Origin: Bacteroidota bacterium
Lineage (GTDB): Bacteria > Bacteroidota > Bacteroidia > B-17B0 > Aurantibacillaceae
NCBI GenBank assembly: GCA_013697245.1
Contig: JACCXH010000061.1
Coordinates: forward strand, 1-58,928
Reading direction: 5' to 3'
DNA: 58,928 nt
Part shown: positions 1-58,928 of the stretch, piece by piece
Position numbering within the stretch: position 1 is the stretch's first letter
Layout of the letters: every line of letters begins with the position of its first letter
The notes under the pieces: model-generated
Database searches by the model: none
What the model was told of the DNA's origin: nothing
Seen by the model: only the letters and a program-made list of their open reading frames with translations
Position numbers and translations under genes: made by a program

Positions 1-2
1 TT

Positions 3-2696
3 CCTACCTCTTATAATTTTAAAAAGCCGGATAAAACAGATATAGGAGATTTTTATTCCGCTAAATTATTATACAATGCTGCACGACTTTCTTTTAGGCA
101 AGCAGCAGGGCCATTTCGTTGTTTGGGAAAACTTTCTTTCAGGCCGCGTTCTTATCAGATGGTTCCATTAATCATGGCACTTAAACTTCCAACAATTCGT
201 TTGCTTATCGCTGATGATGTTGGGGTTGGTAAAACAGTTGAAGCACTATTAATTGCGAAAGAACTTTATGAACGAAGAGAAATAAAACGATTTGCAATTG
301 TATGCTTACCTCATTTGTGCGATCAATGGCAGGAAGAATTAAAAAGTAAGTTCGGAATTGAAGCGGTTATTATTCGCTCCGGTACAGTCACACAATTGGA
401 AAGACAAATCCGTGCCGATGAAAATATTTTTCGGGCTTTTCCTTTTCAGATTATTTCAATTGATTATATAAAATCAGGAAACAAGCGACAGGTTTTTGTT
501 GATCATTCACCCGAATTAATAATTGTTGATGAAGCACACACTTGCGCTCGTCCTGCTGGAGCAAACGATAGTCAACAATTACGTTTCCGTTTACTAAATG
601 ATATTGCTAAAAAACAAAATCAACACTTAGTTTTATTAACGGCTACTCCACATAGCGGAAAACAAGAGGAATTTCAATCTTTATTAAGTCTGCTTAAAAA
701 AGAATACGAAAACTTAGATCTTACAACTTCATCACAGGAAGAAAGAAAAGAGTTATCAAAGAATTTTATTCAACGAAGAAGGGGCGATGTAATTCAATGG
801 TTAAAAGAGGAAACACAATTTCCAACACGCGTGTCGTCCGATTTACCATTCCATGTGAGTAAAGATTATGGAGATTTATTAAATAAAGTTTTAGATTATG
901 CTACAAATAATATTCTCGTTTTCAAGGGCGATAAACGAAAAGAAAGATATTCGTATTGGGAGGCTCTTGCACTACTAAGAGGGTTAATGAGCAGTCCTTT
1001 AGCGGGAGCAACCATGTTGCGCAAGAAAGCCGAAAAGAAAAAAATTACCGATGAAGAAGATGATTATCCTACTTCAACCGAATTGCCGGGACAAACTATT
1101 CTTGATAATGAATTAGAAAGTGATGATAATCTTCCATTAGGAATTATTCAACCAACTGAACAAAAAGAAAAATCGGAATCTCAAATATTAATTGATTTTG
1201 CAAAAGAATTAGAATCTCTTTCAGGTATTGAAAACGACAACAAAGCCAAAGAAGCTGTGGCTACAATAAAGGATTGGCTTAAAGGAAACTATAATGCAGT
1301 AGTGTTCTGCCGTTATATACCCACCGCCCACTACATTGGTAAAATTTGTAAAGACTATTTTTCTGGTAAGGGTTATAAAGATTTAATTATAGAAGTAATC
1401 ACGAGCGAACTTAACGATGAATTAAGAAGAGAAAAAATTCGCTCGATGAATCAACCTGATAAACGCAGATTATTAATTGCTACTGATTGTTTGAGTGAAG
1501 GGATAAACTTACAAGATGGATTTAATGCGGTTTTGCATTTTGATTTGCCTTGGAACCCCAATCGGTTAGAGCAAAGAGAAGGTCGCGTTGATCGTTTCGG
1601 ACAGAGAAGCCCCGAAGTGCTTGCAGGAAGGCTTTATGGCTCAAATAATCCAGTTGATGGTTTAGTGTTGGATGTACTCATTAAAAAATCAGATGCCATT
1701 CGCAAAACAACCGGAATTTCTGTTCCGTTGCCGGAAGATAATAGTTCGGTAATGAGTGCTTTGTTGGAAGGATTATTATTTAAAGAAAATTTCAGAATTA
1801 AACAGGATGTACAACAAGGTTCTTTGTTTGATGATGAACAATTGAAGCAAATAACTATTGTACATCAAAATATTGAAGCCGCTGCTGAGAGAGAGAAAGT
1901 TTCTCGTTCCATTTTTGCACAAAATGCGATTAAAGCCGACAAGGTGGAGAAGGATTTGGCAGAGGTAGATGAAGCTATTGGTGATGTTTCGGCTGTTGAA
2001 CAATTTGTAATAGGAGCAATAAAATTCTTAGATGCGGATATAACAACATTTAAAGAAGGCTATAAATTATTCACAACAAATATTCCCGAAAGATTAAGAG
2101 AATTACTTCCTAAAGGAAACGAATTGTTGGTGTCGTTTAAATCTCCTACTCCACTTGGGTACAACTATATTGGCCGTAATCATTTATTTGTTGAGCATTT
2201 GTGCCAGCATATTTTGAACGATGCTATAAATAATAAAGGGAATCATGCTGCAAGAACGTCTGTTGTTAAAACCAATGAGGTTAAAGAAAAAACCGTTTTG
2301 TTTCAATTCAGGGTGCGCAATGTAATTGCCGAACTTCCACAGAATAAAGAAATAGTAGCCGAAGAAATGTGGATGTGGGGTTATAAAGGAGATTTAAACG
2401 AAAACAAACATCTTAAGCATGAGGAGGCGAAAGATTTATTAATGAATACGAAAGCAACAGCTAATATGGATTTTCCTGAACAACAATATTGGTTGGAAGA
2501 AGAATTGCCTTGGATTAAGGATGAAAAAAAATTCCGCTCTATTACCGATCCGTATGCGCTAAAACGAGCCGATCATTTGGTAAATGCACATTTGCGTTTC
2601 CGCGAATTAGTAAGTGGTAGTAAATTTAAAGTTGTTGAACCTATTTTGCCAATGGATGTATTAGGCATTTATATTTTATTACCGGAGACTAAATAA
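3..2696 (+). CDS. drmD: SNF2-family helicase, DrmD-like (5' end cut by window edge)
   Basis: The frame is open to the left edge, so the TTG at 123 is not the true start: about 40 upstream in-frame codons include FRQAAGPFRC before LSFRPRSYQMVPL, an entry sequence typical of this family. Counting from 123, Walker A is DDVGVGKT (31-38), the DEAH box is VDEAHTCA (about 135), motif III is LLTATPHSG, and the second RecA domain shows TDCLSEGINLQ, LPWNPNRLEQREGRVDRFGQ (motifs V and VI). This is an ATP-dependent SF2 DNA translocase. In class 1 DISARM the equivalent protein DrmD sits beside the methylase DrmMI, and here the next gene starts 2 bases after the stop. The helicase assignment is firm; the DISARM role is inferred from the pairing. 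Confidence 0.75.
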   Translation, partial: PTSYNFKKPDKTDIGDFYSAKLLYNAARLSFRQAAGPFRCLGKLSFRPRSYQMVPLIMALKLPTIRLLIADDVGVGKTVEALLIAKELYERREIKRFAIVCLPHLCDQWQEELKSKFGIEAVIIRSGTVTQLERQIRADENIFRAFPFQIISIDYIKSGNKRQVFVDHSPELIIVDEAHTCARPAGANDSQQLRFRLLNDIAKKQNQHLVLLTATPHSGKQEEFQSLLSLLKKEYENLDLTTSSQEERKELSKNFIQRRRGDVIQWLKEETQFPTRVSSDLPFHVSKDYGDLLNKVLDYATNNILVFKGDKRKERYSYWEALALLRGLMSSPLAGATMLRKKAEKKKITDEEDDYPTSTELPGQTILDNELESDDNLPLGIIQPTEQKEKSESQILIDFAKELESLSGIENDNKAKEAVATIKDWLKGNYNAVVFCRYIPTAHYIGKICKDYFSGKGYKDLIIEVITSELNDELRREKIRSMNQPDKRRLLIATDCLSEGINLQDGFNAVLHFDLPWNPNRLEQREGRVDRFGQRSPEVLAGRLYGSNNPVDGLVLDVLIKKSDAIRKTTGISVPLPEDNSSVMSALLEGLLFKENFRIKQDVQQGSLFDDEQLKQITIVHQNIEAAAEREKVSRSIFAQNAIKADKVEKDLAEVDEAIGDVSAVEQFVIGAIKFLDADITTFKEGYKLFTTNIPERLRELLPKGNELLVSFKSPTPLGYNYIGRNHLFVEHLCQHILNDAINNKGNHAARTSVVKTNEVKEKTVLFQFRVRNVIAELPQNKEIVAEEMWMWGYKGDLNENKHLKHEEAKDLLMNTKATANMDFPEQQYWLEEELPWIKDEKKFRSITDPYALKRADHLVNAHLRFRELVSGSKFKVVEPILPMDVLGIYILLPETK

Positions 2697-2698
2697 AA

Positions 2699-5600
2699 AT
2701 GAAGTACACCTGCATTAACATACAAGGAAATTTTATTTCGGAAGAAGTACTCCAAAAAGTGGAGACTGCTTCTGCCGATTTTCAAAAAGCTACCGATTTT
2801 GGTTTTGAACCCGGCACTAACCTGCGCGATGAAATTGAATACAGTTGGAGCCGGATTAAATTAGACTGGAAACATTTTAACGAAAAATCCAACTCGCTTC
2901 CTGCTTCCGATCAATACGGAACAACACTTACGAGAAAATGGATGGAAAACTTTTTTTCCTCCATTGGGTTTGATTTAAGTAAACAAAAAGAAGCGTTAAA
3001 AGGTGAGAATAATCAGACTTATACTATAAGCCATACGTCCAATAATAATGGGCTTCCGGCACAGATTGTTGGTTTTTATGACCCTCTTCATCCTGAAAAA
3101 AACACGCTCGATATAAAATCAAGCGGTGGCACATCGCGTCTTTCACCTCATGGTACAGTTCAGGAATATTTGAATGTTACCGAACATATTTATGGATTTG
3201 CTACCAACGGAATGCTATTGCGTTTAATTCGTGATAGCGGGCGTTTGGTAAAACTCACATACGTTGAGTTCGATTTAAAACGAATGCTTGACGAAGACAA
3301 GTACAGTGAGTTTACAATCCTGTATCGTCTTATCCACAGCAGTCGTTTTAATAACGATGCGAGTATTATTGAAAAATATTACCAAGAGAGTATTGAAACA
3401 GGAAATCGGATACGCGATGGTTTAAGCGAAGCGGTTAAGGAATCAATGCAAGCATTAGGGAATGGTTTTTTACAGCATCCGGCAAATGAAGTTTTGCGTG
3501 AAAAACTAAAAAGCAAAACAATTACCCCTAAACAGTATTACGATCAATTACGCAGATTGGTTTACCGCCTATTATTTTTAATGGTAACCGAGGAACGTGA
3601 TTTAATTTACGATCCTAACGAACTGAAAGGTGATGTAATAAATAAAAAACAAATTTACCTGCGCTTTTATAGTATTGCCCGATTAAGAAATTTATCGGAG
3701 AACCGATACTTGTATGAAAAAGAATTTACCGATTTGTGGCAAGGGCTTCTGAACACCTTCTTTTTATTTGAAGCCGGAGGCAATGGAAATAAAATAGGAA
3801 TTAAGCCATTGGATGGAGATTTATTTAGTGAAACAGCTTTAAAAGACATTAATGGTGCTGAAATTGGTAATCACGTATTGCTTGAATGCATTCGTAACCT
3901 TAACGAGTTTCAGGATAAGCAAACAAAAATGCTCGTGTCAATTAATTACCGCTCTTTGGATGTGGAAGAGTTAGGCTCGGTATATGAAAGCTTATTGGAA
4001 TTACATCCGGTAATTGAACATTTAGACTCTTTAAATCCGGCAAATGTTCATTTTACATTTCATGGTGGTACGGAGCGTAAAACTACAGGTTCTTACTACA
4101 CGCGCCCGGATTTAGTGAATGAATTAATTAAATCAGCGCTTATTCCAGTAATTGAAGAACGTATAAAAGAAGCAGGAACAGAAAAGAAAGCACAATTAAA
4201 TACTTTGTTAAAATTAAAAGTCTGTGATACGGCTGCCGGGAGTGGACATATGATGTTAGCGGCAGCACGCACAATTGCTTGGTATATGGCACGTATTGAT
4301 AGTGGAGAGGAAAATCCACCGCCATCAATTTATCGCCATTGGTTGCGTCAAGCAATACAGCATTGTGTTTATGCAGTAGATATGAACCCTGATGCCGTTG
4401 AATTATGTAAACTGGCTTTGTGGTTGGAGGGACACAATAGTGGTAAACCATTAAGCTTTCTAGATCATAAAATACGTTGCGGTAATAGTTTGGTGGGGGT
4501 TGCTGATTTAGCCACATTAAAAAAAGGAATACCTGATGAAGCGTTTAATGCCGTTACCGGAGATGATAAAGCCGTTTGCCAATCACTAAAAAAAGCAAAC
4601 AGGGATTTTCATAAAACCCAACAGATCACCCTTGATTTTGAAACTGGAGGTGTAGATTTTATAGAAGAACAGAAAGATTTTGCAAGTATGTTTGCTGAGT
4701 TAGATAGCATCAATCAAGATACCTTAGAAGAAGTAAAAATGATTGGCAAAAAACACAGCGAGCTAAAATATAATCCAAAACTACTAAAAGATAAAAATGC
4801 ATGTGATTTATATACAGCTGCATTTTTCTATACTTATTCAAAAATTGACGATCCTTCTGCACCCTCAAGTCAAAGGTTAAAATCATATTTACAATCAGCT
4901 GGAGGGGTGGAAGCTCGAGCAATTGGAATGGCCAATGTCCTAAGTTTAGAAAATAATTATTTCCATTGGCCGTTGGAATTTCCTGATGTATTTGAGCAAG
5001 GCGGATTTGATGTAGTTCTTGGAAATCCACCTTGGGAGAGAATTAAAATGCAGGAAGAAGAATTTTTTTCAACGAAAGAGCCAAAGATTGCACTGGTTTC
5101 TAATAAATCTCAGAGAAAAAAAATGATTGCGGAATTGGTAGATAATAATCCAAGCCTTCACGATGAATTTAATTTTAGCAAACATAATTCAGAAGCACTT
5201 GGAAAATTTATTAGAAATTGCGGAAGGTATCCTTTAACCTCAGATGGTGATATTAACACGTATGCTATATTTTCTGAATTAGTAAGAAATGTAATTAATA
5301 TAAAAGGAACTTGTGGTGTAATTGTTCCAACTGGTATAGCAACCGATGATTCTAATAAAAATTATTTCGGAGAGCTTATAAAGAAAAGCAATCTTATTAG
5401 TTTTTATGATTTTGAAAATAAAAATGGATTGTTTCAAGATGTTGATTCACATATGCGATTCAGTCTGATTACCTTGAGTAAAGGCAAGACAACATCCATT
5501 CCAAAGTTTGCATTCTTCTTGAAGGATGTGTCGGAGTTGGCTATTGATAGTAGGATAATTAAAATACCAATTGGAACATTTGTACTTTTTAATCCAAACA

Positions 5601-6694
5601 CTTTAACAACACCATCATTTTGGTCTGCAACTGACTTAGAACTGGCAAAAAAAATATATCATTCTCATTCTATTCTTGAAAATGAAATAAGTGGTAAAAA
5701 TGAGTGGAAGGTTCATTTTAATCGAATGTTCGATATGTCAAATGACAGCAAACATTTTAAAAGTGAGTCGCCTAATCTAATGAGACTTTATGAAGCTAAG
5801 ATGTTTCAATTGTATAATCATAGATTTGCAAGCTCTGGCCAACCTAAAGGGGAAAGAAAAATAAGGGGATCATCTGAGCACTTTGAAAGCCAACAATTAG
5901 AAAATCCTGAAGAAATTTCCATTTCAAGATACTATGTAGAGCCTGACGAAGTGGATAAAAGGGTTGATGCAAACCATAAGTGGTTGATGGCCTATCGAAA
6001 TATAACAAGTGTGGTTTCAAATGAACGCACTGTAATTGTTTCAATTATCCCTCGAGTTGGTGTTGGAAATAGCGCCCCTGTTATACTTTCAGATAATGCA
6101 GATCCGCTTCTAAAAAGCTGTTTATATGGCAACTTTTGTTCGCTAATATTTGATTATTTGGCTCAACAAAAAATTGGCGGTGTAAATTTTAATTATTTTA
6201 TTTTTAAACAGATTCCTGTATTATCTCCTTCGATTTATAGTGAATTAATAAAACAGAGGATCGTACCCAAAATTTTAGAACTTACTTACACAGCATGGGA
6301 TATTAAATCTTACGCAGATGACATATGGATTAATTCCAATGATGAATACAGAAGCCTCTACAAAAAGCAATGGGAAGAAAATAATAATGCTACAGGAGGA
6401 CATAAAACGCCACCCCCTAATTGGAGTCAAATAAACATTGACGAGTTTCCTTTACCACCATTCAAATGGAATGATGAAAGAAGGGCACTATTGCGTTCAG
6501 AACTGGATGCTATTTATGCAATGCTTTACGGTTTAACTATAAATGAGTTAATTTTTATTTTAGATCCTAAAAGTGTTTATGGCGAGACGTTTCCGGGAGA
6601 AACATTCAGGGTTATGAAAGAAAAAGAAATTAAAAAGTTTGGAGAATACCGCACCAAGCGCTTGGTGTTGGAGGCATGGGAAAAATTAAAATAA
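2699..6694 (+). CDS. drmMI: N6-adenine DNA methyltransferase, DrmMI-like
   Basis: A 1331-residue class I SAM-dependent DNA methylase. The AdoMet motif I is CDTAAGSGH (509-517), preceded by GSYYTRPDLVNEL, a sequence typical of type I/IIG methylase cores. The catalytic motif IV is NPPW at 776-779 within DVVLGNPPWERIKM, which marks amino-methylation of adenine. The long insert between motifs I and IV and the long C-terminal part (likely target recognition, 850-1250) fit DrmMI of class 1 DISARM and Eco57I-like enzymes. No PD-(D/E)XK nuclease motif stands out at the N-terminus. It follows the helicase by 2 bases and must be co-translated with it. Expected role: modify host DNA so that the system spares self. 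A plain type IIG-like methylase is the alternative. Confidence 0.75.
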   Translation: MKYTCINIQGNFISEEVLQKVETASADFQKATDFGFEPGTNLRDEIEYSWSRIKLDWKHFNEKSNSLPASDQYGTTLTRKWMENFFSSIGFDLSKQKEALKGENNQTYTISHTSNNNGLPAQIVGFYDPLHPEKNTLDIKSSGGTSRLSPHGTVQEYLNVTEHIYGFATNGMLLRLIRDSGRLVKLTYVEFDLKRMLDEDKYSEFTILYRLIHSSRFNNDASIIEKYYQESIETGNRIRDGLSEAVKESMQALGNGFLQHPANEVLREKLKSKTITPKQYYDQLRRLVYRLLFLMVTEERDLIYDPNELKGDVINKKQIYLRFYSIARLRNLSENRYLYEKEFTDLWQGLLNTFFLFEAGGNGNKIGIKPLDGDLFSETALKDINGAEIGNHVLLECIRNLNEFQDKQTKMLVSINYRSLDVEELGSVYESLLELHPVIEHLDSLNPANVHFTFHGGTERKTTGSYYTRPDLVNELIKSALIPVIEERIKEAGTEKKAQLNTLLKLKVCDTAAGSGHMMLAAARTIAWYMARIDSGEENPPPSIYRHWLRQAIQHCVYAVDMNPDAVELCKLALWLEGHNSGKPLSFLDHKIRCGNSLVGVADLATLKKGIPDEAFNAVTGDDKAVCQSLKKANRDFHKTQQITLDFETGGVDFIEEQKDFASMFAELDSINQDTLEEVKMIGKKHSELKYNPKLLKDKNACDLYTAAFFYTYSKIDDPSAPSSQRLKSYLQSAGGVEARAIGMANVLSLENNYFHWPLEFPDVFEQGGFDVVLGNPPWERIKMQEEEFFSTKEPKIALVSNKSQRKKMIAELVDNNPSLHDEFNFSKHNSEALGKFIRNCGRYPLTSDGDINTYAIFSELVRNVINIKGTCGVIVPTGIATDDSNKNYFGELIKKSNLISFYDFENKNGLFQDVDSHMRFSLITLSKGKTTSIPKFAFFLKDVSELAIDSRIIKIPIGTFVLFNPNTLTTPSFWSATDLELAKKIYHSHSILENEISGKNEWKVHFNRMFDMSNDSKHFKSESPNLMRLYEAKMFQLYNHRFASSGQPKGERKIRGSSEHFESQQLENPEEISISRYYVEPDEVDKRVDANHKWLMAYRNITSVVSNERTVIVSIIPRVGVGNSAPVILSDNADPLLKSCLYGNFCSLIFDYLAQQKIGGVNFNYFIFKQIPVLSPSIYSELIKQRIVPKILELTYTAWDIKSYADDIWINSNDEYRSLYKKQWEENNNATGGHKTPPPNWSQINIDEFPLPPFKWNDERRALLRSELDAIYAMLYGLTINELIFILDPKSVYGETFPGETFRVMKEKEIKKFGEYRTKRLVLEAWEKLK

Positions 6695-6697
6695 ATC

Positions 6698-7657
6698 ATG
6701 TGTTTCTTTAAAAGAAAAAAAATGCGATTAGATATAAGATCGGAATATTCGAGGCTTTTAAGTTCAAAGGACTTACAGGTAATGATTGAATCATATAAAA
6801 TCATTACGGATACTGGTTTCAGTATATTTTATGAACATGGCAAAGAAGGCACTAAAACATCTTGGGATTATGATGGTAATTTACTTTACCAAATGACAAT
6901 GCTTAAATGTTTATCAGTTTTAAAGTTAGCTGAACCAATAAATTACACGAACGATGTTGATGGCACTTCATTAAAAAATACATATGATCCATTCTCTGTG
7001 TACAATTTAGTGCGCGCTCAATACGAAGCCTTTTGCAATTTTAACAACATTTATATTCAGTCTAAGTCCACGCAGGAAATTGAACTGAAATATTATCTTT
7101 GGGTATTAAGCGGACTTAATTATCGTCAACGATTTAAAGTGGAAGCAAAAGAAAATGTTGAAAAAAAAGCACACGAGAAAAAAGAGATAGACGATATTAT
7201 AGCCACATTGGAATTGAACACCTGTTATATTCAATTGGAAGACCAATCAAAGAAAAATATTCAGGATGGAATTAAAAAAAGAGATTGGCAATACAAAATA
7301 GAAGGAAATAAAGCATCTAAAATTGCTTGGCATGAAATGATGACAAATGCGGGAACAAATGATATGCTCGAAGGTCAATACTCGTTTCTATCCTTAAACA
7401 CTCACCCTTCAAATGTTTCTGTTTTCCAATTTGGTGCTATGTATAATGAAAATGAACAAGAATCTTTTACAAGGATGGCAATGCAACTTTCAAAAATTCT
7501 TGTTGCGCTCTCAATTCGAGATTACTGCGTTTATTTCCCAACGTGTATGAAGACATTTAATAAATTACCGAGTATGCACCAAATGCTTATCAATACTTAC
7601 AATCGGATGTTCCGTGATGAATCTTATGTTTTGAATAATCATGGGGAAGACTTTTAA
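6698..7657 (+). CDS. Unrecognised protein in the helicase-methylase operon
   Basis: A soluble, mostly helical protein of 319 residues, or 311 if the ATG at 6722 is used; neither start has a Shine-Dalgarno. There is no signal peptide or membrane segment. A central Lys/Glu-rich stretch (about 145-170) may be a short coiled coil. YNLVRAQYEAFCNFNN (about 100) and YSFLSLNTHPSNVSVFQ (about 228) look like the conserved Arg/Glu and His-containing helices seen in DUF5677-type proteins, but this is only a resemblance. The gene lies 3 bases after the methylase and 10 before the TcmP-like gene, so it is part of the operon. It could be an effector or accessory factor. Function unknown. Confidence 0.7.
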   Translation: MCFFKRKKMRLDIRSEYSRLLSSKDLQVMIESYKIITDTGFSIFYEHGKEGTKTSWDYDGNLLYQMTMLKCLSVLKLAEPINYTNDVDGTSLKNTYDPFSVYNLVRAQYEAFCNFNNIYIQSKSTQEIELKYYLWVLSGLNYRQRFKVEAKENVEKKAHEKKEIDDIIATLELNTCYIQLEDQSKKNIQDGIKKRDWQYKIEGNKASKIAWHEMMTNAGTNDMLEGQYSFLSLNTHPSNVSVFQFGAMYNENEQESFTRMAMQLSKILVALSIRDYCVYFPTCMKTFNKLPSMHQMLINTYNRMFRDESYVLNNHGEDF

Positions 7658-7667
7658 ATAAATTATT

Positions 7668-8771
7668 ATGAGTAAAGACATTCACGAAAAACCTTTTGAT
7701 GAGGCCACTCTTGTAAAGCTCTCTATATTTAGAGATTATACACGTGAGTGGTTACCTGTATTTATTGCTGCTAAGCAAATTTATTGGAACACATTAAATA
7801 TAGTTGATTTCTTTGCAGGCCCCGGTAATGACATTAAAAATACGCCAGGTTCTCCTCAAATTATTTTATCAGAGTTAACTACGCACTTGCCTTTGATACG
7901 GTCAAAAAATTTAAAAGTGAACATCTATTTCAATGAGTTTAAGAAGAAAAAATATGATGAGCTTGTAAAATTTATTGAAGAAAATAAAAAAGAATTTCCG
8001 GAATTCAATTTTGAAATAACAAATTTGGATTTTAAAGTCGCTTATCAAAATTGGTATCCAAAAATCAATAAAAAAGACTGCGCTAACTTATTGTTCTTCG
8101 ATCAAAATGGGATAAAACATATTGATGAATCTGTTTTTCAACAAATAATAGCACTTAAAAGTACTGATTTTCTATTTTTCGTATCCTCGGCTCACGCTCG
8201 AAGATTTAGTGAGCATGAGAATATAAAGCAATATCTAAAACTGAATAAAGCTGATATTGACAGTACTCCCTATTATCATATTCATAAATTGGTTCAGGAA
8301 TATTATAAAGGACTTATTCCAAAAGGGAAAGAGTATTATTTAGGTAGATTTTCTCTCCGAAAAGATAGCGGTAATATTTACGGTTTAATTTTCGGTTCAG
8401 GACACGTGTTGGGGATGGAAAAATTTTTAAAGTCTTGTTGGAAAATTGATCCGGAAAGAGGAGAAGCGAATTATGATATTGATAAGGATGCAATTATGCC
8501 CGGTCAAATTGATATGTTTACCGGTGAGGTAAAGAAACCAAAAAAGAAAGAAATCTTTGAAAGTAACCTTGAAAAGTACATTTTGGATAAAACTTTAACT
8601 AATGACAAACAAATTTATTTGCACACAGTAACAAATGGTTTTTTGGCAAGTCATGCTTCAGAAGTTTTAAAGAAAATGCAGAAAGATAAAAAGATTAAAA
8701 TTTTTAAAGGCACGCTTAATTCCAGCGTTTGTAAGAAAGGCATTGCTACAATAAGTATAGAAATAATTTAA
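7668..8771 (+). CDS. tcmP: Three-Cys-motif partner protein TcmP-like
   Basis: 367 residues. The N-terminal part has the family layout KLSIFRDYTREWLPVF then VDFFAGPGN and PGSPQIIL, in which FAGPG resembles a Rossmann-type AdoMet-binding loop; NLLFFDQNG (about 140) could be the second strand of such a fold. A C-terminal Lys-rich winged-helix-like region follows (about 300-367). TcmP proteins are defined by standing next to a DUF5131 (Gp37/Gp68) three-Cys protein, and that is the case here: the TAA of this gene overlaps the ATG of the next by one base. Biochemical role not known to me; the pair is common on mobile elements. Family call firm, methyltransferase-like activity is inference. Confidence 0.85.
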   Translation: MSKDIHEKPFDEATLVKLSIFRDYTREWLPVFIAAKQIYWNTLNIVDFFAGPGNDIKNTPGSPQIILSELTTHLPLIRSKNLKVNIYFNEFKKKKYDELVKFIEENKKEFPEFNFEITNLDFKVAYQNWYPKINKKDCANLLFFDQNGIKHIDESVFQQIIALKSTDFLFFVSSAHARRFSEHENIKQYLKLNKADIDSTPYYHIHKLVQEYYKGLIPKGKEYYLGRFSLRKDSGNIYGLIFGSGHVLGMEKFLKSCWKIDPERGEANYDIDKDAIMPGQIDMFTGEVKKPKKKEIFESNLEKYILDKTLTNDKQIYLHTVTNGFLASHASEVLKKMQKDKKIKIFKGTLNSSVCKKGIATISIEII

Positions 8772-9523
8772 TGGCAGGATCGAGTATAGAGTGGACAGAA
8801 ATGACGTGGAATCCTACAACAGGATGCACAAAAATATCGGCAGGATGTAAATTCTGTTATGCAGAAGTTATGTCTAAGCGATTACATGCAATGGGAGTAG
8901 AAAAATATAAAGATATTTTCAAGCTTCGAATTCATCCGGGCGAACTGAATACACCGTACCGATGGAAGAAACCGAGAATCGTTTTTGTAAACTCCATGAG
9001 CGATATGTTTCACAAAGATGTCCCTCTTGAGTTTATTCAAAAGGTTTTCAAGGTAATGAATGATAATCCTCAGCATACCTTTCAAGTACTTACAAAACGT
9101 GCGGATTTGGTTGCTAAATACGATAAGAAATTAACTTGGACTAAAAACATATGGATGGGCACATCCGTAGAAGATGAACGGGTAATAAAACGGATTGATT
9201 ATCTCCGGAAAACGAGTGCAAAAGTTAAGTTCCTTTCGTTAGAGCCATTGATTGGCGACTTGCCGAGCCTTAACTTAAAAAAAATAGATTGGGTTATAGT
9301 TGGAGGAGAATCCGGCCATAAAGCCCGGCCAATAAAAAAAGAATGGATTATTGAAATAAAAAAGAAGTGCGATAAAGCGAAAGTTCCTTTCTTTTTTAAG
9401 CAATGGGGTAAAAAACAATTTAACCCCGATCCGTTTGATTTAACCATTTCCGCTCAGAATCCACAACACGCGAAGGGCGGATGCAGTTTAAATGGAAAAG
9501 TATATAGGGATATGCCAAAATAA
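8771..9523 (+). CDS. DUF5131 (phage Gp37/Gp68) three-Cys-motif protein, radical-SAM-like
   Basis: 250 residues. The start MAGSSIEWTEMTWNPTTGC is characteristic of the family. Cysteines C19, C26 and C29 form CX6CX2C, which resembles an iron-sulfur cluster loop of a radical SAM protein but is not the canonical CX3CX2C. Further conserved segments are VFVNSMSDMFH, QVLTKRADL, WMGTSVED, FLSLEPLIGD and WVIVGGESG, strands expected of a TIM-barrel-like fold. It overlaps the TcmP-like gene by one base (TAATG), so the two are translationally coupled. The substrate is unknown. A modification enzyme acting on nucleic acid is plausible from its position in a defence-type island, but not shown by the sequence. 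Confidence 0.85.
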   Translation: MAGSSIEWTEMTWNPTTGCTKISAGCKFCYAEVMSKRLHAMGVEKYKDIFKLRIHPGELNTPYRWKKPRIVFVNSMSDMFHKDVPLEFIQKVFKVMNDNPQHTFQVLTKRADLVAKYDKKLTWTKNIWMGTSVEDERVIKRIDYLRKTSAKVKFLSLEPLIGDLPSLNLKKIDWVIVGGESGHKARPIKKEWIIEIKKKCDKAKVPFFFKQWGKKQFNPDPFDLTISAQNPQHAKGGCSLNGKVYRDMPK

Positions 9524-9628
9524 TTTTAATTGAATTTATAATACATGAGTAGAAGGTAATGATGGATTTCTTTTTGAATTTAATCAAAGTTGGAATGGGC
9601 GATTAAAAAAACTTTTGATAAACTTCAG

Positions 9629-9841
9629 TTAATTCAAATAAATTACCTCCGGAAGACCAAGTTTTTCAAAAATGATTCCTACTTGTTTTGGATTATAAAA
9701 ATGCCCCATTCGCTCCCCAATTTCTTTTTCAAATGGTCTTAGCCATTTATTGAGTGTTTTTTTGCTGATTTCATATAATCCGGCCATTTCATTCACCGAG
9801 TATGTTTTAACATGTATTTTTCGTGCTGTATCCTGTTTCAT
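9629..9841 (-). CDS. Small MerR/excisionase-like DNA-binding protein
   Basis: 70 residues. TYSVNEMAGLYEISKKTLNK (about 13-32) reads as a helix-turn-helix of the MerR or excisionase kind, followed by a basic wing region and a hydrophobic end. No signal peptide or membrane part. It points against the operon to its left, converging on the DUF5131 gene. Its size and fold fit an excisionase or small regulator of the island. Its start lies inside the end of the next upstream small frame (35-base overlap). Confidence 0.6.
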   Translation of the reverse strand: MKQDTARKIHVKTYSVNEMAGLYEISKKTLNKWLRPFEKEIGERMGHFYNPKQVGIIFEKLGLPEVIYLN

Positions 9842-9992
9842 TTTTAAATAATTTTTTGATAAGCCCTATTTTTAAGCCTCTTTTAATCAAAAAATTAGGA
9901 TGGCTACTATAATTATTTACATTCAAAAGCCTATTGATTGATTTTACGGATCTCCCCGAAATGCTTTTCCAATCCTCCTGCGTAATCCCCAT
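9807..9992 (-). CDS. Small basic protein, possible HTH
   Basis: 61 residues, basic. ITQEDWKSISGRSVKSINRL (3-22) could form a helix-turn-helix. The last 12 codons overlap the start of the excisionase-like gene in another frame. No clear ribosome binding site. It may be a real partner of the neighbouring small gene or a chance frame; coding evidence is weak because it is short. Confidence 0.4.
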   Translation of the reverse strand: MGITQEDWKSISGRSVKSINRLLNVNNYSSHPNFLIKRGLKIGLIKKLFKNETGYSTKNTC

Positions 9993-10107
9993 AAAATTCG
10001 GCCTTTACCGGAAAGAAAGATCCTATCCCCTATATCGCCCCCATATCTCCCCGGAATAATACAGTAGTTTTTTCAAGCAAAAATCAATCAGAATTCAAAT
10101 GGCAAAT

Positions 10108-10626
10108 TTATTCCGGCAAAGAAAAGATGTAACCGTTTTGTCCTTTTTGTTTTGTGCCGATAATGCGACCGTATTTAAGCGCCTTAGTTAAGTGAGCAGA
10201 TAAACCTTTTTGATGATCGCCTGTTAATGTGCGAAACATCATATCGTTTTTTAAAAGTATATCTACGATTTCTGATGAACGGAGCGGTCTTCCGGCTGCT
10301 TTTAAAACAAAAACAATCTTATCAATCCAAGTAGCATTAATGTTATAAGTGTTTCCAAGCTTCAAATCAGCAACACGTTTGTATTCTTCAGCAACAACTT
10401 CGTAATGCGCTAATTTTTTAATTAGTTCTTCAATGCGTTTTTTATATTCTTCAATTGTTTCTTTATGGCTTTCACCGGCCTCACGCTTGGATTGATACAA
10501 ATTGGTTAGCTTATCCATCAATTCCTTATCACGTTCCTGTAATTGCATCACTTTATTTATCAATTCGCCTTTACTTGATTGTTCAAGTACCAGTCTTTCT
10601 AAATATTTTATCGCTAAATCCTTCAT
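10108..10626 (-). CDS. Coiled-coil protein with C-terminal winged helix
   Basis: 172 residues in two parts. Residues 1-90 are a highly charged heptad-like helix (ELINKVMQLQERDKELMDKL and onward), probably an oligomerising coiled coil. Residues 97-172 hold a compact domain with AAGRPLRSSEIVDILL, SAHLTKALKYGRII and GQNGYIFSLPE, which reads as a winged-helix DNA-binding fold. The gene is divergent from the recombinase operon, and the four 22-base repeats at 10702-10789 lie 75 bases upstream of its start. It is therefore a candidate binder of those repeats. Family not recognised. No Shine-Dalgarno. Confidence 0.65.
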   Translation of the reverse strand: MKDLAIKYLERLVLEQSSKGELINKVMQLQERDKELMDKLTNLYQSKREAGESHKETIEEYKKRIEELIKKLAHYEVVAEEYKRVADLKLGNTYNINATWIDKIVFVLKAAGRPLRSSEIVDILLKNDMMFRTLTGDHQKGLSAHLTKALKYGRIIGTKQKGQNGYIFSLPE

Positions 10627-10701
10627 TTCGTCATCAAATTACTTTGTTTTTATCTTTAAACTATACAAAACCCGTGTGTTTCCAATCGCTCCGCAATTTT
10701 G

Positions 10702-10789
10702 TCTTATAGAGTTCTTAATATCACATCACACTGTTCTCACATATCTCTTATAATGTTCTTAATATTGTCTTATATAGTTCTTATGGCAA
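10702..10789 (+). repeat. Four tandem 22-base iteron-like repeats
   Basis: Units start at 10702, 10724, 10746 and 10768. Three share TCTTATANNGTTCTTA; the second is degenerate but keeps GTTCT in register. GTTCT occurs at 10711, 10733, 10755 and 10777, exactly 22 bases apart, or about two helical turns. Such spacing places all sites on one face of the DNA and is typical of replication iterons or cooperative operators. Seen directly; the binder is not known. Confidence 0.75.
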
Positions 10790-10954
10790 AGGTAATCATC
10801 CCCAATTAATCCCACAATAGTTTCAATTGATTTTGTATCAATATTTGCTTATTACTGACTTATTTAGTTGATTATCAATATAAATATTTAACTCAGTGAT
10901 TTACCGACTTTTAGCAATTATTTACGAGTATGCTCAAAAACTACTCAATTATTG

Positions 10955-10987
10955 TTTGGAAGTTTAAAAACAATTGTGTTACATTTG
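10955..10987 (+). promoter_or_regulatory. Bacteroidota-type promoter of the recombinase operon
   Basis: A TTTG (-33 element) at 10955-10958 and TACATTTG, matching TAnnTTTG (-7 element), at 10980-10987 are separated by 21 bases. This is the housekeeping promoter form of Bacteroidota, located about 50 bases upstream of the MerR-like gene. Confidence 0.6.
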
Positions 10988-11028
10988 TGTATAATAAAGA
11001 ATAAACAAAAATCAATTATTAATTAAAG

Positions 11029-11034
11029 AGGAGG
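11029..11034 (+). promoter_or_regulatory. Strong ribosome binding site AGGAGG
   Basis: AGGAGG four bases before the ATG at 11039. The next two genes of the operon have the same sequence (12031-12036 and 12232-12237). Chromosomal genes in this window and the island's own helicase operon lack such sites. Confidence 0.8.
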
Positions 11035-11038
11035 AAGC

Positions 11039-12031
11039 ATGATTTCAGTAAAATTAGAAGAGTTTATAGATACCAAGAGCCTTGATAAATTGGCGGAGTT
11101 GTATGAATTACTTAACGAAGAAAAATTAAGTGCAAAAGATACCGGAGTAAATTATAGAGTTATAAGCCATTGGGATGATAAAGGCATTATTCGGTTTTCA
11201 AGAGAAAACAAAGAAGCAAATCGCAAATTTAGCTTCGTTGATTTTATGTGGATAAAAGTAGTGAATGAGTTACGCTCTTTCGGTATTCAAATACCAATGA
11301 TAAAAAAAATAGCCGATGATATTTACGAGCCTCTACCCATGAAAGAAATGATAATGCATTTTGCAGACTGCATGGATGAAGTAGTAAAAGATTATGAAGC
11401 AGATGGCAAAGAAGAATTTTTAAATTTTTTTAAATCGGGAGAATATAAAACAGCAGATTACGATTCGCTACCCTTTAGCTTTAGTTATTTGCACATATTA
11501 ATTACGGAGGCTATTGCGACACGCAAATCGGTTTCCTTAATTGTGTTTAATGATGGCGAGTGGTTTCCTTTTATAAAAGAGAACGAACACTTGTATCCTA
11601 AAGAGCTACTTTATAAAAAAGAATTTAGTTCGCAAGTAAGAGTAAATATTACCGAATTGATTTTCAAATTCATTGTTGAAGATTATTTAATTGAATACCT
11701 CGATGGCTTGCACCTATTTACTCCGCAAGAAAGAAAATTACTATACTATATAAAGGAAGGGGATTACAAAAAAGTGTTTGTGATTTTTAAATCTAAAAAA
11801 CAAGAGCCACTTGAAATAGTTAAAAGTAAAACAGCACAGGAAGAGCTTATTCGCATACTACGAGAAAAAGAATATCGAGAATTTATTTTAATAGATAAGA
11901 AAAACAATGAGTTTAGGAAACGGGATACCGATAAGGAAGAACCAAAACCTTTAAAAGAAAGAAAAATTCTTGTTAAGAATGATGACCCAAATTCCAAGAG
12001 AAAATTTAAAGTAATAACCGTTAAGGAATAA
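11039..12031 (+). CDS. MerR-like DNA-binding regulator of the recombinase operon
   Basis: 330 residues. Residues 30-105 form a MerR-type helix-turn-helix: GVNYRVISHWDDKGIIRFS, then RKFSFVDFMWIKVVNELRSF and IPMIKKI. The rest has no family I recognise; it is mixed alpha/beta and ends in a Lys/Arg-rich tail (about 285-330) suited to DNA binding. It is the first gene of the operon with the 80-residue protein and the serine recombinase, so it probably controls integration or excision, possibly by binding the 22-base repeats upstream. Start chosen from the AGGAGG site. Confidence 0.75.
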   Translation: MISVKLEEFIDTKSLDKLAELYELLNEEKLSAKDTGVNYRVISHWDDKGIIRFSRENKEANRKFSFVDFMWIKVVNELRSFGIQIPMIKKIADDIYEPLPMKEMIMHFADCMDEVVKDYEADGKEEFLNFFKSGEYKTADYDSLPFSFSYLHILITEAIATRKSVSLIVFNDGEWFPFIKENEHLYPKELLYKKEFSSQVRVNITELIFKFIVEDYLIEYLDGLHLFTPQERKLLYYIKEGDYKKVFVIFKSKKQEPLEIVKSKTAQEELIRILREKEYREFILIDKKNNEFRKRDTDKEEPKPLKERKILVKNDDPNSKRKFKVITVKE

Positions 12032-12040
12032 GGAGGTTAT

Positions 12041-12283
12041 ATGGCGGAGAAGAAGGAACACAAGCGATTGACTATTGCCGAACTTAGGAACTGTAAAGGC
12101 TTTGAAAATTATTCGGATGAACAGGCGGAAGCAACGATTAAGTCATTAGAGAAATTATCAATACTATTTTATGGCTTATACATGAAGCAAAAACAACAAA
12201 AATTATCATTGATAAAAAAAGAAAATAAAAAAGGAGGTACAGATGAAAGAGAAACCAAAAGTGGAAAACGAGATGCTGCTTAA
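12041..12283 (+). CDS. Small conserved-type protein preceding the serine recombinase
   Basis: 80 residues, charged, soluble. LTIAELRNCKGFENYSDEQA followed by a predicted amphipathic helix is the kind of small protein often found directly before serine recombinases in Bacteroidota elements. AGGAGG lies four bases before its ATG. The last 41 bases overlap the recombinase start in another frame, pointing to translational coupling. A role in recombination directionality is possible but not shown. Confidence 0.65.
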   Translation: MAEKKEHKRLTIAELRNCKGFENYSDEQAEATIKSLEKLSILFYGLYMKQKQQKLSLIKKENKKGGTDERETKSGKRDAA

Positions 12284-13964
12284 AAAATTTGCTAAAGGCA
12301 AAGGAAAAGAAGAGCTGGAAATCGGTATTCAAAATTGCGTTATCTATACAAGGGTAAGTTCAAAAGAGCAAATGGATACCAACCAAAGTTTAGAGTGGCA
12401 GAAAAAATATTGCGTTGAATACGCTATTAAAAATCAATTAAACATTAAAGGTTATTTTGGTGGGACTTATGAAAGTGCAAAGAGTGATGAACGAAAAGAA
12501 TTTACTCGGATGCTTAAGTTCGTTAAACTAAGCAGAGAAAAAATATCGTTCATTTTAGTATATAGCCTTGACCGTTTTAGTAGAACTGGAGATAGCGCTA
12601 TTTTTATTTCGAGCGAGCTAAAGAAAACAGGCGTAAATATTATGGCTGTTACGCAACCAATAGACACTAATTCTCACGCAGGAGCATTACAACAAAACAT
12701 TCAATTCATCTTTAGTAAATACGACAACGACTTACGAAGGCAGAAAACAATTGATGGTATGCGTGAAAAATTATTGCGTGGCGAATGGATTGGAAATGCA
12801 CCAACTGGTTATTCATTTGTAAAAGGGACAGCAACTCAAACAATAATCATCAATGAAAAAGGCGAAGCCATGAAGCAAGCCTTTATATGGCGAGCTAACG
12901 GATTGACTTATGAGCAAATTATAGAAAAGCTAAAACCTCTTGGCGTTATTATGCCGAAGCAAACATTAACAGGTATTTTCTCCAATCCTTTTTACTGCGG
13001 ATTTATGTCGCATAATTTATTGAGTGGCGAAGTAATAAAAGGAAAACATCCGGCATTAATTGACGAGGATTTATTTTTACGAGCCAACGCACTAAAGAAA
13101 ACGGATGGCTTCAAAGTCAACAAGGCAAATGATAACCTGCCATTAAAGGTCTTTGTTAAAGATGCTGAAACAGGCATCCCTTTTACAGGCTATATCGTAA
13201 AAAAGAAAAAGCTTTATTATTATAAGGTAAATAAGATTGGCATTAAGATTAACCGAAGTGCCAATATGATGCACGAAAAGTTTAGAGAGTTTTTGGGCGA
13301 TTATACGATAAATTCCGCCCACGTTGAGCCTTTACAGATACAATTGCGCTATACGTGGGATAACCTAACAGAAAGCAACACAGGCGAGAAAAAAGCCCTT
13401 TCCTTGAAATTAAATGAGGTTGAAGAAGAGTACTATAATTTAAGGAAACGCCATGCCATTGGTAAGGTAACTATGGATATTTATGAGGAGTTTTCGGAGG
13501 AAATGAAGGTTCGAAAAAAGAAGCTTTTAGAGGAATTTGAAAAGCTCGACCAAAAATTATCGAACCCAAAAGAACTGATACATTTTACAACAAAATTAAC
13601 CGCCAATCTCGCTCCTGTTTGGGATTCTGGCGATTATTACGAAAAGCAAATTTTTCAAAATACCATATTTCCTGCCGGTTTGGGTTATGATTCAAAAAAG
13701 GAGCATTATCGAACCACAGAAATAAATGAAGTGATTGGCTATGTTGCCCGATTATCAAGGAGCTTAGAAGAAATAAAAAAACCGGACTTCTCTAAATTTG
13801 AAGAGAAGTCCGGCTTAGTACCCAGGAGGAGACTCGAACTCCCACACCTTGCGGCATACGCACCTCAAGCGTACTTGTATACCATTCCAACACCTGGGCG
13901 GATATACTTCACGTTAACAAACGTAACAAACACTAGAGTTTATAGCTACAATAGCTATATTTAA
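12243..13964 (+). CDS. Large serine recombinase (integrase) of the island
   Basis: 573 residues. The resolvase domain (about 30-180) has VIYTRVSSKEQ with the nucleophilic serine and VYSLDRFSRTG with the catalytic arginines. The recombinase domain follows (NAPTGYSFVKG, GIFSNPFYCGFM; about 195-295). The usual zinc-ribbon region (about 299-350: GIPFTGYIVKKKKLYYYKVN, then NRSANMMHEKF) has lost all its cysteines. A coiled-coil stretch follows (about 380-440). Codons from about 514 lie on the tRNA terminator hairpin and then antisense to tRNA-Leu, so the last 60 or so residues are probably supplied by the target site. Start set by AAGGAGG before the ATG. It should integrate and excise the island. 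Confidence 0.88.
   Translation: MKEKPKVENEMLLKKFAKGKGKEELEIGIQNCVIYTRVSSKEQMDTNQSLEWQKKYCVEYAIKNQLNIKGYFGGTYESAKSDERKEFTRMLKFVKLSREKISFILVYSLDRFSRTGDSAIFISSELKKTGVNIMAVTQPIDTNSHAGALQQNIQFIFSKYDNDLRRQKTIDGMREKLLRGEWIGNAPTGYSFVKGTATQTIIINEKGEAMKQAFIWRANGLTYEQIIEKLKPLGVIMPKQTLTGIFSNPFYCGFMSHNLLSGEVIKGKHPALIDEDLFLRANALKKTDGFKVNKANDNLPLKVFVKDAETGIPFTGYIVKKKKLYYYKVNKIGIKINRSANMMHEKFREFLGDYTINSAHVEPLQIQLRYTWDNLTESNTGEKKALSLKLNEVEEEYYNLRKRHAIGKVTMDIYEEFSEEMKVRKKKLLEEFEKLDQKLSNPKELIHFTTKLTANLAPVWDSGDYYEKQIFQNTIFPAGLGYDSKKEHYRTTEINEVIGYVARLSRSLEEIKKPDFSKFEEKSGLVPRRRLELPHLAAYAPQAYLYTIPTPGRIYFTLTNVTNTRVYSYNSYI
13775..13813 (-). terminator. Rho-independent terminator of tRNA-Leu
   Basis: On the minus strand CCGGACTTCTC (13803-13813 complement) pairs with GAGAAGTCCGG over 11 perfect bases with a 10-base loop, followed by seven T. 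It begins five bases after the tRNA 3' end. The same bases encode recombinase residues such as KKPDFSKFEEKSG on the plus strand. Confidence 0.8.
13819..13899 (-). tRNA. tRNA-Leu (anticodon GAG)
   Basis: An 81-base class II tRNA. The acceptor stem is GCCCAGG with CCTGGGT and discriminator A. The D stem is TTG/CAA, the anticodon stem TACGC/GCGTA encloses the loop TTGAGGT (anticodon GAG, reading CUC), the long variable arm is TGCCGCAAGGTGT, and the T arm is GGGAG-TTCGAGT-CTCCT. CCA is not encoded. It marks the boundary between island and conserved chromosome. Confidence 0.93.
13941..13959. repeat. Perfect 8-base inverted repeat upstream of tRNA-Leu
   Basis: TATAGCTA and TAGCTATA separated by CAA, about 40 bases upstream of the tRNA on its own strand. 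Could be a regulatory site or chance in AT-rich DNA. Confidence 0.4.
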
Positions 13965-13992
13965 GGACAAAATTATAAAAATGTGCCGTCTT

Positions 13993-14026
13993 TTTGCGGT
14001 TTTTAAACAATTTATTTATATATTTG
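13993..14026 (+). promoter_or_regulatory. Promoter of rplS
   Basis: TTTG at 13993-13996 and TATATTTG (TAnnTTTG) at 14019-14026 with a 22-base spacer, about 70 bases upstream of the L19 start. Matches the Bacteroidota consensus. Confidence 0.5.
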
Positions 14027-14098
14027 CGTCCCTATTTCAAAGCCGCTGTTTACACTAGGTAAAGTATGCTGGAAATAATAACTTAACTATTTTACAAA

Positions 14099-14467
14099 AT
14101 GAGCCTTTTATTAGACTACGTAAAAAAAACATTAACCAACGAAGTTAAACATCCAAACTTCAAAGCCGGCGATACTATTACTGTATCTTATAAAATTAAA
14201 GAGGGCGAAAAAGAACGTATCCAGCAATTTAACGGTGTTGTAATTCAACGCAAGAACGAAGCAGCAACCGCATCTTTTACAGTTCGTAAGATCAGTAACG
14301 GAGTTGGTGTAGAACGTATCTTTCCAATCGCATCTCCTTTTATTGATAAGATCGAAGTAAACAAAGTAGGTATCGTTCGTCGTGCTAAATTATTTTACAT
14401 TCGCGATCTTACAGGTAAAGCAGCGCGTATCCGCGAAAAGATCCAAAACAAAACCGTTAAAGCTTAA
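14099..14467 (+). CDS. rplS: 50S ribosomal protein L19
   Basis: 122 residues, full length for the family. Recognised by [52 protein letters not shown] and a basic C-terminal tail [20 protein letters not shown]19 sits at the 30S-50S interface. It stands alone here instead of with trmD, rimM and rpsP, and has its own promoter and terminator. There is no Shine-Dalgarno, as usual in Bacteroidota. Confidence 0.98.
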
Positions 14468-14491
14468 GCTTTTATTTTTAAATATTTACCA

Positions 14492-14526
14492 AAGCCGTAT
14501 CAGTTCAAACGATACGGCTTTTTTTA
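14492..14526 (+). terminator. Terminator after rplS
   Basis: AAGCCGTATC (14492-14501) pairs with GATACGGCTT (14511-14520), nine-base loop, followed by T run. Perfect stem of 10. Confidence 0.88.
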
Positions 14527-14580
14527 TGTCTTATGTTTTTAACACATAGAAGAACCAACTAATAATAATTGAACTTTTTT

Positions 14581-14624
14581 TAATGACTTAAAGAACATAG
14601 GTTTCTATGTTCTTTAAGTCATTA
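14581..14624. repeat. Perfect 20-base inverted repeat with 4-base loop
   Basis: TAATGACTTAAAGAACATAG (14581-14600), loop GTTT, then its exact complement (14605-14624). It lies between the rplS terminator and the first POT gene. No T run follows directly, so it is not a normal intrinsic terminator. Perfect pairing over 20 bases suggests a recent or maintained palindrome. Confidence 0.85.
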
Positions 14625-14692
14625 ATCACCCTAAAAGGGGTTGCTTAAGTTAAATTAATATTCTATTTTTAGCCTCTAACTAACAAAAAAAT

Positions 14693-16225
14693 ATGGAACA
14701 GGTTACACAACAAAAAGGACACCCGAAGGGGCTTTACGTTTTATTTGCTACTGAATTTTGGGAAAGATTCAGTTACTATGGAATGCGGGCTATTTTTGTT
14801 TTATACATGACTAAAACATTATTACTTGAAAAATCATTAGCAAGTAATATTTATGGAAGTTACACAGGACTAGTTTACTTAACACCATTAATTGGGGGAT
14901 ATGTAGCAGATAGGTATTGGGGTAACCGCAAATCAATTTTTGTTGGTGGGGTCTTAATGGCGTTGGGCCAATTTTTGATGTTTTTTTCTGCAACATTAGC
15001 TAGTGGCACTGATAAAGGTTTTGCTATAACACTGATGTGGTCTGGACTTGGATTCTTAATATTTGGTAATGGTTTTTTTAAGCCAAACATTTCTACAATG
15101 GTGGGTCAATTATACGAAACAAATGACAGTAGAAAAGATGCCGCATACACGATCTTTTACATGGGAATTAATGCCGGTGCTTTTATTGCCCCTTTAATTT
15201 GTGGATACCTCGGCGAAAATGTTGATTTTAAATGGGGCTTTTTAGCAGCAGGATTTGGAATGATCGTCAGCCTTATAATTTTTTACTTCACTAAAGATAA
15301 ATATGTGATTGCACCCGATGGAACACAATTAGGTGTTGGACCAAATAAAGCGGCAGACACAAATGCCGGAGCGGTAAAAGAAGCTGCCTTTAGTCCATTA
15401 CAATTGCTTATTCTTATTGGCGGTATCATTTCTGCATTTAGCATTATTCATTTTGCTTTTGGAGTAGATGTTTGGGGTTCATTGATATATGGGATGACAC
15501 TTGTTGGTCCATTCGTTATTATTACCGATAAATCGCTTAGTAAAATAGAAAAGGACCGATTATGGGTTATCATCCTGATCATGATATTTGTTATTTTCTT
15601 TTGGATGTGTTTTGAACAAGCAGGAGCTTCATTAACTTTCTTTGCCGAAGAACAAACAAACAGAAATATTTTTGGGTGGATAATGCCAGCAAGTTATTTT
15701 CAAAGTTTTAATGCCGGATTCATTATTATTCTGGCACCAATTATCAGTGCGATGTGGTTACGCTTTTCTAAAAAAGGAATTAATCCCGCCGCACCATATA
15801 AGCAGTCGTTAGGACTTGCATTTCTGGCAGTAGGTTTTTTATTAATTGCTTTTGGTTCTAAAGTAATTCCGGTATCTGGCGCAAGTATTTTCTTTTTAAC
15901 AGGTTTATATTTCCTTCATACGATTGGTGAATTGTTTCTAAGTCCAATTGGATTGAGTATGGTTAATAAATTAACTCCTGCGCGGTTTACGTCTTTAATG
16001 ATGGGTATTTGGTTCTTAGCTATTGCAACGGGTAATAAACTGGCAGGGACAATGAGCTCATTATATCCGGATGCAAAAGCTGCAACCCATCCGAGTATTT
16101 TAGGCTTCGAGATCAACGATCTATTCTCGTATTTTATTTTATTTGTTGTTTTCTCAGGAATTGCTTCTGTGTTATTATTTTTACTTTGTAAAAAATTAGA
16201 GAAGTTGATGCATGGCGTTAAGTAA
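14693..16225 (+). CDS. POT family proton-coupled di/tripeptide transporter
   Basis: 510 residues, about 14 membrane segments. The POT signature EFWERFSYYG is at 21-30, the PTR2 motif GNGFFKPNIST near 125-135 and FFWMCFEQAGASL near 300. The two ExxER acidic residues coupling proton and peptide are present. An inner-membrane symporter importing short peptides. A second POT gene follows about 100 bases downstream after a terminator, so the two are paralogues transcribed separately or with partial read-through. Confidence 0.94.
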   Translation: MEQVTQQKGHPKGLYVLFATEFWERFSYYGMRAIFVLYMTKTLLLEKSLASNIYGSYTGLVYLTPLIGGYVADRYWGNRKSIFVGGVLMALGQFLMFFSATLASGTDKGFAITLMWSGLGFLIFGNGFFKPNISTMVGQLYETNDSRKDAAYTIFYMGINAGAFIAPLICGYLGENVDFKWGFLAAGFGMIVSLIIFYFTKDKYVIAPDGTQLGVGPNKAADTNAGAVKEAAFSPLQLLILIGGIISAFSIIHFAFGVDVWGSLIYGMTLVGPFVIITDKSLSKIEKDRLWVIILIMIFVIFFWMCFEQAGASLTFFAEEQTNRNIFGWIMPASYFQSFNAGFIIILAPIISAMWLRFSKKGINPAAPYKQSLGLAFLAVGFLLIAFGSKVIPVSGASIFFLTGLYFLHTIGELFLSPIGLSMVNKLTPARFTSLMMGIWFLAIATGNKLAGTMSSLYPDAKAATHPSILGFEINDLFSYFILFVVFSGIASVLLFLLCKKLEKLMHGVK

Positions 16226-16241
16226 TTAAATTAATTAGTTT

Positions 16242-16283
16242 ACACCTGTCAGGTTTTTAAAACATGACAGGTGTTTGTTTTTT
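16242..16283 (+). terminator. Terminator between the two POT genes
   Basis: ACACCTGTCA (16242-16251) pairs with TGACAGGTGT (16265-16274), followed by TTGTTTTTTT. Confidence 0.85.
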
Positions 16284-16328
16284 AATTTTGGTCTAAAACA
16301 AATCTCCTGAATCTACTCAACTAATTAA

Positions 16329-17831
16329 TTGGAAAGCATAGAACAAATACAAAATTTTAAAGGTAAGTACCCCAGGCAACTGTGGTACTTATTTTTTTCC
16401 GAGATGTGGGAACGTTTTAGTTTCTACGGTATGCGCGGCATGCTGGTTATTTTTATGGTTAACCAACTTGGCCTTAATAAAGTGGATGCCAATTTGCAAT
16501 ACGGCGCCTCACAAGCCTTTGTTTACGCTTTTACATTTGTTGGCGGTTTATTTGCAGATAAAATTTTAGGTTACCGCAAATCGCTTTTCTGGGGCGGACT
16601 TTTAATGATCGTTGGAAGTATCATTTTGGCTATTGATCCCAAAGAATTTTTTTTTCTTGGACTAGGTTTTAATATTATTGGGACAGGTTTTTTTAAACCC
16701 AATATTTCTACCATTGTTGGAAGTTTATATAAAGAAGGCGATCCGCGCACTGACGCCGGATTTTCTTTTTTTTATATGGGTGTAAACCTTGGTGCTTTAA
16801 TTGGCGGTTATATTTGTATTGCTGTGGCAAACGGCACTATGCTAAGCGATTGGGTTCCCGAACATCTAAGATGGAACATGGCTTTTGGATTTGCCTCTGT
16901 TGTTATGGCAATTAGTCTTATTACTTTTGTATGGACACAAAAAAGCCTTGGGCCTATTGGAATTTCTCCGTTATTAAATCTCAAGATCTCCACTCGTCGA
17001 ATTCTGGAGATCGTAACTTATGTGGCGTCACTTATAGCAATTCCATTCATCATTCTTTTGGTATCTAACCCAAAATATACGGATAGGTTTATGTTTATCA
17101 TTGGCCCTTGTGCCTTAGCTTATTTTTTATTTGAAATGAGAAGTTACAGTTGGCCGGTAAATAAAAAAATAATTGCCGCATTGATCTTTATCTTTTTCTC
17201 TATTTTTTTCTGGGCATTTTTCGAACAGAGTGGAGGATCGCTTAGTTTGTTTGCAGAACATAATCTTCAAACAAAATTATTAGGAGTAACCGTAGATCCA
17301 AACGGTGTAAATAATTCTGCTAACTCTGCCTTTGTTATTATTTTTGCTGCTTTGTTTGGCTTAGTTTGGTTGTGGATGAACAAAAAGAAAATTGAACCTA
17401 ATACAACCGTAAAATTCGGACTCGGATTTTTGTTCTTAGCAATTGGCTTTTATGTTTTTTATTATTGTAAATTTTTTGCTGATTCAAACGGTGTCACATC
17501 TTTAAACTTGTTTACGTTTGCATGGCTTATTATTACTTTTGGTGAATTATGTTTATCACCCATTGGTATGTCGGTAATGACAAAACTTTCGCCACAAAAA
17601 TTACAGGCAGGTATGATGGGCATGTGGTTCCTGGCAAGTGCCTACGGACAATATTTTGCCGGTTTGTTGGGGGCAGACATAGCCAAAATTGCCGAAAATA
17701 AAACTGGACTGGAAGCTTTAGTAATATATTGCGATGGTTACAAAGACTTAGCTATTTATGCTTTAATTGCCGGTTTGGTATTAATTTTAATTTCTCCTTT
17801 GGTGAAAAAATTAATGGGTGGTGTAAAATAA
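16329..17831 (+). CDS. POT family proton-coupled peptide transporter (second copy)
   Basis: 500 residues with the same layout: EMWERFSFYG at 25-34, GTGFFKPNIST near 117-128, and FFWAFFEQSGGSL near 297. A TAA directly precedes the TTG at 16329 and the family's N-terminal sequence begins right after it, so TTG is taken as start; the next ATG would cut into the first membrane helix. It is clearly diverged from the upstream paralogue, so the substrate range may differ. The lactonase gene follows 18 bases later. Confidence 0.92.
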   Translation: MESIEQIQNFKGKYPRQLWYLFFSEMWERFSFYGMRGMLVIFMVNQLGLNKVDANLQYGASQAFVYAFTFVGGLFADKILGYRKSLFWGGLLMIVGSIILAIDPKEFFFLGLGFNIIGTGFFKPNISTIVGSLYKEGDPRTDAGFSFFYMGVNLGALIGGYICIAVANGTMLSDWVPEHLRWNMAFGFASVVMAISLITFVWTQKSLGPIGISPLLNLKISTRRILEIVTYVASLIAIPFIILLVSNPKYTDRFMFIIGPCALAYFLFEMRSYSWPVNKKIIAALIFIFFSIFFWAFFEQSGGSLSLFAEHNLQTKLLGVTVDPNGVNNSANSAFVIIFAALFGLVWLWMNKKKIEPNTTVKFGLGFLFLAIGFYVFYYCKFFADSNGVTSLNLFTFAWLIITFGELCLSPIGMSVMTKLSPQKLQAGMMGMWFLASAYGQYFAGLLGADIAKIAENKTGLEALVIYCDGYKDLAIYALIAGLVLILISPLVKKLMGGVK

Positions 17832-17849
17832 ATTTTAAATCATAAACTT

Positions 17850-18971
17850 ATGCGTCAAGTATTATTTTTCTTTTTTCTTGCTTTCTCTTTTTATTTTTCG
17901 GCGCAAAATTATTATTTATTCATTGGTACCTTTACACATACAGATAGCAAAGGAATTTATGTTTATAAATTTGATTGCAAGACAGGCAAAGCTGTTTTTG
18001 TAACCAATACAGAAAAAGATGTGGTTAACCCTTCTTTTTTAAGCGTTAGCAAAAACGGTAAGTTTATATATTCCTGCACAGAGACAAGAACTGAAACAGG
18101 AGGAAGTGTAAGTTCTTTTTCGTTCGATAAAAAAAATGGTAAACTTACTTTTATAAATAAACAACCAAGCGGTGGCGCAAACCCTGTTTATATTACCATT
18201 CATAAAAAAAATAAATTCGTCATCAATTCAAATTACACAGCTGGTAACATAACCGTTTTTGAAATTAATGATGATGGTAGTATTAAGCCGTTTTCGCAGG
18301 AAATAAAATTAAGTGGCAGCAGTATCAATAAAGAAAGGCAGGAAAAGTCGCACCCACACTCTGTAATTTTATCGCCCGATCATAAATATCTGGCTGTGCC
18401 TGATCTTGGTTCGGATAAAATAGTTACTTACGAAGTGAGTGATAAAGAAGAACAACCTTTAAAAGCCTGTACCTCCTTGCCCGGAAGCGCAATAGGAGGG
18501 AGCGGCCCGCGTCACCTGGCATTTCATCCGAATGGAAAATTCGCGTATAGCATTGAAGAATTATCCGGCTCGGTACAAGCTTATAGTTTTAAAAAAGGAA
18601 AACTGGATACATTGCAACGTGTTTTGATTCATACTGCCGAAACTAAAGGACCGTTTTCTGCATCTGACATTCACATATCACCTGATGGAAAATTTTTATA
18701 TGCTGCTAATCGTGGTAAAGAAAATAACATTGCCATATTTTCGATTGATAAATTGGGAAGGTTAACGCATGTTGCGTATCAACCAACTTTGGGCGAGATA
18801 CCGCGTAACTTTATGATTGACCCATCAGGTAATTATTTATTAGTGGCTAACCAGGTAAGTGGTAGTATCATTATTTTTAAGCGTAACCTTCATACCGGTT
18901 TGCTTACTGATACTAATGAACCGATAGCTGTGCCCATGCCTTCCTGTTTACAAATGATAGAGGCTGATTAA
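17850..18971 (+). CDS. Secreted lactonase-family beta-propeller (6-phosphogluconolactonase-like)
   Basis: 373 residues. A signal peptide (1-18) ends in SAQ. The rest is a seven-bladed propeller of the YkgB/Pgl lactonase family (PF10282), shown by FIGTFTHTDSKGIYVYKFD, NPSFLSVSKNGKFIYS, GSGPRHLAFHPNGKFAYS, and SDIHISPDGKFLYAANRG. Being exported, it is unlikely to serve the cytoplasmic pentose phosphate pathway; the sugar lactone substrate is unknown. It may be co-transcribed with the POT gene 18 bases upstream. Confidence 0.88.
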   Translation: MRQVLFFFFLAFSFYFSAQNYYLFIGTFTHTDSKGIYVYKFDCKTGKAVFVTNTEKDVVNPSFLSVSKNGKFIYSCTETRTETGGSVSSFSFDKKNGKLTFINKQPSGGANPVYITIHKKNKFVINSNYTAGNITVFEINDDGSIKPFSQEIKLSGSSINKERQEKSHPHSVILSPDHKYLAVPDLGSDKIVTYEVSDKEEQPLKACTSLPGSAIGGSGPRHLAFHPNGKFAYSIEELSGSVQAYSFKKGKLDTLQRVLIHTAETKGPFSASDIHISPDGKFLYAANRGKENNIAIFSIDKLGRLTHVAYQPTLGEIPRNFMIDPSGNYLLVANQVSGSIIIFKRNLHTGLLTDTNEPIAVPMPSCLQMIEAD

Positions 18972-19062
18972 GCCTTATTTAATTGAAAATATTAAATTAT
19001 TTTCTGTCACTTAAATGGTTGTAAGGTTTAAGAAATTTTTATACAAAATAAATTTTTTATTT

Positions 19063-19914
19063 TTAGTCGAAAGCAATATCGCTGAATTGTGTCGATACAT
19101 TGTAGCCAACTTCTTTGTAGATCTTATTGGAAGTAGGGTTGGCAGTTTCGGTAAACAAGCCACAATTTTTATAGCTACTGTTTAAAATATGCTCGCTTAA
19201 TTTTAGAACACAGCTTTTAGCGTATCCTTTTCCGCGTAAATGTTTAGGAGTATAAACCTGGCCAACAATGCCAAGATTCTTTGTTTTGCGTACAATACCC
19301 GCCATGCTCATCAGGTCGCCATTTTTTACCCAGGTAAAAAGATCACCGTTGGCAATTAAACCTTTAATAAAAGAATGGATCTCTGTTTTTGTTTTTTTTG
19401 GAAAAGCATGTGCATCATGTTGGAATTGATTCGACCATTCTGACAAATATTCAACAGCGCCAAGTTTTGCTACTTTAAATTCACCCTCCGATAGAATGGT
19501 ATCGTTTACTTTATCCAGTTTGTGTACCAAAAGCTCCCTTTTGCGTATGGCTTTTTTATTAGAGTAGTTTGTAAAGGCTTCTGCATATACTGTTTCGCCA
19601 ACAACACCTTTAATGTTTATTTTATTCTCGTTAAAATAACCGGCTAGTAATTTTATGTCTTCACTATTTTTTGTTGTACCGCTAACAATAGCCTTTGGCA
19701 GTGTGCGCACAGAGGTGGCTTTAAATTCAGTTCCATCAAAAACGCTTATAAAATGACAATCGGGCATTTGAATATTTTTATCCGGAAAACTGTTGCAAAT
19801 GCCTAAAATAATATTGTTTTCTAATTCGCGCTCTTCAAGCACCGCTTGGTTCTCTGCTAAATACGCGTTAACTGTTCTGTAAACTTTTAACTGTAACATA
19901 TTTATTTTTTGCAA
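19063..19914 (-). CDS. GNAT family N-acetyltransferase
   Basis: 283 residues (278 if the second ATG at 19899 is used, which avoids overlapping the upstream gene). The C-terminal GNAT fold (about 150-283) carries the acetyl-CoA loop VYTPKHLRGKGYAKS and ends with LFTETANPTSNKIYKEVGY, both typical. The N-terminal half (1-140) is a FeeM/GNAT-like or auxiliary domain I do not recognise. The gene is downstream of the COQ7-like gene with overlapping ends. Substrate unknown. Confidence 0.85.
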   Translation of the reverse strand: MQKINMLQLKVYRTVNAYLAENQAVLEERELENNIILGICNSFPDKNIQMPDCHFISVFDGTEFKATSVRTLPKAIVSGTTKNSEDIKLLAGYFNENKINIKGVVGETVYAEAFTNYSNKKAIRKRELLVHKLDKVNDTILSEGEFKVAKLGAVEYLSEWSNQFQHDAHAFPKKTKTEIHSFIKGLIANGDLFTWVKNGDLMSMAGIVRKTKNLGIVGQVYTPKHLRGKGYAKSCVLKLSEHILNSSYKNCGLFTETANPTSNKIYKEVGYNVSTQFSDIAFD

Positions 19915-20465
19915 TAATGATCTGATTCTTCTACCGGGTATTTTTTATCCAGGTCAATATTATTCATGCTTTCAATAATACCCCACTTAAATAATTTTTC
20001 GAAATAGGGTAGAAGCTTATTGTTCTTTATTTGCTGTAAAAAATAAACCTCATGCTCTTTTTCTTTAATACCCATTTCGTATAATATTTTATCATGTTCT
20101 TTAATTCCAAGCGAATTAAAAAATTGTTTCATTCTAAAATATTCACAAACATTACCACTTTCAAGTCTGCCCGCAAAATAAAAAGGCATGAACCAGCCAA
20201 TTACAAAACAACTTCCTGATATGATCTTACCAATTACGTGAAACCTGAATTCATAAAATTTGGAAATAGGAATACTGTATTGTTGCATGATCTTAAGTAC
20301 CTCTGCCCGATGACCCCATTCATCTATTTCTATCTGATGAATGTCTTTTTTTTCTTGAGGATCTTTTACAGAAGCGGCATGGCCTTGATAAGCAAATGCA
20401 GCGGCTTTTTCAGCCGAGTAAGCTTGTTTTAAAAGGTCTGTTAATTCAGGATGGTCGATCTGCAT
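19902..20465 (-). CDS. COQ7-like ferritin-fold di-iron protein
   Basis: 187 residues, related to demethoxyubiquinone hydroxylase. Helices carry the metal ligands AEKAAAFAYQGH, the ExxH in DEWGHRAE, and KEKEHEVYFL. A hydrophobic central hairpin (GKIISGSCFVIGWFMPFYFA) could seat it on the membrane. Bacteroidota use menaquinone, so a ubiquinone-related role is unlikely; another membrane-linked hydroxylase or ferritin-like function is more probable. Overlaps the acetyltransferase by up to 13 bases. Confidence 0.75.
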   Translation of the reverse strand: MQIDHPELTDLLKQAYSAEKAAAFAYQGHAASVKDPQEKKDIHQIEIDEWGHRAEVLKIMQQYSIPISKFYEFRFHVIGKIISGSCFVIGWFMPFYFAGRLESGNVCEYFRMKQFFNSLGIKEHDKILYEMGIKEKEHEVYFLQQIKNNKLLPYFEKLFKWGIIESMNNIDLDKKYPVEESDHYCKK

Positions 20466-20512
20466 TTGAACAGACTAAAATTACAGAATTGTAAGCAGTT
20501 GAACAAATTGTT

Positions 20513-21061
20513 TTAACTCTTCAGTAACGACCATATCTCGGTATCAACGAATTTACCGTTATAAAAATAATTCTCTTTAAAATATGCTTCTTTGTTGAAC
20601 TTAAATTTTTCAAGAAGTTTTCTTGAAACAGCATTATTAGGATTAATATTAGCTTCTATGCTATGCAATTTCATTTTTGTAAAACCGTAATTAATTACTT
20701 TAGGTAAAGCTTCACTTAAAATGCCTTTTTGCCAATGCTCCGGCATAATCATATAACCAATTTCTGCCCGGTGGTTTTCGGGTTCAATTCTATGAAAAGA
20801 AATTGTTCCTAACAGCTCATCTTTTTGTTTTAGCGTAATGGCCCATGAGATCGTTTCGTTATCTTTTGTTTTTTTATTGATCATTTTAATAAATGGCTTC
20901 ATCTCATCTATCGAAACGGCCAAAGGTTTATCAATATATTGCATGGCCTGTTTATTGCTTCTTAAAAGGAATAAGGCATTGGCATCTTTTTTGTTGATCT
21001 CGCGAAGTACTAATCTTTCTGTCTCAAGAATAGGAAAGGGTTTAAAATTAAATTGTAACAT
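20513..21061 (-). CDS. RimJ/RimL-type GNAT acetyltransferase
   Basis: 182 residues. ILETERLVLREINKKDANAL at the start, GTISFHRIEPENHRAEIGYM in the middle, MPEHWQKGILSEALPKVI for acetyl-CoA and SIEANINPNNAVSRKLLEKF near the end are the hallmarks of ribosomal-protein-alanine acetyltransferase relatives. These acetylate N-termini of proteins or small amines. The specific target is unknown. Confidence 0.9.
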   Translation of the reverse strand: MLQFNFKPFPILETERLVLREINKKDANALFLLRSNKQAMQYIDKPLAVSIDEMKPFIKMINKKTKDNETISWAITLKQKDELLGTISFHRIEPENHRAEIGYMIMPEHWQKGILSEALPKVINYGFTKMKLHSIEANINPNNAVSRKLLEKFKFNKEAYFKENYFYNGKFVDTEIWSLLKS

Positions 21062-21097
21062 ATTGGGTTATGAATAATTAAAAGAAGATAAATTTAA

Positions 21098-21487
21098 TCA
21101 TTTTTCATATAGTTCAATTGGCAGATCATCCGGGTCGGAGAAGAATGTAAATTTTTTATGGGTATGTTCATCAATTCGTATTGGTTCAAACAAAATATTA
21201 TTTTTCTGAAGATGTTTTGTAGCTTTTATTATATCGTCTACTTCAAAAGCCAGATGTCTTAATCCTGTTGCTTCTGGTCGGCTTACACGTTTTGGAGCAG
21301 CTGGAAATGAAAATAGTTCGATCGCATAAGTACCATTCAAAGATAGATCTAGTTTAAATGAATCGCGTTCTTTTCTATAAGTTTCATTTTCGATTTTTAA
21401 GCCAAGTATTTCTGTGTAAAATTTTTTCGACATTTTGTAATCAGAACAAATGATGGCTATGTGATGTATTTTATTTAATAAGTTCAT
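21098..21487 (-). CDS. VOC family protein, YaeR/glyoxalase I-like
   Basis: 129 residues, one pair of beta-alpha-beta-beta-beta modules. Likely metal ligands: His in NKIHHIAIICSD, the mid-strand Glu of YAIELFSFP, His in TGLRHLAFEVDD, and Glu in LPIELYEK. FSDPDDLPIELYE is typical of the YaeR/SMU1112c-type subgroup. Probably a lyase or isomerase of small electrophiles. Divergent from the gene at 21543. Confidence 0.87.
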   Translation of the reverse strand: MNLLNKIHHIAIICSDYKMSKKFYTEILGLKIENETYRKERDSFKLDLSLNGTYAIELFSFPAAPKRVSRPEATGLRHLAFEVDDIIKATKHLQKNNILFEPIRIDEHTHKKFTFFSDPDDLPIELYEK

Positions 21488-21542
21488 TTGCTAAATTTAT
21501 AGAATTGTTTATATTTATAATAGCATTTATAATTTTAATTAG

Positions 21543-21965
21543 ATGCAAATGGCCATTTTAAGGGAAAAATATTTAGATATTGCGCTTTCAGAAATACATG
21601 TATTTGAGGGTTACTGCATTTTCATGAGAAAGGATGGTATTATGCAACTTCAATTCGAAGACGGATTTAACGGGGATGTGGAGGATGCAAAAAATATGAT
21701 AAATGTGTTCAGAAAAATAGCACCTTTGGCCAGGGTATTATCATTAGTAATTTATCAGGAAGATAACACTTTTACGAAAGAAGCAAGAGAATTTATTGCC
21801 AGCGACGAAGTAAGCAAAGTCGTAAAAGCAGATGCCTTGATCATACGCGGAATCGCTTTAGCAATAATAGGTAATGGATATTTAAAAATAAATAAGCCAA
21901 AACGCCCCACGCGCTTGTTTACCAACGCCGATGTGGGCCTTAAATGGCTTAAACAGTTTAAATAA
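21543..21965 (+). CDS. STAS/SpoIIAA-like domain protein (DUF7793-type)
   Basis: 140 residues, cytoplasmic. Pattern of alternating strands and helices with NGYLKINKPKRPTRLF and the end GLKWLKQF is common in small Bacteroidota proteins with a SpoIIAA/STAS-like fold. No catalytic residues apparent. Function unknown. Confidence 0.65.
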   Translation: MQMAILREKYLDIALSEIHVFEGYCIFMRKDGIMQLQFEDGFNGDVEDAKNMINVFRKIAPLARVLSLVIYQEDNTFTKEAREFIASDEVSKVVKADALIIRGIALAIIGNGYLKINKPKRPTRLFTNADVGLKWLKQFK

Positions 21966-21992
21966 GTATTATTAAAACATCAATATTTGTTT

Positions 21993-22000
21993 TATCTTTG
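21993..22000 (+). promoter_or_regulatory. Promoter -7 element TATCTTTG
   Basis: TATCTTTG matches TAnnTTTG exactly, 16 bases before the ATG at 22017. No clear TTTG at -33, so only the -7 half is supported. Confidence 0.4.
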
Positions 22001-22016
22001 ATAAAAAATTGCAGCC

Positions 22017-22490
22017 ATGAACTTGATTAAGTATCATTTTTTTTCTCTTTTATTCTTCGTAACCTTATTTAGTTCTTGTCTTTTGCGTGCTCCCCGATTT
22101 ACAACATTGGAAAAAGTTTTAGAACTGAAAATAGGTATGACCAAAGAAGAAGTTTCGCAGCAACTCAATTCAAAACCTTATAATTTCAAATTACTTACCG
22201 ATACTGAGACCATATTGCTTTATAAATACCGAGTGGTTGACAGGGCTGTTCTTCCTTTTTTATTAAAAGAAAATAACGGTAAAACCGTAAGGGGGAAGTA
22301 TGCCAACTTATTGGTAGCATATAATAAAAGCGGTAAAGCCACCAAGATAGAAAGCTGTAACGATTGTGATGAAACGATCATAGAAGAAAAAAAGATAAAT
22401 ATTGATAAGATCGTTACTTTTTTAACTGTAACTCTGCCCGTTGTTTTGGTTTTTCTTGGAATTAAATTCGCTACAACAACTACTCCCTAG
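22017..22490 (+). CDS. BamE/SmpA-like small lipoprotein
   Basis: 157 residues. Signal peptide with lipobox LFSSC (about 17-21). LELKIGMTKEEVSQQLNSKP is the hallmark of BamE/SmpA-like folds. YRVVDRAVLPFL follows, and a hydrophobic segment near the C-terminus (about 134-150) could span a membrane, which is unusual for a lipoprotein of this kind. Role in outer-membrane assembly cannot be claimed from the fold alone. Confidence 0.6.
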   Translation: MNLIKYHFFSLLFFVTLFSSCLLRAPRFTTLEKVLELKIGMTKEEVSQQLNSKPYNFKLLTDTETILLYKYRVVDRAVLPFLLKENNGKTVRGKYANLLVAYNKSGKATKIESCNDCDETIIEEKKINIDKIVTFLTVTLPVVLVFLGIKFATTTTP

Positions 22491-22496
22491 TAACTA

Positions 22497-22898
22497 CTAA
22501 TTTCTTGAGAACAAAAAATATTTCGTCTTTCCCGCAGTAAGTAAATAAATTGCCGTAATGGCGCCGGGCATTAATAGTAATGCGGTTAACGAAAGCGAGA
22601 TCTTAAATAAGAATAAAAGTCCTAAGCCAATTAAAGGCGACACAAATGAAACAATGCTTAAAAGGCTTGGATAATATGCGTAGCTGATTGTTTTGCCGGC
22701 TTCAATCGTAACTTCCTGCTCTCCACTTTTAATATTTTGTTGAACTTTAATTTTATAAACCCCCGGTTCAAGATCAAATTCTTTTTGCTCGCCACTAGCC
22801 ATCTTTCCGTAAGATTGGTCGTTGATATATATGTCCATTCCAACGGCGAGTCCGTTGAAATTCTTTTTACGGTATAATATTAATTTACCGTTACTCAT
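22497..22898 (-). CDS. Membrane protein with N-terminal PEGA-like beta domain
   Basis: 133 residues using the ATG at 22898. The longer frame back to 23048 only repeats the DUF1304 gene in another register. The chosen ATG overlaps the DUF1304 stop as ATGA, so translation is coupled. Residues 1-75 are a small beta domain (YINDQSYGKMASGEQKEFDL) resembling PEGA-type domains; two membrane helices follow (about 80-120). Function unknown. Confidence 0.65.
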   Translation of the reverse strand: MSNGKLILYRKKNFNGLAVGMDIYINDQSYGKMASGEQKEFDLEPGVYKIKVQQNIKSGEQEVTIEAGKTISYAYYPSLLSIVSFVSPLIGLGLLFLFKISLSLTALLLMPGAITAIYLLTAGKTKYFLFSRN

Positions 22899-23269
22899 AA
22901 AGAATGTTGAAATAAATACGTAAATAAAATAGCAAGCGAGGCGGGAATGGTTTGTACGAATAAAATAGAACGCTGTACTGTTATTGCACCATATATGCCG
23001 GCCACAGCCACGCAACCAAGAAAAAAATAAGCCACATAGGCGCTCCAATCAGGATTGCCGATTAATAGCGACCAAATTAAACCCGCCGCTAAAAAACCAT
23101 TGTACAGGCCCTGATTAGCTGCCATGCCTTTTGTTTCTTCAAATAAATGTTTTGGGAATGATTTAAAAGTATCTTTTCCTTTTGTTGTCCACGCAAACAT
23201 TTCCAAATACACGATGTATAAATGTATGATGGCAACAAAAAAAATTAAAAGCTCAGAAATTAATTTCAT
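22895..23269 (-). CDS. DUF1304 family membrane protein
   Basis: 124 residues with four membrane helices. IHLYIVYLEMFAWTTKGKDTF and AANQGLYNGFLAAGLIW are the recognisable family segments. Function not known. Forms a two-gene unit with the downstream PEGA-like protein. Confidence 0.88.
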   Translation of the reverse strand: MKLISELLIFFVAIIHLYIVYLEMFAWTTKGKDTFKSFPKHLFEETKGMAANQGLYNGFLAAGLIWSLLIGNPDWSAYVAYFFLGCVAVAGIYGAITVQRSILFVQTIPASLAILFTYLFQHSL

Positions 23270-23311
23270 TTTAAAAGTAAAAATAGCATTAAATAAACAA
23301 AAAAAATGAAA

Positions 23312-23818
23312 TTATTGTTGAAGTATTTTACGAATCTTCGAAATGTCATATCCTTTTTTCGCGCAGCGTTCAATGACCTCTTGGTATTGTATATTGCCCA
23401 TACTGCCGCTGCGGTTCATAATATATAGATATTTCTTTTTTGGATGGCCTACGACAACGTATGAATAGTTGATATCATCCAGTTCTTCCACAAGATAATC
23501 GGCTTTAAAAGGCCAAAAAAATTGCACTTTCCATTTTACATTACCGCTTTCTTTATCGGGAAAACCTTTTGATCTTACTGCATTTTCCTTTGTACTTTTA
23601 CCTTTTTTGTAAGTTGTGTAAATATCAATTTTACCTTTTTTGTTAACGGTGTACGATTCTGTAACGAAATTCCAGTTCTTATCAAAGCCTGTTGGAATCG
23701 AAGCAATTTCATACCATTTACCTGAATATTTATCAAGGTTAATACTTTTTAATTGTGTTTGAGCATATGCAGAGCCTGTTAATAAAGTTGCCATAATGAT
23801 ACATTTTAAAAATTTCAT
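23312..23818 (-). CDS. Secreted lipocalin (Blc-like)
   Basis: 168 residues, cleavable signal peptide ending SAYAQ. The lipocalin signature LDKYSGKWYEIASIP is at about 29-43, with YSYVVVGHPKKKYLYIMNRS in the later strands. Bacterial Blc proteins bind fatty acids or lysophospholipids at the cell envelope. No lipobox cysteine, so it is probably periplasmic and not lipid-anchored. Confidence 0.9.
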   Translation of the reverse strand: MKFLKCIIMATLLTGSAYAQTQLKSINLDKYSGKWYEIASIPTGFDKNWNFVTESYTVNKKGKIDIYTTYKKGKSTKENAVRSKGFPDKESGNVKWKVQFFWPFKADYLVEELDDINYSYVVVGHPKKKYLYIMNRSGSMGNIQYQEVIERCAKKGYDISKIRKILQQ

Positions 23819-23896
23819 ATTATAAAGAATAAATGAAATTTATATGCAAAATGAATTCCACGCGATAAATAAGGGTTAAATCAAAAACAGTGAAAT

Positions 23897-23918
23897 TATG
23901 AGGTTAAAATTCCTCATA
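23897..23918 (-). terminator. Short hairpin after efp
   Basis: TATGAGG and CCTCATA pair with an eight-base loop directly after the efp stop; only a weak T-rich tract follows on the minus strand. Possible weak terminator. Confidence 0.35.
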
Positions 23919-24470
23919 TTATTTTACGCGCTCAACGTATTCTGAATTTTCGATACTGATCTTTAGCTTATCGCCCATGTTTACAAATAAGGGCACCTGT
24001 ATTTTTATGCCCCCTTCTACTTCTGCGGGTTTTAAGAGTTTTCCCTTCACACCTTCTTCAGTATAGGTAACAACTAATTCAGCATACTTTGGTAAATTGC
24101 CGCTCAATGGTTTTTCATTCTCATCAAAACGAATGGTAAGTAACATACCTTCCTGTAAAAATTTAATAGCCTCGCCAAAAATTATTTTTGGTACATGAAC
24201 CTGATCAAATGTTTCCTGGTTCATACATACAAGTGCATCACCTTCTGTAAAAAGATATTGCATGTCAAATTCATCCACACGAATAAAATCGATCTTCTCG
24301 CCCGAACGAAAACGGATCTCGCTTTGTTTACCGGTTTCAACGTTGCGGCATTTAACTGAATAAATTGCATTGCCTTTTCCAGGAGTAATATGATCGTAAT
24401 CAATAACAGTAACTAATTCGTTATTGTACCTGAAAAACGCGCCTTTTGATATATCTGATGTAGTAGCCAT
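23919..24470 (-). CDS. efp: Elongation factor P
   Basis: 183 residues, three beta-barrel domains. The domain I loop is HITPGKGNAIYS with the lysine at the tip that inserts toward the peptidyl-transferase centre; domain III ends in KIQVPLFVNMGDKLKISI, close to the EF-P signature. Relieves stalling at polyproline. No modification gene is nearby. Single gene, ATG at 24470. Confidence 0.97.
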   Translation of the reverse strand: MATTSDISKGAFFRYNNELVTVIDYDHITPGKGNAIYSVKCRNVETGKQSEIRFRSGEKIDFIRVDEFDMQYLFTEGDALVCMNQETFDQVHVPKIIFGEAIKFLQEGMLLTIRFDENEKPLSGNLPKYAELVVTYTEEGVKGKLLKPAEVEGGIKIQVPLFVNMGDKLKISIENSEYVERVK

Positions 24471-24546
24471 TTGTTTTATTTTTTAGAAGTAGAAAGGTAC
24501 TACCAAGTATTGAATTGACAAAATTTTGTTAGGATATACGTGGTTT

Positions 24547-25090
24547 TTAGTTGGGAAAACTCCATCGTTTTGAGATTAAATGCGCTTTGCATTTAGGACA
24601 AAACTCTGTTTCTTCCTTGGTGCGGTTTTTTCATTCGGCATGGCGCATAAAACATGTTTTTACCGTGCAATGCAGCAGGCCTTGTTTATGGGCGCACTCT
24701 GGATAGAAAGCTTAAATAACCGGTTTAATAAATTTGTTTTAGAAAGTCTGAATGTGGATACAACGCAGGAATTAACGGGTTGGTAGCCCAAGCCCATGAT
24801 ACTATAATCCGGGCTGTCTCCTTTTGTATCGTTGATCTCTTTGCTTGCGATACCAATGGTAACAAGGCTTTCGGGGGTTGTTTGGTGTAAGGTATTTAAT
24901 AATGAGTCGGTACTGAAATGGTTTCTTTTGCTATAATATGTACTTTTTGGCTAATGGATTTTTTTTTGACAGTTATGTTTGGATAAATTTTAGCTAGCTC
25001 ATTTTTCACATATGTCACCTATTTTTCTGAAATATCAGAGTAGGGTTGGATATCAATTATAATGGCTTTGGTAATTTCTTCTATTGTTAA
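24547..25090 (-). pseudogene. amzA: Decayed archaemetzincin (zinc metalloprotease) pseudogene
   Basis: Reading the minus strand in shifting frames gives the whole family in order: AIIIDIQPYSDIS, then a TAG stop (25019-25021), YPNITVKK, a frame change, PKSTYYSKRNHFSTDSLLNT, LVTIGIASKEINDTKGD, YSIMGLGYQPVNSCVVSTFR, LFKLSIQ, a second frame change, AHKQGLLHCTVKTCFMRHAE, a TGA stop, then ETEFCPKCKAHLISKRW. Archaemetzincins have HExxHxxGxxHC followed by a CxxCxxM-type zinc site; here the first catalytic His codon reads Gln and the frame is broken inside the motif. At least two frameshifts, two stops and a missing N-terminus make it non-functional. Confidence 0.85.
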
Positions 25091-25101
25091 AAGCAAGAAA
25101 A

Positions 25102-25542
25102 TTACTTTTTATTCTCAAGTATCTCTTTTATTTTTTTAAGGTCTTTTTGGTTTGCTTTTTTCATCATACTTCCCATAATAGGTGCAAACAATTTTGAAAA
25201 ACCTGTCGGGTTACCCTTGTTACGGAGGTTCATACGGGTTGTTGTATCATTTACTTTTTCCCAGGTATAGGTCGTTTCCATTGGGAAGGGTCCTTCGGCA
25301 GTGCGCATCACCAGTTTTTGCAGGGGTATAAGCTCAATAAACTCATACGTATAGGCCAGTTTTTTTCCGAGAAAATGCGCAATAAAAGCCACTTTTGAAC
25401 CTATAGTTAGTGGCTTTGGCGTTTTCCATTCAGCGGATCTTATGTTCACGTACCATTCGGGGGCATTGTCGGGATTTGAGGCATATTCATATACCTTGCC
25501 TAAAGGACAGACTATTTCTATGTCAGTTAAAACATCTACCAT
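25102..25542 (-). CDS. SRPBCC family protein (polyketide cyclase/START-like)
   Basis: 146 residues. The single hydrophobic-cavity fold is shown by [20 protein letters not shown] at the start, [18 protein letters not shown] in the middle strands and a long C-terminal helix ([19 protein letters not shown]). Binds or acts on a small lipophilic ligand; no catalytic residues are evident. Just upstream of the archaemetzincin pseudogene on the same strand. Confidence 0.88.
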
Positions 25543-25605
25543 GGTTTTATTTATTAGTTTTAAAGATACTTATGTAAAATAATGATACCAATAAAAATGA
25601 CTGAA

Positions 25606-27069
25606 TTAACTTTTTTGTTTATTTCTAATTAACAGCGTGTTGATTTTGTTGTATTCAGTTATAATATCGTAACTGTCAGGTGTCAGTTTATCCAAGTCGT
25701 TCTTAAAAATATAATAATAATCTGCACCGGTTGATATTCCGTTCCTGTCTGCAGGTAACAGCCAGTCAAGATCTTTAGTTTGCCTGTAAAAATTAATAGT
25801 TGGTTCAAAAAGCCAGTTAATTTCCAGTTTTATTTTTTGAGGATCTGAATTTGTCTTTTGATGGTACTCTGTTAATTTTTGAAGCATATTTTTTGTTTCC
25901 ATATCAAATTCCCATTCAGAACAGGATCTAAGGTTGAGCTTTAAAGTAAAAGCAGTTAGCGAAACCAAGGCCAGGCCAAACGCGGCAACCGTAATGGATC
26001 TTTTAAAATTAACCGAAGATAAATAAGAAAGTAAAAAGCCAAAATGTAGGATGAATAACGGAAAAAGAAAAAGTGAGAAGCGTGAAACAGGATAATCTGC
26101 TTTAAAGATGAGTCTTTGTAATACTATGGCAAGCGATATAAGAGCCAATAAAAAGTTGGAAATGATAAAGCCTTTGAAATTAATAAAAAATGCTTCATTC
26201 TTGCGCATTATCATTCGGATGATAAAAACAAATGGTATTAACACACTACCCGTAAATAAAATTTGCAGACAAACTAAAATAAATTGCGGGATGTGAGGGA
26301 ACTGAAGCGTGTAATGAATTAAGCTGTTAACGGTATCTTCATAAAAACCGTTCTTACCGCCAAAATCAAGTCCGTTGCTCATTAACAGTCTTCTTACCGG
26401 TTCAAAAAGTATAATGATGACAACTATTAATGGCAAAAGATGCGCTTTATTGGCGCTAAAAAAATTATATTTTTTGTTCGAAATTAATTTTACATCTATA
26501 AAAACAATCATGTTATAAATAACAAGTAACGAAACGTAAAGATCAAGCGCAGTAAAATTGCTTAGCACTGCCAGTAATGCGCCGGTATGGAACAAAATAA
26601 TATTCTTTGTTTTTTGGTCGTAAAACGAGCGTATGAAATGATATAAACTCATTACCATAAAGCCATAAGACATGCCATAACCGCGCCCTAAGCCAAAAAG
26701 ATCTATTAATGAATTGTTGGTACACAAAAGTAAAAGAATAGCGATAATAAGTAATTGGTCGCTTTTTTTGAATAACAAATAACAATAGGTAATATAAACA
26801 CAAAACAATAAAAGGTTTGGTAAACGTAATGCCAATTCAGAGCATCCAAATAACTGCTCTGAATATTTCATAAATAAACTATTAAGAATATGATTATTCG
26901 TATACCAATTGCTGAAGGAGATAATATCCATAAAGCTTGTATGGACATATGTGAGATAAGTAAAACTTTCGTCGTGTGTAAATGAAGATAGGTAAGCTTT
27001 AGCAGAGATGTATGCAAGAACCAGCACTCCAAGCACAATAACAAAGATCTTGGAGTAATTAGGTTTCAT
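25606..27069 (-). CDS. GT-C type membrane glycosyltransferase (PMT/GT39-like)
   Basis: 487 residues with about ten membrane helices. The first extracytoplasmic loop carries SSFTHDESFTYL, where Asp-Glu after the first helix is the conserved acidic pair of the ArnT/PMT family, followed by WYTNNHILNSLF. A soluble C-terminal part (about 390-487) faces the periplasm. Expected to transfer a sugar from a polyprenyl carrier. Sits 15 bases after the carboxylase gene on the same strand, possibly co-transcribed but with no evident link in function. Confidence 0.75.
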   Translation of the reverse strand: MKPNYSKIFVIVLGVLVLAYISAKAYLSSFTHDESFTYLTYVHTSFMDIISFSNWYTNNHILNSLFMKYSEQLFGCSELALRLPNLLLFCVYITYCYLLFKKSDQLLIIAILLLLCTNNSLIDLFGLGRGYGMSYGFMVMSLYHFIRSFYDQKTKNIILFHTGALLAVLSNFTALDLYVSLLVIYNMIVFIDVKLISNKKYNFFSANKAHLLPLIVVIIILFEPVRRLLMSNGLDFGGKNGFYEDTVNSLIHYTLQFPHIPQFILVCLQILFTGSVLIPFVFIIRMIMRKNEAFFINFKGFIISNFLLALISLAIVLQRLIFKADYPVSRFSLFLFPLFILHFGFLLSYLSSVNFKRSITVAAFGLALVSLTAFTLKLNLRSCSEWEFDMETKNMLQKLTEYHQKTNSDPQKIKLEINWLFEPTINFYRQTKDLDWLLPADRNGISTGADYYYIFKNDLDKLTPDSYDIITEYNKINTLLIRNKQKS

Positions 27070-27083
27070 AAATAAATTATATT

Positions 27084-28625
27084 CTACAACGGAATATTAC
27101 CGTGTTTCTTCTTCGGCAACTTATCTACTTTGTTCTCCATCATTTTAAAGGCTTTAATTAGTTTTAAGCGGGTCTCTTTTGGTTCTATTACTTCATCAAT
27201 AAAGCCACGCTCTGCAGCACGGTATGGATTAGCAAACATATTTTTGTATTCTGTTTCTTTCTCTAACCATTTACCATCTTTATCTTTTGCCGCAGCGATC
27301 TCATTTTTAAAAATGATCTCGGCAGCGCCTTTAGCGCCCATTACGGCAATTTCGGCACTTGGCCAGGCAAAGTTCATATCTGCGCCAATATGTTTACTGT
27401 TCATTACATCATAAGCGCCACCGTATGCCTTACGGGTAATTACGGTAATTCTTGGAACGGTTGCTTCGCTAAAAGCATACAATAATTTAGCACCGTTGGT
27501 AATAATGGCATTCCACTCCTGGTCGGTACCCGGTAAAAAGCCCGGTACATCTTCAAACACCAGTAACGGAATATTAAAGCTATCGCAAAAGCGCACAAAA
27601 CGCGCTGCTTTTGTAGAAGAATGAATGTCTAAAACACCCGCTAATACGGCTGGCTGGTTAGCCACAATGCCAATGCTTTTTCCGGCGAGGCGCGCAAAAC
27701 CAACAACGATGTTCTCGGCAAATAATTTGTGCACTTCAAAAAAACTACCATCATCCAGTACTTTTTCAATAACCTCTCTAATGTCGTATGGCTGATTGGC
27801 GTTGTTTGGAATAATATGATTTAATTCTTCTCTTAGTTCATTACCCATTTCGTAGGGCAGGGAAGGAGCATCTTCTTCGCAATTTTGCGGCACGTAACTT
27901 AATAATTGTTTTAAATAATTAATGGCCTCTATTTCATTGGCACAGGCAAAATGGGTAACACCGCTTTTTGTAGCATGCGCCATGGCGCCGCCCAACTCTT
28001 CGCTGGTAACTTCTTCGTGTGTGACTGTTTTTACAACGTTAGGGCCAGTTACAAACATGTAACTAGTGTTCTCTACCATTAAAATAAAATCGGTTATTGC
28101 TGGGCTGTATACAGCGCCACCGGCACATGGGCCCATAATAGCGCTTAGTTGCGGTATAACGCCGCTAAACCTTACATTACGGTAAAAAATATCTGCATAA
28201 CCTCCTAAAGAAACAACGCCTTCCTGAATACGGGCGCCGCCACTATCGTTTAGGCCTATTAAAGGAGCACCGTTCTTGGCGGCAAGGTCCATGATCTTTA
28301 CAATCTTTTCGGCATGCGTTTCGCTTAAGCTGCCGCCAAATACGGTAAAATCCTGAGAGAATACGTAGGTTAAACGTCCGTTAATATTGCCATAACCGGT
28401 AACCACGCCATCGCCAAGGTATTTTTCTTTATCCAAACCAAAGTCGTTGCTACGGTGTTGCACCAGCATACCAATTTCTTCAAAAGTTCCTTCATCCATT
28501 AAAAAATGAATGCGCTCACGAGCCGTTAGCTTACCTTTTTTGTGTTGCGCATCAATACGTTTTTGCCCACCGCCTAAAAGAGCTTCGGCTTTTTTTTGTT
28601 CTAATATTTTTATTTTATCGTTCAT
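27084..28625 (-). CDS. Acyl-CoA carboxylase beta subunit (propionyl/methylmalonyl-CoA carboxyltransferase)
   Basis: 513 residues, full length for PccB/MmdA. The N-terminal half has [29 protein letters not shown] and [19 protein letters not shown], the C-terminal half has [17 protein letters not shown], the oxyanion-forming [15 protein letters not shown] and [14 protein letters not shown]. It transfers carboxyl groups from biotin to propionyl-CoA or the reverse from methylmalonyl-CoA. No biotin carboxylase or biotin carrier gene is adjacent. Start overlaps the terC stop as ATGA. Confidence 0.92.
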
Positions 28626-29422
28626 GGTTTTCCAATAAATTCGTTTGCTTCTTGTTCAATACCTTCATCAATACTATTCTTTCTTAAAGTAATAGGATTG
28701 CGTTTTTTTCTGAATTTTAAATTTAATAATTCCACACCAAAGCTAAAAGCCATAGCAAAATAAATATAACCTTTTGGAATCTCGATCTTATGTATATGAA
28801 GGCCTTCTACTACCAACAAAACGGCAATTAATACTAAAAACGAAAGCGCAAGTATTTTAAATGTTGGGTGTTTTTCAATAAAGGCCGAGATCTTTGGGGC
28901 GTAAACAAACATAATGAACATGCTTATAATAACAGCAATGCACATGATAATGATATCACCGGCCATGCCTATAGCGGTAATAATACCATCGACGCTAAAC
29001 ACAATATCTATCAATAGTATCTGGGCCATAATAGAACGGAAACCTTTTTTAAGGTTTTGTTTGGCCTCATTCCCTTCCTCATTGGCCCCTTCTAATTTGT
29101 TATGAATTTCGAGTGTGCTATTAACCAGTAAAAATAATCCCCCGGCAAGCATTATAATATCTTTTAAAGCTACGCCGTGATCGAATATCGTAAATAGCAC
29201 CTTATCGCCGCTAATAAGGTAGAACATTGTAAATAAAAGGCTAATACGCATAATAATGCCAACTGTCATCCAGATAAGACTAGCGCGTTTGGTTTGCTCT
29301 TTTGGTAAGCGCCCCATAACTATCGAAACGAAAATTACATTGTCTATCCCTAACAGAATTTCCATTACGGTTAGGCTTAACAAACTCAATAAGCCATCGG
29401 CAGATAATAAGTGCGTAAACAT
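28622..29422 (-). CDS. TerC family membrane protein
   Basis: 266 residues with seven membrane helices. The family's acidic membrane motifs are [19 protein letters not shown] near the start and [19 protein letters not shown] in the middle. TerC/Alx proteins are tied to metal (manganese) export or loading of exported metalloproteins. Coupled by a four-base overlap to the carboxylase beta gene. Confidence 0.92.
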
Positions 29423-29486
29423 AGGTCGTAAAGATATATTTTAATTTAATTTGCTCCTAAATTGTGAATATTTATTGTGAAAAGAA

Positions 29487-32044
<2,558 letters not shown>

Positions 32045-32045
<1 letters not shown>

Positions 32046-32653
32046 TGGCAGGTAAAGATTCCCAGATCCTTCATCTTAAAAAAGATAAAAAGCTTAAAAA
32101 AGTAATTGAGCAGGTTGGTGTTTTAAAAACAAAAAAAAATGAAGATCTTTTTATTTCTTTATTAAGTGCCATTGTTAGTCAGCAACTTTCTGTAAAAGCC
32201 GCAAATACTATTTGGGGAAGATTTGAAGGCTTATTTAAAGACCGTATTCCAACTGCAAAAGCCATTCTTAAATTAAAAGACGATAAGTTGAGAAGCGTTG
32301 GTCTATCTTACCAAAAAGCGGGTTACTTAAAAAATATATCTAATTTTTCGTTAGAACAAACTTTAGATTATAAATTATTAAAAACAAAAACCGATGATGA
32401 GTTGGTTGAATATTTGGTGCAAATTAAAGGGGTAGGGCGTTGGACAGTTGAGATGTTACTGATGTTTAATTTAAACAGGAAAGATGTTTTCCCAAAAGAT
32501 GATCTTGGTATACAGAACGGAATGAAAAAATTGTACGGACTAACTACTGAAAAAAAGGCCCTGTTAAAAGAGATGGAAGAGATAGCGGAATCATGGCGTC
32601 CATACAGAACTGCTGCTTGCATGTATATTTGGCGCTACAAAGACACCCAATAA
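32045..32653 (+). CDS. DNA-3-methyladenine glycosylase II (AlkA-like, HhH-GPD)
   Basis: 202 residues. LLSAIVSQQLSVKAANTIW opens the HhH-GPD fold, the hairpin is LVQIKGVGRWTVEMLLMF, followed by the catalytic Asp in FPKDDLGIQNGM. It removes alkylated purines in base excision repair. No FeS-cluster cysteines, as expected for the AlkA group. TAATG overlap couples it to the ABC-F gene. Confidence 0.93.
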
Positions 32654-32675
32654 ATTGTTGTTACGATTACAAATA

Positions 32676-32712
32676 AAAAAAGCCACCTTTTAAAGATGGC
32701 TTTCATTTTTTT
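32676..32712. terminator. Bidirectional terminator between alkA-like and subtilase genes
   Basis: AAAGCCACCTTT and AAAGATGGCTTT pair with one mismatch around a TA loop, with A and T runs on the two sides, serving both convergent genes. Confidence 0.8.
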
Positions 32713-32723
32713 AAAGAATAATT

Positions 32724-34334
32724 TTAAGTTTTAGTCTTCGTATATTTCTCAGCCATTTTTACGGCTTCAAATAAATTAATGATGCCGCCATTTTTTCCAA
32801 GCTTGTCAAACTTTATCATTTCATCTTTGGTGCCGGGTTTAATAACCTTTTCACTTTTATAAGTTTTTAAACTGCTTTTAATTAAGATCTTTTTTATTTG
32901 CTGAGGTGTTAAAGAAGGGTAGTATGATTTTAAAACTGCCGCAACACCACAAGCTACAGGCGTTGCCATACTTGTTCCGCTGGCATCTTTATAACCACCT
33001 TCGGGTACAGTTGAATAAATATCAACACCGGGTGCAAAAAGATCTACTGTTTTTTTACCGTAGTTAGAAAAGTTAGCAGCTATCTTCTCATTTGGTTGCC
33101 AGTTCAATGCGCCAATGTCCATAAAGTTAGTGGCAAGATCGCCATTTTCATATTTTTTGCAAGGATAATGTACTACTTCGTCAATGTCTGTATGATCGTT
33201 ACCCGCTGCATGCATTAATAACACGCCTTTACTTTCGGCATATTTTACGGCATCATCAACTACTTTTTTATCCCAGCTGTATTTTTTTCCAAAGCTCATG
33301 TTCACAATAGTTGCACCATTATCAACGGCATACCGTATAGCATTGGCAACATCCTTATCGCGTTCATCGCCCGATGGTACACAACGTATGGCCATTATTT
33401 GCACATCTGCAGCAACACCATCCATACCTATACCGTTTTTTCTGGATGCACCAATAATACCGGCAACGTGTGTGCCGTGAAAGCTGTTAGGGCCTTTACA
33501 ATCGGGGTTACCATAATTTTTATCGTAAGGATTAGTATAATCATCGCCAATAATATTACGCGGATCATAATCCATATTTAGCCCACACTCTACATACGAT
33601 TTAAATTGATCGTAACCTTCTTCAATTTCTTTTATAGACTCGTCAAGATTTTTTGCCGGCGAATTTTTCATCATGGCAATGGCAACCAATTTCATTTGCT
33701 TATCAGCTTTATCTTTCGGTTCAAATTTTAGTAATGCGGTAGGGTCAACAGATTCAATCTTTAATTGTTCTTTTGCATTTTTATTTAAGTTGGTTAAACC
33801 TTCGTATAAAAATTTATATTGATTGTACAAACCTTCAAACTTATCTTTTGTTTGTATGTAATCTGTTTTTATTTCCTGGTATAATTTGTACTCTTTTTTA
33901 TCCTCTTTTGTTGTAAAGTCGGCTTCGGTCTTACCTTCAAACTTTGGTTTCATTTTACGCATAAGGCGTGTCATTTCAAGGTTCTCGCCATCTACGTTCT
34001 TTCCATCTTTTCCACCTAAAAAATTCCAACCATGTATGTCATCAATATATCCGTTCTTATCATCATCAACACCATTGCCTGCGATCTCTTTTGGATTTAC
34101 CCACATAACACCTTTTAGGTCTTCGTGGTTATAATCAACGCCGCTATCAATTACGCCAACAATAACAGTGGTAGACTTTTTATCTTTAAGCAACTCCTGG
34201 TAAGTTCTTTCGGTGCTCACACCATTAATTTTATCGTTTGTAGGATCAAGGTTAAACCAATTGTCAGGACGCTTCTCTTGAGCATTAAAGAAAAAAGCCG
34301 ATAGCAGGGCGACTGATAGAAAAAATTGTTTCAT
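32724..34334 (-). CDS. Secreted subtilisin-like serine protease (S8)
   Basis: 536 residues, signal peptide ending FFNAQ. Catalytic Asp in VGVIDSGVDYNHEDL, His in FHGTHVAGIIGA, Ser in DASGTSMATPVACG. Between the Asp and His lies an insert of about 180 residues (about 100-270), largely Lys/Glu-rich, not found in simple subtilisins. No obvious type IX sorting domain at the C-terminus, so it is periplasmic or exported by other means. A -7 promoter element and a palindrome stand upstream. Confidence 0.93.
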   Translation of the reverse strand: MKQFFLSVALLSAFFFNAQEKRPDNWFNLDPTNDKINGVSTERTYQELLKDKKSTTVIVGVIDSGVDYNHEDLKGVMWVNPKEIAGNGVDDDKNGYIDDIHGWNFLGGKDGKNVDGENLEMTRLMRKMKPKFEGKTEADFTTKEDKKEYKLYQEIKTDYIQTKDKFEGLYNQYKFLYEGLTNLNKNAKEQLKIESVDPTALLKFEPKDKADKQMKLVAIAMMKNSPAKNLDESIKEIEEGYDQFKSYVECGLNMDYDPRNIIGDDYTNPYDKNYGNPDCKGPNSFHGTHVAGIIGASRKNGIGMDGVAADVQIMAIRCVPSGDERDKDVANAIRYAVDNGATIVNMSFGKKYSWDKKVVDDAVKYAESKGVLLMHAAGNDHTDIDEVVHYPCKKYENGDLATNFMDIGALNWQPNEKIAANFSNYGKKTVDLFAPGVDIYSTVPEGGYKDASGTSMATPVACGVAAVLKSYYPSLTPQQIKKILIKSSLKTYKSEKVIKPGTKDEMIKFDKLGKNGGIINLFEAVKMAEKYTKTKT

Positions 34335-34356
34335 TTAAATTTGATTAAGTGTTTAA

Positions 34357-34364
34357 CAAAGATA
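34357..34364 (-). promoter_or_regulatory. Promoter -7 element of the subtilase gene
   Basis: TATCTTTG on the minus strand (TAnnTTTG) 22 bases upstream of the start at 34334. No clear -33 TTTG, which would fit dependence on an activator. Confidence 0.45.
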
Positions 34365-34414
34365 TAATATAGATCGGCGAATTATTAACCATTTAACAAC
34401 ATTTTAGTAAAATA

Positions 34415-34428
34415 CCCCCAAATGGGGG
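34415..34428. promoter_or_regulatory. Palindrome CCCCCAAATGGGGG, candidate operator
   Basis: Five C, AAAT, five G, about 80 bases upstream of the subtilase start and 50 bases beyond its -7 element. Flanked by an 8-base inverted repeat AGTTATGC (34431-34438) / GCATAACT (34460-34467). Position fits an activator site. Confidence 0.45.
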
Positions 34429-34505
34429 ACAGTTATGCCTATTGGCCGACGAAACGAAAGCATAACTATATAACATTAATTAGCCCGGAGTTGATACGAA
34501 ATAAA

Positions 34506-34533
34506 AAACCCTCTCTTAAAAAAGAAAGGGTTT
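34506..34533 (-). terminator. Terminator of the Cys/Lys-rich peptide gene
   Basis: AAACCCT and AGGGTTT with inner pairing TCTT/AGA, followed on the minus strand by T-rich sequence. Confidence 0.65.
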
Positions 34534-34557
34534 AATTTATTGTAATTAATTACAGGA

Positions 34558-34788
34558 TTATTTTTTTTCTTCAGTAGTTTTTGTTTCAGCAGAAGCTTCA
34601 GCTTTCTTTTTGCAGCAAGATTTTTCGCCATTAGCGCAACCTTCTTTTTTCTCGCCGGCACAAGATTTACCTTCGCCTTTTTTGCAACATTCTTTTTTCT
34701 TTTTGTCTTTGTCGTCGCCTTTAGTATTTGCAACAACAGTGCTTCCTAATAAACCGGCGAAAGCTGCCATTAAAAGTAATTTTTTCAT
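34558..34788 (-). CDS. Exported Cys/Lys-rich small protein
   Basis: 76 residues: signal peptide (1-20, MKKLLLMAAFAGLLGSTVVA) and a mature part of about 55 residues made almost only of Lys, Glu, Cys, Gly and Ala. Eight cysteines or so are arranged as CC, C, C, CC separated by Lys/Gly stretches. Own terminator downstream. No family recognised. Composition suggests binding of metal ions or an anionic surface, but this is inference. Confidence 0.65.
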   Translation of the reverse strand: MKKLLLMAAFAGLLGSTVVANTKGDDKDKKKKECCKKGEGKSCAGEKKEGCANGEKSCCKKKAEASAETKTTEEKK

Positions 34789-34895
34789 TGTTTTAGTTTT
34801 AACGAGTTAATAATGTAAATATAGTTCATTTAATTCAGTATAAAAGTTAAAATTGATCAAAAATTAGTACAGACTATATTGATTTAGTCTTGTTT

Positions 34896-35486
34896 TTATT
34901 TAAGGTCAATAACATCCAACACAACTAAAAGGGCAAATAACCAATATAAAAATAAGAAATGTAGAATCAGGTCAATCCAAAAATTCAATGTAATTGTTTT
35001 TCCATCTTTTAGATAAATTGCTATTAAAGCTAAAATTGGAAATAAACATAAAATTATTAGTAAAATCAAATTAACATCGCTATCCCCTTTTTTTGTTTTG
35101 TCATAAATTTGTTTTTGTGCTACTGGCTTAATATCAGATTTTACAGAAACATCTTTTTTATCATTTGCAGAGGCGGTTAAAATAACCGTTTTATGATGTT
35201 GTTTTTTAGAGCTTGGGCTAACATATTCTATTTTGTTGAACTCAGCAGGTGTAGTGTTCTTTAATTCCAAATTTGCTAAAGAAGAAACAGGCAATGCAGC
35301 GTTTTTTGCCGGCAATTTTTTTGCTACAGTTTCTTTATGTTCATTTTCTTTCTTAGCAGAAGAGTTATGGGTTGAAGAAGCAAAGTAATAACCTTTGGTG
35401 TATTTACGTTTGGTTAAACTAAATTTGTTAGCGCAAGAGCTAAGAAATATAATAGCAATTAAAGGTAAAATAATTTTGTTTTTCAT
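34896..35486 (-). CDS. Lipoprotein with C-terminal YqaE/Pmp3-like membrane domain
   Basis: 196 residues. Lipobox LSSC at about 15-18. A hydrophilic Lys-rich linker (25-140) is followed by two membrane helices with LILLIILCLFPILALIAIYL, then DLILHFLFLYWLFALL, the YqaE/Pmp3 pattern. In Bacteroidota this domain is often attached to a lipoprotein-like N-terminus. Pmp3 proteins affect membrane potential and stress; role here unknown. Confidence 0.75.
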   Translation of the reverse strand: MKNKIILPLIAIIFLSSCANKFSLTKRKYTKGYYFASSTHNSSAKKENEHKETVAKKLPAKNAALPVSSLANLELKNTTPAEFNKIEYVSPSSKKQHHKTVILTASANDKKDVSVKSDIKPVAQKQIYDKTKKGDSDVNLILLIILCLFPILALIAIYLKDGKTITLNFWIDLILHFLFLYWLFALLVVLDVIDLK

Positions 35487-35566
35487 ATGTTTTTTGGTTT
35501 TATAGTTTTTAATGTTCTTTGGCTAAATTTAAAATGAAAAAATTGATTTCCAAATTTTTTTTATTT

Positions 35567-36688
35567 TTATTTTTGAAGATAAGCGGTAATGGCAAAATGA
35601 TCGGTAAAAGTTTCATCATTACGCTTATAATTAAGGCATTTAAATTTTTTATCGTGCAAAATATAATCTATTCTAAACTGTGGCCATTTTCCGGCATAGG
35701 TCCGGCCAAAGCCTGTACCTTTTTCAACAAACGCATCACTTAATTGTTTAGAAAGTTGCTGGTAAGAATAAGAAGCCGGAGTGTCATTAAAATCGCCACA
35801 TAAAATAATTCTGTACCGGCAAGTCTTCATATGCGTTACCACCATATCAACCTGTTTGGTACGTTTGGTAAAAGCCCGTTTTAAACGTCTTAAAATGCTT
35901 TTACTATTTTCTACTTCATCTTCGGCATCTTTTTCTGAGATCACATCCTCTAAGAATTTATTGTCGCCTTTGCTAAAACTGATTGATTGTAGGTGAACAT
36001 TATAAACCCTTACCGTATCTTTATCAATAAGCAGGTCGGAAAAAATACAAATATTGTTTGATTTTGTTTTAAAAATTAATTTGCCCTGATTTACGATTGG
36101 GTATTTGCTAAACGTTGCAACACCCCAATGATCGAGCTCGCGCATGGTTACCGTATATTCTTTATGATGATAGGGCATGTTTAACAGTGATTGAAGGGTA
36201 TCGGTATTATTAAAATCACCTTTTTCTTCCGAAGTGTAAAACTCTTGTAAACACAATATATCCGGCTCCATGTCAGATAAACCGGTAAGGATCTTATTTC
36301 TTGTTTCATAGCTTTTTGACCAATTGTAAAGATCAAATAACATACAGTTGTATGAAGTTACTTTTATTTGTTTTGCTTCAGCTCTTGTAGGAATACTAAG
36401 CTGTACATACCTTAATGCGTTTGGTAAACTTATACAAAAAGCAATTAAGCCAAATGTAATAGCAGGCTTAAATTGCACCAGCCAATAAAAAACAAACAAA
36501 ACATTTAATAAAAATAAAAAAGGGTAAGCGAGACCAAAAAAAGCAGGAAGCCAAAAAAGTAACGGAGAAATGTATTTTGCCGCAACAGCAATTAAGAGAC
36601 TAACAATAACAAAGTAATGCAGCCATAGCATAATTTTATTGAACAAGGATAATTTTCGTTGTTCGCGTAAAGTAATTTTTTCACGCAA
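35567..36688 (-). CDS. Membrane-anchored endonuclease/exonuclease/phosphatase-family protein
   Basis: 373 residues. Three hydrophobic helices at 17-90, then an EEP domain: SYNCMLFDLYNW (Asn), DILCLQEFYTS (metal-binding Glu), YNVHLQSISF, ILCGDFNDTPASYSYQ (catalytic Asp-Asn) and DYILHDKKF, with a closing TDHFAIT His. All catalytic residues of the fold are present. Substrate may be a phospholipid, nucleic acid or phosphoester; the membrane anchor favours an extracytoplasmic site. Follows map by 40 bases. Confidence 0.87.
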   Translation of the reverse strand: MREKITLREQRKLSLFNKIMLWLHYFVIVSLLIAVAAKYISPLLFWLPAFFGLAYPFLFLLNVLFVFYWLVQFKPAITFGLIAFCISLPNALRYVQLSIPTRAEAKQIKVTSYNCMLFDLYNWSKSYETRNKILTGLSDMEPDILCLQEFYTSEEKGDFNNTDTLQSLLNMPYHHKEYTVTMRELDHWGVATFSKYPIVNQGKLIFKTKSNNICIFSDLLIDKDTVRVYNVHLQSISFSKGDNKFLEDVISEKDAEDEVENSKSILRRLKRAFTKRTKQVDMVVTHMKTCRYRIILCGDFNDTPASYSYQQLSKQLSDAFVEKGTGFGRTYAGKWPQFRIDYILHDKKFKCLNYKRNDETFTDHFAITAYLQK

Positions 36689-36728
36689 TTCTTTAATGGA
36701 TATTTTTCCGAAAACTGATATGATATCT

Positions 36729-37520
36729 TTATTTTACAGAAGCTAAAGCCTCTTCGATAATTGCATAAGAGCTTAAAATTTCAGGTTTACCATCCAGTAT
36801 AGCAACATCGTGCTCAAAATGGGCACTTGGTTTTCCGTCGGCAGTAATAATTGTCCAGCCGTCTTTTAATTGTTTTATGTTTTTTGTACCTAAATTTATC
36901 ATGGGCTCGATGGCTAAAACCATACCTTCTTTTAATTTTGGCCCATCGCCGCGCTTGCCGTAGTTTGGCACTTCCGGCTCTTCGTGCAGATTTTTTCCTA
37001 AACCGTGGCCAACTAGTTCGCGCACCACACCAAAACCGTTTTTTTCGGCGTGCTGCTGTATGGCAAAACTAATATCGCCAATACGGTTACCACTTACCAT
37101 TTGTTCTATTCCTAAATATAAACTCTCTTTGGTAACGTCAATTAATTTTTGAACCTCCGGTTTTATTTCACCAACTGCAAAGGTGTAGGCATGATCGCCA
37201 TAATAACCATTCTTTTTCACACCACAATCAACAGAAATAATATCGCCTTCAATTAAAGGTTTTTTTACAGGAATACCGTGCACGACAGCTTCGTTTATAG
37301 AAATGCATAGTGTAGCCGGAAAAGGATTGCTTTTGTGGCCATAGCCTTTAAATGCAGGCACACCGCCATTGTCGCGAATAAATTCTTCGGCCAGTTTATC
37401 TAATGCGGCAGGCTCAACGCCGGGCTTAACTTCTCTGGCAATAATAGCTAAAGTGCGAGAAACCATTAAGGCCGATTCGCGCATCAATTCAATTTCTTCT
37501 CTTGTTTTTAAATAGATCAT
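36729..37520 (-). CDS. map: Type I methionine aminopeptidase
   Basis: 263 residues, without the N-terminal zinc-finger extension. The five metal ligands are seen in ISVDCG, GDHAYTFAVG, LVGHGLGKNLHEEPEV, LAIEPM and HFEHDVAIL; the substrate-side His is in EAVVHGIPV. Removes N-terminal methionine. Start overlaps the HAD gene stop as ATGA. Not beside secY or infA here, so this may be one of two copies in the genome. Confidence 0.95.
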   Translation of the reverse strand: MIYLKTREEIELMRESALMVSRTLAIIAREVKPGVEPAALDKLAEEFIRDNGGVPAFKGYGHKSNPFPATLCISINEAVVHGIPVKKPLIEGDIISVDCGVKKNGYYGDHAYTFAVGEIKPEVQKLIDVTKESLYLGIEQMVSGNRIGDISFAIQQHAEKNGFGVVRELVGHGLGKNLHEEPEVPNYGKRGDGPKLKEGMVLAIEPMINLGTKNIKQLKDGWTIITADGKPSAHFEHDVAILDGKPEILSSYAIIEEALASVK

Positions 37521-37981
37521 TTTGGGCCAAATATTTTTTTGAAAATAGAACCTTCATTTTTCTTATAATTATTATGTGCATCTGAATTTTTTAATTGATG
37601 CGAAAACTCACCACCCTCAGGATGCAAGGTTTGCCATACTTCGCTCCAGCCAATAAAGCCGCCAATAGCCCTGTCATCAATAAACACATCGGCATTTACT
37701 TTCCTGGACATTTTTTCAGTTATTTCTTCTTCGGGATAATTTTTATTTACAGCATAGAACTCCACACCATTTTTTTTACAATATTCAACAGCTTCATCTA
37801 AAAGCGGACCTGTTCGAATGGTCCACAAAATTAACTTATGACCTTTTTTTTGCAGGGCCTTTAAGGTTGCAAAAGCAAATAACATTTCTTTACCTATTGC
37901 CGGATGCTTATGCTCTACAATTGTGCCATCAAAATCTACCGCAATTACTTTACTATCTCCGCTTAAAAATTGTTGTTGCAT
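37517..37981 (-). CDS. HAD-superfamily phosphatase, BT0820-type
   Basis: 154 residues. Nucleophile motif IAVDFDGTIVEHKHP, motif II LILWTIRTG, and late acidic pair in DVFIDDRAIGG. The short cap and the end match the small Bacteroides-type HAD group. Substrate unknown. Two bases after gpmA and overlapping map by four. Confidence 0.87.
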   Translation of the reverse strand: MQQQFLSGDSKVIAVDFDGTIVEHKHPAIGKEMLFAFATLKALQKKGHKLILWTIRTGPLLDEAVEYCKKNGVEFYAVNKNYPEEEITEKMSRKVNADVFIDDRAIGGFIGWSEVWQTLHPEGGEFSHQLKNSDAHNNYKKNEGSIFKKIFGPK

Positions 37982-37983
37982 GG

Positions 37984-38589
37984 TTATAGGTTTTTAGCTG
38001 AAATTAATTTTAGGTCATTATCCAATTCATATAAGCGCGGTTGGCCTGTACCTATTTCAAATTCAAGGATCTGGGCAGGTGTCATTTTTTCTAGATACAT
38101 AATTAAGGCACGCAAACTATTTCCATGTGCTGCAATTACAACATTTTTTCCTGCTTTAAGTTTAGGAACTATTTCCGCTTCAAAATAAGGGATAACACGG
38201 GCGGCAGTATCTTTTAAACTTTCGCCATTTGGTGGCGGCACATCATAACTCCTACGCCAGATCTTTACCTGTTCCGGACCATATTTTTTTTCGGTTTCTG
38301 TTTTATCTAAACCCTGCAAGTCGCCATACATACGTTCGTTGAGGGCTTTATTAAAGAACGGAATCAATGGGGGATGGCCTGCTGTTTCTAACGCAATAGC
38401 CAGTGTATTTTGCGCGCGTTTAAGTGCTGATGCGTAAGCGTAATCAAAACGAAAACCTTTTATTTTTAAGCCGGCGTTCTTTGCTTCTTCAATTCCTTTT
38501 GGAGTAAGGTCAACATCTACCCAGCCGGTAAATTTGTTCTCTAAATTCCAGGTACTTTGTCCGTGACGGAAAATAACTAATTGTGCCAT
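37984..38589 (-). CDS. gpmA: 2,3-bisphosphoglycerate-dependent phosphoglycerate mutase
   Basis: 201 residues, the short bacterial form. Catalytic loop LVIFRHGQSTWNLENKFTGW with His, Arg-containing ALKRAQNTL, LNERMYGDLQGLDK with the acid/base Glu, and AAHGNSLRALI with the second His. Interconverts 3- and 2-phosphoglycerate. First gene of the operon with HAD, map and the EEP protein. Confidence 0.93.
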   Translation of the reverse strand: MAQLVIFRHGQSTWNLENKFTGWVDVDLTPKGIEEAKNAGLKIKGFRFDYAYASALKRAQNTLAIALETAGHPPLIPFFNKALNERMYGDLQGLDKTETEKKYGPEQVKIWRRSYDVPPPNGESLKDTAARVIPYFEAEIVPKLKAGKNVVIAAHGNSLRALIMYLEKMTPAQILEFEIGTGQPRLYELDNDLKLISAKNL

Positions 38590-38691
38590 AATAAGGCATA
38601 AATATACTACAAAAATTTTTTTTTTGGAAGAGGAATTTTACTTAGTTATAACACATACGCATCTAAAGCAAAGTTGGGCAATTGTAAAAAG

Positions 38692-40500
38692 CTAAATTTC
38701 TAAGGCTTTTTTAAAATCAACTAAATTATCAGCGTTATCAGGAAGTTCAGTAATCGTAAACTTGTTGCTGTCTTTGTTGGCAGTTGCTTTGAATTGATCT
38801 TTATTACAAATAAATAATTTGTTATTTCTAAAAACACAAAGCGAATAATTGTTAGAAGGTTCGTACGTTATTTTAAAACCATCTTTAAAGGCAATATTGT
38901 AAACCATTTTTGTATTATGATTTACCATGTAAAGAATATCAGGATTAATCGCATTGCCTTTTTCGCCTGAGACGAACATCGGGCTTATGGTTTTGCCTGT
39001 AGGTTCTGCATGTGGACAATCTGAATTATAGACACCAAATGATGAGATTGTAAATAGCCGTGTGGCTTTGGTTTGTGCACTCATAGCATTGAAGTTGGAT
39101 GCTAATTGACTTTGTTCTTTTTGTTTGAATTCGGTAATGAATTTTGCGCGTTGTTTATCAAACTCTTCTTGTTTTGATTTAATTTCGGCCAGGTAAGTTT
39201 TTTGTTTGGCTTCCATTTCGGCCATTAAACGTGTTTCTTCGGCTTGTTTTTTCTCAACAAGGCTTTCGTAATCTTTATATTTTTGCTGATATTTTTTTTC
39301 TGCTTTCTCAAGGTCGGCACCGCTTAGAGTAGGGTACACGATCAGTTTTTCAACCTGCTTACGGTAGGTGAGTGTAAGTAAATAATTTTTTCCTTTTACA
39401 GGGCCTTCACTCACTTTTACATCGCTCCAGGTAATTTCGTGCATATCCGGACGATAATTTTTATTTTCCGGACCTACTTCAAAAATTACGTTATTAAATG
39501 CGGCCAGCTCGGGGAACTCGTTATAACTGCCTTCCAAATAAAATGTTGGTCGGCCGGGGGTTGGTTTATTTATTTTTGTTGGTTCTTTAACTTTTGGGAT
39601 TGCATCGATTTTTTTGGTGTAAACAGTTTTTACGCTGTCTATTTTTTTTGGGATAACAACTTCTATTTGATCTTTTATGAGTTGAAGTTTTGTTGATCTT
39701 TTTATATAGTTATCAGAATTGTCTTTATCGTTATTATCAAAATCATTTGTTTCGTGGTTATTACCGGAAATAGAATTGGCATGATCTTTTTTAATATACT
39801 GCCAGTTCTTAGTAACTGTATCTAAATAATATTGATTGAATTTGTTTTCTGAATTTGCCGACGCTAATTCTATTTCAACTTTCTTATCTTTTTTAATAAA
39901 AACAGGCTCGCCGTTCTGTGTACCTTTAATATCAAACATGCCGGCGCTTTCTAAATTATATTTTGTTCCGGCGCTATCGTAGTTCATTGGAATACCCGAA
40001 GCAATAATATCTGCTGCATCGTGAAACTCGCGGTATTCGATGGTTACATCTCCAATAACATCCTTACCGTTCTTATCTACAAATGTATTTACCGGTACTT
40101 TAATTTTTGAAGAGGAGGGATGTTTTAGTTCACCACCCTTGGCGTTATTGATCTTGTAGGAAGTGTAATTTACTTTTAAGTTCTGCGAAGGCTCGTTAAT
40201 GAAGCTCTTTTTTGTTGGGATATTTTGGTTGTTATTGTTTTGAGTAATTACTGTTTCATGTGTGGTGTTTTGTTTGGTTTCGTTTTTAAACAGAGCTAAA
40301 TAACTAATGGTGCAAATTACGGTGATGCCCGCTATTACAGCCGAGTATCGGACTTTTTTGCTTTTCCACCAACTTTTATCGTGTTTGGCTTTGTTTAAAC
40401 TTTGTTGTTTGAATTGTTTTACGAGTTGCTCAAAATTTTGGTGTTTTTTAATCTCCTCATCACTGATCTTTGGGCGGTCTATATTAAATTTCGGTTCCAT
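38692..40500 (-). CDS. Large membrane anti-sigma-type protein
   Basis: 602 residues. A cytoplasmic N-terminus (1-45, ISDEEIKKHQNFEQLVKQF), one membrane helix (about 52-70) and a large extracytoplasmic part. It has beta-rich segments (100-230), a disordered stretch, and a charged coiled coil with KYQQKYKDYESLVEKKQAEE (about 400-460). The gene starts 3 bases after the ECF sigma gene, so it is probably the sensing anti-sigma partner. It lacks the HxxxCxxC zinc motif of the ZAS class. Not a recognised family. Confidence 0.65.
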   Translation of the reverse strand: MEPKFNIDRPKISDEEIKKHQNFEQLVKQFKQQSLNKAKHDKSWWKSKKVRYSAVIAGITVICTISYLALFKNETKQNTTHETVITQNNNNQNIPTKKSFINEPSQNLKVNYTSYKINNAKGGELKHPSSSKIKVPVNTFVDKNGKDVIGDVTIEYREFHDAADIIASGIPMNYDSAGTKYNLESAGMFDIKGTQNGEPVFIKKDKKVEIELASANSENKFNQYYLDTVTKNWQYIKKDHANSISGNNHETNDFDNNDKDNSDNYIKRSTKLQLIKDQIEVVIPKKIDSVKTVYTKKIDAIPKVKEPTKINKPTPGRPTFYLEGSYNEFPELAAFNNVIFEVGPENKNYRPDMHEITWSDVKVSEGPVKGKNYLLTLTYRKQVEKLIVYPTLSGADLEKAEKKYQQKYKDYESLVEKKQAEETRLMAEMEAKQKTYLAEIKSKQEEFDKQRAKFITEFKQKEQSQLASNFNAMSAQTKATRLFTISSFGVYNSDCPHAEPTGKTISPMFVSGEKGNAINPDILYMVNHNTKMVYNIAFKDGFKITYEPSNNYSLCVFRNNKLFICNKDQFKATANKDSNKFTITELPDNADNLVDFKKALEI

Positions 40501-40503
40501 ACT

Positions 40504-41079
40504 CTACAATTTTAATTTACTCATCGATTTTTTTAATTTCTCAATAATTCTGTACATTCTAACTTTGGCGTTAACCTCTGTAATATCCAATATCTCGGCA
40601 ATTTCTTTAAATGGTCTTTTTTCAAAGAACCTGAATTCAACCATCTGCATATCTTCTTCATCTAATTCTAATAATAATTTTTTTATGGCCGGAATATATT
40701 CTTCAAAAAAGGGTTCATCATGCTCTTCACAAATATATTTAAGGTCACCAATATCTGCATTAACAGAGCGGCGATCTTTTTGCACGCGGAACATCTGCAT
40801 CATCTCGTTATGAGCAATACGATATAACCAGCTTGCAAAAGGCACGCCTTTAAACTGGTAATTTGGAAGATTGGTAAGGGCTTTTAAAAATACCTGACCT
40901 GTAAGGTCAAAAGCAGTATCCTTATCTTCCATACGTTGGTATAGGTAATTAAAGATCTGTTTGTAGTATTTATTATAAAGTGGACCAAAACGCTCAGGGT
41001 TTTGTTTCGCAGCTTCGATAATAATTAACTCCTCATTGATCTGCTCGTTGGTGTGATGAAAATGTGGGTTAATTGCCAT
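40504..41079 (-). CDS. ECF-type RNA polymerase sigma factor
   Basis: 191 residues. Region 2 has FGPLYNKYYKQIFNYLYQRM, TAFDLTGQVFLKALTNL and FASWLYRIAHNEM; region 4 has VEFRFFEKRPFKEIAEILDI and VRMYRIIEKLKKS. Directs transcription of a stress or envelope regulon, controlled by the adjacent membrane protein. Four phased GRGTGAA repeats lie 130-200 bases upstream. Confidence 0.93.
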   Translation of the reverse strand: MAINPHFHHTNEQINEELIIIEAAKQNPERFGPLYNKYYKQIFNYLYQRMEDKDTAFDLTGQVFLKALTNLPNYQFKGVPFASWLYRIAHNEMMQMFRVQKDRRSVNADIGDLKYICEEHDEPFFEEYIPAIKKLLLELDEEDMQMVEFRFFEKRPFKEIAEILDITEVNAKVRMYRIIEKLKKSMSKLKL

Positions 41080-41210
41080 AAAAGCTCGTTGTTTTTAAAC
41101 ACTTACTTCTTATAAGGGAAAAATCCCTTTAGGGTTACGCCAGAATGTCAAATAACTTCATGATTATAATTAAGTAATTGATAATCAGTTACAAAAATTT
41201 TCGTTAAAAT

Positions 41211-41279
41211 GAGTGAAATATATTATTTACTGGGTGAAAGTAGCTTTTTAATGAGTGAATGAATCAATTTTTGGGTGAA
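41211..41279. repeat. Four phased GRGTGAA repeats
   Basis: GAGTGAA at 41211 and 41253, GGGTGAA at 41232 and 41273; spacing 21, 21 and 20 bases. All on the same strand and on the same helical face, upstream of the sigma factor gene. Candidate cooperative operator. Confidence 0.65.
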
Positions 41280-41341
41280 TGGTTATTCATTAAATGGTTT
41301 TTAATGCTATTCTAATTGCATTTTTCAACTATTTCAATAAA

Positions 41342-41376
41342 AAAAAGGCTGCCCTTTATTAAGACAGCCTTTTTAA
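41342..41376 (-). terminator. Terminator of the PKD surface protein gene
   Basis: AAAAAGGCTG (41342-41351) pairs with CAGCCTTTTT (41365-41374); T run on the minus strand from the A run at 41338. Confidence 0.8.
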
Positions 41377-41397
41377 ATGAGAACCTAACCCAAATTC

Positions 41398-44300
41398 TCA
41401 TTCATCACTTTTTAATATAGACACGTGCCCGGTTAGATCGTGGCTTTTGTTAAAAACGTCAACCACATTTATCTTCCAAACATATACATCTTGTTTAATT
41501 GGCTCGCTGCTGCCTCTTGTATGACCATCCCATTTGTTATTGATATCATTCGATTCGAATAATAAATGTCCCCATCTGTCGTAGATCTGAATAGTGTATT
41601 TATTGATATTATAACCTTCAGCCGTAAAGCCGTCGTTCAAGCCATCATCATTTGGAGTAAAGGTATTTGGAACATATACTACCCATGATGGTTTAATTTT
41701 AATGATCTTAGAAGCCGTGTCTTTACAGCCATATTGGTTGGTTACCACCTGGAATACTACCGGTGTAGTTTTATCTACATTGGTAAAGGTGTAGTTAAAA
41801 TTCTCAACACCAAAACTTGCTCCATCATTAATATAATAACTTGTAGCTACAGCACCCGAAGCGTTAGTGGTAATTTGGCCCGATGGTTCGTTCTCATCCA
41901 ATTCTTGCGGCTCAATTTTAAAATCTGCAATTGGTGATGGGTGAATGATGATATAATCGTTTTGCACCAAAGTACTAATACAACCGCTATCGCTTACTAA
42001 TTTTAAAGTAACTGCATAGTTACCGGTAGAGTAGCAATGTGTAGGATTAAGATCGTAACTTGGTAAACTACCATCACCAAATTGCCATTGGTTAGTGCTA
42101 ATGTGACCATTTGAGATAGTAGAGGAGTTAGTAAAGCTAACACATAAACCGGTGCAACCGCTTTTGTTTGGTGTAGTAAATGCAGGTACCGGTTTTGGAT
42201 TTACATTAACCGATTTTGATTTAACATTTACACAACCATTTACGGTTTGAACTTCTAATTTCACTAAATAAGTACCGCTTGCAGTATAAGTAAATTGTGG
42301 ACTGTGAATTAAGTTGTCGATGATGTTATCGCCATTAAAATCCCATTGGTTACTTACAATTGGGCCGTCAGCCGAAGTGGATAAGTTAGTGAAGTTAGTT
42401 ACATCACCTAAGCAAGTTGATTTAGTTGAAAAGTTGGCAACCGGGTTAGCGTGTACAATTGTTTGATTTATTTTAGAAGAAGCACATTGGTAATTGCTAA
42501 CTGCTTGTAGTTTGGTGTTAAAATTACCAAAGTAAGGAAACACAATGGATGGATTTACCGAAATAGTATCATCCCACACACCATCGTTTTGAAAATCCCA
42601 ACGCCATTTTGTAATGTTACCACCGCTAATGATAGTCGTATTATTAAATTGTGTAGTTTGATTTAAACAAGCATTGTTAGAGCTAAAGTTAACGTTTGGT
42701 AAGTTGTAAATACTAACCATGGCAGTATAAGTAACAGCGCAATTAAAATTAGAAGTAGCAACTAATTGCACAACATAATTATTTGGTAAGCTGTAATTTA
42801 TTTGCGGGTTGGTTTGCGACGAGCTTTGTTGATTACCGAAGTTCCATACATAAGATACAATTGTATTGCCTGTAGCAATGTTGGTTAAATTCGTAAAGCT
42901 CGAAACAGTTCCAAAACATTGGTTCTTTGCAGTAAAAGAAGTTGTTGGGATTGCATGAACAAGAACTGTTTTTGTAAAAGTATTGATGCAATTAAAATTA
43001 CTGATAGCTTGTAAGCTGGCAGTGTAATTATTAACTGCCTGGTAAATGTAGTTTGGATTTGCAAAAGTTGAAGTTGGATTGCCAACATTATCAAAGTTCC
43101 AAAGGTAATTGGTAATTGTACCAGAAGCTATTGAACTGTTGTTGGTAAAAAATGTTGGGGCGCCTAAACATGCGTCGTTATTGGTAAAAGAAACAACCGG
43201 TAAAGGATGTATAACCACATTTGCTGTAAAGTTGGATACACAGTTTTGATTGCTGGTAGCAATTAAAGACACTGGGAAGGTACCGCTGCTGGTATAATTA
43301 AATGATGGATTGGTTGCAGTAGAAGTATTATTATTTCCGAAATTCCATAAGTAAGAGCTAATAGCGCCGGTAGCAATAGTTGAGTTATTTGTAAAATTAA
43401 CTGCTGCACTTTGACAAGTAGCAGGAGCAGTAAAGTTGGCATTTGGAAAAGGGTATATCGCTAAATTTTGTGAAGCAGTATCGCTGCAACCATGATTAGA
43501 GATAGCTATCAAGCTTACCGAGTAATTTCCGGGACCAGGAAAATTATGTACAGGGTTTTGAGCTGATACCGTTGTTGTTCCAAAATTCCATATGTAATTA
43601 GAGATAGAGCCGTTGCTGATGCTTGATGTGCTTGTAAATGTGTATTGTGTAGCACAAGCATTTGGCGATAAGCTATTGAAAGAAACTACCGGTTTTGGGT
43701 AATTAGATAAGGTATAAGTAAAATCAGGGCCACTGCAACCAGTAACTAAAGTAGTTTGGCAGGTATAAACACCTGCTGCTGATACGTTAACACATGGCGT
43801 TGTATTATTTAAAAGACCTGGGCCATTCCAGGTATAAGTTCCAAAGCCTGTTGGTGCGCAAAAAGTTGTACTTGTTCCTGCACAAATGGTATCGGCCGAA
43901 CCTTTGATAAACGAAACACAACTTCCGTCAATATAAGCGTAACCATAGTGTCCGCCTAAAGCGCAGTCAAATGTACTAAAACGAATTGTTACGTTTTGAC
44001 CGATATAATTGGTAAGATCTACGATCACATTTGTCCATGGTTTATAAACCACACCTGCTAAATTTGGAGAGTTAAAAAATCCCGGAACGTTGCCACCGGC
44101 AGCTACATTATAAAAGGTACACGGAATTTGTACACCTGAACTGTCTAACATTTCAATTTGGAAAGCTGGCTGCTCTGCTTGTGTGTGGCCAGGATCCTGA
44201 AAAACTACGGCATATTTGTAAGTGAAGTTGGCATTAGTAGAACTTACCATAAAGGTTTGTTCAATTCTATCTGCCTGGCCTCCTGTAATATTATTACCAA

Positions 44301-44760
44301 TGCGTAAAGAAAAATTTCCACCGGTTGCAACAACAGGAAATCCGCCGGCAGGATCAATTCCTGTGCCCGACATGATGGTTTGTTGGCCGCCCGGATTTGG
44401 GCAGCAACCTAATGGATTAAATAAAGGATGAAAACCGCAAGTTGGGTTCCAGCCATTTATATTGCCGCTTTCAAAATCAATGTTCACACAAGGACCTGCA
44501 AGGGTACTGTATGGATTTTGAGGAAGGTTTTGTTTTTGTTGTGTTTGTTCAACAGGAAGAGATGTGTTGAACTTTTGATGAGAAGAGATGAATTCTTTTC
44601 TATCAGTTGCATTAAGATTTAACTTATCTGCGTAGGTGTTCCAGAAAGAGTAATTAAACGTAGATGTTGTTTCATGCGTAGATGCTGTTTTTGTTTGGCC
44701 GTTTATTATTGTCTGAACAATAACGCCAAGCAGGGCGATAAGGTAGAGTTTTGTTTTCAT
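41398..44760 (-). CDS. PKD-repeat surface protein with gliding-motility (type IX) C-terminal domain
   Basis: 1120 residues. Signal peptide (1-21), a MAM/lectin-like domain (about 90-285, FESGNINGW, GYAYIDGSCV), then seven PKD-like repeats (about 355-970), each with a version of YxWNFGN and ending in a strand with HP or YP. The last 95 residues are the type B sorting domain, marked by YVPNTFTPNDDGLNDGF, IQIYDRWGHLLFES and KWDGHTRG. Type IX secretion should carry it to the cell surface. Probably an adhesin; own terminator downstream. Confidence 0.93.
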   Translation of the reverse strand: MKTKLYLIALLGVIVQTIINGQTKTASTHETTSTFNYSFWNTYADKLNLNATDRKEFISSHQKFNTSLPVEQTQQKQNLPQNPYSTLAGPCVNIDFESGNINGWNPTCGFHPLFNPLGCCPNPGGQQTIMSGTGIDPAGGFPVVATGGNFSLRIGNNITGGQADRIEQTFMVSSTNANFTYKYAVVFQDPGHTQAEQPAFQIEMLDSSGVQIPCTFYNVAAGGNVPGFFNSPNLAGVVYKPWTNVIVDLTNYIGQNVTIRFSTFDCALGGHYGYAYIDGSCVSFIKGSADTICAGTSTTFCAPTGFGTYTWNGPGLLNNTTPCVNVSAAGVYTCQTTLVTGCSGPDFTYTLSNYPKPVVSFNSLSPNACATQYTFTSTSSISNGSISNYIWNFGTTTVSAQNPVHNFPGPGNYSVSLIAISNHGCSDTASQNLAIYPFPNANFTAPATCQSAAVNFTNNSTIATGAISSYLWNFGNNNTSTATNPSFNYTSSGTFPVSLIATSNQNCVSNFTANVVIHPLPVVSFTNNDACLGAPTFFTNNSSIASGTITNYLWNFDNVGNPTSTFANPNYIYQAVNNYTASLQAISNFNCINTFTKTVLVHAIPTTSFTAKNQCFGTVSSFTNLTNIATGNTIVSYVWNFGNQQSSSQTNPQINYSLPNNYVVQLVATSNFNCAVTYTAMVSIYNLPNVNFSSNNACLNQTTQFNNTTIISGGNITKWRWDFQNDGVWDDTISVNPSIVFPYFGNFNTKLQAVSNYQCASSKINQTIVHANPVANFSTKSTCLGDVTNFTNLSTSADGPIVSNQWDFNGDNIIDNLIHSPQFTYTASGTYLVKLEVQTVNGCVNVKSKSVNVNPKPVPAFTTPNKSGCTGLCVSFTNSSTISNGHISTNQWQFGDGSLPSYDLNPTHCYSTGNYAVTLKLVSDSGCISTLVQNDYIIIHPSPIADFKIEPQELDENEPSGQITTNASGAVATSYYINDGASFGVENFNYTFTNVDKTTPVVFQVVTNQYGCKDTASKIIKIKPSWVVYVPNTFTPNDDGLNDGFTAEGYNINKYTIQIYDRWGHLLFESNDINNKWDGHTRGSSEPIKQDVYVWKINVVDVFNKSHDLTGHVSILKSDE

Positions 44761-44862
44761 GACAATGAGATTTTAGTTGGGTTAGTGTTTTCATTAGTGT
44801 TTTCATGTTTCTGTTTTTGATTTTAGTTTTTTTAGTTTTTAGAAAGGTTAATAAATTTCCAT

Positions 44863-44874
44863 CCAAACGTTTGG
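44863..44874. promoter_or_regulatory. 12-base palindrome upstream of the PKD gene
   Basis: CCAAACGTTTGG, perfect palindrome about 100 bases upstream of the start at 44760. Candidate operator; function unknown. Confidence 0.4.
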
Positions 44875-45025
44875 TATTATTATGTTTTAAAGTGGAACAG
44901 GACTTACAATTATATTCTACGGAAAGAAATTAGAAAGGTTGTGTTTGGTTACAAACAATTTTCTGTTAATTACAGTTAATTGGCTGTAATACTAGTAATG
45001 GTATGGGATAAAGGATTACTGTTTT

Positions 45026-45517
45026 TTATTTTCCTAAATTTTTAGCCGAAAATAACATGGGTAATAAATTTGAAACCGAGGGGCTGATAAAAATTTCACC
45101 TTTTTCGCCACTCATTATTAAACGTATGGGCGATTCAAATTTTATCTCGTATTCAGCCATTGCTTGTCTGCAAGCGCCACAAGGTGGCACAGGGATGTTG
45201 ATCTCTTGATTGTTTGTTTTAGCGGAAATAGCAACAGCAATAATTTTTTTAGTTGGATGTTGAGAGGAGGCATAAAAAAAAGCCACACGTTCTGCACAAA
45301 GCCCCGAAGGGTAGGCTGCATTTTCCTGATTGTTGCCGGTAATTACGGTGCCGTCTTCTAACAAAACAGCGGCGCCAACATTAAAGTTAGAGTAGGGCGC
45401 ATAAGCGTTTACCAATGCGAATTTTGCCGCATTTAAAAGTTCCAGGTCTTTTTTATTTAAAGTATCTGTTGATTCGTAAACTTCATAAGTATAATTGCCG
45501 GTAATTTGTTTTGACAT
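45026..45517 (-). CDS. cdd: Cytidine deaminase
   Basis: 163 residues from the ATG at 45517; the longer frame to 45601 only overlaps the oxidoreductase gene. Homotetrameric-type CDA: VNAYAPYSNFNVGAAVLLED at the N-terminus, active site YPSGLCAERVA with zinc Cys and catalytic Glu, then VPPCGACRQAM with the two other zinc Cys. Deaminates cytidine and deoxycytidine to uridine forms. Confidence 0.94.
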   Translation of the reverse strand: MSKQITGNYTYEVYESTDTLNKKDLELLNAAKFALVNAYAPYSNFNVGAAVLLEDGTVITGNNQENAAYPSGLCAERVAFFYASSQHPTKKIIAVAISAKTNNQEINIPVPPCGACRQAMAEYEIKFESPIRLIMSGEKGEIFISPSVSNLLPMLFSAKNLGK

Positions 45518-45539
45518 ATTTAAAGTGTTTAATAAATGT

Positions 45540-46667
45540 TTAATTAATTTCTTTTGCTGCTTGTTCTCCAACCAAACTACCAATGGCAATACCCATGCCA
45601 CCCATTCTTACCGCTGCTAATACATTGTGCTGAACCAATTTTATGATTGGTTTTTTTTCACTTCCAACTCCCATTATTCCGCTCCAGCGTTGGTCAATTT
45701 CAAAGGCTGTTTCGGGTAAAATCATTTCTTTAAGCAAGCGATCTAAGTGTTTTTGTATCTTATTATTAAGTTCAAGTTCTGAGGTGGTCTCCCCTTTAAT
45801 ATCCAGGTTGCGGCCACCACCAAATAAAATACGGTCATCTATATTTCTAAAATAATAATAACCTTGGTTGTAATGAAAAGTACCTTTTATTTTTAGATTT
45901 TTAATTGGCTTGGTTATTAATACCTGTGCTCGCGCGGGTTGCACATCAGGCAGCTCTATTAATTGCTTTGCAAAACCATTGGTAGCAATGACTACTTTTG
46001 CAGCTTTAAAAACACCCATATCACTTAATAATTCTACCGAATTTTTAAAGCTGTTTAGCTTATTGATGCCAATATTATTTAAGATCGTTATTCCTATCTC
46101 CTGCGCCATGGCAATAAGGTTGGCCATCATCAGGCTGGTATCTATCTGTCCTTCATATTTATTTCTAATAATGCCATTTATCTTTTTAAAATAGAGTTCT
46201 TTTGGTGCTACGATAGAATAACAATTTTTTAAACCAATGCTTTTTTTTATTTTTTTATTCAAAAGATCTATTTTTTCGGAACAAGAACCAAAGGTTTTTT
46301 CTTTATCGAACAATTCGTAACCACCAAAACCCTTATACCCGATATTTTTGTCTCCAAGCCGTTTTCTTAAGATCGCAAGGCCTTCCCAACGCATTTCAAC
46401 TGTTTTCCAAACGCTTTCCTCGGGCATTTTTGTTAAGTCGTCTAATAATTCACTAACGCTTCCGAAACAGGCAAAGCCGGCATTTTTTGTACTTGCGCCA
46501 CTTGGCAAAATACCTCTTTCTAATATTAAAATACTTGCTTTTTTGTTTTTTTGTTTAAAGGAAATGGCGGTACTAAGTCCTACAATGCCGCTTCCAACAA
46601 TGATAAGGTCATATTTTTTAAAAAGAAATTTATTTTCCCAATAGCTATGGTTAACAATTTTAAGCAT
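45540..46667 (-). CDS. FAD-dependent oxidoreductase (DAO family)
   Basis: 375 residues. Rossmann motif YDLIIVGSGIVGLSTA at about 19-35, SGASTKNAGFACFG, substrate domain, and the end RWSGIMGVGSEKKPI, GGMGIAIGSLVGEQAA. Members oxidise amino acids such as glycine, sarcosine or proline. Substrate not visible. Co-directed with cdd, 22 bases upstream of it. Confidence 0.88.
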   Translation of the reverse strand: MLKIVNHSYWENKFLFKKYDLIIVGSGIVGLSTAISFKQKNKKASILILERGILPSGASTKNAGFACFGSVSELLDDLTKMPEESVWKTVEMRWEGLAILRKRLGDKNIGYKGFGGYELFDKEKTFGSCSEKIDLLNKKIKKSIGLKNCYSIVAPKELYFKKINGIIRNKYEGQIDTSLMMANLIAMAQEIGITILNNIGINKLNSFKNSVELLSDMGVFKAAKVVIATNGFAKQLIELPDVQPARAQVLITKPIKNLKIKGTFHYNQGYYYFRNIDDRILFGGGRNLDIKGETTSELELNNKIQKHLDRLLKEMILPETAFEIDQRWSGIMGVGSEKKPIIKLVQHNVLAAVRMGGMGIAIGSLVGEQAAKEIN

Positions 46668-46746
46668 TTACAACAAAATAATTAAGAGTTAATTTACAAA
46701 ATTTTTGTAAATTTAGTTTCTGAATTGTGTTACTACAAACTAAGGT

Positions 46747-49638
46747 ATGACTTTAAAGCGTATATTTTATATATTTTTATTGACTACTTTTTCTATGTCC
46801 TTTTTTTGCCAGGCACCGGTACCGATCCGCTTTGAGGGCAATATTTCTGACGAAAGTGTTAACATTGCCGGAGCCACAATACTTATAACACAAGGTGGCA
46901 AAACCGTTAGTAGCGCCATGACCGATGGTGGTGGTAATTATTTTTTTACGTTGCCTTTAGGTGGAGATTACATTGTAACTGTTTCAAAGGATGGTTATGT
47001 TTCTAAAAAATTCTCGGTAAGTACAATGGGTGTTCCGCCTGAAAAGGCAACTATGAAATTTGCTGACATTGAGGCTAGTTTGTCGCTTTTTAAACGTTAC
47101 GAAGGGGTAGATTATTCATTGCTAAACCAGCCATTGAATAAATATAATTACAATCCTAACAAAGATAATTTTGAGTATGACAAAGCTTATCTCGAGCAGA
47201 TGATTGCCGGGATGCAGGGCATTAAAGAAGCTGAGAAAGCCATAAAAAATAAAGAAAAAGAAAAAGAAGCCAATTACCAGACCTATGTCAAAACGGGCGA
47301 TAAATCATTTGGTAAAAAAGAATGGCAAAGTGCGATAGGTAGTTACCAGTCGGCACTTGCCCTTAAACCAACCGAAGCTTATCCAAAAGAACAGATCGCC
47401 AATATTAATAAATTAATTGCCGATGCGGATGCGCAGGCCAAAGCGGATGCAGCTGCCAAAGCCAAAGCAGATGCAGAAGCTGCAGCGAAGGCCAAGGCAG
47501 AAGCCGACGCCGCTGCCAAAAAAGCCGCCGCGGAAGCCGCCGCCAAAGCTGCTGCAGAGAAAGCCGCTGCCGATAAACTTGCTGCTGATAAAGCCGCTGC
47601 CGAAACAGCGGCCAAAGCCAAAGCAGAAAAAGAATTAGCCGATAAATTAGCAAAAGAAAAAGCTGCAGCCGATGCCGCTGCCAAAGCAGCAGCAGATAAA
47701 GCAGCAGCAGATAAAGCAGCAGCAGATAAAGCCGCCGCTGATGCCGCCGCAAAAGCCAAGGCAGAAAAAGATCTGGCTGATAAATTAGCGAAAGAAAAAG
47801 CCGCCGCGGAAGCAGCAATAAAAGCTGCGGCAGAAAAAGAATTAGCCGATAAATTAGCAAAAGAAAAAGCCGCCGCAGATGCTGCCGCCAAAGCAGCCGC
47901 AGATAAAGCCGCTGCTGAGAAAGCAGCTGCTGATAAGGCTGCCGCTGAAGCAGCCGCCAAAGCCAAAGCGGAAAAAGAATTAGCCGATAAAGCTGCGAAA
48001 GACAAAGCCGACGCAGAGGCGAAAGCGAAAGCAGAGGCGGATGCAAAAGCCAAAGCAGAAAAAGAATTAGCCGATAAAGTAGCGAAAGATAAAGCAGATG
48101 CCGAAGCCAAGGCTAAAGCCGAAGCCGAAGCAAAAACGAAAGCAGAAAAAGAATTAGCGGATAAAATTGCTAAAGATAAAGCTTTGGCAGATGCAGCCGC
48201 TAAAAAAGCGGCAGATGAAGCAGCAGCCAAAGCTAAAGCAGAGGGTGACGCAGCAGCTAAAAAAGCGGCAGACGAAGCAGCAGCAGCAAAAGCCGCAGCC
48301 GATAAACTTGCAGCCGATAAAGCAGCAACAGAAGCCAAAGCCAAAGCAGAAGCAGATGCGATAGCCAAGGCCAAAGCAGATGCTGAAGCAGCTGCTAAAG
48401 CAAAAGCAGAAAAAGATAAAGCCGCTGCTGAAGCAAAAACGAAAGCAGAAATGGATGCAGCTGCAAAAAAGGCTGCTGATGAATTAGCTGCCGCCAAATC
48501 TAAAGCAGACAAAGAACTGGCCGATAAAGCCGCCAAAGATAAAGCAGAGGCGGATGCCAAAGCCAAAGCAGAAAAAGAATTAGCCGATAAAGTAGCTAAA
48601 GATAAAGCAGACGCTGACGCGAAAGCCAAAGCAGAGGTGGACGCCAAAGCCAAAGCAGAAAAAGAGCTGGCCGATAAAATTGCTAAAGATAAAGCGGCGG
48701 CGGATGCCAAAGCCAAAGCAGAAATGGATGCAGCCGCCAAAAAAGCTGCCGATGAACTAGCTGCTGCAAAAGCAAAAGGAGATAAAGAATTAGCCGATAA
48801 ATTAGCGAAGGAAAAAGCAGAAGCGGATGCAAAAGCCAAAACAGAAAAAGAACTAGCAGATAAATTAGCAAAAGAAAAAGCTATAGCCGATGCTAAAGCA
48901 AAAGCGGAAGCAGACGCGGCTGCAAAAAAGGCTGCTGATGAATTAGCGGCTGCAAAAGCAAAAGGGGATAAGGAATTAACCGACAAGTTAGCGAAAGAAA
49001 AAGCAGCAGCTGATGCTAAAGCCAAGGCGGATAAGGAACTGGCCGACAAATTAGCCAAAGATAAAGCAGCAACCGATGCTGTTGCTGCAGCTGCAAAAGC
49101 TAAAGCAGATAAAGAATTAGCCGACAAGTTAGCGAAAGATAAAGCCGCCGCCGATGCAGCCGCTAAAGCTAAAGCAGAAAAAGAGCTGGCTGATAAATTA
49201 GCAAAAGATAAAGCGGCAGCTACACATACAGTTGCTGTTGTGCCAACAGACACAAAATATAAAGACGCGATAAAAAGTGCTGACGGTTTTTTTACGACAA
49301 AAGATTTTGTGAACGCAAAAAAATATTATGAAGAAGCCCTTACTCACAAGGGTGGTGATGTTTACGCTAAAGTGCGTTTGGTTGAATGTGAAAAACTGAT
49401 CAACTCCGATCAAAATCAGGGTGCAGACAGGGTAAAACAATTATTGGCTAAATACCAACCCGGTGTTACCGAAGAAACCATTACAGGAACAGGTGTCGTT
49501 ATAGTTCAGCGTGTTGTAGTAAAAGAGCAAATGGCCTGGGTATATCAAAAGAAAATATTTAGTTGGGGTGGTGTTTCTTATTTCAGGGATAGTAACCCTA
49601 TTACCGAAAGTACTTTTGAATTAGAAACAAAACCTTAA
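46747..49638 (+). CDS. Large secreted protein with 600-residue Ala/Lys/Glu/Asp repeat
   Basis: 963 residues in four parts. Signal peptide (1-23), a carboxypeptidase-regulatory-like beta domain (about 27-105, [20 protein letters not shown]), and a TPR-like region (about 180-222, [19 protein letters not shown]). Then residues 224-825 are repeats such as [20 protein letters not shown] with no proline or glycine to break a helix, TolA-like and long enough to span about 90 nm as one helix. A C-terminal TPR-like and beta domain follows (826-963). Probably exported and periplasm-spanning. Confidence 0.85.
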
Positions 49639-49645
49639 TTAGTTT

Positions 49646-50611
49646 ATGACAGTTCTACCAGCCTTTATGGCCGAAGATATCCATTGTTGCGCTTGTGGAA
49701 ATAATGATAATAATAAATTCCATTTAAAATATCAAAAAGAAAAATTTGCAGTTGTTACCTGCGATATTTGCTCTTTACATTTTATTCCACCTTATTACCG
49801 TAAACAGATCGAGTATACGCAATACAAGAACGCCGATGTTACTGCAGCTGTTAGAGCAGGCAATAACTGGATAAAGATCCAACGTCATAAATTACGTTTT
49901 AAATTCATTCAAAAATTTATCAAGTCGGGTAACTTATTTGATCTTGGCGCGGGCTGGGGACATTTTATGCTGGCAGGCAAAGAATTGGGTTACGATGTGT
50001 ATGGTGTTGAGATCTCTGAACAACCTTATTTATATTGTGTGAATGATCTTAAATTACCTGTAGATCATATTGATTTTTTTGAAATGGACGAATCAAAAAA
50101 ATTCGACATTATTACTATGTGGGATGTTTTAGAACACATTGATAAAGCGGATGAATTTTTAGCCAAATGCAATAAACTTACCAAACCCGGTGGTTACCTG
50201 GTATTGCAGGTGCCGCAAATTGATAGTTATTTTGCCAAACGGCATAAAGATAACTGGAAAATGATGGGGCTTGACCACGTGAATTATTTCGGCAAAGAAA
50301 CCATTACGCGTATTTTGGCTAATAGCGGTTACGAGGTTGTTAAGATTAAATCTTCTTTCGAGATAAAATTATTTATTATGTACACCTTGTTGCCTTTAAT
50401 TAAAAAATTTAAAAGCAAGAAAAAACAAACCCGCGCACAGGCCAATTCAGGCATTAATGCGGCAGAGCGCCAACAATATTTTAATAAATTCACCAGTAAG
50501 CCTATGTGGCAATTAAAGCTTTTTGTATTTATTCATAATATTATTTATAATAGCTTATCGGCTTTAAATATTGGAGAAGAGATGATGGTAGCGGCGAGAA
50601 AAATAAAATAG
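49646..50611 (+). CDS. Class I SAM methyltransferase with N-terminal zinc finger
   Basis: 321 residues. N-terminal CX2C pairs C14/C17 and C39/C42 form a zinc finger. The AdoMet motif is GNLFDLGAGWGHFMLAG (about 95-111) with acidic GVEIS, and DIITMWDVLEHIDKADEF and KPGGYLVLQVP are typical of Methyltransf_11/23. In such proteins a zinc finger often precedes methylation of a sugar or lipid. Directly follows the repeat protein by 7 bases. Confidence 0.87.
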   Translation: MTVLPAFMAEDIHCCACGNNDNNKFHLKYQKEKFAVVTCDICSLHFIPPYYRKQIEYTQYKNADVTAAVRAGNNWIKIQRHKLRFKFIQKFIKSGNLFDLGAGWGHFMLAGKELGYDVYGVEISEQPYLYCVNDLKLPVDHIDFFEMDESKKFDIITMWDVLEHIDKADEFLAKCNKLTKPGGYLVLQVPQIDSYFAKRHKDNWKMMGLDHVNYFGKETITRILANSGYEVVKIKSSFEIKLFIMYTLLPLIKKFKSKKKQTRAQANSGINAAERQQYFNKFTSKPMWQLKLFVFIHNIIYNSLSALNIGEEMMVAARKIK

Positions 50612-50652
50612 TTGATTCAAAAAAGCCACTAATTTTGCAGATTTTATTTTTA

Positions 50653-50724
50653 CTAATTCTAAATTATATTTTGTGAGAATTAGATATCGTGGTAATTTAT
50701 AAAGTCACCACGACGATACTAAAT
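50653..50724. repeat. Two hairpin-forming inverted repeats
   Basis: CTAATTCT (50653-50660) pairs with AGAATTAG (50676-50683). TCGTGGT (50687-50693) pairs with ACCACGA (50706-50712), extended by imperfect pairing of AATTAGATA with ACGATACTAAATT to about 50724. In the gap between a methyltransferase and a convergent lipoprotein gene. Confidence 0.55.
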
Positions 50725-50795
50725 TAGTCTGATGCATTGTTTGGCATAATACTGCTTAGTGCTAATAGGCGAAACTAGCAGCAATTTAATGTGCA

Positions 50796-50834
50796 AAAAA
50801 AAGCCCCATAACATAGTTAAACGGGGCTTTTTAA
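50796..50834. terminator. Bidirectional terminator between convergent genes
   Basis: AAAAGCCCC (50799-50807) pairs with GGGGCTTTTT (50823-50832). A and T runs on both sides, so it can serve both strands. Confidence 0.85.
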
Positions 50835-50851
50835 TTTTTTTTTGAGACTCT

Positions 50852-51712
50852 TTAGTCGATAATAATAACTAAATATTTAGAAGCACTCCAAAATTCTTTT
50901 GCGTTGGTGATCTCGATCTTTTCTACCGGTTTTTCGCCAACTAATTTGTATGAGCTGCTAGGGTGTGTTGTAATGATCTTCACTTTTTTAGCACCAATAT
51001 TAATAGAGCTGGTTTGCTCGATATTTACTTTGGTAAAATATTCTTTATTAAAATCTGTTTTTACTTTAGTTGTTTTTCCAATCCCAATAAAACCACCTTC
51101 TTTAGAAATTACATTTTTTTCTTTTAACTCTTTAGAAGTACCAATAGCATAATAAGCAGTGTTTATTTCTTCAGTTTTTACGGCAACTTCTGCTTCTACT
51201 TCCTGGTAATTAGTTGTAAGGTTTGATAGTTCAATATTTAAACCTTCCATTTTTGCTTTAAGGTCTGCTATCTCGCCATCTTTTAAATTGATACTATTTT
51301 GAAGGTTCTCGATCATTTTCTCAAGACCTTCTAATTTTAAGTTACTGTTCTTTAATTTTTTTGATAATGAGCTAATGCGGCTCTTATTCTTAGACATTAG
51401 ATCGTAAATAGACTGTATATCCTCTTTTATCTGATCTTCTTTACTTTTCACATCACCATGTGAGCTGACATTTGAAACGATCTTTTCTTTTTCCTTAATG
51501 GCATTCAGGTTTTCCTGAATCTCGTTAAAGGAACTAATAAATTCTTGCATGGCAGCTTCTTTTTCACTCAATTTCCCGTTAAGGTCTCCGTTCACACTTT
51601 GTAAACTGTCTGCTAATGGGTTAACTTCTTTTTCTTTATCACCACAAGAGGTAAAGTTTAAACTTCCAATTGTAAGTAAAATGGCAGCGGCTAAAATTTT
51701 AAATGATTTCAT
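50852..51712 (-). CDS. Coiled-coil lipoprotein
   Basis: 286 residues. Signal peptide with lipobox FTSC (about 20-23) GDKEKEVNP. Residues 30-185 are a long charged coiled coil (e.g. LNGKLSEKEAAMQEFISSFN, MEGLNIELSNLTTNYQ). The C-terminal 100 residues are a beta-rich domain (AYYAIGTSKELKEKNVISK, GEKPVEKIEITNAKEFW) seen in other Bacteroidota coiled-coil lipoproteins. Function unknown; envelope spacer or anchor plausible. Confidence 0.8.
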   Translation of the reverse strand: MKSFKILAAAILLTIGSLNFTSCGDKEKEVNPLADSLQSVNGDLNGKLSEKEAAMQEFISSFNEIQENLNAIKEKEKIVSNVSSHGDVKSKEDQIKEDIQSIYDLMSKNKSRISSLSKKLKNSNLKLEGLEKMIENLQNSINLKDGEIADLKAKMEGLNIELSNLTTNYQEVEAEVAVKTEEINTAYYAIGTSKELKEKNVISKEGGFIGIGKTTKVKTDFNKEYFTKVNIEQTSSINIGAKKVKIITTHPSSSYKLVGEKPVEKIEITNAKEFWSASKYLVIIID

Positions 51713-51766
51713 TTTATATTTTTTTTTTATTAATTCTTAAATCGGGACAAAAGTAACCTAAATAAA

Positions 51767-51800
51767 TAAAAAAAGACGCAAAAAAATGCGTCTTTTAAGG
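51767..51800 (-). terminator. Terminator of the bacilliredoxin gene
   Basis: AAAAGACGCA (51771-51780) and TGCGTCTTTT (51787-51796), perfect 10-base stem with a loop of six A. Confidence 0.85.
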
Positions 51801-51816
51801 ATTTGTTTTTGTTTAA

Positions 51817-52227
51817 TTAACAAAACTCGTCGTATACAGCCTTTAAATGCTCCGATATTGCCAAAGCATTATGACCTTCAATATTATGGCGTTCAACAAA
51901 ATGAACCAATTCACCATTTTTAAATAAGGCAATGGCAGGGCTACTTGCCGGATAGGGTGTGAAATGTTTTCTTGCCTGAGTTACTGCATCAACGTCAAAA
52001 CCGGCAAAAACCGTAGTTAAATTACTTGGTTTTTTAGCGTTTTCAAGGCTTTTTTTAACCCCCGGGCGACAAGCACCTGCAGCACAACCACAAACTGAGT
52101 TTACCACCAATAAAGTGGTACCTTCTGCTTTAATAGCTTTATCCACATCTTCAGGACTTGTTAATTCTTTAAAACCTGCCGTTGTTAACTCGGCTTTCAT
52201 AGGGTTTACAATTGCTTCAGGATACAT
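51817..52227 (-). CDS. Bacilliredoxin (BrxA/BrxB family)
   Basis: 136 residues from the ATG at 52227, the family's normal length and start (MYPEAIVNPMKAEL). The frame extends upstream to 52257 but without support. Active site VNSVCGCAAGACRPG with the CGC motif; a C-terminal Cys (FC at the end) may be of interest. Bacilliredoxins reduce bacillithiol mixed disulfides. Own terminator. Confidence 0.88.
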   Translation of the reverse strand: MYPEAIVNPMKAELTTAGFKELTSPEDVDKAIKAEGTTLLVVNSVCGCAAGACRPGVKKSLENAKKPSNLTTVFAGFDVDAVTQARKHFTPYPASSPAIALFKNGELVHFVERHNIEGHNALAISEHLKAVYDEFC

Positions 52228-52392
52228 GACTTTAATATTTATAATACAAAGGTACACACAAAAATTTGTTTTATGGCAGAAGCATGTTAAATGTTTGTAA
52301 AAGCCCGCCCTATTTCAGGAAAATTAATTGTTTGGAATAATTTCCAAATCAAATAAAAGTATTTAAATTAGAACTCTTTAAAACAAACAAAC

Positions 52393-53778
52393 ATGAACTA
52401 CGACATCATTGTAATAGGTAGCGGTCCGGGTGGATACGTTGCTGCCATAAGAGCTTCACAACTTGGATTTAAAACTGCTATTATTGAGCGCGAGAGCCTG
52501 GGTGGTATTTGTTTAAATTGGGGTTGCATTCCTACCAAAGCATTATTAAAAAGCGCCCAGGTATTTGAGTATTTGAACCATGCAAAAGATTATGGTATTA
52601 GTGCCGATAATATTAAAGCCGATTTTAGCGGGGTGGTTAAACGCAGCCGTGATGTGGCAGATGGCATGAGTAAAGGCATCCAGTTTTTAATGAAAAAAAA
52701 CAAGATCGATGTGCTAATGGGCACCGCAAAAGTTAAAGCAGGAAAAAAAGTAGATGTAACTGCCGATGGCAAAACCAACACTTATGAAGGAAAACATATT
52801 ATAATAGCTACCGGCGCACGCTCGCGTCAATTACCAAATTTACCACAGGATGGTAAAAAAATTATTGGTTATAGGGAAGCCATGGTATTACCAAAACTTC
52901 CAAAATCATTGGTAGTGGTTGGTAGCGGTGCAATAGGTGTAGAGTTTGCGTATTTTTATGCAACAATGGGTACAAAGGTTACCGTGGTTGAGTTTTTACC
53001 AAACATAGTTCCGGTTGAAGATGAAGAAGTGAGCAAACAATTAGAGAAATCTTTTAAGAAAGTTGGTATTGACATAATGGTAGACTCTTCAGTTGAAAGC
53101 GTTGATACAAAAGGTGAAGGTTGTAAAGTAAATATTAAAACAAAAACCGGTAACATAACTTTAGATGCAGAAATCGTTCTTTCTGCTGTTGGAATTGAAG
53201 CTAATATTACAGGCTTAGGATTAGAAGAAACGGGAATTAAAACAGAAAAAGGAAAAATAGTAACCGATAAATTTTACGCTACTAACGTACCCGGGTATTA
53301 CGCAATTGGCGATTGTGTTGGCGGACAAGCTTTGGCACATGTTGCCAGCGCTGAAGGTATTACCTGCGTTGAGAAGATCAAAGGCCTGCACGTAGAAGCC
53401 ATTGATTATAATAACATTCCGGGTTGTACTTATTGCCAGCCCGAAATTGCCAGCGTTGGTTATACCGAGAAAAAAGCGAAAGAAGCCGGTTATACTTTAA
53501 AGGTTGGTAAATTTCCATTCTCAGCATCCGGTAAAGCAAGTGCTTCGGGCGCTAAAGACGGATTTATTAAAGTGATCTTTGATGCAAAATACGGCGAGAT
53601 ACTTGGTGCCCATATGATAGGCGCTAACGTAACAGAAATGATTGCGGAAATTGTTGCCTTAAGAAAGCTGGAGGCTACTGGTCATGAATTAATTAAAACC
53701 ATTCACCCACATCCTACAATGAGCGAAGCCATTATGGAAGCAGCAGCAGCGGCTTATGGCGAAGTGATACATTTATAA
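52393..53778 (+). CDS. lpdA: Dihydrolipoyl dehydrogenase
   Basis: 461 residues, full length. FAD motif IIVIGSGPGGYVAAIRASQLG, redox disulfide GGICLNWGCIPTKALLKSA, NAD motif VVVGSGAIGVEFAYFYATM, and interface His-Glu in TIHPHPTMSEAIMEAA. E3 of pyruvate and 2-oxoglutarate dehydrogenase complexes and glycine cleavage. Stands alone here, away from E1/E2 genes. Confidence 0.96.
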   Translation: MNYDIIVIGSGPGGYVAAIRASQLGFKTAIIERESLGGICLNWGCIPTKALLKSAQVFEYLNHAKDYGISADNIKADFSGVVKRSRDVADGMSKGIQFLMKKNKIDVLMGTAKVKAGKKVDVTADGKTNTYEGKHIIIATGARSRQLPNLPQDGKKIIGYREAMVLPKLPKSLVVVGSGAIGVEFAYFYATMGTKVTVVEFLPNIVPVEDEEVSKQLEKSFKKVGIDIMVDSSVESVDTKGEGCKVNIKTKTGNITLDAEIVLSAVGIEANITGLGLEETGIKTEKGKIVTDKFYATNVPGYYAIGDCVGGQALAHVASAEGITCVEKIKGLHVEAIDYNNIPGCTYCQPEIASVGYTEKKAKEAGYTLKVGKFPFSASGKASASGAKDGFIKVIFDAKYGEILGAHMIGANVTEMIAEIVALRKLEATGHELIKTIHPHPTMSEAIMEAAAAAYGEVIHL

Positions 53779-53787
53779 GAGACAATT

Positions 53788-53863
53788 TTTTTAAGCCACA
53801 GATTTCGCAAATCAACACAGATACATTTTATCTGTGACATCTGTGTAATCTGTGGCTTTTTAT
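53788..53863. terminator. Nested hairpin with CACAGAT repeats, bidirectional terminator
   Basis: AAGCCACAGATT (53793-53804) pairs with AATCTGTGGCTT (53847-53858) and inside ACACAGAT pairs with ATCTGTGT. T run follows. The form resembles dispersed CACAGAT palindromes known from many bacterial genomes. Confidence 0.7.
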
Positions 53864-54888
53864 TGTACACAGTTTTCTTCCAAAAAAATAATTCCTTTAT
53901 CCGCATCCAGCGTTGCCAGTATGCCTAAAGGCACCGTTAATTTATTTTCGATATGGCCGATCATGGCACCGTAAAATGCCGGAATACCAAGCGGTTTAAT
54001 GTGTTGCATAATTACTTCGTGAAAGGTGAAGGCCTTTAAAGGTTCTTCTGCTAAACACTTAGCGCATTTACCAAAAACAAAACCGCTAATTGAATTTAAA
54101 ACACCACTTAGTTTTAATTGCGTCAGCATCCTATCAATACTGTATGGTTCTTCTTTGGCTTCTTCTAAAAATAAGATCTTATTTTTCCATGCCGGTAAAT
54201 AAACGCTACCTATTAATGCAGAAAGTACTGTTAGGTTGCCACCAACCAATTCGCCACTAACTTTACCTGAATTAATTAGAACGGGTTTATCTTCATTCGC
54301 AGGATTTTCAGGAAAATTAAATTTTTTGTTGTTCATCACAACGTTAGTAAAAACATTTTTTGTAAAATCGTTCCATCCTGAATTGCCAACCGGGCCATGA
54401 AAAGTGATCAATCCTGTTTTTGCAGTAATGGCCAACAGTAAAGCGCTTATATCGCTAAAACCAATAAGTACTTTCGGATTTTTTTCGATCATTTTATAAT
54501 CCAGCTTATCTAAAATGCGGGCGCAGCCCCAGCCACCTTTCATACAGAAAATACCTTTTATTTTTTTATCGGCAAAAAATTCATTTAGTTCATTGGCACG
54601 TAATTCATCCGTGCCCGCAAAATACCCGAACTTCTCTTTTAATGTTTTTCCGGTAACAACAGTAAATCCAAAACTCTTTAAGATTGTGCTAAAAGTTTCA
54701 ATTTGATCTGCGTCCCACACAGCACCGGCAGGAGATGTGATGGCCACGGTATCACCGGCTTTTAACGCCGGAGGTTTTATTTTTTGCGCGGTAACTTCCG
54801 GTAATTGATTAATGGCGTTAGCCGGAGTTAATAGGGCAGAGGCACCAATTAATCCTGTTGTTTTAATAAAATTTCTACGTGAACTCAT
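53860..54888 (-). CDS. Muramoyltetrapeptide (LD-)carboxypeptidase, S66 family, Tat-type signal
   Basis: 342 residues. Twin-arginine signal SSRRNFIKTTG. The S66 catalytic Ser lies in LIGFSDISALLLAI (about 145), the Glu and His in LFLEEAKEEPYSIDRML and GAMIGHIENK. Trims D-Ala from murein tetrapeptides during recycling; a Tat signal places it in the periplasm, whereas E. coli LdcA is cytoplasmic. Convergent with lpdA. Confidence 0.92.
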   Translation of the reverse strand: MSSRRNFIKTTGLIGASALLTPANAINQLPEVTAQKIKPPALKAGDTVAITSPAGAVWDADQIETFSTILKSFGFTVVTGKTLKEKFGYFAGTDELRANELNEFFADKKIKGIFCMKGGWGCARILDKLDYKMIEKNPKVLIGFSDISALLLAITAKTGLITFHGPVGNSGWNDFTKNVFTNVVMNNKKFNFPENPANEDKPVLINSGKVSGELVGGNLTVLSALIGSVYLPAWKNKILFLEEAKEEPYSIDRMLTQLKLSGVLNSISGFVFGKCAKCLAEEPLKAFTFHEVIMQHIKPLGIPAFYGAMIGHIENKLTVPLGILATLDADKGIIFLEENCVQ

Positions 54889-55063
54889 TTGCCATATAAT
54901 ATTAAATTAAAGTACGCAAAATATTTTACACAAATCAAATTTCTCAAAATGTAGAATCAGGTCTACATCTGTTTTTATTTAACTCAACAACAGCGCTGTT
55001 TTTCAGAGAAATGAATTTTGGTATGCCAATTGAATAACTACTAATTACAAGATATTAAAAACC

Positions 55064-55117
55064 ATGGCTAATGATCAAATAAAGCATAAGACGAAGAAAG
55101 TACCAAAGAAAAAATGA
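55064..55117 (+). CDS. Possible micro-ORF, Lys-rich 17-residue peptide
   Basis: ATG GCT to TGA encodes a peptide of 17 residues with 8 Lys (MANDQIKHKTKKVPKKK), ending 23 bases before the PA2169-type gene. It lies where a leader or small basic protein could be. Too short for a codon-usage judgement. Confidence 0.25.
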   Translation: MANDQIKHKTKKVPKKK

Positions 55118-55140
55118 ACAAAAACTAAAAAATAACAATT

Positions 55141-55593
55141 ATGGAAACAACAAAAACGGCTTCGGCCATCAAAGATCTTATTATCATTAATAACGATCGC
55201 TACGAAGGATACAAAACTGCTGCAGATGAAATTAAAGATGCAGACCTTAAATCATTGTTTACTGATTTTAGTAATCAGAGCAAAGGTTTTTCTTTAGAAT
55301 TAAGGAAATTTGTTCCTTCATCGGAAGAACAACCTAAAAGAGATGAAACAAAAAATAGCGGTAAATTGTTCAGGATCTGGATGGATGTGAAAGCAGCTAT
55401 TTCGGGTAATGATCGTAAAGCTGTTTTATCGTCTTGCGAGTTTGGTGAAGATAGGGCAAAAGCAACTTATGATGATGTACTTGATCATACAGAAGATATT
55501 CCTACAGAGGCAATGCAGGTTATTACTCAACAAAGAGCCGCTATCCAAAAAGGACACGATGTGGTAAAATCTTTGCGCGATAGTATCGCATAA
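55141..55593 (+). CDS. PA2169-type four-helix-bundle protein (DUF2383)
   Basis: 150 residues, all helical, hydrophilic. TASAIKDLIIINNDRYEGYK, then SNQSKGFSLELRKF and DVLDHTEDIPTEAMQVI. Ferritin-like bundle found in stress-responding proteins. Residues for metal are not clearly complete. Probably a general stress protein, as relatives are induced under stress. Confidence 0.87.
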   Translation: METTKTASAIKDLIIINNDRYEGYKTAADEIKDADLKSLFTDFSNQSKGFSLELRKFVPSSEEQPKRDETKNSGKLFRIWMDVKAAISGNDRKAVLSSCEFGEDRAKATYDDVLDHTEDIPTEAMQVITQQRAAIQKGHDVVKSLRDSIA

Positions 55594-55631
55594 TATTATT
55601 GAAATAAATTTAAGCACTTAAAAAATTAATT

Positions 55632-55832
55632 AGGGTAAATCAAACTAATAATCCTGAAAAAGGAACGAACAATCAACCTTCAAAAAACAACGAAGGTAAC
55701 AACCCTAAATTACCCAACAACGATCCGGATCAAACACCGGAGAAGGAAACACACGATGCACCGGTAGCAAATCCAAATAAGGACAAAGGGAATGACACCA
55801 AAGAAAAAAATAAAATAGGATTTAATAAATAA
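55632..55832 (+). pseudogene. Small Asn/Pro/Lys-rich frame lacking a start codon
   Basis: In frame from AGG at 55632: VNQTNNPEKGTNNQPSKNNE, later PNNDPDQTPEKE and NKDKGNDTKEKNKIGFNK, stop TAA at 55830-55832. Composition matches small hydrophilic stress proteins of Bacteroidota, but no ATG, GTG or TTG precedes it in frame after the stop at 55611. Either an ATG mutated to AGG or ATT start. About 66 residues. Confidence 0.4.
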
Positions 55833-55851
55833 TTTATTTTAAAGTATTTAT

Positions 55852-55899
55852 ATATCCGCAAGGGTTCAAAATTTTGAGCTTTTGCGGATATTTTTTTTT
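55852..55899 (+). terminator. Terminator after the PA2169-type gene
   Basis: ATATCCGCAA (55852-55861) pairs with TTGCGGATAT (55882-55891), followed by eight or more T. Confidence 0.88.
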
Positions 55900-56014
55900 A
55901 ACATTATAAAAATAGCTTATGCCTCAGATCAATGGCCCGCCTTTATGTCTTGCCGTTTTTAGGCGTACTAATTTGAGCCCTCGATTTATTTGCTACGTAG
56001 CCATATTTATTTAA

Positions 56015-56902
56015 CTATTCTTTTAGTTCCATAACCTCTTTCAGCAAAGGCGGAAGTTTTTTGGCTCCAATGTCGTCCGTGTAATGACTTAAAACACAAG
56101 AAACATATCGGCCACGAACTTCCGTTGTCACATAATAAATTATTAAAATGTTGCTACCACCCATTATAAATTGAGGTATAGTGATTTTTAATTTTCGTTT
56201 TAAAACTTTTGTCGGTTGTCCCTCAAACAGAATATCAACTTCCGTATCCTCCAAAACTTTACCCATTTTCAAATTGGCATTATTTGCTTTTTGTCCTGCG
56301 GTAATTTGTTTTGCTCTGTCAAGGCTACTTAACTCTGTCCAACTCATTTGTCCTTTGTCTGGGCATTGGATATTACGTATACCCCTCCATAAACAAGCTG
56401 GTCCTAAATTAATTCCGCGTCCGGCAAATTGAATTGTGTCTACTTGCATAGGAGTATAAATGTTCTTCGGAAGTGAATTTGATAGAATGGCTTCATAGAA
56501 TTCTCTTTCAATTGTTTTTACCCTGTCAGCAAGGGTTGAAAAACCTATTACTTTTATTTTTCCTTGTCCGCCAGAAATTAGATAATAGATAGAATGTGTT
56601 TTGCTTTCGCCATTTGTGTCGAGTGTCAATAGTATTTTTGCATTTGGAAATTCTGTGTCTTCATTAGCAATTGTTTCTTTTGGTATTGAAAATTTCTTTT
56701 TTACCTTATTAATGCCTTTTTCATCAAAATTGTATTCAAATACTTGCAAAAAAACATTATAACCTTCTGTGTCAAAAAAAGTCGCATTTGTCTGAACAAT
56801 GCCCTGCGCGTATGCAATTGTCGGCGAAACTTGATTGTTCTGTGCAAAAGTCAAAAGTGATATTAATGTCAATAACCATATTATCAAAGTCTGAATTTTC
56901 AT
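56015..56902 (-). CDS. Hypothetical secreted protein
   Basis: 295 residues. Signal peptide ending TFAQ (about 20). Mostly beta-strand with a patch GRGINLGPACLWRGI near 155-170 and single cysteines (CLW, CPD, SCVL). I recognise no family. No lipobox. The base composition matches its neighbours. ATG at 56902 has no Shine-Dalgarno. Confidence 0.65.
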   Translation of the reverse strand: MKIQTLIIWLLTLISLLTFAQNNQVSPTIAYAQGIVQTNATFFDTEGYNVFLQVFEYNFDEKGINKVKKKFSIPKETIANEDTEFPNAKILLTLDTNGESKTHSIYYLISGGQGKIKVIGFSTLADRVKTIEREFYEAILSNSLPKNIYTPMQVDTIQFAGRGINLGPACLWRGIRNIQCPDKGQMSWTELSSLDRAKQITAGQKANNANLKMGKVLEDTEVDILFEGQPTKVLKRKLKITIPQFIMGGSNILIIYYVTTEVRGRYVSCVLSHYTDDIGAKKLPPLLKEVMELKE

Positions 56903-57100
56903 TGTCGTGGGTTTGTCTGTAATTATTGCTGGTAACTAACATATTAGAGCACCTTTTACATCCTTAGTATGCTATTTTTAAATGGTTGGGTAATGTGTTT
57001 GGCTTTAATAGGCATCATAAATATACCAAAAATTTGCCTTTTTCCCATTAAGGGGAAAAAGCTGGCACAATTTTCCCATAAATAGTATTAAAATCTAATT

Positions 57101-57301
57101 ATGAAAAATTCAACTTATTTATTTGCTGTACTTATTAGTTTTACTTTTGGTTTAACCGCTTGCGATCACTACCGCGATAATGAGGATAACAATGCCAAAC
57201 TGCATCAGGAGATCCTTCCTAAAGGACAAAAATCTGATATTGATACTGTATCAACATTAACTATTGGTCAGGAAGATTCCATCTCTAATCCGCCTAAATA
57301 A
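57101..57301 (+). CDS. Small lipoprotein
   Basis: 66 residues. Signal peptide with lipobox GLTAC (about 17-21), then a short acidic, Asn/Asp-rich tail without recognisable domain. TAA at 57299. Function unknown. Confidence 0.65.
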   Translation: MKNSTYLFAVLISFTFGLTACDHYRDNEDNNAKLHQEILPKGQKSDIDTVSTLTIGQEDSISNPPK

Positions 57302-57341
57302 TTTAAATTATTTTGCCAATGTGTTGTAATATTAAACACAT

Positions 57342-57380
57342 AAAAAAAAGGTTGCTTTGAAAGAAGCAACCTTTTTTATG
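57342..57380. terminator. Bidirectional terminator
   Basis: AAAAGGTTGCTT (57346-57357) pairs with AAGCAACCTTTT (57364-57375), with runs of A and T on both sides. Lies between convergent genes. Confidence 0.88.
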
Positions 57381-57394
57381 AATACATGATCGCT

Positions 57395-57901
57395 TTAAGC
57401 GTTGTCTTTTCTAGTTACTTCTTCGAGTTTTTTAATATCAATTTTTTTCATGTCCATCATTACTTTCATAACCGGTCTTTCTTTTTCACCGTCTTCTTTA
57501 TGGATTAGATCCGGCAACATTGTAGGTACAACCTGCCATGAAACGCCATACTTATCTTTTAACCAACCACACTGCTGTGCTAACCGGTTTCCACCATTGG
57601 TAAGTTTTTCCCAGTAATGATCTACCTCTTCTTGGTTCTGGCAATTAACTATAATTGAAACAGCTTCGGTAAATTTAAATAACGGCCCACCGTTTAAAGC
57701 AACAAACCTTAAACCGTCTAATTCAAATTCAACAGTCATAATCATGCCATCGGGCATTTTATGGATCTCTTGTCCCTCTTTACCGTAATGTGTAATTCGA
57801 ATAATTCTTGAGTTCTTAAAAATAGAGATGTAAAAATCTACAGCTTCCATGGCTTCTTTCTCAAACCAAAGATTGACACTTAGTCTTTGCATGTTTGCCA
57901 T
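57395..57901 (-). CDS. VOC family protein (PhnB/3-demethylubiquinone-9 3-MT-like)
   Basis: 168 residues. LSVNLWFEKEAMEAVDFYIS, IFKNSRIIRITHYG, MTVEFELDGLRFVALNGGP and ending WQVVPTMLPDLI are the hallmarks of the PhnB-like subgroup. Most members have no known substrate. ATG start, no Shine-Dalgarno. Confidence 0.9.
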   Translation of the reverse strand: MANMQRLSVNLWFEKEAMEAVDFYISIFKNSRIIRITHYGKEGQEIHKMPDGMIMTVEFELDGLRFVALNGGPLFKFTEAVSIIVNCQNQEEVDHYWEKLTNGGNRLAQQCGWLKDKYGVSWQVVPTMLPDLIHKEDGEKERPVMKVMMDMKKIDIKKLEEVTRKDNA

Positions 57902-57927
57902 AATTAATATTAAAAAGTTGGAATTAT

Positions 57928-58779
57928 TTATTTAACAGATATGAGTTTCATCAACGCATCCAATTTTGGCGAGAGTACAATTTCTGTTCTTCTGTTTTTG
58001 GCTTTGCCTTCGGCTGTGTTATTATCTGCCACCGGAAAATATTCGCCTTTACCTGATGCTGTTAAACGGTGCGCATCCATTGTATATTCATTGGTTAATA
58101 ATCTAACTACATTGGTAGCCCTTGCAGCGCTTAGGTCCCAATTGTCCTTATAAATGGCGGTTTTAATAGGCACGTTATCTGTATGGCCTTCAATGGCAAT
58201 GCTTACATCAGCATTCTTATTTAACACTTCGGCTAATTTTTTTAAGGCTTCTTTTCCTTTTACTTCAACCGTTGCATCGCCCGATTTAAATAATAATTTA
58301 TCTGACATAGAAACGTATACTTTTCCGTTCTTCATTTCTACCGTCAATTCATCTGGGTTAAAGCCCAATAAAGCATTTTTTACAGAGGCATTTAAAACAG
58401 ATAGTATAGAATCCTGCTTTCTTAAAATAGATTCCAGCTCGCGTAAACGTAATTGTTTTTTATCAAGGTCCTCGTTAAGCTTGTTTAATTCTGAACCGGA
58501 AGTTTGCCTTAAATTATTGTATTTAATATTTAAAACATTATAATTTTCTTTCAGGTCGGCCAGTTCCTTATTAACAGAGGCTAATTGTGCCGCCTGCTGT
58601 TTGGTTTGATCGCATAAAGCGTCACGCTCTTCCAACGCCTGATTATAGCGTTTGCCATGGTATTTTTTTTTAGCGGTAATATCGCCACATTTTTTATGAG
58701 TAGCGCAAGAGGTCATAAATAAAAAAATAGCCGCTGTAATAAAGGTTACTCTTAAAAAGGTTAAACAAAAGGTTTTCAC
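57928..58779 (-). CDS. OmpA-family lipoprotein with coiled coil
   Basis: 283 residues. Lipobox TSC (about 24-26), a charged coiled coil (60-130, LKENYNVLNIKYNNLRQTSG), and an OmpA C-terminal domain (150-275) with AIEGHTDNVPI, NWDLSAARATNVVRLL and NRRTEIVLSP, the peptidoglycan-binding residues. Anchors the outer membrane to the wall. It resembles MotB-like wall-binding domains. Confidence 0.9.
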   Translation of the reverse strand: MKTFCLTFLRVTFITAAIFLFMTSCATHKKCGDITAKKKYHGKRYNQALEERDALCDQTKQQAAQLASVNKELADLKENYNVLNIKYNNLRQTSGSELNKLNEDLDKKQLRLRELESILRKQDSILSVLNASVKNALLGFNPDELTVEMKNGKVYVSMSDKLLFKSGDATVEVKGKEALKKLAEVLNKNADVSIAIEGHTDNVPIKTAIYKDNWDLSAARATNVVRLLTNEYTMDAHRLTASGKGEYFPVADNNTAEGKAKNRRTEIVLSPKLDALMKLISVK

Positions 58780-58801
58780 AATACTTTATTTTAATGGTTA
58801 T

Positions 58802-58851
58802 AAATCAATAGCGTCCTAAACGTTTTTTAAGACAAACAAAGCTATTGATTT
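58802..58851. repeat. 11-base inverted repeat upstream of the OmpA-family gene
   Basis: AAATCAATAGC (58802-58812) and GCTATTGATTT (58841-58851) with 28 bases between, of which GTC/GAC can also pair. Lies 23-72 bases upstream of the start codon, so it may be in the leader or promoter. Confidence 0.45.
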
Positions 58852-58928
58852 CATTACATAAATCACACATAATTTAACTTTTTCAAAAAAGAGCCCCTTG
58901 TAAAAATTCTTTTGGCGGATCATTATAC

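Follow-up and report, generated by a model that had tools for sequence, protein, structure and literature searches.

An attachment site (attP) within the coding sequence of an integrase was described for the Myxococcus phages Mx8 and Mx9, where the gene acquires another 3' end upon integration, by which the Mx8 integrase is modified and not inactivated (PMC6070905, excerpted text). Mx8 is counted among the integrases by the Islander paper, which limits this term to the tyrosine family and, in its excerpted text, gives serine recombinases at tRNA genes as not known (PMC4383910). An attP inside the gene is also found for the archaeal SSV-type suicidal integrases, which are tyrosine recombinases whose gene is split upon integration into inactive halves, and the excerpted text of the same review states that recombinases disrupting their own gene occur only in archaea (PMC8371274). 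For the integration-dependent immunity of mycobacteriophages, attP was reported to reside in the repressor gene, so that integration swaps the 3' end and changes the product (PMC9934374, excerpted text). Among the titles and abstract openings returned by a literature search, no description was found of tRNA-sited serine recombinases with attP in their own gene. It is considered highly probable from the analysis reported here that such an enzyme exists, i.e., a serine recombinase which targets the 3' end of tRNA genes and carries attP in its own gene, whereby integration swaps the enzyme's tail and supplies the tRNA with a terminator.

The window analysed is the entire contig C60 (58,928 bp) of genome G000, which consists of 74 contigs, and the features required for the following are these:

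1-13817, no strand: right-hand part of an integrative element, beginning with base 1 of the contig; its right junction is the tRNA and its left end lies beyond the contig
10108-10626, minus: 172-aa ORF in the right-end block common to the window and genome G003
11039-12031, plus: MerR-type HTH protein upstream of the recombinase (PF13411; matched in 31 of 80 homologous loci)
12041-12283, plus: ORF of 80 aa that overlaps the start of the recombinase gene (with matches in 64 of the 80 homologous loci)
12243-13817, plus: part of the large serine recombinase gene that the element carries, coding for 525 residues (Resolvase PF00239, Recombinase PF07508)
13775-13781, minus: U-tract of the tRNA terminator, an A-run on the plus strand
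13782-13813, minus: 11-bp tRNA terminator hairpin within the recombinase reading frame, element-borne as judged from the stem reading, relatives and a recoding test
13818-13821, no strand: GTAC, the core common to left and right junctions of the Leu family; crossover probably within or next to it
13818-13899, minus: tRNA-Leu(GAG), the target, intact (ARAGORN)
13818-13961, plus: 48 codons which the target adds to the integrated gene (the tRNA in antisense and the following 62 nt)

The recombinase ORF (12243-13964, plus strand, 573 aa) remains open through the terminator hairpin, which is formed by a perfect 11-bp stem (13782-13792 with 13803-13813) and a loop of 10 nt and is preceded by the A-run. 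Read on the minus strand, the hairpin followed by the U-tract constitutes the terminator of tRNA-Leu(GAG). Past the hairpin the recombinase frame continues as VPRRRLELPHLAAYAPQAY..., antisense through the whole tRNA, and its stop codon (13962-13964) is reached 62 nt past the tRNA, with 525 residues encoded before the tRNA and 48 from its first base onward. The next gene (14099-14467) is one which we take to resemble ribosomal protein L19. Rfam at gathering threshold gave no match within window positions 9000-15000, tRNA-Leu(GAG) included. Over positions 10108-13910 the window is 89.9% identical to an element of 25,178 bp in G003, the recombinases being 94% identical. Cargo resembling phage defence was observed at window positions 123-9523, comprising an SNF2 helicase (PADLOC DpdE/DrmD models), an adenine methylase (DrmMI/type IIG models), a DUF5677-like protein, a TcmP protein and a DUF5131 protein (PADLOC PDC-M30A, PDC-M30B). 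A second such element with its own hairpin-coding recombinase end was observed in G000 at tRNA-Met(CAT) (L116, G000:C6:157500-177000), the left end of which was not found by a scan for hairpin plus core.

The recombinase matches PF00239 with 88 bits and PF07508 with 40 bits, both above cut-off, as well as a PHROG integrase family, and its N-terminal resolvase domain is followed by the Recombinase domain as is characteristic of large serine recombinases; both conserved domains lie before the integration junction. These two domains and a putative long coiled coil are shared with the serine integrases of the A118/LI, Bxb1 and phiC31 type, as is a 5-bp arm-motif offset in the Leu and Ser families, whereas the tRNA target, the putative attP in the gene, the terminator in the ORF and the absent cysteines of the window clade set the present enzymes apart. 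The cysteines concerned are the CxxC and CxxxxC pairs at the zinc-ribbon positions of distant relatives (residues about 306-337 in the alignment), and the window clade may possess a zinc-ribbon fold apparently without zinc ligands. A structure model of the joined recombinase of locus L170 (mean pLDDT 70.7, pTM 0.36) predicts two long helices (358-405 and 411-435, a putative coiled coil) and an ordered part ending near residue 505, followed by the hairpin-coded segment and the tail at low confidence, a region within which a further helix (536-548) is predicted. The best PDB matches of this model are serine integrase complexes, with low whole-chain TM-scores of about 0.2. The 80-aa ORF, matched at E <=0.01 in more of the homologous loci than the MerR-type gene, yielded no match in Pfam, NCBIfam, PADLOC or PHROGs and is a candidate directionality factor.

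A scan of named genomes yielded 531 recombinase relatives, presumably from Bacteroidota wherever the title gives the lineage, and the best 80 of the 531 were analysed; two of these loci bear the titles of named strains, Agaribacillus aureus BMA12 (L205) and Flavisolibacter nicotianae X7X (L213). According to the ARAGORN calls, the ORF enters a tRNA in antisense in 65 of these 80 (Leu 35, Met 15, Arg 8, Glu 3 and a single case each of Pro, Ser, Phe and Val), from the start of which 9 to 66 residues (median about 14) are encoded, the stop codon being located inside the tRNA in 45 of the 65 ORFs. Among the other 15, eight (L161, L173, L190, L199, L207, L213, L220, L225) read into tRNA or T-arm-like sequence missed by the rule, as recognized by eye or in another run, four are broken or cut before their end (L182, L187, L194, L215), two possess a different tail and no tRNA (L170, L219) and L234 remains unclassified. 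Antisense-tRNA read-through is a family trait and exceeds chance. The first-pass annotation had read the recombinase frame through the 11-bp hairpin and the entire antisense tRNA, had placed the integration junction at the tRNA and had concluded that the target sets the recombinase length; the first was confirmed for the window, and in the 65 homologues the ORF likewise enters an antisense tRNA, the junction can now be assigned to the tRNA 3' end, and the spread of target-coded residues across the 65 ORFs bears out the third.

Within the genus, recombinase matches at E <=1e-20 were found in 27 of 40 genomes, and a tRNA was called at the recombinase 3' end in 26 of 30 fetched loci, with none at L046, L056, L057 and L058. 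Close relatives (61-94% identity) locate to tRNA-Leu of five anticodons and to tRNA-Met, and more distant ones (about 40% identity) to Ser, Arg, Phe, Val, Met and Leu tRNAs. A class-wide profile search gave matches at E <=1e-60 in 84 of 295 genomes; matches on plasmids and phages were all below 60% identity with none covering 80% of the query, and viral contigs held no recombinase relatives. Two recombinase ORFs (L055 in G009:C47 and L111 in G015:C3) were observed to continue through tRNA-Ser to a total length of more than 1,000 residues, apparently as in-frame fusions with the host gene that follows.

The hairpin was investigated over the last 17 codons before the tRNA, folded on the tRNA strand, for the right ends of the 65 tRNA-entering loci, with 200 synonymous recodings each that followed the gene's own codon usage serving as control. 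The median folding energy was -19.9 kcal/mol versus -6.5 for the recodings, whereby 62 of the 65 right ends beat all but at most two of 200 recodings and 52 beat all 200, the exceptions being L212, L216 and L230; an internal control stretch 300 nt upstream gave a median z of -0.25. The hairpin is stronger than its peptide requires and is under selection. Its stems vary by lineage with both arms altered together (CCGGACTTCTC, GCCGGTCTTATC, CGGGACTTCTC, by eye). Furthermore, the recombinases of L035, L036 and L037, which reside at three different tRNA-Leu genes, have an identical hairpin, and the hairpin therefore travels with the element. The first-pass annotation had regarded the hairpin as the terminator of tRNA-Leu, of which the presence of hairpin and U-tract stands, but it is not the host tRNA's original terminator, as shown by the identical hairpins at different tRNAs and by the terminators of G019 and G017. 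Most probably the recombinase-coded hairpin now terminates transcription of the tRNA. The host's own terminator precedes the left end in G019, and a similar terminator is situated beside the tRNA in G017, which is without the element. In G003 (L137) and G007 (L145) the same hairpin with its neighbouring bases was observed before left ends at two different tRNA-Leu targets, for which reason the sequence before a left end is not always the host terminator; in G029 (L025) a nearly identical one is located next to the tRNA, and this hairpin is perhaps the end of another element family.

The left ends were obtained by scanning long contigs for the core preceded by a terminator, which revealed the layout terminator, then GTACCCTACGGRTYGGAYTTATCGAACC... 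The pattern of a terminator followed by GTACCCTACGGRTYGGAYTTATCGAAC was found at 22 sites distributed over 14 of the 40 genus genomes and its reversed control at none; with one Leu tail as query, 15 of the 40 genomes yielded 21 sites at E values up to 10, many of them in the same places as the pattern sites. In the recombinase frame the left ends of the Leu family read VPYGLDLSNFIDDFQALRILMNSRSWKSLL and relatives; a second family with core TGGT (four strong sites and weaker ones) ends in VVPSGENANKFNEHLELILEFMGVLEHEPELWDQIKQP and relatives, and a third, located at Ser tRNAs, in AGSNLPCSNQITKENPEEKKEAQIQRFLADLRAINHFCKVFRVGQK or AGSCLQLSNFLGDLNAINQFIKIHL. A conserved recombinase C-terminus of 25-46 codons is thus coded at the far end of the element. 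Of 20 distinct Leu left-end sites, 18 have 25 or more open codons in the recombinase frame, versus 0 and 0 in the other frames (a count that omitted only L094, which had picked up the site of L102), with early stops in two of the 20 (L101, L106) and in one of four TGGT left ends (L136). The scan for hairpin plus core found left ends in 4 of 10 elements of a first set and in 1 of 15 and 3 of 9 elements of further sets; those of G018:C46 and G019 were found by other searches, and none was found for G031, G015, G036 and G018:C6. For the window element itself, no left end was found in G000 by the pattern (at most 3 mismatches) or by the tail peptide, which is why its tail was taken from the G003 element (VPYGSDLSNLMRGFQSLRELMNSTRSHFRL), and the natural tail of the window recombinase would resemble it. 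By eye, an inverted repeat CTACGGRTCG...CGACCCGTAG was observed to span about the first 77 left-end bases in G003, G012 and G014 (L091, L096, L090); a mimic of the tRNA at the left end was considered and set aside.

The far end has the short core alone (GTAC or similar) before the element sequence and no displaced tRNA fragment. A left repeat of the tRNA end, which had been proposed to be sought, is confined to this core; the left ends as such were found in relatives. In this respect, and in having no tyrosine integrase, the elements differ from Islander islands and fall outside that class, though the tRNA is kept at full length as in the Islander definition (the intact tRNA of the window, the 65 of 80 homologous loci, the G017 site).

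Should these elements be ordinary tRNA-directed ones, the gene would merely abut its attachment site, the left end would be conserved as attP-arm DNA and the tail would be dispensable. In line with this, codons 1-9 of the Leu left ends, harbouring the motif TTATCGAAC, show little variation, silent sites included (pS 0.155), as expected of a protein-binding site, and codons 7-9 are invariant as DNA in 17 sequences (L094, L095, L101 and L106 omitted), which would fit a binding motif; moreover, integrated genes remain open with arbitrary tails and the folded core is predicted to end near residue 505, before the tail. Past this motif, however, the left ends keep protein and not DNA. In codons 10-22 of the Leu tails pN/pS is 0.47 in the recombinase frame versus 0.83 and 1.79 in the others, a value reached by 1 of 300 column shuffles, for a set of 21 sequences made up of 20 left ends and the L170 joined junction (L094, L095, L101 and L106 were omitted as duplicates or disrupted; G018:C46, L143, L155 as the site of L109, and the L170 junction were added). 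For four TGGT tails it is 0.13 in frame versus 1.32 and 1.68, with L136 kept after skipping the stop codon in it and L133, L134 and L135 omitted as weak matches, and in the Ser tail pair 8 differences are synonymous (over 28 sites) and 6 non-synonymous (over 110 sites). Together with the frame and stop kept at 18 of 20 Leu sites and with the presence of such a tail in each of three lineages with different cores, this renders the ordinary-element explanation quite improbable, and the substitution pattern indicates that the tail evolves as protein.

A protein tail may also act as a stability tag and not as a part of the recombination machinery, in which case the joined form would be short-lived or long-lived and integration would alter the amount of enzyme. 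Precedent for this is given by the mycobacteriophage repressor attP, where integration removes an ssrA-like tag (PMC9934374, excerpted text); there attP resides in the repressor gene, here it would reside in the recombinase gene. The tail ends, however, vary by lineage (SLL, FRL, GQK, IKIHL, IKQP) without a shared AA at the terminus, and the most conserved part is the mid-tail, which makes a tag function unlikely.

The target site was assessed by comparing G019, where an element of 41,984 bp lies between tRNA-Leu(TAA) and the terminator, with the element-free G017. The joined G019 flanks align to G017 with 74% identity over 526 columns and without a gap at the core (...CCTTTTTCATTTATTT/GTACCCGGGACGGG), hence the empty-site comparison that had been called for supports the junction; in G000 the same downstream gene lies about 115 bp from an element-free tRNA-Leu(TAA), which adds synteny support. 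G006 was considered as a clean empty tRNA-Leu(GAG) site and rejected: its identity to the window starts at 13813, but its flank holds left-end relics and a stretch resembling element right-end DNA, and because of these element-like remains the empty-site case rests on G019 versus G017.

According to Rutherford et al., the zinc-domain motif is shifted by 5 bp between attB and attP (PMC3783163, excerpted text). In the present family, counted from the core, the T-loop motif CGAA starts at +18 in 27 of 29 right ends of the GTAC type. Among the Leu left ends it starts at +23 in 20 of 21 rows (with one site present twice, as L094 was kept), and the same holds for two Ser left ends; in the odd row, L100, an earlier motif was matched, and by eye CGAAC is also located at +23. 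The Ser tRNAs of the elements with Ser left ends have CGAA at +18 by eye. The shift is thus found in the Leu and Ser families, as judged on one arm, and was not seen in the TGGT family. Based on this offset, the tRNA is taken to be the attB-type arm and the left end the attP-type arm.

When right and left ends were joined by script, nine of ten elements gave one open frame of 548-594 aa ending in the conserved tail; these nine measure 17.6-42.0 kb, and the integrated recombinase forms of the both-end elements have 532-568 aa. The tenth, in G014, has a broken recombinase that does not join in frame, and a recombinase remnant is found there fused in frame to a left end. A joined form also exists naturally: L170, which has no tRNA, encodes 555 aa ending ...EDKTGLVPYWLKLSNFIEDFSRIRKLKAFMEIKQLA, a tail similar to the Leu tails (E 7e-5), and since its contig has left-end-like sequence at two further places (20764, E 4e-5; 25926, E 0.02) it was read as a tandem array. 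L219 (...YASLVELEGEMSNPLNTDIQVILEVSKVLAI) looks like L170 by layout alone. The contig G327:C13 (L274-L277) was observed to be a probable tandem array, left-end-like sequence being located at 20764, 25926 and 53833, and its inner recombinase to keep the full natural tail inside the chromosome. These joins bear on two claims of the first-pass annotation. That the gene would end differently after excision agrees with the conserved tail obtained in silico, and the same C-terminus encoded far from any tRNA, named there as a refutation, was not seen, L170 having instead a tail of the left-end-coded kind.

Joined frames might also date back to a past gene fission, the left-end piece being a relic and the integrated elements immobile, and indeed decayed left ends or recombinases are found at L101, L106, L136, G014 and L046. 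Such an origin is nonetheless highly improbable, as the tail is under selection, close relatives occupy many tRNAs, the element-free site in G017 is precise and L170 is a joined copy, all of which points to recurrent joining. From the joined frames, attP is placed inside the recombinase gene. As for Mx8, attP would thus lie within the integrase gene and integration would alter the C-terminus, which holds by sequence and for the window itself by way of G003; unlike Mx8, the enzyme is a serine recombinase, many different tRNAs are targeted and the end of the coding sequence doubles as tRNA terminator. An attP inside the gene would likewise be shared with the SSV-type integrases, but here a serine recombinase exchanges only its C-terminal tail and keeps its conserved domains whole, and the family is thus not of the suicidal type.

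The preferred mechanism, tail exchange by integration within the recombinase gene, assumes that in the joined state, i.e., in a circle or at a tandem-array junction, the gene would run through the hairpin and the short core into the conserved tail of 25-46 residues. Integration would then cut the recombinase gene at the core, whereby the conserved tail would remain part of the left end, following the terminator displaced from the host tRNA, and the integrated gene would take its last residues and its stop codon from the target, that is from the antisense tRNA and in some cases from sequence beyond. At the same time the hairpin in the recombinase ORF would become the new terminator of the tRNA. 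The circle is expected from the in-frame joins, and both protein forms would presumably be produced. Loss of the tail would most likely change the enzyme, which may be integration-competent with the tail and altered or excision-biased without it, Mx8 serving as precedent by analogy. A further idea, which is put forward tentatively, is that the tail records the integration state, so that the tailed enzyme would act on attP x attB and the enzyme with a tRNA-coded tail would be held off or be directed towards attL x attR. If so, the reaction itself would flip the direction of the enzyme, replacing or working beside a separate directionality factor, and the inner copies of tandem arrays would regain the full enzyme and could re-mobilise their neighbours.

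How directionality is controlled is a central question in work on serine integrases and in their application as genome tools, and tailed and tail-swapped forms of one enzyme seem to be offered here by nature, set by the reaction itself. As the recombinase of an integrated genome possesses a target-coded C-terminus, cloning it from there gives the altered form. The family documents serine recombinases at many tRNA genes, and its coding sequence is under selection both as protein and as terminator. If the proposed mechanism holds true, it would represent a self-editing large serine integrase, the coding sequence of which also evolves as a tRNA terminator.
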